NCBI GenBank assembly: GCA_032622095.1
Contig: CP136068.1
Span: 123,323,989 to 123,387,988 of the forward strand
Direction: 5' to 3'
Origin: Siphonodentalium dalli
Taxonomy: Eukaryota; Mollusca; Scaphopoda; Gadilida; Siphonodentaliidae
DNA length: 64,000 nucleotides
The notes beneath the pieces are model-generated. The model made no database searches. It saw only the letters and a program-made list of their open reading frames with translations, and was not told where the DNA came from. Below are positions 1 through 64,000 of the stretch, one piece after another (within the stretch, counting starts at the first letter, position 1; each line of letters starts with the position of its first letter). Both the position numbers and the translations under genes were made by a program.

Positions 1-756
1 ATTTTAGCAAGGAAAAGCGACATCGAAACGGCTGGGGTTAAAAGAATAATATTGATGTCCTTATCACAACCATAGAGGAAATAAAGACACCTTCATGAAA
101 AAAAATATATAGTTCCATTTTGAAAGTGTATTTTCATATTGACAACATTGTTCAACCACACTTATCACCCATGTTTATCTCACAGTCAACAATAAATAAC
201 CCAAACAAATTGAATAGCATAATTATATACTCTAATTAGCATAATAATAAACTTCCGGCATAGACATCGGTATCATTGTGCTAATCTCTTACTGCATTGT
301 CTTACTAAATTATGAGACCGGATTTTGGCTACTTATGTGATAAATTATGTGCATGGTGTCAGAATATGAACGCAGACATACATATACAATGCATCTTTAT
401 CATGCACATTTGAAGCCATGAGAAGTAAAAATTTTGTAGTTCCACATTAACAGTGTATCGACATTTGCCTTCAAATACCTGTATGATTGATTCTTGTGAG
501 ATAATTGCTTGCTATTTACAAGCAAATTCCGTTAGCATCGCCACAGGTGGAACTACAGAGATTTTACTTCTTATACAGATATCTGTGGTACAGATGCATT
601 TTACATGCATGTTTCCGTTCAAATTCTGGCACCATATTGTTTTCTACGACAAAATGCCTGCAAACTATAATGTCCAAACTTGCGAGTGTTTGGACGCACA
701 CAATTAACTATATGTGGTGTAAATCAAACTACCATTACAGTGCAAATATATACTAC
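1..756. other. Non-coding start of window
   Basis: No exon with convincing splice sites and family similarity is visible here. The short open frames at 453-759 lie in a transposon-like repeat (next entry) and are not genes. The stretch is probably intron of the CROT-like gene, or sequence upstream of it, because the first recognisable exon at 3362 starts mid-protein. Confidence 0.5.
352..707. repeat. Diverged copy of a long-TIR MITE (family of 51438-51840)
   Basis: The stretch shares a chain of blocks with 51438-51840: a 'gagataattgc' centre, a 'ggaactacagagattttactt' block, a 'tttccgttca' block, and an end containing 'cgacaaaatg', 'ctgcaaac' and 'caaacttgc'. Left and right halves are roughly inverted copies. 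The ends are too worn to define a target duplication. A related segment is also present inside both arms of the giant palindrome near 27600 and 30100. Confidence 0.5.
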
Positions 757-2218
757 TAGCCGATGAGCCCGACGTTGTCCGGGCTATTCAAAAACCAAAT
801 TTCAAGTCGATAGCTCCACCCGTTTCCGAGATATGGTCTGCGCATGCGCGAAGATGGCGTCGCACGGGCTCGGAGACCCGATAAAATTCGTATCAGGGGC
901 AAGATACATTCACATAGCAAATTTCAAGTCGATAGCTCTAGCCGTTTCCGAGATCTCGTCTGCGCATGCGCGAAGCTGGCGTCGCACGGGCTCGGCGACC
1001 CGATAAAATTCGTATCCGGGACAAGATACATTCACATAGCAAATTTCAAGTCGATAGCTCCACCCGTTTCCGATATCTCGTCTGCGCATGCGCGAAGCGG
1101 GCGCCGCACTGGCTCGCCAATACGACAACGTCCACCGCCTGGTCAAACTACACACACGTACCAAGTTTCGTCCCGATCGGTCGAGAATCGTAGATTTGTA
1201 TCAATGACAGACAAACACACATATAGACAGACAAACAAACAGAGGTCTTCAAAATATACATGAGACTAGCCGATGAGCCCGACGTTGTCCGGGCTATCCA
1301 AAAACCAAATTTCAAGTCGATAGCTCCACCCGTTTTCGAGATCTGGTCTGCGCATGCGCGAAGCTGGCGTCGCACGGGCTCGGCGAACCGATAAAATTCG
1401 TATCCGGGACAAGATACATTCACATACCAAATTTCAAGTCGATAGCTCCACCCGTTTCCGAGATCTCGTCTGCGCATGCGCAGACGGGCGTCGCACGGGC
1501 TCGCCAATACGACAACGACCACCGCCTGGTCAAACTACACACACGTACCAAGTTTCGTCCCGATCGGTCGAGAATCGTAGATTTGTATTAATGACAGAGA
1601 CAGACAAACAGACAGACAGACAGAGGTCTTCAAAATATATATGAGACTAGCCGATGAGCCCGACGTTGTCCGGGCTATTCAAATACAAAATTTCAAGTCG
1701 ATAGCTCTACCCGTTTCCGAGATCTGGTCTGCACATGCGCGAAGCTGGCGTCGCACCGGCTCGGCGACCCGATAAAATTCGTATCCGGGGCAAGATACAT
1801 TCACATAGCAAATTTCAAGTCGATAGCTCCACCCGTTTCCGATATCTGGTCTGCGCATACGAGAAGCTTGCGTCGCACGGGCTCGGCGACCAGATAAAAT
1901 TCGTATCCGGGGCAAGATACATTCACATAGCAAATTTCAAGTCGATAGCTACACCCGTTTCCGAGATCTCGTCTGCGCATGCGCGAAGCTGGCGTCGCAC
2001 GGGCTCGGCGACCCGATAAAATTCGTATTCGGGGCAAGATACATTCACATACCAAATTTCAAGTCGATGGCTCCACCCGTTTCCGAGATCTCGTCTGCGC
2101 ATGCGCTGCACGGGCGTCGCACGGGCTCGCCAATGCGACAACGACCACCGCCTGGTCAAACTACACACACGTACCAAGTTTCGTCCCGATCGGTCGATAA
2201 TCGTAGATTTGTATTAAT

Positions 2219-2256
<38 letters not shown>

Positions 2257-3312
2257 GGTCTTCAAAATATATATGAGACTAGCCGATCAGCCCGACGTTG
2301 TCCGGGCTATTCAAAAACCAAATTTCAAGTCGATGAGCCCGACGTTGTCCGGGCTATTCAAAAACCAAATTTCAAGTCGATAGCTCCACCCGTTTCCGAT
2401 ATCTCGTCTGCGCATGCGCGAAGCTGGCGTCGCACGGGCTCGGCGATCCGATAAAATTCGTATCCGGGGCAAGATACATTCACATACCAAATTTCAAGTC
2501 GATAGCTCCACCCGTTTCCGAGATCTCGTCTGCGCATGCGCGAAGCTGGCGTCGCACGGGCTCGGCGACCCGATACAATTCGTATTCGGGGCAAGATACA
2601 TTCACATACCAAATTTCAAGTCGATAGCTCCACCCGTTTCCGAGATCTCGTCTGCGCATGCGCTGCACGGGCGTCGCACGTGCTCGCCAATACGACAACG
2701 ACCACCGCCTGGTCAAACTACACACACGTACCAAGTTTCGTCCCGATCGGTCGAGAATCGTAGATTTGTATTAATGACAAACAAACATACAAACAAACAT
2801 ACAGACAGAGGTCTCCAAAATATATATACGAGACTAGCCAATGAGCCCGACGTTGTCCGGGCTATTCAAAAACCAAATTTCAAGTCGATAGCTCCACCCG
2901 TTTCCGAGATCTGGTCTGCGCATGCGCGAAGCTGGCGTCGCACGGGCTCTGCGACCCGATACAATTCGTATCCGGGGCATGATACATTCACATACCAAAT
3001 TTCAAGTCGATAGCTACACCCGTTTCCGAGATCTCGTCTGCGCATGCGCGAAGCTGGCGTCGCACGGGCTCGGCGACCCGATAAAATTCATATCCGGGGC
3101 AAGATACATTCACATAGCAAATTTCAAGTCGATAGCTCCACCCGTTTCCGAGATCTCGTCTGCGCATGCGCCAATACGACAACGTCCACCGCCTGGTCAA
3201 ACTACACACACGTACCAAGTTTCGTCCCGATCGGTCGAGAATCGTAGATTTGTATAAATGACAAACATACAGACAAACAGACAAACAGAGGTCTTCAAAA
3301 ATATATATGAGA
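757..3312 (+). repeat. Higher-order satellite of SINE-like units ending in (ACAG)n
   Basis: Five head-to-tail units begin near 757, 1266, 1649, 2280 and 2837 with 'tagccgatgagcccgacgtt'. Unit 4 begins with a partial duplication of this block. Each unit then holds one to several tandem ~122-bp subunits ('aaatttcaagtcgatagct' to 'gcaagatacattcacata'), a block 'gtttcgtcccgatcggtcga', an ACAGACAG/ACAAACAG tail and 'aggtcttcaaaatatatatgaga'. The head block folds into an AGCCCG/CGGGCT hairpin. The 122-bp subunits carry TGCGCATGCGC. All open frames here are by-products of the repeat. A tandem array of a tailed, retroposon-like unit is unusual. Unit number is likely polymorphic. Confidence 0.9.
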
Positions 3313-3361
3313 TTATATTCCTAAACTTTTAGATGTAAGTATTCTACCAACTATATTTCAG

Positions 3362-3475
3362 AACAGGGCTAGGCTTGTAGCCCTTCATCCAAAGAATTTT
3401 ACTAATCTGGAACTCATCCAGAAAGCACTAATGGTTGTGAGTCTGGACGACAGAGTGATTGAAAATCCCAGCGAT
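3362..3475 (+). CDS. CROT-like exon 1 of window (38 codons)
   Basis: The acceptor is 'ctatatttcag' and the donor 'gat|gtaagt', phase 0 at both ends. The translation runs from NRARLVALHPKNF through LELIQKALMVVSLDD, matching the family segment 'WAKAREHLISLDPENL...LEKIQSSL' that precedes the active-site exon. It lies about 50 bp downstream of the satellite array. No in-frame stop is present. Confidence 0.8.
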
Positions 3476-6400
3476 GTAAGTCTAATTTTCTGTCGTTTAA
3501 AAAAAACACGTCGCTTCTCGATTAAGGGCTTCAACTTTTGAAAACCCAAAATTATGCGTCTATATACGATTTTGTCTAGAGGATATTACTTGATATCAGG
3601 CCCGATATCAAACCAACCAAGTAATATCGTATTTATTAGGTCTATCGCCTCTTAGTAAATGACAACTCTTTCAAATGAATGAAATCACAAATATCGATAT
3701 ATGCACAATATTTAGCAATGAAGTAGATCTATGGCATGTTATAAAACCAATTTACTAGGATTTGTGATATCGTAAAATAATATAATCGGATTGGTGATGA
3801 TATTACTCGGTTTATTAAAGGGCATATTTAAGCGATATTCACATAGTTCGACAACAGGCCGTTCTGAACAAAAATGTCATATCTAATTAATAATATATTA
3901 TAACGCCTCCAAGGTACATAACGGAAAATTATTTGGCCTACTTCAACATAGTGGTCAGAGAAAATGGATGATCGTTTGAAAATTGAGCTGAACATGACAT
4001 GGAACATTTTAATGAGAGGTTCAAACGCATATCATGATTAAAACATGGCTATATATCTAGTAAATCTAATGTGAGTAATTTTAGCATTTCCTAGTGTTAA
4101 TTTATTGTTGGTACACCTTGTTACAATGGTACAGACATACGACCATAGGCAGTTTGTGAGTTTGTGGAACTTATTATCTGGACATTTTCCATCAGTGAAT
4201 AAGAATCCTTCTGCATTTGTATTATTTTTTCGAATGTCTGTCGCCTGCTCATTTTTTTCTGGACACCCCTCCAAATGAATGATAGACTATTCCAATATAT
4301 ATTTTATAACTGAATGGGAGAATTCATTTGGTAAAGAAAGGGTTAACATGTATAAATGCTTCTATCTGTGTAACATTGTTGAAACTAGAATGGCGGCAAT
4401 ATTGTCCCATGCGTATTTCAATATCAATATAATTATCCATTTATTATGTCATTCGACTTTTAGTCCCAAGGTATAGCATTTGGTAACGCTATAATATCAC
4501 AACAGTTTAAAGTCAGCAATAAAAGTCATATCTCTGTTGGTATAGATATGAATCAATCATACTTTGAATTATGTTAACGTTCCAGCACTTACAACGATAT
4601 ATGGCAAGCTATTGCTGTTCGTTGACTAAAGAAATATTTCCCTATATATCTTTGTTGCATAGCTTGAGATGTAGCTTCTGATTATGACCTCTTGTGTTTG
4701 AATATATAAACGCTCCTTAAACAGTGTTTCTGTCTTGATATTACAATGACTGTTTTAAAGAGTTACACACTGATGATGCAGTAGGGGTCCCAAACTGTAC
4801 TGCAGTATTTGCATTAATTCATTTACAGATGTTTGCACATGGTATCAACACATAATCTCAATGTAATAAATGATAATTGATACCAGTTCATTCTTCAACT
4901 TTTGTAACACGATGTCGCAGTAACGTAAATGTTCGGGCCACGCCAAGCCTGCTTTTAACACATGTGCCTGTCATTTGCAGAATGAGGTCCCAGAGGGTTA
5001 ATTTAGTGAGCTATCCCGCATATAACGGCTAGAATCACCAAATTCACCCTCTGTGGACCTCATTCTGCTTAGTCCTCATCGGCTATGGGAGACATAGACT
5101 CAGATTGAAGTTCCCAAGTGGTAAATATTGTGATGTACACTCAATGGGAACCTCGATTATGCAATGTGTCGTCTGCCAATTTGGTGATTTAGAGAAACTG
5201 AAGTGAAGAGAAGATGAGGTCCAAGCAGAATGATGTCCACAGAGGGTGAATTTGGTGATGCTAGCCCACAATTTAGGGATAGCTAGCGACCCTAAATTCA
5301 CCCTCTGGGGACCTCATTCTGCAAATGACAGGCACTCTAAACTCAGACTTGGTCCCCGCAACTCAGAAGCTACGCTGTATTAATTTCAGTTGATATCAAA
5401 TGGCCTGCATGGCGATCCAACAAACAAGTGGCTTGACAAAGGATTCAACCTGATAGTTTATAAAAATGGTTATATATCTAGCAATTCTGATGTGAGTACT
5501 TTTCTCAGTCCCTATAACTATTGTTGATACACATTGATACACAACTGCTTGGTTGAATGGCATATATATACTTGCAAAAACATTCTTATGAACTAAAATC
5601 TGATATGAGTGAATATAATTATATTATATTTGTAATAATAATAGATATGCATGCATCTATTCTGTATCTCACCTGTTCCGTATATAGTGTATATATGTTT
5701 TGCTTGATCCACACTTTGTACTGTGGCTTTGCAAATCACTATACAACCTTGACGCTATCGTATAGTCGTTGAGTTTTGATGTTCTAATTTCCTAGATAAA
5801 CCTGGCAAGACCAGGTATAAGGAACTGTAGCTATCGACACAGTTTTTGTTTCCGTTAATGCAACTATAACACGTTTCTCTCGCAGACTCACATGCGCTAA
5901 GCAGTTGCGCGAAGTGCTCGTCAATCAGAAGTTGCTTAATTGTGATGCACATTATAGATAATGGAGTCTGAGTGTCCCACGTGCTTTATGTCCTGAGTTA
6001 TCTAGTTTTTGCCTGACAAAGACTAACCATTTAATCTTGTTTGTGTCTTATGTGTCCATATTTGAAGGGTGCTTCACGATTTCACCTTTTTCGCCAACAC
6101 AGAATCTTCGTCTGAAATCAGCCGACACCAATAATGAGAGTGCTCTGCAATTAGCTGCTATTAGAAGTGGTGTCTACCGAGTTCATCAAACACCATATAA
6201 TTAGGGGGCGCTTTTTTCATTGTTAAAATGATTTCTCAATAACAATACCAATTTCTAAACATCATACCTCGCTTCTGTAAGTTCTGTACAATGTACATCA
6301 TAATTGGGAGAACGATTGTGTCAAACAGTTTCAGCATTAACTGTGGATGTAAGTTCAGATGCCTGCATGGTTTTATTCAAATGGCCGAACATCGATCTAG

Positions 6401-9400
6401 ATTCAATCGATGCCGATCTGCCAAGAGCTTTACACAACCTGCCGTTATAAAATACGTTGGTTTGGTTTAAACATATTTATTGTAACACAAGATACAAGGG
6501 ATTGGGGCACAAGTGATACCAACTTAACGTGATGCCTCTCCCGAAAATATTTACACAAATGTTTAAACAATATGAATAACATATATAATTGTACATGTAC
6601 TATTAAGAATGTTAATAATGATGATGTCTGGTGAGTTGTGATTGGTGGATTGTGATTACCGGTCCCGAGATCCTCTCCTAAAGATCATGCCATGCCTTGA
6701 GTAGTTACGACTGTTTTTCGTTAAGTGAAACGTTTGCTTTCTGAAATATATTTTTGAACCATGTAAAAGAGTAGTTGGTTTCGACGTTGTGGAATGTCCT
6801 GTCAGTCCATGGAGCGGTGTAGTGTTCGTGTACACTGCATCGAGTTATCAGATCCGACAACCCCATTTCCATAAACATGGTTATATATCTAGTAAATATA
6901 ATGTGAGTAATTTTAGCATTTCCTAGTGTTAAGTTACTGTTGGTACACCTTTGTACAATGGTACAGATGCATCGGAGTCGCTGAAATAGATCACTACTTG
7001 CTCTTTTCCGGTATGGGCTGCGTAGGAAGACAGTTAGTCATCATTATATCACCCAACAATATACATAATATAAAGTAATGTATAGCCACAGGTGAACCAA
7101 GACAACCACAGGGACATAACTTTCAACCCGGGAAAACAGACAATCTCTAGTTCGCGGGGGCTGCTCGATTTACCACACATATCAGCGCCTCTGTTGACTA
7201 AATCAAGATTGCGAAATACTGGACACCAAAAGCAGATTAATGGCCACGTATACATACCCATAGCGTTATACATATAGAGAAGAAGAATTGGGGAGTAAAC
7301 AGAACAATTTCGGGATTAGCGAGGCCAGATACCTTGCTAGAGAAGACTATAGAAAACTAATGCAGCGCGCTGGACGAGGAGAGCAGTCTAAGGAACGCAT
7401 AGGAAAATGACGCTGCTCGATTAACACAGGAACGCCCCTGTTGATGCACCGTGAAATGCGCATCGAGCCAGCATAATCCCTTCGCTGTACCGAGATACGA
7501 TACACAGTTCTAACCGACTACCCAGCAGTGACCAAGACTTCTCGGACGCCAAGAAGACAGCTAGGATCTCTAGCCAGACGCATGGATAGGAATGCAAGGT
7601 AAACATTATGATCTTGTATTTCTAACAACACCCCACTGATGCGCCGGCGGAGAAGAAGAGCAGACGACAGGACGAGGAACACCACCTGAGGGTATCCACG
7701 CAGACGACAGGCCAACGAACTCAACCGGAACTCAACCACGAAGAAGACAAGCAGACACGCCCAACTTATGAGGACGCAAGAAGACCCTAACCCGAGCAGA
7801 CGACAGGAAGACAAACACAACTAGAAAGAAACCAGATGCCGACGATTGAATGCTATTGACTTTGTTGTAATTAAATAATCAAACCGTTTTGATGGTCTTA
7901 AGAGTTATATGTACCCGTATTGGCACACAGGAGACCATGTGCTTTTAATAAACACCATATTTTATTGTCCTTTGCATTTTATGTTTATTTTTATGTTTGG
8001 TTTAAACTTTGTTTATCTATCCACCAAATATATAATTATGTGACATAAAATACATTGAATATGGAAATACATAAGGAATTGTTATAATGGATATGGTAAT
8101 TTGTTATATATCTGGTAGAAAGGGAGAACGACAGTAAGCACATGGCTTATGTATCACCAAGGACCCCCTGTAAAATGTATATATAAATAATCGTGTGATT
8201 TTACGTTAATATCGGGACCAGACAGTAGACAGATAATTCGAATATTTCATGGGTTCTTTGATATTTTGGGTATTTAGAATAAGAGGAGAATTCAGGAGAA
8301 GAAGATGAAAATGGAGGGGGAGATGATGGCGGGGGAGGGGAGTTGAACGGGTTCTTCGTTTTATTACACGTAATAAACGTAGGTATGGTGCTATGGTGCT
8401 GACCGATTTATAATTAAGCAACTAAAATCGTTGTGTGTGGAACTGTGTGGAATGTGAATTTTTGGAATTCTTCAAAAATAGTTAGATTTGTTTGTAGACT
8501 CATTGTATCATCGCCATTGGAAAACTATAAATATAATATAAATAGGTTTATGTTTATAGCACGTCACTCAAATAAATTATCATTGTCATCATTATTATCG
8601 TCGCCGCCGTCATCTTCATCGTCATTGTCGTCACAGTTACAGCCTACAGCAACAACAACAACCCCTCCCTCCACTCCATTATGGTATAGAAAATTATCAA
8701 GTATGTACTATTTTATTGAAGCATGGACCAGCAGATGCTATGATGGGTTTTGTCACTACATTTTACGTTGACATGTGTCTTGATGAAATCAACGGTAAAT
8801 GGCCAGTGAGTATGATTCTATAAAAACCTATCTTGTCCTCAAATTGTCAAAATGGTCTGAAACACCCCATTTAGGTGTTCCCTGGCGGAATAACAAATAA
8901 TCATGCCAAATAAGTTATTTTCATTAATTTGATATACAAATAGTCATAAAACAGCGTCATTGTCATAAACGAATTACACACACGGACTATTATTGGTTCA
9001 ATAATTGCCGTAATTTTTATGTCCAATATAATGCGTCAGGAATAAAGTAGTAAATAGTTAAATGTGTGCGTAGTTCAACCGTTGTGTTCTCTCACATGGC
9101 ACAGTCGATGCTGTTGGAATTTTCGACAATCTTAATTCTTTCTACATTCTTCCAGTGGGGACACTGTTTGCATACTAACTGATTGTTTTTATTCAATATG
9201 TCTTTAACCAATGGCTACAAAGTTGTTGCCATTTAGATTTTCTTCAGAACTAAAGCTACTGACAATCTTCAACAATCGTTTTCTGTTGACATGTTCCAGG
9301 AATCAAAATAGTTGCAATAAACAACATTCTCTATGTTAGTTTCTTCTTGGAAAACTATATTGGGCATACACTTGTGTAATGGAACATCGAAGTAGAAGCA

Positions 9401-12400
9401 TAAAATACAAGCAAACTTACCCGTAAGTTTCGGTTTGAAAACTACAGTGAGAATTTGGCAAATAAACTTTTCGTCATTCAAAACTCCTCGAAAGAATATG
9501 GTGTGCAAGTAAAAACATTGTGGCTATACAGTATTTGTTCTTTTTTACTTGCATAAACCTACATTATAAGTGGCATTTTCTGCAGGCTTTGTATTGATTT
9601 TAACTATGATAGGATAATGAATATTGTAATTATATATTGGGTAGTGAATCTGTTTGACGTGCATTCATTTATGTTTCCAACTTATTGTAAACATACTCTA
9701 TTCCAATCCTAACAACATATATGAACATTTAAAACAAAGTTTTGACAATACGAAATATAATAGTATAAATAGATGGATTTATTGGAAGGGGATTAAACAA
9801 TAAGCCCAAGGGCTTTTGTTAAGTTTGGTCCTCATTTTGTTTCGCGCGCGCTCCCCCCTCTCTCTCTCTCCATTAACTGGGGAGGTAGATCTGACGGGAA
9901 GGAATAAAACTATTATAGTAATGGTAATTTTATGATATTGTCATTAGAGGCAGAGGGACGGTGAGCAGGATATAGTCAAGAAGAGAGAGAGAAAAACAAG
10001 AGAGAGATAGAGAGAGAGACTCAGCGTGTTTCTAGATTAGCTAAATAAAGCACATGTTTGGCAAGAATATGAGTACAAACGGGGAACTAATATTATATAG
10101 AACATGGTCATTGTTTCCACCTTTTATTCTTTAATAGGGAAGTCAGGATATCCGGGATTTTCCGCCTCCAGTCGAATTAGAATTCACGATGGATGAACAT
10201 ACTACTCAAGCATTGGTGAATGCAGAGGACTTATATAACAGTATTGTGAGTTTTTGTCTAATCCCCCATGAAACTACAATCATGGTTCGTTGATGAAACC
10301 TGCTATCAGTTGGAAAGAGGTCCAGATATTACTGCTCAGTCCTTGGGCAATACACATGACTATGTGCCATTATTAATGCAAAAAACAGACATGACATGGG
10401 ACTTATTATAAATAATCAGTTTCAAAAGATGTTTCTAATAGATATATTTGTGCATCTCCTAAAATGTGAATCAGTGATTTATTATTTAACACACAGAGTA
10501 TATGGAATGTATGGAAGACAAAGTTGCATTGACTGCAATGCAAATTTTTTATTTTCAAACTACTGATTGAATAATATGGTCAACAGGTCAAGCTTGGCAC
10601 CACGCCCGAATGGGTTGTGCCATATCTCCTGGTAACATCAACATCATTTGTAACCAACGTATATATCCAGGTTAAATGGACAGAAAAACGCATACTATCC
10701 TTGAATATATAGTTCTAAACTTCCAATCATTTAAATTCAATATAATATTAAAACAGCTGTCCTGAAATATTGTTTGAACGAATTCTTGTTTTATCACGAC
10801 TGTGTTTTCATATACAAGTAGTGAACATTATCTTATAATATGAGACTTGTAACATAATTTCTGAAGCACCGATCCCCTGAAATCTGGTTATTTTCAGGCG
10901 TCACAACTGGAGAGTCTCATAGTTGAGTTCACGGATTATGGCAAGAAATATCTACGCACATTGGGATTACACCCTGATACTCATGTCCAAATGGCTATAC
11001 AGCTTGCGTATTACAGACGACACAGAAGGTAACGGCGAATGCTGTTCAAACTAAGCGACAGGCATGGGTCGATTATGGGCCTAACAGATCTCAACAAAAT
11101 ACACTGCAAAATACAGATAATTTTGTTTAATTTGAAGGACCTCAAAACACTCGCTATAGCTTAAGCTGCTTTCGCAGTCCTGCGGCTGCCTAACGCGGCT
11201 GACGCATACGACCAACGCATGCGGCCAATACATGGGGCTATCGGGTTAGGCACAACATTACAAACCATACATATACCTCCAGGGTTGCGACTAACGCACT
11301 TAAACGCATCCTGCGTCAGCCACAAGACCAGTTATGTATGTATGGTTTGAAACATGCGCCTATAACCCGATAGCCGCATGCGTTGGCCGCATGCGTCAGC
11401 CGCAGGTCTGTGGAAGCAGCTTTAGGTGAATAGATTGTTATTGATTTCGCCTAAATATCAACATGCATAAGTGTAATAACTAAAAACATATTTGCGTCTC
11501 AAGCTGTCAACATTTTACTCATGGTGGTATCTTCCAGAAAAAGTGTTACAAATATTTTCTTTAGTTTTTAATACCAAGCAAATTTAGTGAAAACATACGA
11601 AGCGCCTCCGCATCCGACCTCAATCAGAATTGTCTGTATTTTCGAGTTAGTTTTCGTTGCTGTAAACATAAATATTGGCTACTGTTAAAGTAAGTTGTTT
11701 ACAAACATCGGTTTCAACACGGGAATCTCATAACTTTGAGATTATTGATAATGACGATAATAACAAATTCCGTCCATATATTTTCATTTTCTTCTTGGTT
11801 ATGTAAAGGATAATGTTCGAAGCAGAGGGAATTCGGTAAAAGAATAGACGAGGGCTTGCCCGAGTCTATTCTTTACCGAATTCCCGACGCTGAGAATATT
11901 ATCTGACTTAAAACCCACTCATTGAATTGTCGTTGGAGCCAACTGTCAATTGTGTCTGGCCCACAGCTCTGCCTTGATTACCTGAGTACACGCCCACAGT
12001 TCAGCACAGACAGTTTGTGATGTCCGTGTTGTCCACGATGAAAAGCAACACATTTCAGTTATTATTTAATTCGAATTAGGACTCGCCAGTTGAGGGACGT
12101 TTCTTCCGAAGTTTGTCGTTGCGCAATGGATTCGGACAGTGTATGTGAGCAATATCTTACTATATTTCTTTATTGATTTAAAGATGCACCATCTAATTCG
12201 ACATCAAATACGTTAACATTCCATAATAATTTATCAGGCTCCCGTACCCCCGTATATATCATTTCCCATATGGTCAAACCCTGGGAGCATTTTCTATTAT
12301 CTTCTGATGGGGTTGAAGATTGAACAAACCATGCAGGGAATATATTTCTGTGTTAATACTTGTTCCTTGAATATAAATTCCCAGCTCGAGGTTGCAAGAT

Positions 12401-15400
12401 TTGTGTAGCTTTGTGAGCCAACATCAATGAAATTCCAAGCGACGCATAGTACAATCGATTAATTAAAGTCCCCCAAACCATGCAAACTCGAGTTAGGACC
12501 TTTACCTGCTATCAAATACAATGTTATTACGGAACAGTTATAACCGAGCATTATGTTAACTGCATTTTTTGTCAATGTTATAAAACTTCCCTGTCAGAGC
12601 AACAGAAAGTTACCATGTTTTGAACTAGTGGAGTATGATATCTTGGCGAAGCCAGAGTAGATATGCATGACATGTCTACACACATGGGTATACACTATTC
12701 TGTTTCAATTTGATACTGGAAATGTTATATTTTTTCTGTGCTTCCCCATTGTATTAAAAATAACCATGTGAGCACTTTCTCGTTCAATAAGTAACGTATA
12801 GTTAAAATCTGTGTTTAACGGTTTTGTGTTTATTTGACCGACTTAGGGACGTATTTAGATGTTATCTATATGTGTTTTAGCCTGTCTGCGGACTTTTCTA
12901 AATAGTTAGTCCAAATAGCTGTTGGTGTCAAAGTTTGAAGAAATTTTATTTTATTTTTTGTCTTGGCAATATAAAATCAAAATCGCTAAATATTTGTGAG
13001 TATTAATTAGCTCAGCAAATTAAAGGTACTCAATCCGATTAAGCACCCCTAAATTACTATTTCTGTGACTTCAGGGGTAAAAAAAAATATTTGATTCCAG
13101 TCGAGGAACCCATCCATCAAAGCTCAGAGTTATTAGATATTAATTTTTAAAGTTTGCAATTATGCGTACTAATAATTGCCCCTAAGTTTGTAATTTTCTC
13201 GAGATGTATAATTTTCACAGAAACACTTATTCAAACAGGCGAAGCTGGATAACTCTAAAATCAAGTGTATTAATAACGCAATTTTGAGTGAGACCATCCT
13301 TTTGACGGCGTGTTTCTGGGCCAGAAACAATAGAAATAACAAAACTTAAAAAAACAATCTGATCACTAAGAGCGTTGATAGGTAGGTTACTCGTCTCGAA
13401 TCAATTATTGTTTATCCCCGAAGCCAAAGAAATAGTAATTTATAAGGGCCTTATCTGATTTAGTACCTTTAAGTGTTCCGATATTTAATGCAGCTTGCCG
13501 ACACGCTATATTGACTCAACTTACATGATTGGGGGAGGAGCCACTCTATGACGTCCCTCGGTCGATTTAATCCCTCGTGTATTCGTAAAAAATAATGCCC
13601 ACGGGCATTCTTAAAAAATAATGCCCACGGGCATTCTTAAAAAAGAATGACTGTTGGCGTTAAAATAATGCTCATGCGATCAAAACCCTTGAGCGTTCTG
13701 CCAGATAAGAGCCCTGTCCGGACAAAGGGATAACTCGCCGGTGGGTTTTAAAATGGTTTAAAGGCACACTTAATTTTCGAGTCACCGATTTTTCTAGTGC
13801 CTTGATATACAGTTTTAATAAAATCTTTGCCATACAATATGATTAAAATACTATAATTCATCACAATTTGGAACTTCTGTGTCTCAGAAGGTGCCCATAG
13901 AAAATAGTAAAAAAAATAGCTGACCCATAGAAAATAGTAAAAAAAATAGCTGAAATCATAAAAACGTTTTCCCTTTTGTTGCTCCCATAATACAACAGAA
14001 TTCAAACTATAGTTTATGTCCAATGGAAGGGGAATAACTCTATATATAAATATTAAGAGTTATTCACCTTCCATTGAAAATAATAGACTTTGTGCAGAAA
14101 CTTGAGCACAGAACACAAGTTGGTTTCTCAATCAAAAACAACATGTGCACAGTTTATTACAGCGAATAAGTTTAAAATACAATGTTTTGGAGCTTCCTCT
14201 CTCAAATGGTATATATAAGATGGCATATATTTTATATATTATGATTTGGGGGTTCGAAAATTAAGTAGGCCTTTAAACAACTTTCTGTGGTTGGTCAGCT
14301 GTAACTCCATCGAACGCATTGATGCACGTTAATGATAACAGATGCAATACAACTACTTTTTCAAGTGGATATATTTCAAATGCAATACTTTGCTAAAAGT
14401 AATCAAGTACTATTTGACTGCATGATTTGTCATTGTGTGTTTGAGAAAACAGATCTAACGTATAGTCAACATGAACATGAAACCAACAGATCAGACATGA
14501 CACGAGAACAACTGGACTACACGCTGGCTCTATGAGGCTACGTCGTTACACTATGCAGAGCGTCGGAGCATCATAGAGCCAGTATCTCGTCCAGAGAACA
14601 ACGCAACCTTTATTGCGTTTTTAATGTGGGGACGACTAATTATACCGTTCCAGCCCAGCTCCCACATATGAAACAGCAACAACGCGCCGTTACTACAACG
14701 CGCGAACAGAGACTGTGCACAACGGAAGTATTAAAGTTTTGTCAAGAAATGCTGAAACCAGGTTCATCGGTGCGTACGAAATAACAATGTCAAGAAATAC
14801 AAATTTATAACGATAGTACTATTATATATAATAAGGATACATAATATATTATATATAATAAGGATTTTTTTTCGTTCTCAGTGGATCCATGTAGGCATAT
14901 ACTGATACCTTACTCGTATACATTCGCGCATTATTATATTTCGCTCTGTTTTAAATCTTACAGAGAATATAGTCCTGTAAACAATCATGGCGGAATACAT
15001 ATTTAAAGACTACCACATATGGTTGTTTGTTGAACTTATTGTATGAACCTTTCCAATGGGAACTACTCGTTAATGAGTGTTTTATATAGAAAGGTTTAAA
15101 GAGTGACTATATAGACCCGTTGCTAACATACTGGTGTGATCGAATAACACGACCAAACTTCTGTTAGAACGTGCGTTCTTTGACTTGGTTTAAACTTGAG
15201 CCTTTACGTTGTGGCTCCCTTTTTGGCAAATGTTTGTGTTGTATTTGCAGTCGAGGACAAAATATGAGTTGTATACTAAGGCGAGCAAAACACACATCGC
15301 TTTGATGGAGGAATGTACCTACAATAGGGGTGAGTCCTGATTTCATAGCAAAATGAGTTTCACGAATGATACTTTTCGAACGTTTACTTGTATTAAAATT

Positions 15401-18400
15401 GTATTAACAGTCCGTGAGAATCATGTTGACCAACGAGAAGTTGATATCGGGTAGCTGTTGTCAGGAGGATGTAGTGTAGCGAGAGCTCATTCTAGATTAT
15501 ATCATCGTATCAGCTAGACTATGAATCGGCTCGTTTGCAATGATAATTGTTTCCACGATCGGTGTCCATCTGTTTTGTCTGACGATACATTTCGGTGCTG
15601 CCGGTACCTATTTAAGTTCTTGCACAGCCATGAATAAAATATTCACGCCTAGTGTTCAACAGTCCCGCTGTTCTCCAATCACTCATCTGACTGTCACACG
15701 GATGTAAATTGAATTGGTTTCTTGTTCTGGTCTTCAATCAACCACTTGTTTTGTGTTTTCTTTTCTGTCGTTTGAGCTAGATATGCCATGAAGCAACAAC
15801 CCTTGTAGACGTAATACCGCCAAGTCTGCAAAGAGTGTGTCTGTCATTTGCAGAATGATGTCCCCAGATGGTGAATTTAGTGACGCTATTCCACATGACA
15901 GGCTAGCATCATCAAATTTACCCTCTGTGAACCTCATTCTGCTCAGGCCTCAACTGTTATGGGAGACCTAGGATAAGATGGAAGTTCCCCAGTTGAAGTT
16001 GGAAGTTGGTGATGTACACCCATTAGTCACCTCCTCATTGGGTATTTTATCTTCCACAAATTAGGGGATATAAAAACGTCCCAGAAGGGAAAAAAGTAAC
16101 TAAAACAATGTTAATTTGAGACTATAGATACTTCCCAGAAGATGATGCCTAAGCAGAATGAGGTCCCCACAGGGTGAATATAGAGATGCTAGCTAATTCA
16201 ATTCTTTAAGTTCTAACCATATTTTGGAATGAGAACCGTTCATGTTGAAAACAAACTACAATTTACATGTCATTGTAAAGTCCGATGTTAGGGATAGCAC
16301 CACTAAATTCACCGTCTGGGGATCTCATTCTGCAAATGAGAGAAACACTATTTGCAGGCGTGAATACCACTCGGGTTCAATACATGTGTATTTACAGGCT
16401 GTGATCGTCATTTACTTGGGTTGAGTCAAATCGCCAAAGAGGAAGGAATGCCACTCCACGACCTCTATACGGATGAAGCGTTCACGAAAAGGTTTGCATT
16501 GATCTAAATTAACACTTTCTATACTGAATGGATTCTTCCAGTCAGTTAAAAAGTCCACATCGGAATGGTCTATTATTGATTTAGATGGATATTAAGGTTG
16601 TAAAAGCAGACGGCAGATAAATACAAAAGTGCAGAAGGAGACCTATATTTATTGAGGGAAATGTTTAGATAATCAGTTCATTTTATATGGGATTACTAGT
16701 CATCAATAATGCTTTAGTATATCAAGGGTTAAATCAGCAGTGTATGTTATCGCATACCAAAGTTAGTGAGTACCGACGATCATTCTGCATGGTTATGGTT
16801 GTAACGATTAATCGCGATACACGTGTATCGCGATTCTTTCTGAATGATCGTATCGCTGTACGTTTTAACAGATGTATCGCGATGCGCTTATTCCCACATT
16901 TTGAATGTTGTGTCGATTAAATGTACATGTACAATTCCTTCGTGGCTGCAAGTGGCAAATATAGCATTGAATAACAGCGGACAACTGAAGCTAAAGAATA
17001 ATTTCAATTGTTTCATTATGACAATATAATCTTAGGCACGGAATTGTATGATATTATATATGAGAAATGGAATTATCATTTTACCACGTATCATAATTTT
17101 GTCACTGCTGGTTGAAATTTCAATAATGTTTTAAATTATAAAGTGAATCGCGATATGCATATCGTATCGTGGGGAAAAATCGCGATACGTATCGTATCGT
17201 ATCGTAGCAGGGGTGTTTTGTTACAGCCCTAGCTTGTTTTAATGATAACTATCGAAGCTTTGCGAAGCAACGAGGCTTGGGTCGTTTATGTAGTTATGCA
17301 CGTATGTGTGACATTAGTATAATTTACAGTACCGTGCCGTTAATATTGCAAATTTAAGGCAGAACAAAATTGCCAGTTCATCGAATATGGTCCATGTCCT
17401 GTGCTAGCTGATGCAGAACAAATATGGTCTTCCTCGTCCGAACCATTCAGCTTGTGATAAACTGTTACAGTTTTTATACATGTCCGGACTATCGTTGAAG
17501 TAGAAAGACCGTGTGTCGTTTCGTCATCTCCAGTTTAAACCGAGTTGAAACCAACATCAACGGTCCAGTTAAACCTAGAAGTGAAGTTTCGATCAACATA
17601 TGATCGTTACCTTAACCCTTTCATGACTGGAGCTTCCTCTAATAGACACGAGTCTCCCAAAGGTAGCCTCGCATTGGAGTCACGCATATATAAGATCATA
17701 CATTGGTCTAACAATATTTACCTTGACATTGTAAACCAGTGTCTTTAATGCTGCACCAGCGCAGTTCCCGCCATGAAAGGGTTAAACATCGACATTCATA
17801 TTTATCAGATTTTACGGTCGATTGAAAGCGATGGTCCACAGTAGCACGGTGGGGAATCACGTGGTTTCGAGGTTGGTGAGTATATACCACGCATTAAAAA
17901 TGTTCTAGTTTATTTTAAAAACAAGTTGATACCTCATTTGTTCGGAAATACTCACTAGTTTTCTATAACATTCTTACCAAAGTTGCCTGTCGGAGGTAAG
18001 TGGAATACATCAGTCCATATATACATCTAGGAGAATCCTTCGACTGACAACTTTGGTCAGAATGTTAGAGCAAACAACTGAGTTTAGATACAAATGAGGT
18101 GTCAGCTTGTTTGAAAAATAGTATAGCAAAATATTATGTAATATATTATTATCCTAGTTTATTACATTTTTCCTCATTTCTGGTCATGTTTGAGATCACC
18201 TCGGCCATTTTAATGCGTGACACTCATCAACTGGAAAACACGTGATTCCCCACCGTGAGTAGGCAATTACAATAAGCGAGATCACTGAGTCACTACTATA
18301 TTGGATCCATCCGTCCCGTTCCGCGCACTCAGTGCACTCAGTGCTACAGATCAAAGTTCTGGAGTAGCATAGTGCTACAGATCAAAGTTCTGGAGTAGCA

Positions 18401-19472
18401 TTATATGAAATTCATGAATATTCAAAACTCCATATATTGGAATACTACCCCAGAACCTTCATTTGTAGCACTTAAACTGCGGAATGGGGGCTAGATGGAT
18501 CCAATATGGTAGCGACTCGGGGATTCGCTTATTGTTTTTCTCGACGATATAGAGACATTACACACGAAATCCTGGTCTGGATGGACCTTCGGTTTTGAGT
18601 TTACATTGCTGGTTTAGCTATCAAACGGTGGACTAAACTGAGGGAATTAATTAAACCGGGTTTAAAACTATACTTATCATTTGCAGGAGACCCGGTTTAA
18701 GTTGTCACTGAGATTATGCTGATATTATGTAGAGCTCGGACGAATATGCCTGTCACAGCAGACACCGTGACCACCATGCAACATATTTCTCTCGAACCAT
18801 TGTCAACTACCTAATGTCATCCTTTCAGCGGCGGTGGGGGAAACTTTGTGCTATCAACTAGTTTCCTGGGTGGCTCCCGTATGCTGGGTGCTGTTGTCCC
18901 CATGGTAGAGAACGGCTACGGCATATTCTACAATATCATCGACGAAAGGTACACAATACTACATATCATGCCCTGATTATTTCCTATGTGTGTTTACTAC
19001 CAAATTTACAGGAAATAGTTATTGTATACAGAGTTTCACCGTGCAACTATGTTCCTCGAAACTCAGTATATGCTAAATAAATATGAGCCAAATCAAGTTC
19101 CTCTCAACTGGGCAATCATATACCATGTACATTAATTGTAGTAATCAACCCAAAGTTATGTTCCATGCCACAACAATGCGACAACGTTATATTAGTTGTC
19201 GAACTATTGTAACACCACAGTCGATTCTTTTGTGTGAAAACGAAATGTGAGATTTCTTATAGTTTTATCTTCATCTAATTAATTAATTAAATCGGTCCTA
19301 TATATGCATTTACTTAGACCTTTCATTATCTTTCAGCATGAACTTTGCATTCACCGGTTGGAAAACGGGAGCAGACACGGATGTTCGCCAAATGAATGAA
19401 GATTTATTTACGGCTCTCAGAGATCTTGCATCACTTCTGGATTCAACGATATCAGCATCATCTAAACTCTGA
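3362..19472 (+). CDS. CROT: CROT-like carnitine acyltransferase, 3' part of gene, nine exons
   Basis: Family: CROT moves medium-chain acyl groups between CoA and carnitine in peroxisomes. Exons seen: 3362-3475, 8650-8805, 10138-10245, 10898-11028, 14654-14769, 15251-15329, 16398-16501, 18829-18948, 19337-19472. All junctions are AG/GT with matching phases (0,0,0,2,0,1,2,2). The blocks follow the family order: LHPKNFTNLELIQKAL, catalytic KHGPADAM, GKWP/GSQDIRDFP, LHPDTHVQMAIQLAYYR, TYETATTRRYYNARTETV, CTTEVLKFCQEM, GCDRHLLGL, SGGGGNFVLSTS, FTGWKTGADTD, and a final SKL. The GGGGNFVLSTS string is closer to CROT than to CRAT or CPT. Oddities: exon 5 changes frame inside its TET-RS motif, and exon 2 is short before the catalytic His. 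Upstream exons are outside the window. It may be a pseudogene, a decayed paralogue, or a functional gene with assembly errors. Confidence 0.88.
4041..4135 (+). repeat. ~95-bp dispersed repeat, copy 1
   Basis: It starts 'aaacatggctatatatctag' and runs through 'gtgagtaattttagc' and 'gttggtacacc' to 'acaatggtacag'. Close to the copy at 6873-6970, more distant from 5463-5545. Purpose unknown. Confidence 0.7.
4964..5333. repeat. Palindromic MITE, copy 1
   Basis: Terminal inverted repeats start GTGCCTGTCATTTGCAG and continue through 'aatgaggtccc'. Inner blocks 'ggtgaatttggtgatgctag' and 'caccaaattcaccctctg' recur in both orientations, so the element is several nested hairpins. A second copy lies at 15835-16348. 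No coding capacity and no sure target duplication. Confidence 0.8.
5463..5545 (+). repeat. ~95-bp dispersed repeat, copy 2 (diverged)
   Basis: 'atggttatatatctagcaat' and 'gatgtgagtacttttctcag' align with the copies at 4041 and 6873. The 3' half is worn. Confidence 0.55.
6455..7830. other. Unassigned block, possibly transposon-derived
   Basis: The block is less AT-rich than its surroundings from about 7080 to 7830 and contains 'gcagacgacagg' three times (near 7660, 7700 and 7796). The longest open frame is on the minus strand, 7518-7820, hydrophobic and without a recognisable domain. The + strand is rich in Arg, Lys and Asp codons in broken frames. Decayed transposon sequence is the likeliest explanation; I cannot name the family. 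Confidence 0.3.
6873..6970 (+). repeat. ~95-bp dispersed repeat, copy 3
   Basis: Nearly identical to 4041-4135 through 'gtgagtaattttagcatttc' and 'ctgttggtacacc'. Confidence 0.7.
8578..8640 (+). repeat. TCATC/TCG-type trinucleotide tract
   Basis: Degenerate (TCATC, TCG) repeats directly precede the catalytic exon and act as its pyrimidine-rich tract. They give a false Ser-rich open frame at 8433-8771. Confidence 0.7.
8650..8805 (+). CDS. CROT-like catalytic-His exon, start uncertain
   Basis: The 3' part is firm: KHGPADAMMGFVTTFYVDM then DEINGKWP, donor 'cca|gtgagt', phase 0. The histidine codon at 8722-8724 aligns with the catalytic base of the family (DHAPFDAM in CROT). The 5' part is doubtful. 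An acceptor ending at 8649 gives the His frame directly but starts with four Gln and lacks about 13 residues. An acceptor ending at 8642 gives a different frame with a plausible W-x-x-K stretch (PLWYRKLSS) that would need a frame change before the His. The polypyrimidine tract upstream is a TCATC-type simple repeat. Confidence 0.65.
9842..10021. repeat. TC- and GA-rich simple repeats
   Basis: A CT run near 9850-9872 and a GA run near 9980-10020 lie in inverted orientation, about 110 bp apart, inside the intron. Confidence 0.8.
10138..10245 (+). CDS. CROT-like exon 3 of window (36 codons)
   Basis: Acceptor 'ctttaatag', donor 'att|gtgagt', phase 0/0. It encodes GSQDIRDFPPPVELEFTMD, which follows GKWP of the previous exon just as 'GRWKGSEKVRDIPLPEELIF' runs in CROT, supporting the exon junction. 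It ends in a helix-like AEDLYNSI. Confidence 0.85.
10898..11028 (+). CDS. CROT-like exon 4 of window
   Basis: Acceptor 'ggttattttcag', donor 'agaag|gtaacg', phase 0 in and 2 out. It encodes DYGKKYLRTLGLHPDTHVQM then AIQLAYYRRHR. The 'LHPD-x-x-(I/V)Q-x-A-(I/L)QLAYYR' block is a signature of carnitine acyltransferases and identifies the family with little doubt. Confidence 0.92.
11164..11421. mobile_element. Harbinger-type MITE (TTA target duplication)
   Basis: A 258-bp near-palindrome. Left end AGCTGCTTTCGCAGTCCTGC and right end (reverse complement) AGCTGCTTCCACAGACCTGC match, with TTA at 11161-11163 and 11422-11424. Internal blocks such as 'acgcatgcggc' and 'ctatcgggtta' are also inverted. 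The 3-bp TTA duplication suits PIF/Harbinger; the family call is inference. Confidence 0.7.
11827..11885. repeat. Short hairpin
   Basis: 'gggaattcggtaaaagaat' and 'attctttaccgaattccc' form arms of about 22 bp around a 12-bp loop. It may be the remnant end or centre of a foldback element. Confidence 0.75.
13024..13468. mobile_element. TTAA-flanked MITE (AGGTACTCAATCCG family), copy 1
   Basis: TTAA at 13020-13023 and 13469-13472 flank inverted ends AGGTACTCAATCCGAT and a worn right end 'agataaggc...'. Internal blocks 'ttcaggggtaaaa' and 'agtcgaggaacc' are shared with 43819-44267 and 50936-51357. TTAA targets fit piggyBac or Kolobok. Confidence 0.75.
13580..13650 (+). repeat. Two tandem 31-bp hairpin units
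   Basis: 'aataatgcccacgggcattc' occurs twice, separated by 'ttaaaa'; each contains the palindrome ATGCCCACGGGCAT apart from its centre. Confidence 0.75.
13762..14272. mobile_element. TTAA-flanked MITE (AGGCCCACTTAATTTT family), copy 1
   Basis: TTAA at 13758-13761 and 14273-14276. Left end AGGCACACTTAATTTTCGAG, right end (reverse complement) AGGCCTACTTAATTTTCGAA. Its right half shares 'gttttggagcttcctct' and 'tcaaatggtatat' with the copy at 19511-19890. It also has a tandem duplication 'acccatagaaaatagtaaaa' at 13890-13945. Confidence 0.85.
14654..14769 (+). CDS. CROT-like exon 5 of window, with internal frame change
   Basis: The acceptor 'gttccag' at 14652-14653 completes a split Ser codon. 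Frame one encodes PAPTYETATTRRYYNARTETV up to 14717. A different frame from 14716 encodes CTTEVLKFCQEMLKPGSS to the donor at 14770 (gtgcgt), phase 0, which matches the next exon. Family members have two extra residues, Arg-Ser, between these halves, so eight bases are missing relative to the family. The Arg-Ser pair is part of the conserved T-E-T-x-R-S motif near the carnitine site. Read literally, the frame is broken. Confidence 0.8.
15251..15329 (+). CDS. CROT-like exon 6 of window (26 codons plus one base)
   Basis: Acceptor 'ttgtatttgcag', donor 'aggg|gtgagt', phase 0 in and 1 out. It encodes SRTKYELYTKASKTHIALME then ECTYNR, aligning with the helical 'R-x-x-x-L-x-x-A-x-x-x-H' segment before DRHLLGL. 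Little sequence is conserved here, so the call rests on phase, position and spacing. Confidence 0.75.
15835..16348. repeat. Palindromic MITE, copy 2
   Basis: Same family as 4964-5333: left 'tgtcatttgcagaatgatg', right 'atctcattctgcaaatgaga', inner 'ggtgaatttagtgacgct' and 'ccactaaattcaccgtctgg'. It is longer than copy 1 and lies in the next-but-two intron block. Confidence 0.75.
16398..16501 (+). CDS. CROT-like exon 7 of window (DRHLLGL block)
   Basis: Acceptor 'gtatttacag', donor 'aaaag|gtttgc', phase 1 in and 2 out. The split Gly codon is followed by CDRHLLGLSQIAKEEGMPLH and DLYTDEAFTK. The DRH(L)LGL motif and the following 'IAKEEG-x-P-x-x-x-L(Y/F)TD' are close to CROT. Confidence 0.92.
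16797..17230. mobile_element. hAT-like MITE with CGCGATACG repeats
   Basis: Left end 'ggttgtaacgattaatcg' and right end (reverse complement) 'ggctgtaacaaaacacccc' resemble hAT termini. Sub-terminal regions are full of 'atcgcgatac' and 'gtatcgtatcgt' in both orientations, a pattern well known in hAT MITEs. I found no clear 8-bp target duplication, so the edges are approximate. Confidence 0.55.
17612..17785. mobile_element. Short piggyBac-type MITE
   Basis: TTAA at 17612-17615 and 17782-17785 flank imperfect 12-bp ends CCCTTTCATGAC / CCCTTTCATGGC. Ends beginning CCC next to TTAA are typical of piggyBac. The degenerate element at 50590 starts with the same sequence. Confidence 0.7.
17845..18257. 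mobile_element. Transib-like MITE with 5-bp target duplication
   Basis: Ends are CACGGTGGGGAATCACGTG on both sides (inverted), exactly bordered by AGTAG at 17840-17844 and 18258-18262. A CAC-initiated TIR with a 5-bp duplication is characteristic of Transib, the superfamily related to RAG1; the heptamer-like CACGGTG resembles the CACAGTG of V(D)J signals. The interior is AT-rich, with a second inverted pair 'accaaagttg' / 'caactttggtc'. There is no transposase. Confidence 0.6.
18269..18545. repeat. Inverted-repeat element next to the Transib-like MITE
   Basis: 'acaataagcgagatcactga' and 'ctactatattggatccatc' on the left are matched in inverse by 'gatggatccaatatggtag' and 'cggggattcgcttattgt' on the right. 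Inside, a 31-bp unit 'gtgctacagatcaaagttct' is duplicated in tandem (18339-18399), with a mirror 'agaaccttcatttgtagcac' on the other side. Confidence 0.7.
18829..18948 (+). CDS. CROT-like exon 8 of window (GGGGNFVLSTS block)
   Basis: Acceptor 'tcctttcag', donor 'gaaag|gtacac', phase 2/2. It encodes SGGGGNFVLSTSFLGGSRML then VVPMVENGYGIFYNI. The Ser-Thr-Ser motif contributes to the active site in this family. The neighbouring 'VVPMV-x-NGYG-x-FY' is typical of CROT and differs from the 'GPVVPDGYG' of CRAT. Confidence 0.93.
19337..19472 (+). CDS. CROT-like terminal exon with SKL peroxisome signal
   Basis: The acceptor 'tctttcag' completes a split Ser codon. The exon encodes MNFAFTGWKTGADTDVRQMN and a last helix ending SASSKL, followed by TGA at 19470-19472. 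FTGWKTGADTD aligns with CROT 'CSAWKSCPETD'. The final SKL is the canonical PTS1 tripeptide, which predicts import into the peroxisome matrix. Vertebrate CROT ends in the related THL or AHL. Confidence 0.93.
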
Positions 19473-19510
19473 AAAGAAACAACACGAGTCTTCAGAACTT
19501 CTGGTTTTAA

Positions 19511-19890
19511 AGGCCCACTTAATTTTTGAACCCACAGATCACATTACATACAACATATTCCATATACCATTTGGAAGAGGAATAAACAAAAATATAAAGT
19601 GCCACCAAGTGATAGAGACTCTCAGATTCACACCAACGCTTCTCCCTGTATATACCTAGATTGCATCATACGTCACAACTAAGATACAGAGTTATTTCTT
19701 CCCTTCCAATGAGAATCATAGACCAACATTACAGACCGTCGGTACCTTGACAAAGACAGCATATTCACAGTTTATTCAGCCGGATAAGTTGATAATACAC
19801 TGTTTTGGATCTTCCTCTTTCAAATGGTATATAATATGGAATATGTTGTATATAATTGTGATCTGGGGATTTCGAAAATTAAGTGGGCCT
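19511..19890. mobile_element. TTAA-flanked MITE (AGGCCCACTTAATTTT family), copy 2
   Basis: TTAA at 19507-19510 and 19891-19894; ends AGGCCCACTTAATTTT on both sides. Inverted sub-terminal arms include 'catattccatat', 'ccatttg-aagaggaa' and 'cagtttattcagc'. It starts 38 bp after the CROT-like stop codon, so it lies in the probable 3' UTR. Confidence 0.88.
19581..19586 (+). promoter_or_regulatory. Candidate polyadenylation signal AATAAA
   Basis: AATAAA occurs 108 bp after the CROT-like stop codon, inside the MITE at 19511-19890. It is the first such hexamer I see downstream of the stop. Whether it is used cannot be told from sequence. Confidence 0.35.
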
Positions 19891-20340
19891 TTAAGTAGCA
19901 GTTAAACGCAGAAACGTTTTTTCTGGCATTGGTACTATTTCAAACGACGTTCCTCCAAGTAATTCGGTGTTTCCAGAACATTGGAAGACATGTTTCTTAT
20001 CTCTGGAACAACGAGTCTTCAGCCTTGTATATTTGTGTAGGAGTTATACGGTAGCAGCAGCCTTTTCAGGCATGTGTGGCATTTCAAATGATTCAGAAAT
20101 GTCCATGACATGGAAACACAAGTTTCTACTATTATGTGCAATATAATCTACCGGTTCAGTCCATACAGACACTTCAAGAAAAATTATGAGACAAGTTGAC
20201 AAGATAACAGCGTGCGTGCACTGTCACACCTACAGTGATAACAGTGCTTTGGTGGATGGTGTACAAACCTCGATGCGGCTACAATGGCATAGGATGTAAC
20301 AAACATGTACATGACAACAATGCGAAATGTTTGGATTTAA

Positions 20341-20444
20341 GAAATGAATGTAGTTTGATTGTGTGTTTAAGGATATGGCACTGTGGCCGTTGAACAGAGA
20401 GTGCCACACCCATCAACAATACACAATCAAACTACATTCATTTC
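20341..20444. repeat. Palindrome
   Basis: 'gaaatgaatgtagtttgatt' is matched in inverse by 'aatcaaactacattcatttc'. The left arm is repeated at 20877-20905, so a larger segment (about 20210-20440 versus 20740-20960) is partly duplicated. Confidence 0.8.
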
Positions 20445-20576
20445 CTATATTTATATACCTTTTTCTTAATAATTTATATAAAGAGAGCTGAATTGTTTTA
20501 TGAAATCTGTCTGCACTTTCGATATTACACCATGCAACATTGTAGGTTTTCCCAAACATTTGACAAGGCAACAGCG

Positions 20577-20790
20577 AGCACCGTCATACCTATACACCGA
20601 TAACAGTGTGTGGATGGGGAGGACGTCATACCTATACACTGATAACAGTGTGTGGGTGGGGAGCACCGTCATACCTATACACTGATAACTTTGTGGGTGG
20701 GGAGCACCGTCATACCTATACACTAATAACAGTGTGTGGGTGGGGAGCACCGTCATACATATACACTGATAACAGTGTGTGGGTGGGGTG
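20577..20790 (+). repeat. ~44-bp minisatellite, five units
   Basis: Units read 'caccgtcatacctatacact' then 'gataacagtgtgtgggtgg'. A degenerate single unit precedes it near 20226-20262. Short open frames of both strands here (TYTLITV-type repeats) are repeat products. Confidence 0.9.
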
Positions 20791-21194
20791 CAAACCTCGA
20801 TGAGGCTACAATCAGTACAATGTCAAATGACGTACCAAACCTTTACATGACAACAATGGGAAATGTGTGAATGTAAGAAATGAATGTAGTTTGATTGTGT
20901 GTTTAAGGATATAGCACTGTCTCCGTTTCGATATTACACCACGTAGCACTGTAATATTTCCCAAACATTCTACATGCGAATAATCGATCTGGTATAACTA
21001 TGGCCGCGCACCTACAAAACACGCCGTTATCATATCTGCCGATATTAGTAATTTGGGCCAACAGGGTGTGACATCGGTTCGTGATATATTGTGTTTGATT
21101 TGTGATATGAAACGCTTGACCTAAATGGAAGTTGACAAATCACGGAGCACGATTTAGTGTAGCCCACACGGGCTATATATGTAAATATAAACGG

Positions 21195-21583
21195 TTAACC
21201 CTTTACCCAACAAACCGGCCAAAAAAAGCTTCAACAGCCTAAAATATCTTCGGTCTGTCTCAATAACACCATACAAATATGGATATCATTGGAACCGGTT
21301 CATTGACCACATTGTGATGGTTACAGTTATGCCCTGTGCCAATGAATTCTCTTATATATGCGATTCGACCATAGGTCGCCTTGCATATATAAGAGAATGC
21401 ATTGGCCTAAAAAACTTTTTACCATTTTTTCTTACATCAATTTTATCATTTTTTCTTACATTTTTATCATTTTTAATATGTTAAGCCAATGCATTCTCTT
21501 ATATATGCGAGGCGACCTATGGTCGACTCGCATATATAAGAGAATGCATTGGCACAGGGCCGTTCTGTTGGGTAAAGGGTTAA
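21195..21583 (-). mobile_element. piggyBac-type double-hairpin MITE, copy A
   Basis: TTAA at both edges followed by CCCTTTACCCAACA ends. Inside are two long hairpins built of 'ccaatgcattctcttatata' and 'gcgagtcgacc' with their reverse complements, separated by an AT-rich spacer. Copies B-D at 40119, 42240 and 45850. One arm outside the hairpins carries 'aagcttcaacagcctaaaat'. There is no transposase. Confidence 0.88.
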
Positions 21584-22856
21584 CCCTTGTTTCATTTTGC
21601 TGGTAGAATCAATATATTGCATGCTGTCATTTTCGGTAACAACCCAACATGTATAAATTATAATTATTTTGTTTTCTGTTTATTTTTATAAACTGTCATT
21701 TGCTTCTCTTCAGCATTCACGGCATTCATTAGATAAGACCATAACATATTCGGCACAAATAGGTTCATATTGGACCTAAATATCCAAATAGGCTCATATT
21801 GACTCATTTGTTTCTGAAATAAGCCCATAGTGAGGTATGAAATCCGCATTGAAAACAAGTTAGAAAGAGCGCTCATCTAGTAGGTCGTGTCGATGAAAAA
21901 AGGTTGATGTCACTATGGGCTTATTTCTTATGGAAATGGTCCCATACTGGACTGTTTTAAACCCATGTTTTAGGTCCATATAGAGCGTATATTGAGATTG
22001 AATAATGCCAATATGAGCTTATTTCGCTCATTAAAATAAGCCCGTTATGTGCTTATTTTCACGAGAACAGGCTGTTCCAGACACAACAATCACACAAATC
22101 TGGCTGACTTCTGCTTAGGTGTCATTAACATCCATTCATATAAATGATAGACCATTCCAATTTACATGCACACTGTTGTAACTAAAATGGAGAATCCATT
22201 TAATAACTAGAATGCACTCACTGGAGCTGCCTATACTTGCGCCCATCACACATTTGGCATGTTTTGTGGTGTCTTACCAACAACAGTTTGAACCACGGGT
22301 GCTGGCCCCTCGTTTGAGAGATCGATACAATCTAGATATAACATCCCAGTTCATCCATCGTGAAATAGTTGTGTGTACGGACAGAATATCTCTGTTATCT
22401 GAAGTTGGTCTATTACACTAATGATAGTCTTAGTAATACGTACGAGTTGTTTGACATATTTATAGAACAATATAGACATCGTTCATATAAAGGGTGTGAA
22501 GACGATTGGTTGCCGATGATGCTATATTATATACCAATTGGGTTAAATTACTAGTTTGACTACAATGATATCAAGTGTGTATGCCATTGCACTTTAGTAG
22601 CAAAAAACATCAAAGTAAATTACAAATACCGACACAATTAAATAAAAGACACGCGACCATTGGCTAGTCTTTGATTAACAGTGTGTCAATGTGAACATGC
22701 CCTCGGTGACTGATCTGCAGTCTTCGGGAACATATCATCAAAATGTCAATTGCGTTGAGAATGAGAAAGCTTGTTTTCCCAGTTAATTAATAAGGCATTT
22801 TAATAATCCATGTTTCCACATTCACATTTTTCAGTGCAATTGTTTTCCAATTGAAC
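21584..22856. other. Non-coding, with one hairpin
   Basis: No gene seen. 'aaataagcccatagtga' at about 21812 and its inverse 'tcactatgggcttattt' at about 21912 form a hairpin; related 'cccatattgg' and 'ataagcccgtta' pieces continue to 22060. The rest is featureless up to the giant element. Confidence 0.5.
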
Positions 22857-22862
22857 CACGCG
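22857..22862. other. Left target site duplication CACGCG
   Basis: It is identical to 34821-34826 and lies exactly where arm identity stops on both sides. Confidence 0.75.
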
Positions 22863-25800
22863 AGTAGTGTATATGATAAACTATCTCGTATACTTGACAG
22901 AAGGAAAGGTTTTGTAAGACATACTAATAACTATTTCTAGGCAGATGGTATAGTAAGCAAACTATTTCTAGGCAGATGGTATAGTAAGCAAACTATTTCT
23001 AGGCAGATGGTTATAGTAAGCAAACTATTTCTAGGCAGATGGTTATAGTAAGCAAACTATTTCTAGGCAGATGGTATAGTAAGCAAATTATTTCTAGGCA
23101 GATGGTTATAGTAAGCAAACTATTTCTAGGCAGATGGTTATAGTAAGCAAACTATTTCTAGGGAGATGGTATAGTAATCAAACTATTTCTAGGCAGATGG
23201 TATAGTCAGACTAACTAGTAACTATTTGAAGGCATAGATAAGCTACAATACACGCTTCTAGGCAGATGTTATAGTCAGACGAACTAGTAACTATTTTAAG
23301 GCATAGACAAGCTACAATACGACCTATTTTATGTTAGGTAATGATGTATGGTTATTTCAGATGGTATAGTAAAGCAAACTATTTATAGGCAGATGATATA
23401 GTCAGGCTAACTAGTAACTATTTGAAGGATTAGTACGCACGATTGAATACATGTATTATTGTGATGTTAGGTTAGTAAAATAATAGTCCTAAATGAGATG
23501 AATTATTCGCTAGTGAATAACCTCGTGCATATAAAAAACCACAAGGCTAAAACACATGGAATATTTGTTAGTGTCGGAACTTTGTCTTCTTTATTGTAGA
23601 TTTGTAGGTAACACTATTCGATCTCATAAAACTCGATATTACAGAGTCTCGTAGAAAACGAAATGTGGAACCCTTCACACTTTAGTTCCTTTAAGAATAT
23701 TAATGGTACATAAATCTTAGTATACAAACAGATATCAAAAAAACATAATCAAATCAATCTTTTTTTAAGATATGGACAGTCTGGTCTACCCGTCGAAATA
23801 TCTTCTGGCAAAAATGTATCAATATTTAAAGTCAGACTAACTATTTCTAGGTTGGTGTTTAAATACCTCTTCTAGGCTATACTCAAACAAACAATTTCTA
23901 GGTTATTCAAACATTTCCAAAAATATACTGAGTAAATCTACAAATATTAATTGGAATATAAAGAACAGAGTTAGCTCCCCTGTGAATTGTAACAGTATTA
24001 AAATTAATCATTATTTAAAGTCAAACTATTTATTTATAAGTTGGTCATAAAATTACTACATCTAGGCTATGGGATATACTCAGGCAAACTATTTTTAGGT
24101 TAATCAAAAATATCAGAGTTGTAAACTAAATCTACAAATATTAATTGGTATATAAAGAACAGAGTTAGCTCCCCTGTGAATTGTAACATGTGTTTTATTA
24201 AGTTCATTATAGATCTTAAACGATTGATATATGTTAATGAATGATACAATGATATATTCGTTAGCGAATAAACCTATGCATGTAAAAACCACAGGTCTAA
24301 ACACATTGAACTTTTTTTTTAGGAACGTTCTTCTGTAGATTAATAGGCAACACATTTCAAAAACACCATTTCATAGTGATAGAAATCGAAATGTATAACC
24401 ATTATCGGTTCCTTTAATGAAAATGAATGATGGGAATATATTGAAATCAATCAACTTATGCTGGAATATATAAAAATATGTGTATCAAGCATGTTAAATT
24501 GTGAATAATTAGTTATTTATATCACACCAACGTTAATTCATAATCTATAATATTTTAGGAAAGAAAACTGGAACAATTAGCAACTATTTTCGGTTTATAT
24601 CAACACAACTAAATAAAAAAAATATCCCCCTTTTAATGAAATATTAAATGTATAAGCACGATAAAGCAATTAAAACACAATTTAATTTACTTTTTCGTCA
24701 ACAAAATTGAAGTTATATGTTATAATGCTTCAAAATCAATGAAAATCCTTAATCAAATATCTCAATTGAAAGCCAAATTTAAAAAAAAATCAATTTCAAT
24801 GTTAACGGAAACAATTTAACAACAACAAAAAATCTTTATCTGTTTCGCTCGCAAGTATCAAAAGTCCTTTTTCATTGCCACAATAATCGTAAAACACAAT
24901 AAATGTTTTGTCTTTAATCAAAAAATGTAAAAATATTATAATCATAGTCAAAAAAATTCAAGCACAAACTTTATATGTAAAACAAAATATGAAAATTAAA
25001 TAAAACTTTAATCCATTTATTTGCAAAACAAATTTTTGAAACATTGTTGACTGTTAACGCAAACAACTGATATTCCAAATCTTTTTAAACATCAAAAGTC
25101 GCACAACCAAAGTTAAATAAATGTTTTGTTTTAACATAACAAGACTTACTTGCCTACTAAAGAACAGATCCATCGAGGTACAATTCTCTCTCAATTTTTA
25201 CCTATGCGAATGTATCTGTTTATATAAGGAAAAAACATTCTATCTTTAGTCCCAAGCAAATGATGTCATTCGAGGAATCTTTCTTTAAGTCGAATAATCT
25301 ACCAACATATATCACAAAACATGATGAGGTCTTCGTCGAGAATTCATGTCCGACTCTGTTTAACATAACAAGACTTACTTACTCATCAAAGAACAGATAA
25401 TCCATCGAAGTATAATACTGTCTCAATTTTACCTATCCGAATGTATCTGTTTATATAAAAAAAACATTCATTCTATCTTTACTCTCAACAAAATGATGTC
25501 ATACGACCCAAGTCGAATAATCTAATATCATTCGTCGAGAATTCATGTCGAGCTCTAGTTATATACAGTAACACATTAATTTACTCAATCTATCTATAGT
25601 CACAAAAAGTGAAGTCGAGCTATCTTGTTAAATGTCCTCGTATGCCTATCATAATGTACCCTCCCATTTTATCCCACGACATGAATAATATAATTCATGT
25701 CGACATATATCTGTACAAGGCGACTAATTTATTCAACTAGGCTACCTAGCTTGGATCATATTTCAAAGAACGCATCCGTTAACGACCCGTCCTTACAAAA

Positions 25801-28310
25801 CGAATAATTTATACTACACCTGTCAAATTTGCATATTTAAGGTATGTTACGGTAAACATTCCAATGTATGCTATATAAGCCAACTAAAATAGGAAATCAA
25901 AGCATGGATTCAATAGTTTATTATATTATGATTTCAGATAACTTTTAATTAATTATTATCTTGTTCAACATATATTCTATGTAATTTAAAACAATAAATT
26001 ATATAAAGTTTCTATATTAATCGGAGCGAAACATATTGAGGAAGTTTAAAGCAGTTGTCTTAAAGTGACACTAAGATTTATTTTCTTATTTGCGCACAGT
26101 ATACTTTGTTTAAACCAGATGTCTTAAAATGGCACTAAGATTTATTTTATTATTTTTTATATCTCACACTATTTATAAACAAGATGTCTTAAAGGGGCAC
26201 TAAGATTTCATTTTATAATTTCAATACCAAAAGTGTTTGAACATCACAGCCAAAAATTTAACCTCAGAATTGTTAATAAATAAGTCTTCTTCGCATCTTA
26301 ATTCTTAAAAGGGCGCTAATAATTTAACTTAAATATGGTTGAAAATGTATCGTTAAAGAGCGTTTATTATCTGCTTGTATGCAACTCTTTCAATCCCTCG
26401 TAATATTCGGATACAGTATACTTTGTTCATCCCATATGTCTTAGAATGGCACTAAGATTTATTTTATTATTTTATCCATCTATTTATAAACAAGATGTCT
26501 TAAAAGGGCACTAAGATTTCATTTTATAATTTCAATACCAAAAGTGTTTCAATATCACAGCAAAACAAAAATTGTAATAATTTTACCTCAGAATTGTTAA
26601 TAAATAGGTCTTCTTCACATCATAATTCTTAAAAGGGCGCTAATAATTTAACTTAAATATGGTTGCAAATTTATCGTTAAAGAGCGTGTATTATCTGTTT
26701 GTATGCAACTCTTAATTATCAAAAACGGATACTGTTACACTATAATACACAAATTTTTAGATAGTATATTACAGTATCCAAATTAACATTGTTACAATTC
26801 AGATTCTACGGAAAGTTATCTTTAAACATGCAAATAAAAACAATAATCATAGTTTTACAATTGTTTTTTTATGTAAAATTTTATTTGTCTACACGTTGTG
26901 GCTAAGCATATCATAACAGTATATTTACATTTATCTAGCAAATGCGCTCTAATTTCTACAAATTAACATTCCAATTCATAAATTGTTTTTTTTTTGAAAA
27001 AAAAAATACTGTAACAGTTTTGTTTACATACCAACTCGTATAGTTTAATAAATAAAGATAACACTTACCTGATTATGGCAAATAATTCTCCCTTAATCAT
27101 AATGGCAACACGATTTGGAAAAACAAATGCTGATGAATCCGTACGCAATTTAGCATCAGATGTAAACATGCTCGGACAGAAACAATTCCCGGTCGTTCGT
27201 TTTTAAACTTACAATTGATGCAGGGTGAAGTGCCAAGCGTTAAGTTTCAACAAGCAGTGAATGGCCATTATATATCTGATTAATTTACCTTTGTATACAG
27301 CATAACGCCCGTGTTGGCATCTGCACGCACGCTTAAAACTCATTAGTCATTGAAATTTGAAAATTTAGAATAATTATTTATCGCGCATTCATCGTACAGA
27401 TTTATACGATGAAAGCAAATATAAACTGCGTATGTGCACACGACTAATATATACTTTCAATGCTATGCCTATAAATAGTATGCAATTATCTCGCAGAATC
27501 AATCAAACAATAATATTAAGCTAATTCTGTTAGTTACACCATTGCATCTGAAATTGCTCGATGTCGTTAGACTATAGGTTAATGTGTGTTTTATATGCAT
27601 GTTCCCGTTCATTATCTGCACATTTTTAAATCGTCACGGAAATCTACCTACTAACATATTTGAACGCACATTATAATTTGGATAGTTAAATCATACATCT
27701 TATCACTGGAAAAATATGAATATATGCTCTAAATCTGTTGGCAGGGCTATTTCAATATACAACATCATATGTATTCAATGTTTCTAATATATAAATTATA
27801 CCCCAAATTATCATACAAAAAATATGTTTTCAAGATGGCATCCAATATGGCTATTCAGAAATGTGAGCTTCAAAATATATCCTGATAAAATGTACACATT
27901 TACTGTGATCATATATCGTACAACTGGATGTATTAACGTTTATAGCGTAATACCTATGCTATCTCCATTACAAAAGATGGCTGCCGAAATGGCCATCGTT
28001 TACTTCAAGATACAGGGCTTAAAAATGTATTGCATTTTTACAAAGGCTCATATGCATCATTTAGGTTTGTAGTTTGTATAGTATATACTAAATTATCATA
28101 CAATTTGTCATCACAAAAAAACCATATATATATTTTCAAGATGGCGTCCAATATGGCTATTCAGAAATGTCAGCTTCAAAATATATATTGATAAAATGTA
28201 CACATTTGCTGTGATCATATATCATACAACTGGATGTATTAGCGTTTATAGCGTAATACCTATGCTATCTCCATTACAAAAGATGGCTTCCAAAATGGCC
28301 ACCTTTACTC
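22863..28310 (+). repeat. Left inverted arm of the giant element
   Basis: 5,448 bp. From outside in it holds the tip array, AT-rich DNA, two copies of a 'gacttacttgcctac' / 'cgagaattcatgtcgagctc' block (25140-25560), a block of 'gatgtcttaaaatggcacta' repeats (26050-26660), a MITE-like segment (about 27300-27720) and two copies of a 'tttcaagatggcgtccaata' block (27820-28310). Known differences from the right arm are few: 9 bp missing at 25923 and a base change near 26290. Confidence 0.9.
22932..23212 (+). repeat. ~31-bp tip array of the left arm
   Basis: About nine units of 'aaactatttctaggcagatg' plus 'gtatagtaagc', alternating 'ggtatag' and 'ggttatag'. Diverged units continue to about 23420, and single 'tatttctagg' pieces recur near 23840 and 24080. 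Confidence 0.92.
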
Positions 28311-29361
28311 TAAAATACAGAGCTTAAAATTACATGCATAATTTAGAAAGTTGATTTTGATTAGTTATACTACTTATTTCTTCAAAGAGTTAATATTTCC
28401 TTATTCTTATCACAGTTTTAAAAACAATCAACAAAAATCTTCATTGTGTATCATATAATGAGTTCTTGGTAGGCTATCTCATTGTACAACATATACGTAT
28501 TCATATTTGTTTGTAATATCCAATGGAGTATTTCGTAAATAAAGTTGTCAAATGCTATAATATAATATAAACTCTCAATATCAAAGTATTAAACAAACGA
28601 AAAAATAGTCACAGAACCGTCCCATGGGGTAGAATCCCTCTAATACATATCTCATACACAATATTACTTTGTTTTAAACCGAGTTGTGTGGAACATCGTC
28701 ATTTTAATATCATTTTAATCAACCGTTCTAGAACAAATTACTTACACAATCTTTTCTTAAAAGCTGTTAAAAAAAAATTGTCTACCTAATTCACAATTAT
28801 TTTTTTGCTAGGTTCGTAGTATTATCATATGGAGCGTAGGTTCGAAAACGAAATTAGTAAGAATGCTTTTTTTTGGTAGTGGGAATGTGTCAGGGGTAAA
28901 TTCTGCTATAATTCACTTAATGCTATGTTTTCAAGATGGCGTCCAATATGGCAACTGAGAACTGTGAGCTTCAAAATATATCTGATAAATTGTATGCCTT
29001 AGTTAATATGATCACATAATTATGCGCTTGGCTGTCTTCGCGTTGATAACGTATTAGCAACGCTGACGCCATTATAAAATGGCAAACATTTACTTCAAAA
29101 TATACAGCTTTAGAGAAATGTTCGGTATTTTACAAAATAAGACCGAGTGATATTTTGTCTTTCTTCTCGAAATGTATGAACAAAACAAGAGATGATATAC
29201 ATTACAAACAACTGAAATGTAGTCAGTTGACGACCACTATACACAAAAATAAATTTGATTACTGCCAACACAGTGTCAGAATTGAAAAATAAATTGTAAA
29301 TGTGTATCATAAACACTATAATATCGCATTGAATATTCATTTTATTTATTTATATTATGCC
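28311..29361. other. Unique spacer of the giant element
   Basis: This 1,051-bp spacer is the only non-mirrored part. It starts with AT-rich DNA and contains a third, diverged copy of the 'tttcaagatggcgtccaata' block near 28928. The longest frame, 29110-29340 on the minus strand (76 aa), has no recognisable domain. There is no sign of a transposase. Confidence 0.8.
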
Positions 29362-32300
29362 GAGTAAAGGTGGCCATTTTGGAAGCCATCTTTTGTAATG
29401 GAGATAGCATAGGTATTACGCTATAAACGCTAATACATCCAGTTGTACGATATATGATCACAGCAAATGTGTACATTTTATCAATATATATTTTGAAGCT
29501 GACATTTCTGAATAGCCATATTGGACGCCATCTTGAAAATATATATATGGTTTTTTTGTGATGACAAATTGTATGATAATTTAGTATATACTATACAAAC
29601 TACAAACCTAAATGATGCATATGAGCCTTTGTAAAAATGCAATACATTATTAAGCCCTGTATCTTGAAGTAAACGATGGCCATTTCGGCAGCCATCTTTT
29701 GTAATGGAGATAGCATAGGTATTACGCTATAAACGTTAATACATCCAGTTGTACGATATATGATCACAGTAAATGTGTACATTTTATCAGGATATATTTT
29801 GAAGCTCACATTTCTGAATAGCCATATTGGATGCCATCTTGAAAACATATTTTTTGTATGATAATTTGGGGTATAATTTATATATTAGAAACATTGAATA
29901 CATATGATGTTGTATATTGAAATAGCCCTGCCAACAGATTTAGAGCATATATTCATATTTTTCCAGTGATAAGATGTATGATTTAACTATCCAAATTATA
30001 ATGTGCGTTCAAATATGTTAGTAGGTAGATTTCCGTGACGATTTAAAAATGTGCAGATAATGAACGGGAACATGCATATAAAACACACATTAACCTATAG
30101 TCTAACGACATCGAGCAATTTCAGATGCAATGGTGTAACTAACAGAATTAGCTTAATATTATTGTTTGATTGATTCTGCGAGATAATTGCATACTATTTA
30201 TAGGCATAGCATTGAAAGTATATATTAGTCGTGTGCACATACGCAGTTTATATTTGCTTTCATCGTATAAATCTGTACGATGAATGCGCGATAAATAATT
30301 ATTCTAAATTTTCAAATTTCAATGACTAATGAGTTTTAAGCGTGCGTGCAGATGCCAACACGGGCGTTATGCTGTATACAAAGGTAAATTAATCAGATAT
30401 ATAATGGCCATTCACTGCTTGTTGAAACTTAACGCTTGGCACTTCACCCTGCATCAATTGTAAGTTTAAAAACGAACGACCGGGAATTGTTTCTGTCCGA
30501 GCATGTTTACATCTGATGCTAAATTGCGTACGGATTCATCAGCATTTGTTTTTCCAAATCGTGTTGCCATTATGATTAAGGGAGAATTATTTGCCATAAT
30601 CAGGTAAGTGTTATCTTTATTTATTAAACTATACGAGTTGGTATGTAAACAAAACTGTTACAGTTTTTTTTCTTTTTCAAAAAAAAAACAATTTATGAAT
30701 TGGAATGTTAATTTGTAGAAATTAGAGCGCATTTGCTAGATAAATGTAAATATACTGTTATGATATGCTTAGCCACAACGTGTAGACAAATAAAATTTTA
30801 CATAAAAAAACAATTGTAAAACTATGATTATTGTTTTTATTTGCATGTTTAAAGATAACTTTCCGTAGAATCTGAATTGTAACAATGTTAATTTGGATAC
30901 TGTAATATACTATCTAAAAATTTGTGTATTATAGTGTAACAGTATCCGTTTTTGATAATTAAGAGTTGCATACAAACAGATAATACACGCTCTTTAACGA
31001 TAAATTTGCAACCATATTTAAGTTAAATTATTAGCGCCCTTTTAAGAATTATGATGTGAAGAAGACCTATTTATTAACAATTCTGAGGTAAAATTATTAC
31101 AATTTTTGTTTTGCTGTGATATTGAAACACTTTTGGTATTGAAATTATAAAATGAAATCTTAGTGCCCTTTTAAGACATCTTGTTTATAAATAGATGGAT
31201 AAAATAATAAAATAAATCTTAGTGCCATTCTAAGACATATGGGATGAACAAAGTATACTGTATCCGAATATTACGAGGGATTGAAAGAGTTGCATACAAG
31301 CAGATAATAAACGCTCTTTAACGATACATTTTCAACCATATTTAAGTTAAATTATTAGCGCCCTTTTAAGAATTAAGATGCTAAGAAGACTTATTTATTA
31401 ACAATTCTGAGGTTAAATTTTTGGCTGTGATGTTCAAACACTTTTGGTATTGAAATTATAAAATGAAATCTTAGTGCCCCTTTAAGACATCTTGTTTATA
31501 AATAGTGTGAGATATAAAAAATAATAAAATAAATCTTAGTGCCATTTTAAGACATCTGGTTTAAACAAAGTATACTGTGCGCAAATAAGAAAATAAATCT
31601 TAGTGTCACTTTAAGACAACTGCTTTAAACTTCCTCAATATGTTTCGCTCCGATTAATATAGAAACTTTATATAATTTATTGTTTTAAATTACATAGAAT
31701 ATATGTTGAACAAGATAATAATTAATTAAAAGTTATCTGAAATCATAATATAATAAACTTATCTGACTATTGAATCCATGCTTTGATTTCCTATTTTAGT
31801 TGGCTTATATAGCATACATTGGAATGTTTACCGTAACATACCTTAAATATGCAAATTTGACAGGTGTAGTATAAATTATTCGTTTTGTAAGGACGGGTCG
31901 TTAACGGATGCGTTCTTTGAAATATGATCCAAGCTAGGTAGCCTAGTTGAATAAATTAGTCGCCTTGTACAGATATATGTCGACATGAATTATATTATTC
32001 ATGTCGTGGGATAAAATGGGAGGGTACATTATGATAGGCATACGAGGACATTTAACAAGATAGCTCGACTTCACTTTTTGTGACTATAGATAGATTGAGT
32101 AAATTAATGTGTTACTGTATATAACTAGAGCTCGACATGAATTCTCGACGAATGATATTAGATTATTCGACTTGGGTCGTATGACATCATTTTGTTGAGA
32201 GTAAAGATAGAATGAATGTTTTTTTTATATAAACAGATACATTCGGATAGGTAAAATTGAGACAGTATTATACTTCGATGGATTATCTGTTCTTTGATGA

Positions 32301-34820
32301 GTAAGTAAGTCTTGTTATGTTAAACAGAGTCGGACATGAATTCTCGACGAAGACCTCATCATGTTTTGTGATATATGTTGGTAGATTATTCGACTTAAAG
32401 AAAGATTCCTCGAATGACATCATTTGCTTGGGACTAAAGATAGAATGTTTTTTCCTTATATAAACAGATACATTCGCATAGGTAAAAATTGAGAGAGAAT
32501 TGTACCTCGATGGATCTGTTCTTTAGTAGGCAAGTAAGTCTTGTTATGTTAAAACAAAACATTTATTTAACTTTGGTTGTGCGACTTTTGATGTTTAAAA
32601 AGATTTGGAATATCAGTTGTTTGCGTTAACAGTCAACAATGTTTCAAAAATTTGTTTTGCAAATAAATGGATTAAAGTTTTATTTAATTTTCATATTTTG
32701 TTTTACATATAAAGTTTGTGCTTGAATTTTTTTGACTATGATTATAATATTTTTACATTTTTTGATTAAAGACAAAACATTTATTGTGTTTTACGATTAT
32801 TGTGGCAATGAAAAAGGACTTTTGATACTTGCGAGCGAAACAGATAAAGATTTTTTGTTGTTGTTAAATTGTTTCCGTTAACATTGAAATTGATTTTTTT
32901 TTAAATTTGGCTTTCAATTGAGATATTTGATTAAGGATTTTCATTGATTTTGAAGCATTATAACATATAACTTCAATTTTGTTGACGAAAAAGTAAATTA
33001 AATTGTGTTTTAATTGCTTTATCGTGCTTATACATTTAATATTTCATTAAAAGGGGGATATTTTTTTTATTTAGTTGTGTTGATATAAACCGAAAATAGT
33101 TGCTAATTGTTCCAGTTTTCTTTCCTAAAATATTATAGATTATGAATTAACGTTGGTGTGATATAAATAACTAATTATTCACAATTTAACATGCTTGATA
33201 CACATATTTTTATATATTCCAGCATAAGTTGATTGATTTCAATATATTCCCATCATTCATTTTCATTAAAGGAACCGATAATGGTTATACATTTCGATTT
33301 CTATCACTATGAAATGGTGTTTTTGAAATGTGTTGCCTATTAATCTACAGAAGAACGTTCCTAAAAAAAAAGTTCAATGTGTTTAGACCTGTGGTTTTTA
33401 CATGCATAGGTTTATTCGCTAACGAATATATCATTGTATCATTCATTAACATATATCAATCGTTTAAGATCTATAATGAACTTAATAAAACACATGTTAC
33501 AATTCACAGGGGAGCTAACTCTGTTCTTTATATACCAATTAATATTTGTAGATTTAGTTTACAACTCTGATATTTTTGATTAACCTAAAAATAGTTTGCC
33601 TGAGTATATCCCATAGCCTAGATGTAGTAATTTTATGACCAACTTATAAATAAATAGTTTGACTTTAAATAATGATTAATTTTAATACTGTTACAATTCA
33701 CAGGGGAGCTAACTCTGTTCTTTATATTCCAATTAATATTTGTAGATTTACTCAGTATATTTTTGGAAATGTTTGAATAACCTAGAAATTGTTTGTTTGA
33801 GTATAGCCTAGAAGAGGTATTTAAACACCAACCTAGAAATAGTTAGTCTGACTTTAAATATTGATACATTTTTGCCAGAAGATATTTCGACGGGTAGACC
33901 AGACTGTCCATATCTTAAAAAAAGATTGATTTGATTATGTTTTTTTTATATCTGTTTGTATACTAAGATTTATGTACCATTAATATTCTTAAAGGAACTA
34001 AAGTGTGAAGGGTTCCACATTTCGTTTTCTACGAGACTCTGTAATATCGAGTTTTATGAGATCGAATAGTGTTACCTACAAATCTACAATAAAGAAGACA
34101 AAGTTCCGACACTAACAAATATTCCATGTGTTTTAGCCTTGTGGTTTTTTATATGCACGAGGTTATTCACTAGCGAATAATTCATCTCATTTAGGACTAT
34201 TATTTTACTAACCTAACATCACAATAATACATGTATTCAATCGTGCGTACTAATCCTTCAAATAGTTACTAGTTAGCCTGACTATATCATCTGCCTATAA
34301 ATAGTTTGCTTTACTATACCATCTGAAATAACCATACATCATTACCTAACATAAAATAGGTCGTATTGTAGCTTGTCTATGCCTTAAAATAGTTACTAGT
34401 TCGTCTGACTATAACATCTGCCTAGAAGCGTGTATTGTAGCTTATCTATGCCTTCAAATAGTTACTAGTTGGTCTGACTATACCATCTGCCTAGAAATAG
34501 TTTGCTTACTATATCATCTCCCTAGAAATAGTTTGCTTACTATAACCATCTTCCTAGAAATAGTTTGCTTACTATAACCATCTGCCTAGAAATAATTTGC
34601 TTACTATACCATCTGCCTAGAAATAGTTTGCTTACTATAACCATCTGCCTAGAAATAGTTTGCTTACTATAACCATCTGCCTAGAAATAGTTTGCTTACT
34701 ATACCATCTGCCTAGAAATAGTTTGCTTACTATACCATCTGCCTAGAAATAGTTATTAGTATGTCTTACAAAACCTTTCCTTCTGTCAAGTATACGAGAT
34801 AGTTTATCATATACACTACT
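29362..34820 (-). repeat. Right inverted arm of the giant element
   Basis: 5,459 bp, the reverse complement of 22863-28310. All repeat blocks recur in mirror order, including the small frames mirrored at 29600-29848 and 33328-33570. Confidence 0.9.
34470..34756 (-). repeat. ~31-bp tip array of the right arm
   Basis: Mirror of 22932-23212, with units 'gcctagaaatagtttgctta' plus 'ctataccatct'. The order of the long ('ataacc') and short ('atacc') variants can be compared directly with the left array. Confidence 0.9.
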
Positions 34821-34826
34821 CACGCG
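34821..34826. other. Right target site duplication CACGCG
   Basis: Immediately follows the terminal ...CACTACT of the giant element and repeats 22857-22862. Confidence 0.75.
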
Positions 34827-35926
34827 CTCGACTGTTTGGCCGGACATGATTTATATGCACCAAGATCTTTCGAAAATGTTTTGAGCTTTCCAGAAATATG
34901 TTCGCACCTCACTGTCTCTGCATCTGTTAGACTTGATCTCAACTCATTTCCCCGAGTTTCAAGTTACATAAAATAGGCGTATAATTGGCAGTACTATTGC
35001 CCACTTTTGTTTTTCAAGCAGTATATATATATTTATAATAATAAAACACGAAGTTGTTGGCAGATGGAATGGTCTATAGCCTGTCCGCGTAATACGAGTC
35101 TCAGTTGTCTGGACATCGACGCAATCATATCTGGTGTTTTCCGCGCCCATGTAGCTTGTGACGTCTGATGTGCGTCGTGACGTCATGGCGTCTTGGTTGG
35201 TTTCCAGAAAGAAATAATTCAATATTGTTCATTTATGAACGATTTATTACCAAAATAAAACCAGATAACAATGCAAATTAAGTATATATGTGGATTTAAA
35301 TTACAATTGATGCAACCATTTCATATTAGCGCGTGTGCATTCTTTACAGTATATACTTCCGGTATGACGTAACATGTTCGCGGGAGGACAGTTAAACAGA
35401 GATCCGGACCGAAAACATTACTTGCGTCCAGCATAGACTGGCGCAAGTAAAGAATGGGTCAATTAGTTTTCCGATGATCAATAACTCCATCTGTTTAGGT
35501 ATCCTTCTGAAATTCTCTTTGAAACAGGCCATGGGGACGGATTATAACACGCAGTCGGTACTCTTGTTAAAAGTGAATGAGGAGTATTGAATCAGTCCAT
35601 GGTGCGATAGACGCATTATGCCTTTCATACTTTGACAGATAATATAATTCTTCATTCTTTGTGACAGTGCAATAAAACCTGCAGGCGAAATTACCGCCAT
35701 AGAATATTTATAATGTAACACTGGAGATCGAGTTAAGAATTTATTCATCAATATCACTCGCTGGCACTCCGCTGCTATCAAATTTTATACACCAAACCTG
35801 CCCATGTTTCTTCCAGAAAAATGTGTTTTTGAAGGAAATTTCGAAATACCTTGGAACATCATTATGTAACTGGAAAAGACAAATCCTAGTAACACAAATC
35901 AATATGACTATATTCGGACCAATTAC
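34827..35926. other. Non-coding flank right of the giant element
   Basis: No gene recognised. TGACGTCA-like motifs occur around 35156-35190, and an open frame on the minus strand (34959-35222) has no known domain. Not enough evidence for a promoter. Confidence 0.4.
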
Positions 35927-36250
35927 ATGACTCAGATGGACACATATGGTTCAAGACGTCACCTTGATGGTCATTCTTCTAGTAATAAAGGGGCAGTTCA
36001 AGATACAGCTATGCAAATGATGGAAGTTGTTCTTCCTGAAGAATATTCACAGCTCAGTACTTGTAGCCCAGACTTGAGGCATATTGTTGTTCCAAGACAA
36101 GCTGTGGCACATAGAAAATGAATTTGTCTTCTGATGATGCTCAATTAAGGCATATACTTGCCTTGGATTCTGATTCCAGGGAGAGCATTGATTGTCACAG
36201 AAACACTGGTGTTACAAATATGTGTCCCGTTGATCATGGTCCATTCGTAT
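35927..36250 (+). pseudogene. Possible 5' fragment of a retrotransposon ORF, interrupted
   Basis: Two abutting frames (35927-36121 and 36118-36303) are polar, without a known domain. The second is cut by the foldback element at 36251. Position upstream of the gypsy-type pol pieces suggests gag or a gag-pol junction, but no CCHC knuckle or protease motif is visible, so this is inference. Confidence 0.3.
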
Positions 36251-36285
36251 GGGGCGCCGTTCCTCTATTTATCCCCTATTTGCAG

Positions 36286-36656
36286 ATATCTCCTCGTGGC
36301 TAAGAGATATCTCCTCATGAATTAAGAGATATCTGCTAGCAATTTAGAGATATCTCTTAATCGACATGATCGAGGAGATATCTCCTCGCGAATTAAGAGA
36401 TATCTCTAAATCACTAAGAGATATCTCCTCGCGAATTAAGAGATATCTCCAATTCATTAGTAGATATCTCTTAATTCGCGAGGAGATATCTCTTAGTGGC
36501 ATGATTTAGAGATATCTCTTAATTCGCGAGCAGATATCTCTTAGTGATTTAGAGATATCTCTTAATTCGCGAGCAGATATCTCTTAGCCACAAGGAGATA
36601 TCTCTTAGTACTGCTGAATTAAGAGACATCTCCTCGGCCGCTAAGAGATATCTCCA
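36286..36656. repeat. Left GAGATATCTC array
   Basis: About 16 copies of GATATCTC cores, many as full GAGATATCTC, joined by 'ctcgcgaattaa', 'ttagtg' and 'aattcattag'. Because every core is its own reverse complement the array can fold on itself in many registers. Confidence 0.95.
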
Positions 36657-37917
36657 ATTCGGCAGTGTTGACTGGAACAGGCTCAAACTGAAGGATCCCT
36701 CAATAGCACTCAATGATGCTATTTATAGAACAGCGAGAGCACGTGGCGTTGTTTATAAACAGAGGGTCGGACATTCTCCGGGTATTACAATACGTAGCCC
36801 TTCATTGCGCAATGTAAACATGTCATCCCATAAAACAGTGATTGTGGGTCTTATAATAACTTGGAAAAAAAGGGAACACCGCAATTGTTGGTATGGCTTA
36901 TGCAACAATGGCAGTAAGAAATGTGGAGAAAATCACTTGGAAAATGTAACTTTGACGCCCTTTCCTAAGCTAAAATCAAACAGATAAAATATGTATTTAT
37001 GGATTAATTAGTTGTTGCTGAAACGAGAAATTAACGGTGGATACCGTTAAAATTGGACATATATATGCAGCAAGAATTTTGTGCGTGTCCTTAGCCCCAC
37101 TAAGGAGTTCCCGGACCCAATTCCTGTCACATTGTGACATATTTGTATAGACGTCAGACAGAATGAAAATGACTGTCAAATGATGTGTTATCAAATCGAA
37201 AAATACAACTGGATTCACAAAATTAGAACAGTGTTACTGTAGTTTCAAGTGATATAGTACTATATATAGGTACAATGTATAGGTGCATGCAAAAACACGA
37301 GAACATGTATACAGGCCCTGTAAGGAACGTGATGCCACAGAAACTCTTATGTCGCCAGATGTCCCTTGGTTATTTTAGCTATGTCAATTAACGTACGTGG
37401 AGAATAATTCAGGGACCAAAGATGCCGTCGATGCACTACTGATTTGTGAAGAATAAACATGGATTTTGTGAACTGAGAACAGGTGTTGATGCCAAAGCTG
37501 TAAGGCAACATTGCCATAAATATAATGCTTTCGTTATATAATCATGGATCTGGTGAAAACGTGATTTGACAATATGATATAATTGATTTGGATCATCAAA
37601 CACCTGCATGCATATGGGAAGCCAAATTGACCGTGGAGCCCAACGATGATACTACGAACGCAGCATCCGGCCGCCTTATATAGACGGAATAATGATATTC
37701 TCCCCAAATCCAAGCGGTAAATAAAATATATACTCTGCTACAGTCCAAATCATTATACTCTGTCCATTTAATAGGTTCTGTTGCACATGCACAAATATAT
37801 CGTGTGTGCTCGCCCTTCTGTCATAACGAAATTAACCCATAAAATATTCACAATGGCTGGCAAAAAAAAACACTTGCTGGGGGAGAAATTCTTAATGTTC
37901 TCTGACCCAAAACTGAA
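36657..37917. other. Unique interior of the GATATC foldback element
   Basis: An open + frame runs from inside the left array to 36987, through DWNRLKLKDPSIAL, TARARGVVYKQR and a Cys-containing stretch (CWYGLCNNGSKKC). It has no family I recognise and ends without continuation. The rest (36990-37917) has no plausible gene. Confidence 0.4.
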
Positions 37918-38420
37918 TAAGAGATATCTCCTCGGTCACGAAGAGATATCTCTAATTCAGCACTACTAAGAGATATCTCCTCGTGGCTAAGATATATCTC
38001 CTCGTGAATTAAGAGATATCTCCTAGCGATTTAGAGATATCTCCTCGCGAATTAAGAGATATCTCTAAATCATGCCACTAAGAGATATCTCCTCGCGAAT
38101 TAAGAGATATCTGCTAATGAATTGGAGATATCTCTTAATTCGCGAGGAGATATCTCTTAGTCATTTGGAGATATCTCTTAGTGATCGAGGAGATATCTCT
38201 TAATTCAGCAGCCTAGGAGATATCTCCTCGTAGCTAAGAGATATCTCCTTGTGATTTAGATATATCTCCTCACGAATTAAGAGATATCTCCTTGGCAATT
38301 GGAGATATCTCCATAACAATTGGAGATATCTCCATAACAATTGGATATATCTCTTAATGGATTGGATATATCTCCTAATGAATTGGAGATATCTCCAATG
38401 AATTGGAGATATCTCTAAGT
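37918..38420. repeat. Right GAGATATCTC array
   Basis: About 25 cores, same linkers as the left array plus 'aattggagatatctcc' variants near the right end. Confidence 0.95.
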
Positions 38421-38929
38421 AGGGGATAAATAGAGGAACCGAATTCGTATATAGCTCTTAACACCATGTGACATTGGGGGAGTATTCTCATGTTTGATGG
38501 TGTAAACATTATTTATTTTTGTATCCCAAATGTATACAACAATTTACAAGATGATGTTCATATATATGATTGAGTATGGTAAGTCTGAGAGAGAAGAGGA
38601 TTTGACATCAAGCGCCAGGCGCTTATATTGAGCCATCTCCTCGCATGTTTGTTATACTTCATCGGAAAACTTCAACAATTTTCCATGTTCATTGAATGAT
38701 GTTTCTCATTTTGATGGTCATAAATCTTGGTCTAAATCTGGTTCAAATAGTCTAAGTTCTAATATTGATACCAGTTTATCACAAATACACGTGATTTCTA
38801 CCTCTGACAGTCGTCTGTCTTGTAATCACAATCCTCTTGGTCTAGAAGGTTCCAGTGTGGAAGCTCCTGTCCATACTCGTACTGCTGATAAGATAAACTT
38901 GCTCCCTGGGCACTTACAACCATTGTTAG

Positions 38930-39529
38930 ATGGATGTTCTCCGAAACTCGATCGATCACACACTTATCAGACAAGCACCAAAGGCTCAGGTGGAGGAAAT
39001 GCTCGCCAATGACGTCATTGAGCGTAGTTCAAGTTCTTGGTCGTCGACAGTTTTGTTGGTTAAAACATCTGATGGACCTTATCAATTTTGCGTTGAATAT
39101 CGTCAGGTATATGCCATCGCATGTAGGTATGCTTACCTCTGCCACGTTTCGATGACTGCTTGCAGTCACTGTCGGGATCAATTTGTTCAACATTTCTCTG
39201 CCATAGCTGATCCACTGCTTAATTTGATACGGAAACAAGTCAAGTTCCATTGGGATGAGGATTGCGAACATGCATTTATAAAACTGAAACAATGTTTGAC
39301 CCCGGCTCCTGTTCTCGCTTATCCCAAAGAGGACGGTGCTGTTCTTTCCCAGTTCCGGGATGGCAAAGAATGTGTCATCGGCTATTTCATTACTCGACAA
39401 ACAGCAGATGAACTATTGTATGAGTACATAGAACCTTATACTGTAGTTCAAGCTGTTAGACATTTTAAGCATTTCCTGTTGGGCACTAAGTTTTTTATTC
39501 GAACTGCCCATTCATCTCTGGGTGGCTAA
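38930..39529 (+). pseudogene. Gypsy-type RT start fused to RNase H fragment
   Basis: Residues near the start (IRQAPK, MLANDVIERSSSSWSS, VLLVKTSDG) match the opening of gypsy reverse transcriptases. The later part (ADPLLNLIRK, FHWDEDCEHAFIKLKQ, LTPAPVLAYP) matches the RT-RNase H connection. The intervening active-site region is deleted. After the stop at about 39527 related sequence continues in another frame to about 39640 (ILARWL, LSTYNFEIQQR). Confidence 0.85.
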
Positions 39530-39754
39530 ACAATTTCAAGGATGTTGAAGGAATTCTTGCTCGTTGGTTATCAGTTCTCAGTACATATAATTTTGAAATA
39601 CAGCAGAGAAGTAAGCTGATGGAATGTCCAGAAGTCCTTATCGTTTTTGCACACGTCTTGGTCGTCCTTCTGGCTGTAGACCACATCATTCATCCCTAAA
39701 ACATAGGACAATAGTAGTGTTGAGTCAGACTGTAGTACTGAACCTGCCCTAGCT

Positions 39755-40118
39755 GTGTGCGCTATTCAAACCGGGGACCCTATTTCACATCAGTTTGATT
39801 TTGATAATTGGCTTGAGTCTTTGGATGCTGATTCCACATCATTTCCCCAGCTGAATGGTCCTGTTATTGGACAAATTCTTCACACAAAGAAAACCTTGTC
39901 CATGAAACCTTCATCTGACATTGCACTGCTGCCTTCTGAAACAAAAAGTTTGAGGGTAAAATGGGAAAGTCTTAGTGTTGATTGTGGTATTATATACTTC
40001 TCTACTGGGGATGAGAAAACATTAGTAGCTCATATGGAATTGAGAACGAGCTTGTTCCAACAACTTCACTGCAATAGGATTGCAGGACATCTGGGAAGGG
40101 ATAGGACTTTAGATTCTT
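39755..40118 (+). pseudogene. Gypsy-type RNase H/integrase linker and integrase N-terminus
   Basis: The frame ends in LHCNRIAGHLGRDRT, the His-x-His part of the integrase zinc-binding domain. The partner Cys residues lie after the MITE, near 40575-40590 (CENC-like). The reading frame runs on into the MITE only by chance. Confidence 0.75.
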
Positions 40119-40517
40119 TTAACCCTTTACCCAACAGAACGGCCCTGTGCCAATGCATTCTCTTATATATGCGAGTCGACCATAGGTCGCCTCGCATATA
40201 TAAGAGAATGCATTGGCTTAACACATTACAAATTATAAAATTGTTAAAGAATGTAAGAAAAATGGTAAAAAGTGTTAAAAAAAGATTTTTTTTAGGCCAA
40301 TGCATTCTCTTATATATGCGAGGCGACCTATGGTCGACTTGCATATATAAGATAATGCATTGGCACAGGGCATAACTGTAACTATCACAATGTGGTCAAG
40401 GAGCCGGTTCCAATGATATCCATATTTGTATGGTTCTATTGAGACAGACCGAAGATATTTTAGGCTGTTGAAGCTTTATTTGGCCGGTTTTGGCCGTTTT
40501 GTTGGGTAAAGGGTTAA
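40119..40517 (+). mobile_element. piggyBac-type double-hairpin MITE, copy B
   Basis: TTAA at 40119-40122 and 40514-40517. Opposite orientation to copy A. Inserted into the integrase N-terminal region of the gypsy-type element, so it is younger than that element. Confidence 0.9.
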
Positions 40518-40635
40518 ATCAAGGGCATTCTGACCAGGTATGTCCAGGGATATAGCATGATGGTGTTCCGAGTGTGAGAGCTGTTCTCGTGTTAAATTTG
40601 GACATGGTAGAGGCAAATCTCCACTTCAGCAGGAC

Positions 40636-41111
40636 TTGGTTGGGGCACCACTGGATATAATTGCTGTGGATATTCTAGGTCCATTGCCAATCACTCGAAA
40701 TGGAAATGAGTATATTATGGTTGTGGTGGACTATTATACTAAGTTTGTAGATGGCTATGCAATTCCAAATCATACTGCCATCACTTTTGCCGATAAACAG
40801 AGTTCATTGTCCGTTATGGTGTACCCAAGCAGATTCATACCGATCAGGGTCGGGAATTCACTTACAAGTTGTTAGCAGAAGTCTGTAATCTTCTTGATAT
40901 TGAAAAAACTCGAACTACCCCTTATAGACCCCAGTCAGATGGCCCCGTTGAACGTTTCAATCGAACTGTTCAACAGATGCTTGCACATTATGTTTCTGAA
41001 AACACGGATGACTGGGATGACCTCCTGCCTTATGTTATGTTTGCATATAGGTCTACCACACACGACAGCATGCACAAAATGCAGTCCATATCTACTAATG
41101 TTTGTCCATGA
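40636..41111 (+). pseudogene. Gypsy-type integrase core, frameshifted
   Basis: The first part carries IIAVDILGPLP (first catalytic Asp) and YIMVVVDYYTKF. A frame change near 40800 leads to the second Asp region (HTDQG in another frame, about 40838-40852). The part from 40869 carries TTPYRPQSDGPVERFNRT with the catalytic Glu. The D,D,E residues are therefore present in the DNA but not in one frame. Confidence 0.85.
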
Positions 41112-41356
41112 AGTAAATCGTCCAATTGATTTAATGATTGGCAGATCTAATTCTTCTATTACTTGCTATTACTTGCCAAGTTGAGAATGTTGAGCGGTTG
41201 AAGGAACGTTCATTGATACTTCTGAGTACGTTGCAGGACATTTACTTCACGTCAAATAAGAACTTATGATAGGGTTTAAAGCTCCGTGAATACTCTATTG
41301 GTGATTTAGTCATGAGGTATTAACCACCGGAAGCCTCAAAGAAGTTTGGTTCAAAA

Positions 41357-41644
41357 TTGATTGGCCCATATAAAGCTATATTAAATTATGAGATCAAGTG
41401 TCTTAAAACCAGTTGTCGCCTGGTAGTTAATGTTGATGACTTGAAAATTCATAAAGGAGTTCGTCCTAATTCTGACGACATTATTATTGATTGTACACTC
41501 AATGAGAATGTTCATGTGAGTTTTTGTCAGACACATGAAGCACTGTCATCTGCTGAAACTCCGGTAGTACCACCAATAGGTCCTGATGTGACAAGGCGTG
41601 GTAGAACTATAAGGGCATCCGAAATGTGTTTGCGTTCATATTGA
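41357..41644 (+). pseudogene. Gypsy-type integrase C-terminal region
   Basis: IGPYKAILNYEIK and RLVVNVDDLKIHKG match the usual end of gypsy integrases ('GPY...V.VDDLK'). No chromodomain is seen. It ends 21 bp before the next ORF. Confidence 0.75.
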
Positions 41645-41665
41645 TTTAAAATGCTGTACTTGTAG

Positions 41666-42180
41666 ATGGCTGACGAATTTGAAATCAGTGTAAATAGCAA
41701 GGAAATGGAGGCCATGGACATGTCCCCACCAGCTGAAGTTCCATATATGGAACGCCCTATATTTCCAGATGGCGGTGCGGCTTGCCCAGTTGAGTGCTGT
41801 GGCGAACATTCGTTCAAGACATTTAACTTATTTTTGAGGCATTGGAAGAAATTCCATATTCCTAAAATAAATGCAGTCAGTTGCATCTGTGATGCATTCT
41901 TCTTCAAATTAGATGGCTACCACAGACATCTGTCGTCATTCCACCACCTAGACCTGAGTGGAGCACGAAGACGTGGGTGTATAGGCTTCTTACTTGCTGG
42001 CCTAATGACAAGTATGTGGACCGGGGAAATGCTATTCCTTGGCGGTCAATAGCTCGCGAGGAGCGGGAGAATCGGAAGGAGGCATACACATTACAGGCAG
42101 CCTATCAGAGAGCTGATATAAGAGAGAGATGGAGAGAGAGAGGGGGCGGCATGAAGTCGTCCCCTCATGTCGATTCATAG
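41666..42180 (+). pseudogene. C2H2 zinc-finger-like ORF after the gypsy element
   Basis: The first frame (41666-42052) has two finger-like patterns: C-x3-CC...RHWKKFH (about residues 40-64) and CICDAF...YHRHLSSFHH (residues 71-92). Around 41965 the likely frame shifts by one: the alternative frame up to 42180 (YRLLTCWPND, WRSIAREERENRKEAYTLQ) looks more protein-like and ends in an Arg/Glu-rich tail. It may be an extra ORF of the retrotransposon or an unrelated repeat-borne gene. I do not recognise the family. Confidence 0.45.
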
Positions 42181-42239
42181 CACGACGGTTATCCCCAGCG
42201 ATCACGAATCAAGGTTTATTGGCGGAAAAGTGGTGCCCC

Positions 42240-42639
42240 TTAACCCTTTACCCAACAAACCGGCCAAAACCGGCCAAATAAAGCTTCAACAGCCTAAAAT
42301 ATCTTCGGTCTGGCTCAATAGAACCATACAAATATGGATATCATTGGAACCGGCTCCTTGACCACATTGTGATAGTTACAGTTATGCCCTGTGCCAATGC
42401 ATTATCTTATATATGCGAGTCGACCATAGGTCGCCTCGCATATATAAGAGAATGCATTGGCCTAAAAAAAATCTTTTTTTAACACTTTTTACCATTTTTT
42501 CTTACATTCTTTAACAATTTTATAATTTTTAACGTGTTAGGCCAATGCATTCTCTTATATATGCGAGGCGACCTATGGTCGACTCGCATACATAAGAGAA
42601 TGCATTGGCACAGGGCCGTTCTGTTGGGTAAAGGGTTAA
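42240..42639 (-). mobile_element. piggyBac-type double-hairpin MITE, copy C
   Basis: TTAA at both edges, same orientation as copy A. 'aaccggccaaaaccggcc' is duplicated next to the left end. Confidence 0.9.
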
Positions 42640-43814
42640 CAAGAATTGGGGGAAAAAGCACAAAGACGTTCATACACACTTGACTTTATACTGCTTTATT
42701 ACAACTGAGTTTATTAAGAGACTTTATATTGCTGGGATTGATATGCATGTTATTGTTATGTTCAGCCTTCATCTTTAGCAGACTGGGAAGGGGGGCCCTA
42801 GCGGAACAAGGTATTAATTCTGTCAGTGTTTTGCCGTTTTGCTTCATCGGTGGGTTTCGCCTGGGCGCAGCCATTGTTATAGGTCCTGGATGTAGCTAAA
42901 CGCCGTCAATACGAATAGAGTTATCGGTCATGACAAGTTCTTTCGTTTCCAATAAGAGTTTCGATGCGTTCTTTTATACAGACATAATGTGTCATTGTTT
43001 TTTGGCATCTCTCCTATGGTTCCATGCGCTTCCAGTTGTCTAATGTCGCACATAAATAGGCATTAGTAATCTGCAAGTTGTCTCAACGCTTTATTTCCAG
43101 CAACCTTTCTTCCAGAATTTCTTAAAGTGATTTTTCTTAGAATCACACCATTTTCGGCCATATTCGATATTTCACGAGTCTTGGTTCTTTTCTCGGTATC
43201 GGCCTCTTCTTTTCCGGGCCAAAGTTAAGTGTACAGTTCACAGATGTGAACTCACTGTGCGTTTGTACTATACAAGCTTGGACGTTCACAGATGTGAACT
43301 ATTTCTTCGTTGGTTCTAAATATCTTAGCCATATAATGTTATGATACCTAACACTCTTAAAGTGGACATTTCTATTCTGAATTAGTTATTTTCTTGATAT
43401 ATTCATCACACTCTTAAAATGGAAACCCCGATATTTATTATTAATCTCTGTTAGCAGTTCCGGAAGATATCAATATAGCATGGAGGTCCTAATTTTGTCC
43501 TCTTAAAAGTGTCCCCTTTTTATTCTGCGTATAGGGCCAAATTAATTATTAATTATATTTTAAATCTCTTTTGTATTTGGGTTAAGGGTGGAGAAACCTG
43601 GGAAATTGTGACATACATTTTCATCGGTGGGCATAATCCTTGTCAGGGCCGTTGACGCAAATTCCGTAGAATCTACTTTAATAAATAATTAATTAATATG
43701 GACTAAATAACGGAGATATTTGAAGAAGTGTTTTAACGAAGTCACGGAGATATAGACCAAAATTGAACACTTGTGGTGTTGTAATTTATTTCATACTAAT
43801 CTCCGTTTATTTCG
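42640..43814. other. Non-coding
   Basis: No gene seen. The near-palindrome GTTCACAGATGTGAAC occurs twice, near 43236 and 43287. A few 'cactcttaaa-tgg' pieces recur between 43360 and 43520. Confidence 0.45.
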
Positions 43815-43818
43815 TTAA

Positions 43819-44267
43819 AGGTACTCAATCCGATCAGACGCTCCTAAATTACTATTTATTTGGCTTCAGGGGTAAAAAATATTTGATTAGAGTCGAGGAA
43901 CCTACACATCAAAGCTCAGGGTGATCAGAAATCGATTTTTGAAGTTTGTTATTTCTCGAGATGTGTAATAATATGTGGCCCAGAAACACGTGGTCAAACG
44001 GACAAAATGACGGATGAAGGTGGATAAATCTAAAATCAAGTAGTAATACGGTCACATTTCGCGATACTTTAGCGATAATACGGCCATATCTTGTTGAACA
44101 AAATGTTGATAAATAACAAGTTTTGGGAAATTTTATACCATAGTTGACAGTGGTTAGCATTATTTTGTTGTAATTAATCCATTATGATAACTAAAGTGTA
44201 TTTTGAAGAAATGTTGTTGTTGTTGTATCTTGATGGTATGGGGACCGTCTGATCGGATTGAGTACCT
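43819..44267. mobile_element. TTAA-flanked MITE (AGGTACTCAATCCG family), copy 2
   Basis: TTAA at 43815-43818 and 44268-44271 with matching ends AGGTACTCAATCCGATCAGACG. Best-preserved copy of the family together with 50936-51357, which has similar interior in the opposite orientation. Confidence 0.88.
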
Positions 44268-44271
44268 TTAA

Positions 44272-45708
44272 ATTATGTTTTATTTAGTGTTATCATCCTT
44301 CCTTCTGCTTCAGCCGAAGATCGTGTATTAAGCTTTAACGATCCTACCTCGATAACCATTCCCGGTTATGATCCTACGTATGTTATCGAGATAATCTGCC
44401 CATAATTATTCGTACATATACGGTTGATCCTGGAAGGATCAGACGAATAGCAAGCTGACACCCCTTCGGCTGTTCGTACACTTGTATCCAACACTGCTTC
44501 TCAGCCAACATCCACACGTTTGATGGCTAACCCAAGTATCAACTCATCCCTTCGAATCGATTTTTAAAATATTGAATCTAATGCATGGTGTCTGTTGTGT
44601 GACTGAAGGACGTTCGTAGATTGCTGTTACAGATCCGTTAATCAATTTAGAGAAATGGAAACTTACCATTATGATTGGTCAATAGACGAGTATATGACAT
44701 GGCGGAGACTCATTTCCATTCAATACAGATTTCCGATGTGAATTTCGTTCTCCCAGTAGAATATGAAATACACCGTTGCGTCAAACAACCCGTAATTTAG
44801 GAAAGCTTGCATCGGGAAACGAATTTCACTTCAGTTGTGTTCTGGGGGCCCATTTCTCAGGCACGTTTTACTCCGCTTGGAATGTAATTGAGTCGTTCAT
44901 GTCGCTGCATAATAATGCGTTCTGGGGAATTGCACCAATTATGCACCCATTAGTTCTCTGAAAATTGGATATCCATCGTTTGATCTGGCTCTTCTTAACC
45001 ACTCTGATATCACGGTTTTGTATACCGGCTAATAGTTAGGGACGTCTGCGATGTCATTCCCAATGTGGGTCGCGGGTTCCACATAGGGACGTGGCGACAT
45101 GGGGGTTTGGGGGTGTCTCAACTTATAGGTAAAACATTTCATCAGTTGGAAATTTCGCACCAAAATAGGTTGAAATTTTTCTCATGGTTTGATTTTACAA
45201 CCAATATATAGTGCGGAATTTGTTGTTTCTAGACCCACATTCGCATATTTTAGGACTTTTGATAACATTTTGAACTGAAATGGCAATCAGTATATGAAAT
45301 TTTCAAAACTTAGAGGGGTGTCAGGTTGCAATGCTTGAAGTACAAGTTAGAAAATTCCAATCCAGGGGCAGGGTGCAAATTGAATTTTACTAACTTGGGA
45401 GTTTGATTTGTTTAAAGAGGGTGGACTCATATGAAAAACAATGTGTTCGATAAGCTAGTAACCAAACAGCCGCCTCAAACTGAGAGCTTTCCGGTGAATG
45501 GCAACAAGCCATATTTCCGACTAAATCCTGAAAAAAGTACCCATAATTCTGCTGTGGTTAAGGAGTCGATTATTTAGGGCATTACTGTAGTTAGTGTATA
45601 ACTCACAACACAAGTGTTTGCAGTTCCAGAACCTGTCACAAGAAATTATAAATTGAACACTATGCAACTTGAAGTTTGAAAGACACAAGTATTTGCGTGT
45701 TAAACCTT
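44272..45708. other. Non-coding
   Basis: Nothing supported. The frame 44776-44961 and the text near 44425 ('ggttgatcctgg') have no convincing context. Confidence 0.4.
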
Positions 45709-45783
45709 CCGGTTGAATGACAGGCGACCTTCCGGTTGAGTGACAGGCGACCTTCCGGTTGAGTGACAGGCGACCTTCCGGGG
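45709..45783 (+). repeat. ~27-bp tandem repeat, three to four units
   Basis: Units 'ccttccggttgagtgacagg' plus 'cga'. Confidence 0.9.
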
Positions 45784-45849
45784 CACCAACAACGGACTGT
45801 TAAAGATACCATGTCCGGTATGACACAATGAAACCACAATCTGTACGTT

Positions 45850-46247
45850 TTAACCCTTTACCCAACAGAACGGCCCTGTGCCAATGCATTCTCTTATATA
45901 TGCGAGTCGACCATAGGTCGCCTCGCATATATAAGAGAATGCATTGGCTTAACACATTAAAAATTATAAAATTGTTAAAGAATGTAAGAAAAAATGGTAA
46001 AAGTGTTAAAAAAAGATTTGTTTAGGCCAATGCATTCTCTTATATATGCGAGGCGACCTATGGTCGACTCGCATATATAAGAGAATGCATTGGCACAGGG
46101 CATAACTGTAACTATCACAATGTGGTCAAGGAGCCGGTTCCAATGATATCCATATTTGTATGGTTCTATTGAGACAGACCGAAGATATTTTAGGCTGTTG
46201 AAGCTTTATTTGGCCGGTTTTGGCCGGTTTGTTGGGTCAAGGGTTAA
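45850..46247 (+). mobile_element. piggyBac-type double-hairpin MITE, copy D
   Basis: TTAA at both edges, same orientation as copy B, nearly identical to it. Confidence 0.9.
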
Positions 46248-47467
46248 ATACCAGAAAATATTACGATCGAACCCATGAACCCATTAATGGGAGGGTTTGA
46301 TGGCCATATATCGACTTTCAAAAGAGGAAGCGGCCGATAAGACGTCAGACACCAATAAATTTACCAGACAAAATCTGCAATTCCAGGTTATCAGTACGGC
46401 ATTTCAACGTGTTGGATCGTAGTTACCCAATGATGTGATGGTGTTGGCGATATAGCACACAAGAACCCACAGCCCATGATGCATTATGTATATGGCACTA
46501 GTTTACAAGATAAAATGTGGCAAATGTCCCACGACTCCCACTGCATCAAGGGTTATTATGAAACACAATTTTCTCTAAATTCTTGCCAATTCTCACCAAT
46601 TTTTCACCATTTTGTTTTGTCTTGTTTTTTTTATCCAGGAAGGGAGGTCATTCTGCTTGCTTGGCATTTCTTTCTCATGATACTACATCGAGTCTTGAAC
46701 CACAATAAAACTATTTTATGTTTCAATAAATTTTATGTTCGACCAGCCCCAGTTAATCATAAATGCAATAGCATATCATTAAGGAGACGACCGCATGTAA
46801 ATTCCATAGCCATTAGAACCGCACACTATAATCATCTTGGCATCACCATATATATCAATTATAAACACATCTTCTTGTCCCAACTGGAAATCAATCAAAG
46901 ACTCACGTTACTACAATATTGGATTTTATAATACCCCTGTGAAATTTAATTTTGCCTATTTATACAGCAATATTGGTGTTATTACACGTGAAGCGTGGCA
47001 AAGGATATTATTTAGTGGGAAATTATAATATGACATTCTCAGTTATCATAAAAATGCATAAACGACGACATTGTTCTATTTTGAAAAATGCGTTTTGCCT
47101 CTAAACGAATTATTTCAATTCAGAAAGGTTAGGTTCGGTAACCATTCGCCCCGCTGTATCTTGTTGGGGACCGGCAATTTGGTCAATGTTAGTTTCTTTT
47201 TTCGAAATGGGCCAAAGAAGTTTTCATTTGTGTACACTTTTGGCAAATATGTTCCATGCCTAACTAACGATTGACTCTGGTTTTGTGAGTGTATAATGGA
47301 TTGTCCAAACATTTCTTTTGGCAACAAATCGTGGATGTGTCATTATGGAGGACGTATTGAGAAGCAGAGAGCTAGACTGCCTAACCAACAGTGTTCACTA
47401 TTCCTCAGCAACTGTAGCCGCATTACCCTCCCCCTACGATATTATGTTACACAATGTGTCCAGTGTA
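46248..47467. other. Non-coding; longest frame unsupported
   Basis: The 151-residue frame at 46476-46931 has no domain, no splice context and odd composition. I treat it as chance. Confidence 0.4.
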
Positions 47468-47610
47468 TTTATATAAGGATTAACTGTCATGTGGACTGTT
47501 TATATGGAGATGTAACGGTGAGGGTTCTACATACAAGTTATGTCCACTTACCTCACCGTTACATCTCCATAAAACTAGTCCACATGACAGTTAATCCTTA
47601 TATTTATATA
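47468..47610. repeat. Foldback repeat with ~58-bp arms
   Basis: 'ataaggattaactgtcatgt' and 'atggagatgtaacggtgagg' on the left are mirrored by 'cctcaccgttacatctccat' and 'acatgacagttaatcctta' on the right, with a short loop at about 47525-47550. Confidence 0.92.
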
Positions 47611-50589
47611 CATTTAGCGAGAAAGCCACTTTTGTAAATATATTTAAATCGAAAAGTGTATCGTGACAAGATCAGCCCAAAATACCCAATAGAACCCTTG
47701 CCAAAAGTTAATAGGAACAATTTCTCTTCATATTGAAACCCGATGATGTATTAAGTCAATCCTGCGCGAGTCCAAATGCGCCCAAAACATTACGCGTTCG
47801 TCTTTCCAAACCTAATGACATATCGATGGTGTTATTAGCTTGGTGTTATGAGGCGTTACGCATTCACCGAGAAATAACTGCAACTAGCCACGTGGGCGCC
47901 GACCAATCAGAATGCTGGATTTAGTGATGACAACACTTAGTATGTAAATATATATATGTATACGTACAATGCACAATATATTACAACACAATCTCTCCTT
48001 ATATTATATTGTATTATATTAGAAGAGGCTATACAAATATATATGTGTGTATCATATTTATGGAGGCACGGACTCAGTATGAGTGTTCATTATTAATGAA
48101 ATATGTTCACATAGGAACCAATGGGAAGTTTGTCTCCAAATTGACAAATTTATGGTGAAGCGGACTTAGACTGCATGGTTGTCTAATCTAGATCCATCTG
48201 TCATTTCCAGGGACCTCAACTGGAAACAAAATTCAGTCTTTCAAAATTACAATTAATTGACGGGAATTTACCCCTAGGGTGGCTATGGGGAATTCACAAC
48301 AAAAGAGGCCACACATGGCATAGATCTCTCACAATCGGGGGTTTAGCAACATTTAGGGGTCCGTTTTTGAATCGGAGACTGAATAAGGAACTGGGAACAG
48401 GACACTAACAAGATTTGAATGGGAGGCTGAATAGCGAACAGGGAACTAAATTCATGGAGCTTTCAGAAACTGTGGAATGTCACCTAAGTGAATCAACAAA
48501 AATATTTTTGCTTCTAAAAAAATACTTATTTTTCAGCAAATAATTTCAAGTTGCTTATTCTCATGCACGGCAAACGTGTGGTTCTGTTCAGGTGAAGTGA
48601 GGCCCCATTGGCCTTACGATGAAGCTTGTTTGTTTGTCCAGCCAGGGTCGTCTGGAACACTAGTTTGACGAGTTGACGTTAGGCAGCCGCTCCAGAGGGA
48701 GCACAAACGGTAAGTAAAACTGTTCAGTGTCAATATATCCTGAAAGCATATCGGTCACACTTTATATAAAGTCAGGCTCATCACAGACTATGTCGGTACT
48801 AAAAGGCTCATATATACGTCAGTTACTCGTCCACTTACATCTATGATTGTATAAGTGAAACAACTTTGTACGAGCAACAACAAGTAACCAAGGATTTGTT
48901 GGCAGTTCTCCAATCAGAATGTATAGGAAATGTGATGATTAAATTATATGTAGTTGATTACAAGTTTTAGCGTAAAATGTAAAGTTTTCAAAATTTAACT
49001 TCCACCTTATTTTTGGTCGTTAATTTCCAAGGATTGGCGAAATTCCGTTTCACGTGATTTGTTCGCACCGGCCGGTCTGGCTGAGAACCGGCCTCTTGTT
49101 GGTCGGATCTTTAACGTGGTTTGTGGTTGTTTCTCTTTCAGTCCGTGCAGAGCAAACTCGGGTATTCCCATTCTCTCGCTATAAAAACTTTAATGTTTTT
49201 CTATTTGGCGCGCAGTTTAAGTTTTACCCTCCGACGAATTATAATATTGCAATCACCTGGAGTTGGTATACTTTCGGTTACTTTTGTTAATTAAATTTCG
49301 TTGAATCCGATAATTTGCTAAACGAAACGATTTTTTGTACTTTATATACAATTTATAATTCCGAGCTATTCCTAATTAGATATACATATATATCTGGTCA
49401 GAATATCAGTTTTTATGAGCGATCACTTCTATGCATGAAATAATATCAACAGTCTCTTCTCTATGATACCTGCACTGGATAAATTCATCAGCAATTGTTC
49501 AATAACTACCATATCAAATGGCTCTTGCATGGGTTATTAGTATCGAACCTTGACTTTCCAGGTGTGTAGGGCCCGTTGGTAACTTGGTATGGCGTATGCC
49601 CCACCTCGGTATCCATTCCATTTACATATTAAATAAATAGAGCCTGGATTGGAGTTTACTACGCGGGTATAGTGCCCAGTGGAGTTGGTTTAGTTCACGA
49701 CGCGAAGCTCTATCCGTGGAGTCAACAACACATGCTCGCTCTATTTATTATACTTCACCGAACAATTCAAACCTGCAGCATGCATAGTACATAACCGTAT
49801 CCTACAGACATGCCCCAACTGCTGGACTGCTCAAATTCCCACCATAAGACGTTAAAAGAAATCATGTACAACAGGAAACAAATACACTGTATAATCTACT
49901 AAGGCGTGTCCAAATGAAATTAAAACATTACTTTGAATGAAAAAAATATTTCACAGGAACGACGTCAACTTGCGAATTGGCAACATTCGGTTGAATTCAC
50001 CTTGTAGCACAGTTTCGGGTTTTCGTGCATTCAAAACAAAATCTAAATACTGCGCGTTTCGGTTTATTGAACTTGATTTCAACACGTTTTTTGCGACGAT
50101 TATGTTTCGCTCAAATTTGTTATCGGTGAGTTGATTATTATGGCAGTAGATTGGTGGACACGTATAAGCATATCTCTTTTTGAGATTGTTGCCTCTGTTC
50201 ATGGCTTTTTTCCATGCTTGTTTGGTAGAATAGTGTGCTAAATTTAGCACAACACTATACCATAAAAGTACACGGCTCTCGATCAATCAGAAGCCGCCAT
50301 TTCTGGGTGAGGTGAAACAAGGATTCTTGCACCAAAACGTTTAAAAGTCGATCGAAGCAGTCTGCATAATATGTTTCCGATTTTCTGCCGAAAAGACACC
50401 TATTGGCGTGATGTGATACAACTATGATATCGATCGTCAAACTGTAAATAGATGAAGATGGCCCTTAAGTTTTTTATAATGAGAGTATATAGATAGCATT
50501 AACAAATACACCAGCCCACATCTTGGACAGAGTTGTCAATAGTTGGAATAATTGCGACAGAAAATGGACTTACTAGAATTATACACCAG
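47611..50589. other. Non-coding, about 3 kb
   Basis: No gene, RNA or repeat family that I can defend. Scattered short frames (47733-47924, 49054-49290, 49951-50286) lack recognisable content. Confidence 0.4.
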
Positions 50590-50795
50590 TTAACCCGTTC
50601 ATGACTGGAGCTTCCTTACATTTTGCGAAAACCACGTGCCAATGCATTCTGTTATATATGCGAGTCGCCCATAGGAGCTTCTCAAATATAAGAGAATTCA
50701 TTGGCATAAAAATATTTACCTTTATCTTGTAAGTCAGTGCATTCTCTTATATACGCGAGGCATGCATGGGCGACTCACATATCGTTTAGGGATAA
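50590..50795 (+). repeat. Degenerate chimeric piggyBac-type MITE
   Basis: It starts TTAACCCGTTCATGACTGGAG like the element at 17612, then continues with 'gccaatgcattctgttatat' and 'gcgagtcgcccata', the hairpin core of copies A-D. The right end is lost. Confidence 0.6.
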
Positions 50796-50935
50796 CAATA
50801 TAGGATCCACACTGCCCCGAGTAAGATTTGAACCGACCGGCATTCTAGCAAAACGGTATTTATATTCCCGATCAGATTATTCTGTTTTGTATCAACAGCG
50901 AGTGTATGGAATTTGCCGACATAACAATATGTTAA

Positions 50936-51357
50936 AGGTACTCAATCCGATCAGACGGTCCCCATATAATCAAGATACAACAACAACAACAACAACATTC
51001 CTTCAAAATACGCTTTAGTTATCAGAATCTATTTATTGCAACAAAATAATGCTAACCACTGTCAACTATGGTATCAAATTTCCCAAAACGTTCTATTTAT
51101 CAACATTTTGTTCAACGAAATATGGCCGTATTATCATTCGTTTTTAGAGTTATCCATCTTCATCCACAATTTTGACCGAGACCATCCATTTGACGGCGTG
51201 TTTCTGGGCCACAAACAATTGAAATAACAAACTTCAAAAACCGATATCTGATCACTCTGAGGTTTGATGGGTAAGTTCCTCGACTCGAATCAAATATGTT
51301 TTACCCCCGAAGCCAAAGAAATAGTAATTTAGGGGAGTTTAATCGGATTGAGTACCT
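50936..51357. mobile_element. TTAA-flanked MITE (AGGTACTCAATCCG family), copy 3
   Basis: TTAA at 50932-50935 and 51358-51361; ends AGGTACTCAATCCGAT. It contains an ACA trinucleotide run near 50980 that corresponds to the TGT run of copy 2. Confidence 0.88.
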
Positions 51358-51437
51358 TTAATCGGATATCACGTGGAGACGAACGAAAACGTCTGTCAAA
51401 ACAATAGGATTATGAAAAAGCGTTGAAGTGTAGGCTA

Positions 51438-51840
51438 CGTTCATACGCTGGCAAGTTTGTACGGTATCTTTTTGCGGCCATTTCGTCATAGAAGACCACA
51501 TGGTGCCAGAATATGAACGGAACTGTGCACAAAACATGCATCTTTACCAACCTGAAAGACATGAGAAGTAACAATTATCTAATTCCACTTGTAACAGTGT
51601 TATTGGAATTTGCCTTCAAATACATGTATGATTTATTCTTGCGAGATAATTGCATGATATTTACAGGCAAATTCCGGTAGCAATGTTATTAGTGGAACTA
51701 CAGAGATTTTACTTCGCACATAGTTAGCTGTGGCAAAGTGCACTTCATATGCTTGTTTCCGTTCATATTACGGAACCATATCGTTTTCTACGACAAAATG
51801 TCTGCAAACCATACCGTGCAAACTTGCCAGTGTATGAACG
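51438..51840. mobile_element. Long-TIR MITE with TA target
   Basis: 403 bp, TA on both edges. The left end CGTTCATACGCTGGCAAG and the right end are inverted over roughly 100 bp, including 'acggtat', 'gtcgtagaa' and 'atatgaacgga' blocks. TA duplication suits Tc1/mariner-type transposition. Related copy at 352-707. Confidence 0.8.
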
Positions 51841-51842
51841 TA

Positions 51843-52654
51843 CCCGTATCTATCGGTTCAATGTGTAAACGGTCATTACAAATGTAAACCGACTAAGGGC
51901 TGTATAGTCCAGGCACATTAGGTTTTACTAGGGAACAAAATCGGGGAAAGCTGCCTTTTTTCATAAATTAATAAGAACATGTTCATGAACAACATGGAAA
52001 AAGTCCCCTAAAATCTGAGTTGAGATTTTTGAGATATCTTGATTTTTCGGAATGGTTCAAATTCTGAAGCATTTCCACCTGCAGGCCATATGCGAATGCA
52101 TGCAGTCATGTGTAGATCAATCAATGCCAAATTCATAATACATTGAAATATATACAACCAATGCTTAGTGGTGAACCATATAAGTGGAATGTGTGTCCCA
52201 AAATGCGTGAAGCGTCCGCAATGTTATGGCCAAAATAGTATTAAAATATCAGCTTTCCCCGATTAATTTCCTTACTTTTCCACTTTCATGTCTAATGTGC
52301 GTGGACTGGCAGTATCTAATCGATCGAGTGACAGCGTATACGTGTGGTCATTGCCGGAGTATGATCTGTGAAGACACTTTGTTGAAAGTTAGACAGGTCA
52401 CAGGGAGGGAAATGACACAGAAGTCCATGTCATTGTCAATAGGTCAGACGGAACTAAATGTTTTCATAGGCCTCGATCAGTGTTAACTTTTTGCCACGCC
52501 CACACTAAATTCGCGAGTTTTTTTCACCCTAGATGCTTTATTGATAACTCAATCGTACTATTATGCACAAAATATAGAGTCACGCATGTAACATATTTAC
52601 ACTGTATGTACATAAAGTGACATTTGGCCGTCGAATTCGGGGTCCTTTGTTTGT
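51843..52654. other. Non-coding
   Basis: Nothing recognised; the frame 52226-52486 has no known domain. Confidence 0.4.
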
Positions 52655-52978
52655 GTAATCATCATTATCATCATTATCATCATCATTATCATCATCTTCA
52701 TCATCATCATTATCATCATCATTATCATCATCTTCATCATCGTCGTCGTCGTCAACATCACCGTCGTCGTCGTCATCATCATCATGTTCACCGTCCTACA
52801 ACCACATTGTTATCGCCATCGTCATTATAGTCGTCATCAACGTCGTCGTCACCTCCGTTGTCTTCATCGTCATCACCGCCCTTCGTAGTCGTTGTCGTCA
52901 TCTTCATCGTCATCTTCGTCGCCTCATCATCATCATCATCATCATCATCATCGTCATCGTCATCATCATCACCGAAGT
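52655..52978. repeat. ATC/CGT trinucleotide repeat tract
   Basis: About 320 bp of imperfect (ATC), (ATT) and (CGT) triplets. It produces poly-Ser, poly-His, poly-Met and poly-Asp frames on both strands, none of them genes. Confidence 0.95.
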
Positions 52979-53085
52979 GCACGACTCATCAGGTCGTGAA
53001 GACCAAGACTTTCGCATCAGAGGATTACGTTTCGACCCACGCTTTTACAACTTTTCAAGGCCCATTTAATTTTCGAACCCCCAGA

Positions 53086-54587
53086 TCACATATAAAATAT
53101 ATGCCATATTATATACCCAGATCACATTATATAAAATATATGCCATGTTATATACCCCAGATCACATATATAAAATATATGCCATATTATATACCCCAGA
53201 TCACATATATAAAATATATGCCATATTATATACCCAGATCACATTATATAAAATATATGCCATAGTATATACCCAGATTACATTATATAAAATATATGCC
53301 ATATTATATACACAGATCACATATATAAAATATATGCCATATTATATACCCAGATTACATTATATAAAATATATGCCATATTATATACCCAGATCACATA
53401 TATAAAATATATGCCATATTATATACCCAGATTACATTATATAAAATATATGCCATATCATATAGCCCAGATTACATTATATAAAATATATGCCATATTA
53501 TATACCCATATCACATATATAAAATATATGCCATATTATATACCCCAGATCACATATATAAAATATATGCCATATTATATACCCAGATCACATTATATAA
53601 AATATATGCCATAGTATATACCCAGATTACATTATATAAAATATATGCCATATTATATACACAGATCACATATATAAAATATATGCCATATTATATACCC
53701 AGATTACATTATATAAAATATATGCCATATTATATACCCAGATCACATATATAAAATATATGCCATATTATATACCCAGATTACATTATATAAAATATAT
53801 GCCATATCATATAGCCCAGATTACATTATATAAAATATATGCCATATTATATACCCATATCACATATATAAAATATATGCCATATTATATACCCCAGATC
53901 ACATATATAAAATATATGCCATATTATATACCCCAGATCACATATATAAAATATATGCCATAGTATATACCCCAGATTACATTATATAAAATATATGCCA
54001 TATTATATACCCAGATTACATTATATAAAATATATGCCAAATTATATACCCAGATTACATTATATAAAATATATGCCATATTATATACCCAGATTACATT
54101 ATATAAAATATATGCCATATTATATACCCAGATTACATTATATAAAATATATGCCATATTATATTCCCAGAACACATATATAAAATATATGCCATATTAT
54201 ATACCCAGTTTACATTATATAAAATATATGCCATATTATATACCCAGATTACATTATATAAAATATATGCCATATTATATACCATCGAGCACCCCTAGAT
54301 CACATATATAAAATATGTACCATATTATATACCCAGATCACATATATAAAATATATGCCATATTAAATACCCAGATCACATATATAAAATCTATGTCATA
54401 CTATTATATATACCATGAACCCCTAGATCACATATATAAAATATATGCCATATTATATACCCATATCACATATATAAAATATATGCCATATTATATACTC
54501 AGATATGCAATATTATATACTATGAACCCCTAGATCACATATATAAAATATATGCCATATTATATACCCAGATCACATATATAAAAT
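53086..54587 (+). repeat. ~37-bp minisatellite, about 40 units
   Basis: Units 'cagatcacatatataaaata' plus 'tatgccatattatatacc', with T/C and 'attatat' variants. Blocks of several units are repeated as higher-order units: about 53280-53460 recurs at 53628-53810. Tyr/Ile/Pro-rich frames of both strands are artefacts. Confidence 0.97.
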
Positions 54588-57500
54588 ACTAGCAGGGTTA
54601 CCCGGCGTTGCCCAGGTTAAAGTGATGTGAAACCCTCTGTGGATATTTGGTGGGAATAGAGAATACCCTTGCTCTCAAAGTGTTACACGTATTCTCATAA
54701 ATTGTATATCCAAATGGCATCACAAAACATGATTCTTATAAGTAGTGGCTCACCTTGTCAGGTCGGAACAATTATCATTTTGTTTATCGCGTTTAATCCG
54801 TCCCACCAATAAAGAAGTATTTATTTATTTACAACTGCGTATACTTCAGACGTTATAGCATGAAACATGAACATCATAAACATATTAGTTCGAAAAAATA
54901 AAAGACGACAATTGTGTTTTACAGAGAGATGTATCAATCAATCAATCAATCTAGTTCATCATATCTTCATGAAGATACAGATGTTTAAAGATATGTCCAG
55001 GTGCTCCTCTGTTCTGGTGCTATATACTGGCTAATAATTTTCAGTTTAAAAGAATTGATGTTATACGTGTATAGCAGCTACATGTGCCCGACACAGCGAG
55101 ATTTTTAGTTGTTTATGTTAGGCGATGAGTCTGTTCTAAAAAAAATGAAAGAAATCCTCTGTATCGGGCAGATATTCCCTTGTCAGATGTCAATATTGGA
55201 TGATTCCGAAATGTCATGTGCTACGGACTGCGTTTTCCTTTATCTCAGAAGTAACCATATTTGACTGCACAATGTGACCACTATTTTTGAGCAGGCCTGC
55301 TCTACATTTCCATATCTCTTGGCAATTGTAACTTTTTTTGTGGAAACTATATTGAATGGGACAGACTCAATCGTGTTATAATATATACATGAGTCATTCT
55401 AATATGCAATCCTCTGACGATTCAAGGTCCCTCAGTTTGAATGAATATATGTATCTCTTAAATATATTGATATAAATATACTTTTAATGCTTTCTTCTAT
55501 GTATCTGTGTTGCTAGAACATTATCGGAATGCCCTGATTTCCATCCCCATATAAACATGACAGTTGAGAAGATATATAATTGTTCAAGTGAATTAATTCG
55601 CTCACCATTTGTCGAGATTGTGAAATTGGAATGCCAAAATCTCCTTAGAACGAAATGGAGATGGCCTGGAGTCAGTCTGAGTAAACTCATACCTAAATAT
55701 TCATTACAACATTGAATATTAGGTCTGACGGATAACATCGAAATCTCATTTCCAAGTCCTCGGGATTCCGTAATCTGATTGATTGCGTAAATTATTTTCC
55801 GTCCAATGAAACCGTATGGGTTAATAAACAAGTGTCAGTGGGCGGAGTAACAGAGCGGAATTTCTCCGATCGAAAGCGATGCTTGCAAATACAACAGACA
55901 GAAACAATGGCTTCGAAATTATATATTCGGCACGATTCGGATTAATTTGAAGGATGTGCTAGACCCGATAGATAGGCCTGCGCATGGTACCAACTTGGCC
56001 TCCCATAAATATAAATAGAACTCACTCACGTCCGTGTATTTGATTTACTTTATTGTACCATGGTTTGCAAATCAAATTATTTGTCGTAAAAAAATCATCT
56101 GAAAGTTAACACCGAGGAAATGACTTAATTTTATGCTTTTAAATAGTTCTAAAGCATCATTTTTGATGACGACCTTATTTTTTGCTCTCGGATGCAGCTT
56201 TCCGGGTGATGCAGCGAGTTCATCTCCCGAAAAAGAATAGTCGCACACACGACAAATATTATCTGCTGTCATTTTATATCGCGACACAGGCCATTACTAT
56301 TGCGAAGCACAACAAATAACACGTGGGGACACCTGTCAATCATCGATGTATTTTTTTTAATCCGTGACGTCATTTTGGGGAAGCTCTTCGCTGAAAGGAA
56401 ATGGTTTTGGCTACATAAGCTCCAGACTCTATATTTCAAATATAGAGTCGACGTTCACCCAGACTGGCCTGGAGTGGGAGATGACTATATATAACTTTGT
56501 TAGATATCGGCGAATTGAACAATCTTATAAATGCTAGTGAATCTCCTCTCGCCATCCATGACCCAAACGACCACAAATGTGATTTAATTCATCATATCAT
56601 TAGAGAAGAACGTGCATGAATTTGGTAGAATCAGTGCTAATTATATTTGTATCAACTTTGGTGCAACTCCCCTCATGCATGACTTGAACCACGTCACTTT
56701 TGTCATATTTAAACCAAGTCTATTAGACTCATACATGCATTACATAATGGAGATGATTTTATATAAGTTTGGTGGTAATCGGCAACTAAACAAATTCTTA
56801 TCATAGTTATTACCCCCCCCCCCCCATCTCACCCAAACGGCACCAATTTCGGATCTTTAAATCACACGTTTATATTCCTCTTATCGCGGAGAAGAATAAT
56901 ATATCAATTTGGTCGAAATCTATGCTAAAAATAGCCCCTCCCCTGACACCAACAACGTCACTTTAGAAAATTTTAACCCGCAATATTATCTTACTCGTAA
57001 GAAGTTACCCCTGTTTGACCGCCTTGGTGCCATCTCGATTGTACCCTTAAAGTTATATATAGAACACAGACATATATTCGCAAATATTGATTCATTGTAT
57101 CATTTGAGAAGAACGTGTATGAGTTTGATGGTAATTGACACTAAACATATTTTTATAAGTTTTTGGTGACCCTCCCGTCCCTATTTCGGACTCAGGCGGC
57201 GCCAATTTTGACATCATTAAACCACACACTTAGACTTATTATAGAGATGAATATATATACAATTTATGAAAATTGGCGAGTATACAAATTCGTATCAAAT
57301 TTAGGGCCACCATTGCATATCTCTCACCCAAAAGGCAACATTTTGGCGCATTTAAACCACGCGATTAGATTATTCGTATCACGGAGAAGAATATGTATCA
57401 ATCAGGTGGAAATCGGCGCTAAACATATTGTTTATCAATGTTTGTGTCCCTCTCATCCTCTAGGCACCCCTGACTCGAATTGCCCCACTTTTGACATCTT

Positions 57501-59123
57501 TAAACCACACAATTAGACTCCTGATATCATGGAGATTATTGTTTGTAAGTTTGGTGCTAATCCGCGACTAAACAATTTTTTATCAAATTTAATGCCCACC
57601 CCACCCCACCCATCTCTCACCAAAGCAGCACCAATATGACGTCTTTAAAATCACACGATTAGATTCCTCATATCATGGATAAGAATGTGTATCAATTTGG
57701 TGGAAATTGGCGCTAAAAATATTGTGTATCAATTTTGGTGCCCCTCTCCATTTCAGTGCACCCCTGACTCGAATGACGCCACTTTTGACAACTTTTAGCC
57801 ACGCTATTAGACACCTCATACCATGGGGATGAATTTGTATAAGTTTCGTGGCAATCGGCGACTAAATCAATTCTTGTCAGATTTAGTACCCACCCACCGC
57901 GCCCACCCCAAATCTCTCATCCCAACGACACCAATTTGGCGTCTTTAAATCACACAATAAGATTCCTTGTATTATGGAGAAGATCTCAGAAGAATGTGCA
58001 ACAATTCGGTGGAATTCGGCGCTAAAATTATTTAAAAACAATTTTGGTACCCCTCTCCACTTCGGGGAATCCCTGACGCGAACGGCGCGACTTTTGACAT
58101 ATTTAAACCACACCATTAGATTCCTCAAGTTATGGAGATGATTATATATAAGTTTGGTGGCAATCGGCGACAATTTATTTTCTGCCCCTCCCCCTTTTCT
58201 GCCCCTGACAACAAAGGCCTCACTTTAGAAAATTCTAACCCTCGCCATTATCATTATCTTTCTCGTAAAAAGTTACCCCTATTAGACCCCTTTTGTGCCA
58301 TATAGGTGGTCCCCTGTTAATTTATATAGAACACAGACCGACAGACAGACAAACAGACACTCGCAAATATAGATATAGAAACCAAAGCAGCACCAATATG
58401 ACGTCTTTAAAATCACACGATTAGATTCCTCATATCATGGATAAGAATGTGTATCAATTTGGTGGAAATTGGCGCTAAAAATATTGTGTATCAATTTTGG
58501 TGCCCCTCTCCCTTTCAGTGCACCCCTGACTCGAATGACGCCACTTTTGACAACATTTAGCCACGCCATTAGACACCTCATACCATGGGGATGAATTTGT
58601 ATAAGTTTCGTGGCAATCGGCGACTAAATCAATTCTTGTCAGATTTAGTACCCACCCTCCGCGCCCACCCCAAATCTTTCATCCCAACGACACCAATTTG
58701 GCGTCTTTAAATCACACAATAAGATTCCTTGTATTATGGAGAAGATCTCAGAAGAATGTGCATCAATTTGGTGGAATTCGGCGCTAAAATTATTTTAAAA
58801 CAATTTTGGTACCCCTCTCCCCTTCCGGGCATCACTGACGCGAACGGCGCGACTTTTGACATATTTAAACCACACCATTAGATTCCTCATGTTATGGGGA
58901 TGATTATATATGTTTGGTGGCAATCGGCGACAATTTTTGTTCTGCCCCTCCCCCTTTTCTGCCCCTGACAACAACGGCGTCACTTTAGAAAATTCTAACC
59001 CTCGCCATTATCTTTCTCGTAAAAAGTTACCCATATTAGACCCCTTTTGTGCCATATAGGTGGTCCCCTGTGAATTTATATAGAACACAGACAGACAGAC
59101 AAACATTCGCAAATATAGATATA
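54588..59123 (+). mobile_element. 4.5-kb nested repeat, CCCGGCGTTG head and ACAGACAG tail
   Basis: It interrupts the minisatellite. It starts 'actagcagggttacccggcg' with a CCCGGCGTTGCCC hairpin-like head and ends 'cacagacagacagacaaaca' and 'ttcgcaaatatagatatag'. From about 56300 to 59123 it consists of diverged tandem subunits with recurring 'accaatttggcgtctttaaa', 'gtgtatcaatttggtggaaa' and 'cggcgctaaa'. The segment 54620-56290 has no clear subunits. No reverse transcriptase or other protein is visible. It is architecturally like the satellite units at 757-3312. Confidence 0.65.
57619..59122 (+). repeat. ~760-bp tandem duplication inside the nested repeat
   Basis: 'accaaagcagcaccaatatg' starts both copies (57619 and 58381). 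The copies are very similar to the ACAGACAG tails and differ by small indels. Confidence 0.92.
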
Positions 59124-59390
59124 GATATGCCATATAATATACCATGAACCCCTAGATCACATATATAAAATATATTCCATATTATATACCATGAACCCCT
59201 AGATCACATATATAAAATATATGCCACATTATATACCATGAACCCCTAGATCACATATAAAATTTATGCCATATTATATACCATGAACCCCTAGATTACA
59301 TATATAAAATATATGCCATATTATATACCATGAAGTTGATGAACCCCTAGATCACATATATAAAATATATGCTATATTATATACCATTTA
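59124..59390 (+). repeat. Right remainder of the ~37-bp minisatellite
   Basis: Five to six units of the variant 'accatgaacccctagatcac' plus 'atatataaaatatatgcc', also found just before the nested element at 54410-54540. Confidence 0.95.
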
Positions 59391-59495
59391 AAAGAGGAAG
59401 CTTCAAAACATTGTTTTATCAACTTTTCCGGTGTAATAAACTGTGAACATGTTGTTTTTGCTGAGTTACCAACATATTTTTTTCATCTAGTTTGT

Positions 59496-60217
59496 AGTAA
59501 AAAGTGTATTATTTTCAAGGGGGAATGACTCTATATCTTAAAGATGGAGTTATTCCCTTTCCATTCAAAAAATCATCATTAGTTTGAATTCTGTTGCATT
59601 CCGGGAGCCAAAACGGGCTAATCTTTCTATGATTTCAGCTATTTTCTATTTTTCTCTCTTCTGAGACACATATATTTCATATGGTGATTCGAAAATTAAG
59701 TAGGCCTTTCAGCATACTTTTTCCACACTAACCCACTGTTTGCATAAAATTTGAAAGGCTGACGACAGACAATACCCAGGCACAATATCCCTCAATTGTT
59801 TGGACAAGAACGCATTGCCGACTAGGAAACATGTCATAGGTATTACACTTCTTGTAAAAAAAAGTGTATTATTTTCAAGGGGGAATGACTCTATATCTTA
59901 AAGATGGAGTTATTCCCTTTCCATTCAAAAAATCATCATTAGTTTGAATTTTGTTGCATTCCGGGAGCCAAAACGGGGTAATCTTTCTATGATTTCAGCT
60001 ATTTTCTATTTTTATCTCTTCTGAGACACATATATTTCATATGGTGATTCGAAAATTAAGTAGGCCTTTCAGCATACTTTTTCCACACTAACCCACTGTT
60101 TGCATAAAATTTGAAAGGCTGACGACAGACAATACCCAGGCACAATATCCCTCAATTGTTTGGACAAGAACGCATTGCCGACTAGGAAACACGTCATAGG
60201 TATTACACTTCTTGTAA
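59496..60217 (+). repeat. 360-bp tandem duplication spanning the MITE right end
   Basis: 59504 and 59864 start the same text 'gtgtattattttcaaggggg'. The duplicated unit includes the MITE's right terminal repeat and about 150 bp of flank ('cagcatactttttccacact'). The copies differ at only a few bases, so the duplication is recent and occurred after insertion. Confidence 0.92.
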
Positions 60218-61654
60218 ATTTATTTGAAATATTTTACGCCAATCGCGTGCCAGATTTTTTAAAACTCTTATTTGAGTTACCATGTAAAACAACAAAGGGA
60301 CATAATTCTACTTATTTAGTTCCTTCTAATTTACAGGCAAACATCCGTTGACCCAATTTGTATTAAATTGCAGTGGTCATGCGAATTTGTAAACAACATA
60401 GCGAGCAGAGAATAGAGGCATTGTCACAAGGCCGGTAATTTGTTCGTTATTTTCGAACACGACCTTCGGTTCTGGAAACGATTCTGTACAAAATATGAAC
60501 CAATTGATATTGATCGCGTGGGCTAAACGATGAGAGATAAAAATTGGTCTCGTTATGCACTTTAACCCATGTTCTCTCTTTATATACATCAATGGTCACT
60601 AATGGAGATGTGTTTGAAGATGCGACATTGAGTAGAATTTTTCCGTTGTGAGTGCCTCTTATGTCCGATGTGTTCAAAGCCATTGATGAACATTATTATG
60701 ATACTTCCTGATCTAGTCCACTTATACTGGCTTCATGGCCTAGTTAAATGTCACGGGTTTCGACTAGCTATCACTCCTTTGCAAAATTATACTGCTGTAC
60801 GTACACATGTGTAATCAAAACGTCATATACGTGTTATCCGATTACTAACTGAAGTCTTAAGAAAGCATTCAAGATCCTGTGTGATAAACCCTAAATGTCT
60901 TATTTGTATACGGCTTCGGACGTAACAAAATAAATAGATTTGAATCGAATACGTCACCTAATTCCAAGTCCAGGTCAGTGGTATATATATTATATTTCGA
61001 TTTTTTAAAATCTAAGTTTTATCCGCCTCGGTGCTTTGTTGGTGAGCAAGATATCCACTTGTTTCTTTCTGGAAATTTAAATGGACAGGCGCAGACGCCG
61101 TCGTCAGATTTCGAGAGGACAAGCAAGATCACAATTAAACGAACCCGTGTTATGGGTCCTTCTTATTCTTTCAATCGACCATCAACAGGCTGATGATTAT
61201 GAAAAACATATTGTGGCAATGGCTGGCGATAATTTCTCTTCATGCTTAAGATGTGTAATGATCTGAATGTTTTGAATTTGAATTTGAATTTGGAGTTACA
61301 TGATTGGTTGATTGAATTCTTTACTGAGTAGAATGGGTTTTCTGCATGAGACGTCCACCATATACCGGTCTATAGTTGGTTCATAATCCTGGTCCTGAAC
61401 TCATCGACTGGATTGATTGTGACTATTCCAGTTGTTATATGGGATTCCATGAAATGAAAATTTTGACAAGCGACCAGAATAAAATCGTACATTTTGTCTT
61501 TGTATTGAAACTAAATCACAATAAATGCAAATTGGACATGGATTCTGTAATCTTTCTGGCCGAAAAACTGGAGCGGTCATAATACTCATATTCACATGCA
61601 CTAAATCGATCCTCTGTTAGGAATTACCACAATGGCCCTCGTAAAGTGGCAGTG
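60218..61654. other. Non-coding
   Basis: No supported gene. Frames at 60377-60683 and 61081-61582 lack domains. Confidence 0.4.
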
Positions 61655-63808
61655 GCTATTCGCCACCCGGGTGGCGAATAGCGTTTAAATATTTTATTTA
61701 TTTGCTCCACATACGGAGAGTATGGTGATCTCGAGCATCGGGAATAATGATTGTCAGTCCTTACGCAAAAGGCTGTGAGTTGGGTTTCAATACGAGAAGG
61801 GGGTGGGGGTACATAACATTTTTTTCCGAATAATTTTTTTCTTAAATCGTGGATGTCAGATGAGCTTGTTATTGTTTTGCATTAGATTATTCGCCACCCC
61901 CTCCCACACACCAACCAATTCAGGTAGCAGATTTCACAATTTTGTTCGCAATTCAACTTTCAGTTCTATCAAATGATTGATTATGATTGCACGATCATCT
62001 AATCTAATGCAAAACAATAACAAGCTCATCTGACATCCACGTTTTAAGAATAAAATTATTCGCCACCCCCCCCCCCCCCCTCACCAACCAATTCAAATTT
62101 CACATTTTTGTTCCCAATTCAACTTCCAGTTCTATCGAATGATTGTTTATGACCGAAGAATCGTCTAATATAATGTACAAAATGAAAAGCTCATCTGACA
62201 TCCAAGTATTAAGAATAAAGTTATTCGCCACACCACCCCCCCCCCCCCACCAACCAATTCAGATCGCAGATTTTCGTTCGCAATTCAACTTCCAGGTCTA
62301 CAAAATGATTGCTTGATTGAATAATCTTCTAATCTAATGCACAAAATAAAAAGCTCATCTGACATCCACGTTTTAAGAATAAAATTATTCGCCACCCCCC
62401 CCCCCCCCCCCCCCCCTCACCAACCAATTCAGATTTCACATTTTGTTTGCAATTTAACTTCCAGTTCTATCAAATGATTGATTATGATTGCCGGATCGTC
62501 TAATCTAATGCAAAACAATAACAAGCTCATCTGACATCCACGTTTTAAGAATAAAATTATTCGCCACCCCCTCACCAACCAATTCAGATCGCAGATTTTC
62601 GTTCGTAATTCCACTTCCAGATCTATCAAATGATTGATTATGATTGCAGGAATGTCTAATCTAATGCAAAACAATAACAAGCTCATCTGACATCCACGTT
62701 TTAAGAATAAAATTATTCGCCACCCCCCCCCCCCCCCCCCCTCACCAACCAATTCAGATCGGAACTTTGTGTTCGCAATTCCACTTCCAGGTCTACAAAA
62801 TTATTGTTTATGATTGAAGAATCGTATAATCTAATGCACAAAATAAAAAGCTCATCTGGCATCCAAAGTTTAAGAATAAATTTATTCGCCACCCCCTTCC
62901 ACCCACCAACCAATTCATGTAGCAGATTTCACAATTTTGTTCGCAATTCAACTTTCAGTTCTATCAAATGATTGATTATGATTGCACGATCGTCTAATCT
63001 AATGCAAAACAATAACTAGCTCATCTCACATCCACATTTTAATAATAAAATTATTCGCTCGCCACCCCCCTCCCCCCCCCCCCCCTCACGAACAAAGTCA
63101 GATTTCAGAATTTTGTTCGCAATTCCACTCCCAGTTTTATAAAATGATTATATATGACCGAATGATCGTCTAATCTAATGCACAAAATAAGAAGCTCATC
63201 TGACATCCAAGTTTTAATATTAAAGTTATTCGCCACCCCCCCCCCCCCCCCACCCCCCCCCCCCAATTCAGATCGCAGATTTTATATTTATTGATCGCTA
63301 TTCCTCTTCCAGTTCTTTAAAATGATTGTTTATGGTTGAAGAATCGTCTCCCCCATCTCAAATTCCAATGACAAGCATGTGTCCGAAATGTACGTCTAAA
63401 CCTTGAAATGAACGCCTAATGTAGTACACAAATCCTTACATGTAATGCACAACAAATAATCTGACACCAAGTTTTTGACCAAAAAACGGTACACCTTCCC
63501 CCACCCCCTAAAATCCTCAATCAGGTATGCAACACCCCATCCCCTCCTCCCCTCCTCCATCTCCACCTGTCATACAGATCACATAATTTTGAGCTAAAAT
63601 ATGCTTGTATGCCGTATCTGAAGTTCCAGTGTTAGGAAAAACATGTTATGTACCCCCACCCCCTTCTCATATTGAAACCCAACTCACAGCCTTTTGCGTA
63701 AGGACTGACAATCATTATTCCCGATGCTCGAGATCACCATACTCTCCGTATGTAGAGCAAATAAATAAAATATATAAACGCTATTCGCCACCCGGGTGGC
63801 GAATAGCG
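61655..63808. mobile_element. 2.15-kb TIR element with terminal palindromes
   Basis: Inverted ends of about 170 bp ('gagagtatggtgatctcgag', 'tcagtccttacgcaaaaggc' and their mirrors) flank a tandem array. The outermost 28-30 bp of each end is itself a perfect palindrome centred on CCCGGG (CTATTCGCCACCC and its inverse). The left one is 61655-61682, the right one 63779-63808. The interior has no gene. A direct target repeat cannot be checked on the right because the gap starts 10 bp later. Confidence 0.75.
61888..63265 (+). repeat. ~168-bp tandem repeat with poly-C tracts, nine units
   Basis: Units start with 'ttattcgccacccccc' near 61888, 62056, 62225, 62388, 62559, 62715, 62884, 63055 and 63229. 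Each has a C run of variable length, 'caccaaccaattcagat', 'gttcgcaattcaacttccag' and 'aagctcatctgacatccac'. Confidence 0.95.
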
Positions 63809-63817
63809 ATTTCTATG

Positions 63818-63917
63818 NNNNNNNNNNNNNNNNNNNNNNNNNNNNNNNNNNNNNNNNNNNNNNNNNNNNNNNNNNNNNNNNNNNNNNNNNNNNNNNNNNN
63901 NNNNNNNNNNNNNNNNN
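63818..63917. other. Assembly gap (100 N)
   Basis: Exactly 100 undetermined bases, a conventional placeholder. It lies 10 bp after the terminal palindrome, which suggests that the palindrome or repeat broke the assembly. Confidence 0.98.
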
Positions 63918-64000
63918 AAGAAGATTTAAATACCAGCTCGATAGGAAGACCCTAGAAAACATATATAAAACGTATATTTTACCATTATACGATTATGCCG
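63918..64000. other. Unassigned end of window
   Basis: 83 bp of AT-rich sequence after the gap; nothing recognisable. Confidence 0.6.

Follow-up and report, generated by a model that had tools for sequence, protein, structure and literature searches.

Long palindromes are known from several settings. Those of the human Y chromosome have arms that are kept alike by gene conversion, and others are a familiar chimera product of long-read sequencing. Adenovirus type 12 reportedly gave rise to SYREC, a 'symmetric recombinant' of near genome length in which one viral terminus caps both ends and much of the arms is non-viral; it is said to have been found in a virus stock and to have had a helper with a protein-primed PolB. 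Adeno-associated virus (AAV) is not a PolB virus; its replication starts from hairpin ends and depends on the Rep proteins. AAV snapback genomes, as portrayed in the parts of PMC8235507 drawn on here, are self-complementary, are built from one genome end, possess a turn-back point and occur in symmetric and asymmetric forms. For the transposon Galileo, the relevant sections of PMC4168063 give 7-8-bp duplications, a P-superfamily transposase and a second longest repeat of 1.6 kb. Ends of the type (AGT)2//(ACT)2 are the commonest among vertebrate Polintons, according to the portion of PMC8097293 that concerns termini. A literature search of titles and abstract openings returned no report of palindromic or defective-interfering Polintons.

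The palindrome considered here lies in a stretch of 64,000 nucleotides from the scaphopod Siphonodentalium dalli (contig CP136068.1; the whole stretch is referred to as the window) and occupies positions 22863-34820 (11,958 bp). Self-BLAST of the window yields one long inverted pair, 22862-28310 versus 34821-29362 (5460 columns, 99.63% identity, 9 mismatches, 3 gaps). Base-by-base alignment gives a left arm of 5448 bp (22863..28310, + strand, beginning AGTAGTG) and a right arm of 5459 bp (29362..34820, − strand, ending CACTACT) that are 99.6% identical, differing by 9 substitutions and by indels of 9 bp and 2 bp. The arms account for about 91% of the element, and a 5.4-kb inverted repeat at this level of identity cannot have arisen by chance. 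The termini are AGTAGT...ACTACT; the element starts AGTAGTGTATATGATAAAC, and its other end is the exact reverse complement. A 6-bp duplication, CACGCG, flanks it on both sides (22857..22862 and 34821..34826), and the flanks to the left and right are different sequences. The first-pass annotation had described two near-identical inverted arms of about 5.45 kb, AG...CT termini flanked by CACGCG, and terminal repeats covering more than 90% of a 12-kb element; all of this is borne out. Both terminal repeats contain a 31/32-bp tandem repeat (22929..23206, + strand, about nine copies; 34477..34754, − strand). The longest stop-to-stop open reading frames inside the element do not exceed 94 amino acids, so that it can be a non-autonomous derivative at most; the PolB, integrase, ATPase, protease and capsid genes of an autonomous Polinton are absent from it. 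Scanning the window for Rfam families and tRNAs produced no matches.

The palindrome is not unique. When up to one mismatch is allowed, the terminal pattern has 66 + 63 matches in the 2.23-Gb genome (at least 129 ends), and controls have 0 + 0. A perfect 6-bp target duplication is present in 20 of the 21 copies with both ends read. Seven of ten fetched copies are palindromic, and five align end to end with their own reverse complement at 99.5-99.9%; palindromic copies with their own 6-bp duplication number ten, that in the window included. The gene-less palindromes of the family are 12 to 14 kb long and almost perfect mirror images. Palindromes and gene-bearing copies taken together, 33 of 42 end pairs are 11.9-14.6 kb in size. 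One pair spans 8 kb and has pieces of the arm in inverted orientation at its midpoint, which counts against strict size control. Searching with the window centre found 40 loci, 27 of them with symmetric centres; the gap is 58-62 bp in 18 of these, and six have a zero-loop form (gap −10). The zero-loop centres may derive from the type with the 58-62-bp gap. The larger tip is flanked by an 8-bp motif in two direct copies; slippage between these would account for the zero-loop centres more simply, so that they are not counted as an independent origin.

Other members of the family carry genes. In one copy with the same termini and a 6-bp duplication, an integrase of the rve type (5e-17) is encoded together with an ATPase resembling Adeno_IVa2 (1.6e-6). 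C3_296, which shares the left end and is cut off on the right, contains DNA_pol_B_2 (PF03175; 3.1e-36), split into two abutting frames, and is therefore not an intact copy. Its PolB region is matched at 96.7% identity by an uninterrupted frame of 1030 codons or more in a 16.5-kb copy that has both termini and its own 6-bp duplication. Terminal repeats in the 16.5-kb copies measure about 495 bp. Both ends of two such copies, one with the open PolB frame, match window arm positions 1-197 and 496-842 (within 22863..23704, + strand; the intervening tandem repeat varies), and both ends of two integrase-bearing copies also match the window arm ends. In all, about 0.9 kb of terminal sequence is common to palindromes and PolB- or integrase-bearing copies. 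Further inwards, a non-coding section of the arm (arm ~926-4792; 23788..27654, + strand) is shared with PolB-less gene-bearing copies; reading 3.5 kb inwards from either end of two 16.5-kb copies did not reveal it. The arm from ~4793 onward (starting with 27655..28310, + strand) is present in palindromes and absent from the gene-bearing copies read. A 435-aa capsid-like protein matched no IMG/VR contig; nor did a profile built from 15 of its 112 relatives, with the protein itself left out, hit any solved structure (E up to 1). Because the ends are shared with copies bearing PolB, rve integrase and packaging ATPase, the palindromic family is a non-autonomous Polinton. Further copies with their own duplications, which the earlier annotation had in mind, exist, as do relatives with polymerase B or with integrase; its 'giant non-autonomous family' stands as Polinton-derived, on the shared termini, 6-bp duplications and gene-bearing copies, and its other option, a new family, does not.

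In 29 of 31 comparisons the arms of one copy differ by 0-0.9%, whereas the medians between copies, taken for four segments, are 5.7-8.1%; the exceptions, in one segment, are C3_70 (2.3%) and the rearranged copy C2_213 (7.5%), and the closest between-copy pairs are 0-1.7% apart. In eight out of eight copies, the two arms are sisters. Three palindromes agree at 98-100% in their interiors and differ from each other in their ends and outer parts, with left equal to right within each. Of 42 pairs, 39 have identical 32-base ends within the copy; 20,000 shuffles gave 4.8 such pairs on average and never more than 14. This match extends to gene-bearing copies, whose ends are 12-16 kb apart.

The family shows the hallmarks of snapbacks, with the same terminus at both ends and self-complementary arms leading to a short loop, end to end in five of the ten fetched copies. 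The parent is known for one turn-back junction only, that of C9_17. The centre of this palindrome lies inside the ATPase gene, and the turn-back occurs at GGAA/TTCC (4-bp match) with a 7-nt loop, where a related gene-bearing copy runs on. Four or more complementary bases at the turn were seen in 2.1% of simulated random short-loop joins.

The window element is a gene-less, non-autonomous palindromic Polinton and, in our assessment, probably one of a set of fold-back (snapback) products that helper Polintons mobilise. As a helper PolB replicated the DNA by (protein-primed) strand displacement, a growing strand would stop, and its 3' end would fold back on a few complementary bases and copy itself; this would give a hairpin with the same terminus at both ends. 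Replication of the hairpin would produce a palindromic duplex, which a helper integrase would insert. If each cycle passed through a folded or hairpin intermediate, one arm would be copied from the other, and both arms and ends would stay matched; the unstable tip would be prone to deletion on one side, as in the window copy. We infer this mechanism of formation; mobilisation in trans by Polinton proteins is suggested by the shared ends and duplications.

An alternative that we regard as unlikely is that these non-autonomous Polintons go back to one or a few ordinary inverted duplications (a break with sister fusion, or recombination of two copies), which then moved as units, their arms being kept alike by host gene conversion. 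Most centres are of one type, the 18 with a 58-62-bp gap, to which the six zero-loop forms may add, so that few founding events may suffice, and gene conversion would also yield near-identity within copies, a point against the fold-back reading. Set against this are at least one palindrome that originated separately, within the ATPase gene, and turns at complementary bases across a short loop, and the within-copy match of end types across the 12-16 kb of gene-bearing copies.

The centre of the window element (28311..29361, + strand; 1051 bp) continues the left arm to the former tip, at 99.5% identity over 1202 columns to the arm of C2_101, which then turns back; left arm and centre together make up one whole arm of relatives, and the right-arm counterpart is missing. 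The '1.05-kb unique centre' of the first-pass annotation is indeed single copy within the element, but it is the unpaired remainder of one arm rather than unrelated sequence. A foreign 1-kb insert is rejected, the centre being arm sequence. Sister copies with the same arm (98-100% interior identity) have a full mirror centre, with a 12-nt tip loop at the point where the window copy, itself without one side of the tip, jumps. The window copy has lost about 1.05 kb beside the tip, on one side. That the centre instead formed at its origin, by a fold-back with a 1.05-kb loop and no later deletion, is rather improbable: a junction sharing only two bases (GA), with no trace of the return arm in the window copy, would fit such an event, as would at least three further loci lacking a return arm (L053, L058, L060), but the mirror centres of the sister copies argue against it, as do five other loci in which the one-sided loss starts beyond an intact tip and 15-189 bp of return arm. 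No non-palindromic parent of the window tip was found among single-arm and asymmetric loci.

Two further explanations can be dismissed. An assembly inversion artefact, conceivable in that long-read chimeras can be long palindromes, is rejected for the family, since the element lies between unlike flanks and within a 6-bp duplication, and ten palindromic copies with their own duplications and symmetric centres at 27 other loci have been found. A new transposon superfamily, or an element akin to Foldback/Galileo and not to Polintons, would suit the very long inverted repeats and lack of genes, and is rejected on the shared Polinton ends and terminal sequence and on the 6-bp duplications of 20 of 21 copies, where the sections of PMC4168063 used here give 7-8 bp for Galileo.

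Knowledge of Polinton replication and particle formation comes mostly from gene content. Short-loop turn-backs combined with mutually templated arms and ends are what end-primed replication by strand displacement would be expected to leave behind when strands fold back in error, and palindromes that sit in chromosomes can be read and dated. They open to test the long-standing question of whether Polinton DNA is still copied in a linear, end-primed and possibly packaged form. They also reveal one way in which very long palindromes, and the loss of one side of their centres, arise naturally in chromosomes. More tentatively, the palindromes might be an inherited record of defective, possibly packaged Polinton-virus genomes: noncoding snapbacks of near-helper size and more than one origin, replicated by the helper's protein-primed polymerase, with a hairpin stage in which arm templates arm. 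They would then be a third tier of parasites, next to the gene-bearing copies that lack PolB, and their mirror arms might also give rise to long hairpin RNA directed at the shared terminal repeat.

Among the systems compared, Foldback and Galileo elements resemble the family in their long inverted repeats and dynamic structure, and differ, as far as the cited sections on Galileo go, in the P-superfamily transposase, the duplication length and much shorter repeats (PMC4168063). With Polintons/Mavericks, the window element shares the 6-bp target duplication, (AGT)2//(ACT)2 ends and terminal sequence common to PolB-, integrase- and ATPase-bearing copies in the same genome; it differs in having no genes and in inverted repeats of ~91% of its length, compared with ~0.5 kb per end, and its sister copies in their near-perfect mirror structure. 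SYREC, as reported, is likewise a near-genome-length palindrome with one terminus at both ends, though a find from a virus stock, whereas the family described here is abundant and chromosomal. As with AAV snapback genomes in the parts of PMC8235507 considered, the present palindromes are self-complementary from one terminus, have a turn-back point and include symmetric and asymmetric forms; unlike these, they are integrated and inherited.

The window element is a palindrome (22863–34820) with CACGCG on each side; its termini read AGTAGTGTATATG... and the mirror of AGTAGTGTATATG. Self-comparison places the left arm at 22863–28310 and the right arm at 29362–34820. The arms are 99.6% identical over 5460 alignment columns, differing by nine substitutions and by indels of 9 bp and 2 bp when aligned base by base, which bears out the first-pass annotation of near-identical inverted arms of about 5.45 kb flanked by CACGCG. 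A 31/32-bp tandem repeat lies near both ends, and the left arm also contains a 324-bp repeat. An ORF scan of the element gave nothing longer than 94 aa; Rfam (at the gathering score) and tRNA scans of the window gave no match.

The same annotation described a unique 1.05-kb centre, and this part does not stand. In the window's sister copies on contigs 2 and 4 (C2_101 and C4_200), the mirror extends to a 12-nt loop. The window tracks the sister-copy arm at 99.5% up to an identical tip, the point of turn-back, and from there jumps to the opposite arm, to a point 1.05 kb down it; the junction shares two bases. The apparent centre is therefore one arm that lacks its counterpart.

The family was sought in a 2.23-Gb assembly of nine contigs, including the window. 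The first 300 bp of the arm gave at least 55 matches (best 40 of 294 first-look candidates scored), among them at least 18 inverted pairs spaced 12–14 kb. A degenerate 32-base end pattern, allowing one mismatch, matched 66 times forward and 63 times in reverse; the reversed control matched 0 + 0 times. From 100 listed places, 84 were kept as 42 facing pairs less than 17 kb apart, the other 16 being unpaired, paired with a place outside the list, or separated by 25 and 46 kb. The span is 11.9–14.6 kb in 33 of the 42 pairs (mean 13,149, SD 601); four span 16.4–16.7 kb, one 16.0 kb, and the remainder 7,994, 8,603, 10,890 and 15,266 bp. The 8-kb pair (L095; G000 C5:194598641-194606634) has inverted arm pieces joining near its midpoint and is apparently a short palindrome. 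On contig 7, two same-orientation left ends 5.95 kb apart (G000 C7:178609941 and 178615892) precede a single right end (178629581) and form a nested or partial copy.

Ten more copies were retrieved in full. Five (C3_70, C2_101, C4_200, C1_95 and C9_17) align end to end with their own reverse complement at 99.5–99.9%; C2_102 has 7-kb arms and an additional insert close to the right terminus, C2_213 contains three inverted blocks, and the other three (C3_25, C6_152 and C3_296) carry genes. Of 21 copies with both ends read (the window, these ten, seven more and three others), 20 have a perfect 6-bp duplication. The first-pass annotation proposed looking for copies each with its own duplication, and the other 19 are all unlike the window's CACGCG. 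The one copy without a perfect duplication is C3_296, in which the right end is cut.

Within a copy, the two arms differ by 0–0.9% in 29 of 31 comparisons across four segments, the exceptions (C3_70, 2.3%; C2_213, 7.5%) both falling in the last segment; between copies the medians are 5.7–8.1%. In an 18-row tree both arms pair together in 8/8 copies, with bootstrap support of 99–100 for five pairs, 95/90 for one and 93/90 for the window, one further pair being identical. In 39 of the 42 pairs a copy has the same 32 bases at either end (20,000 shuffles: mean 4.8, maximum 14). The window, C2_101 and C4_200 are closest relatives (0–1.7% between copies over the four segments) and are 98–100% identical over their interiors. 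In the outer 2 kb the window is ~4–9% different from the other two, which differ from each other by 5% over the first 500 columns, and each of the three has a distinct end type, identical at its two ends. Ends and outer arms that are distinct yet matched within a copy imply that a change entering one arm appears in both; the arms are copied from each other.

The centre, used as query, gave at least 78 matches (best 40 of 181 candidates scored). Grouping of 40 loci, five minor rows aside, gave 27 symmetric, six asymmetric and seven single-arm centres, including the window. At five loci (L049, L050, L055, L056 and L057) a one-sided loss begins only beyond an intact tip and 15–189 bp of intact return arm, the mirrored second arm, so at these loci the loss came after the palindrome had formed. 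Three (L053, L058 and L060) show no return arm at the jump, as in the window; L052 and L054 continue into unrelated sequence and L051 into a direct-orientation arm piece. A zero-loop centre type occurs at L064, L056, L050 and C3_70; its tip seems to have been lost via slippage between two direct GAATATTC copies. At L055 (about 192–1101), frames of the 122-bp tandem repeat kind adjoin the broken centre, and this repeat may have entered the one-sided deletion. The centres of L084, C2_102 and C1_95 (one side partly lost in C1_95) have a second type of tip, in which a G/C run and a ~10-nt loop sit on a related arm; it may represent a further independent turn-back.

Relatives carrying polymerase B and integrase, which the first-pass annotation had proposed seeking, exist: PolB in C3_296 (DNA_pol_B_2, 3.1e-36) and C3_13, and integrase in C3_25 (rve, 5e-17; also Adeno_IVa2, 1.6e-6). 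C3_25 and C6_152, with 560-bp terminal repeats, contain ~4 kb of the window's non-coding arm (gapped, 82–95% identical) followed by Polinton genes. Judged by gene order, a 435-aa protein is the putative major capsid protein (112 relatives, several titled 'F54H12.2' or '-like'), a 166-aa protein the putative protease and a 364-aa protein a penton candidate; Pfam gave nothing above cut-off for these three. C3_296 lacks the long non-coding arm, and its PolB lies in two abutting frames, so it is not intact. C3_13 and C2_38 (16.5 kb, ~495-bp terminal repeats, perfect 6-bp duplications) were read at their ends, plus one further C3_13 stretch. In this stretch a frame stays open for at least 1030 codons, at 96.7% identity to the C3_296 PolB region over 2573 columns; copies that carry PolB in an open frame between the palindromes' ends thus exist. 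The window arm matches the ends of the 16.5-kb copies only over the first ~0.9 kb, shares ~926–4792 with the PolB-less gene-bearing copies and, among copies read, has ~4793–6501 in common with palindromes only.

The PolB-less class has integrase, ATPase and capsid-like genes, with the palindromes' non-coding arm in place of the PolB half. Two members were seen in full and the others in part: G000 C6:152082933-152095431, C3:25634129-25647190 and others (L013–L016, L031–L046, L076–L092). In C6_131 (16.0 kb), capsid-end genes occupy one end and the non-coding arm the opposite end. Of 25 additional midpoints or centres, 21 match the gene-bearing copies' gene region; L093 matches only a C9_17 segment, L094 matches PolB, L084 is a palindrome tip and L095 shows inverted arm pieces. 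Many 12–14-kb pairs are thus gene-bearing, and the size clustering describes a mixture.

Elsewhere in the window lie the 122-bp tandem repeat family (758–3312, left edge), two partly inverted clusters of GAGATATCTC-type 21/43-bp arrays (36284–38415; 36375–36660 vs 37915–38199, 89.6%) and a ~400-bp dispersed repeat in both orientations (21212–21584, 40113–40519, 42240–42646 and 45848–46249; 90–98% identical). An ORF (38930–39529) looks, by eye and from a motif, like a retrotransposon reverse transcriptase/RNase H fragment. A 39-bp array (~38 copies, 53090–54588), a related 47-bp array (59125–59387) and an assembly gap (100 N, 63818–63917) follow.

For one turn-back the parent is known. The centre of C9_17 sits within the ATPase gene, and a related gene-bearing copy continues where this palindrome turns back. 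C9_17 tracks the parent to GGAA and then follows the complement of the sequence preceding a TTCC close by, so that a loop of 7 nt remains. At least four shared bases of this kind would be expected at 2.1% of short-loop joins made at random. In this one case, the junction sequence suggests the trace of a 3' end that folded back on itself and was extended. Its origin is separate from that of the window's tip type.

The main rival is host gene conversion combined with a few founding inversions. Most likely, the palindromes arise by a fold-back route with helper PolB and integrase, the steps beyond the anatomy being inferred. Helper Polintons would supply both enzymes, and the growing strand would fold back into a hairpin with one terminus type at both ends. 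Copying of the hairpin would give the palindrome, which integrase would insert, producing the 6-bp duplication. A folded stage in each cycle would account for the matching of arms and ends. In PMC8097293 the repeated end motif is expected to act in end-primed replication through 'jumping back'.

The window family belongs with Polintons as a non-autonomous derivative, the window element being without the coding features of an autonomous Polinton. Sizes cluster here too, as in vertebrate Mavericks, whose genome size is described as constrained in PMC8097293, although packaging is not deducible from size clustering here. The titles and abstract openings listed from the literature searched, which covers few subscription papers, gave no report of palindromic Polintons. 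The proposed route would work like that of adenovirus SYREC, reportedly a palindromic recombinant genome, and like that of the snapback defective genomes of AAV, as portrayed in PMC8235507.
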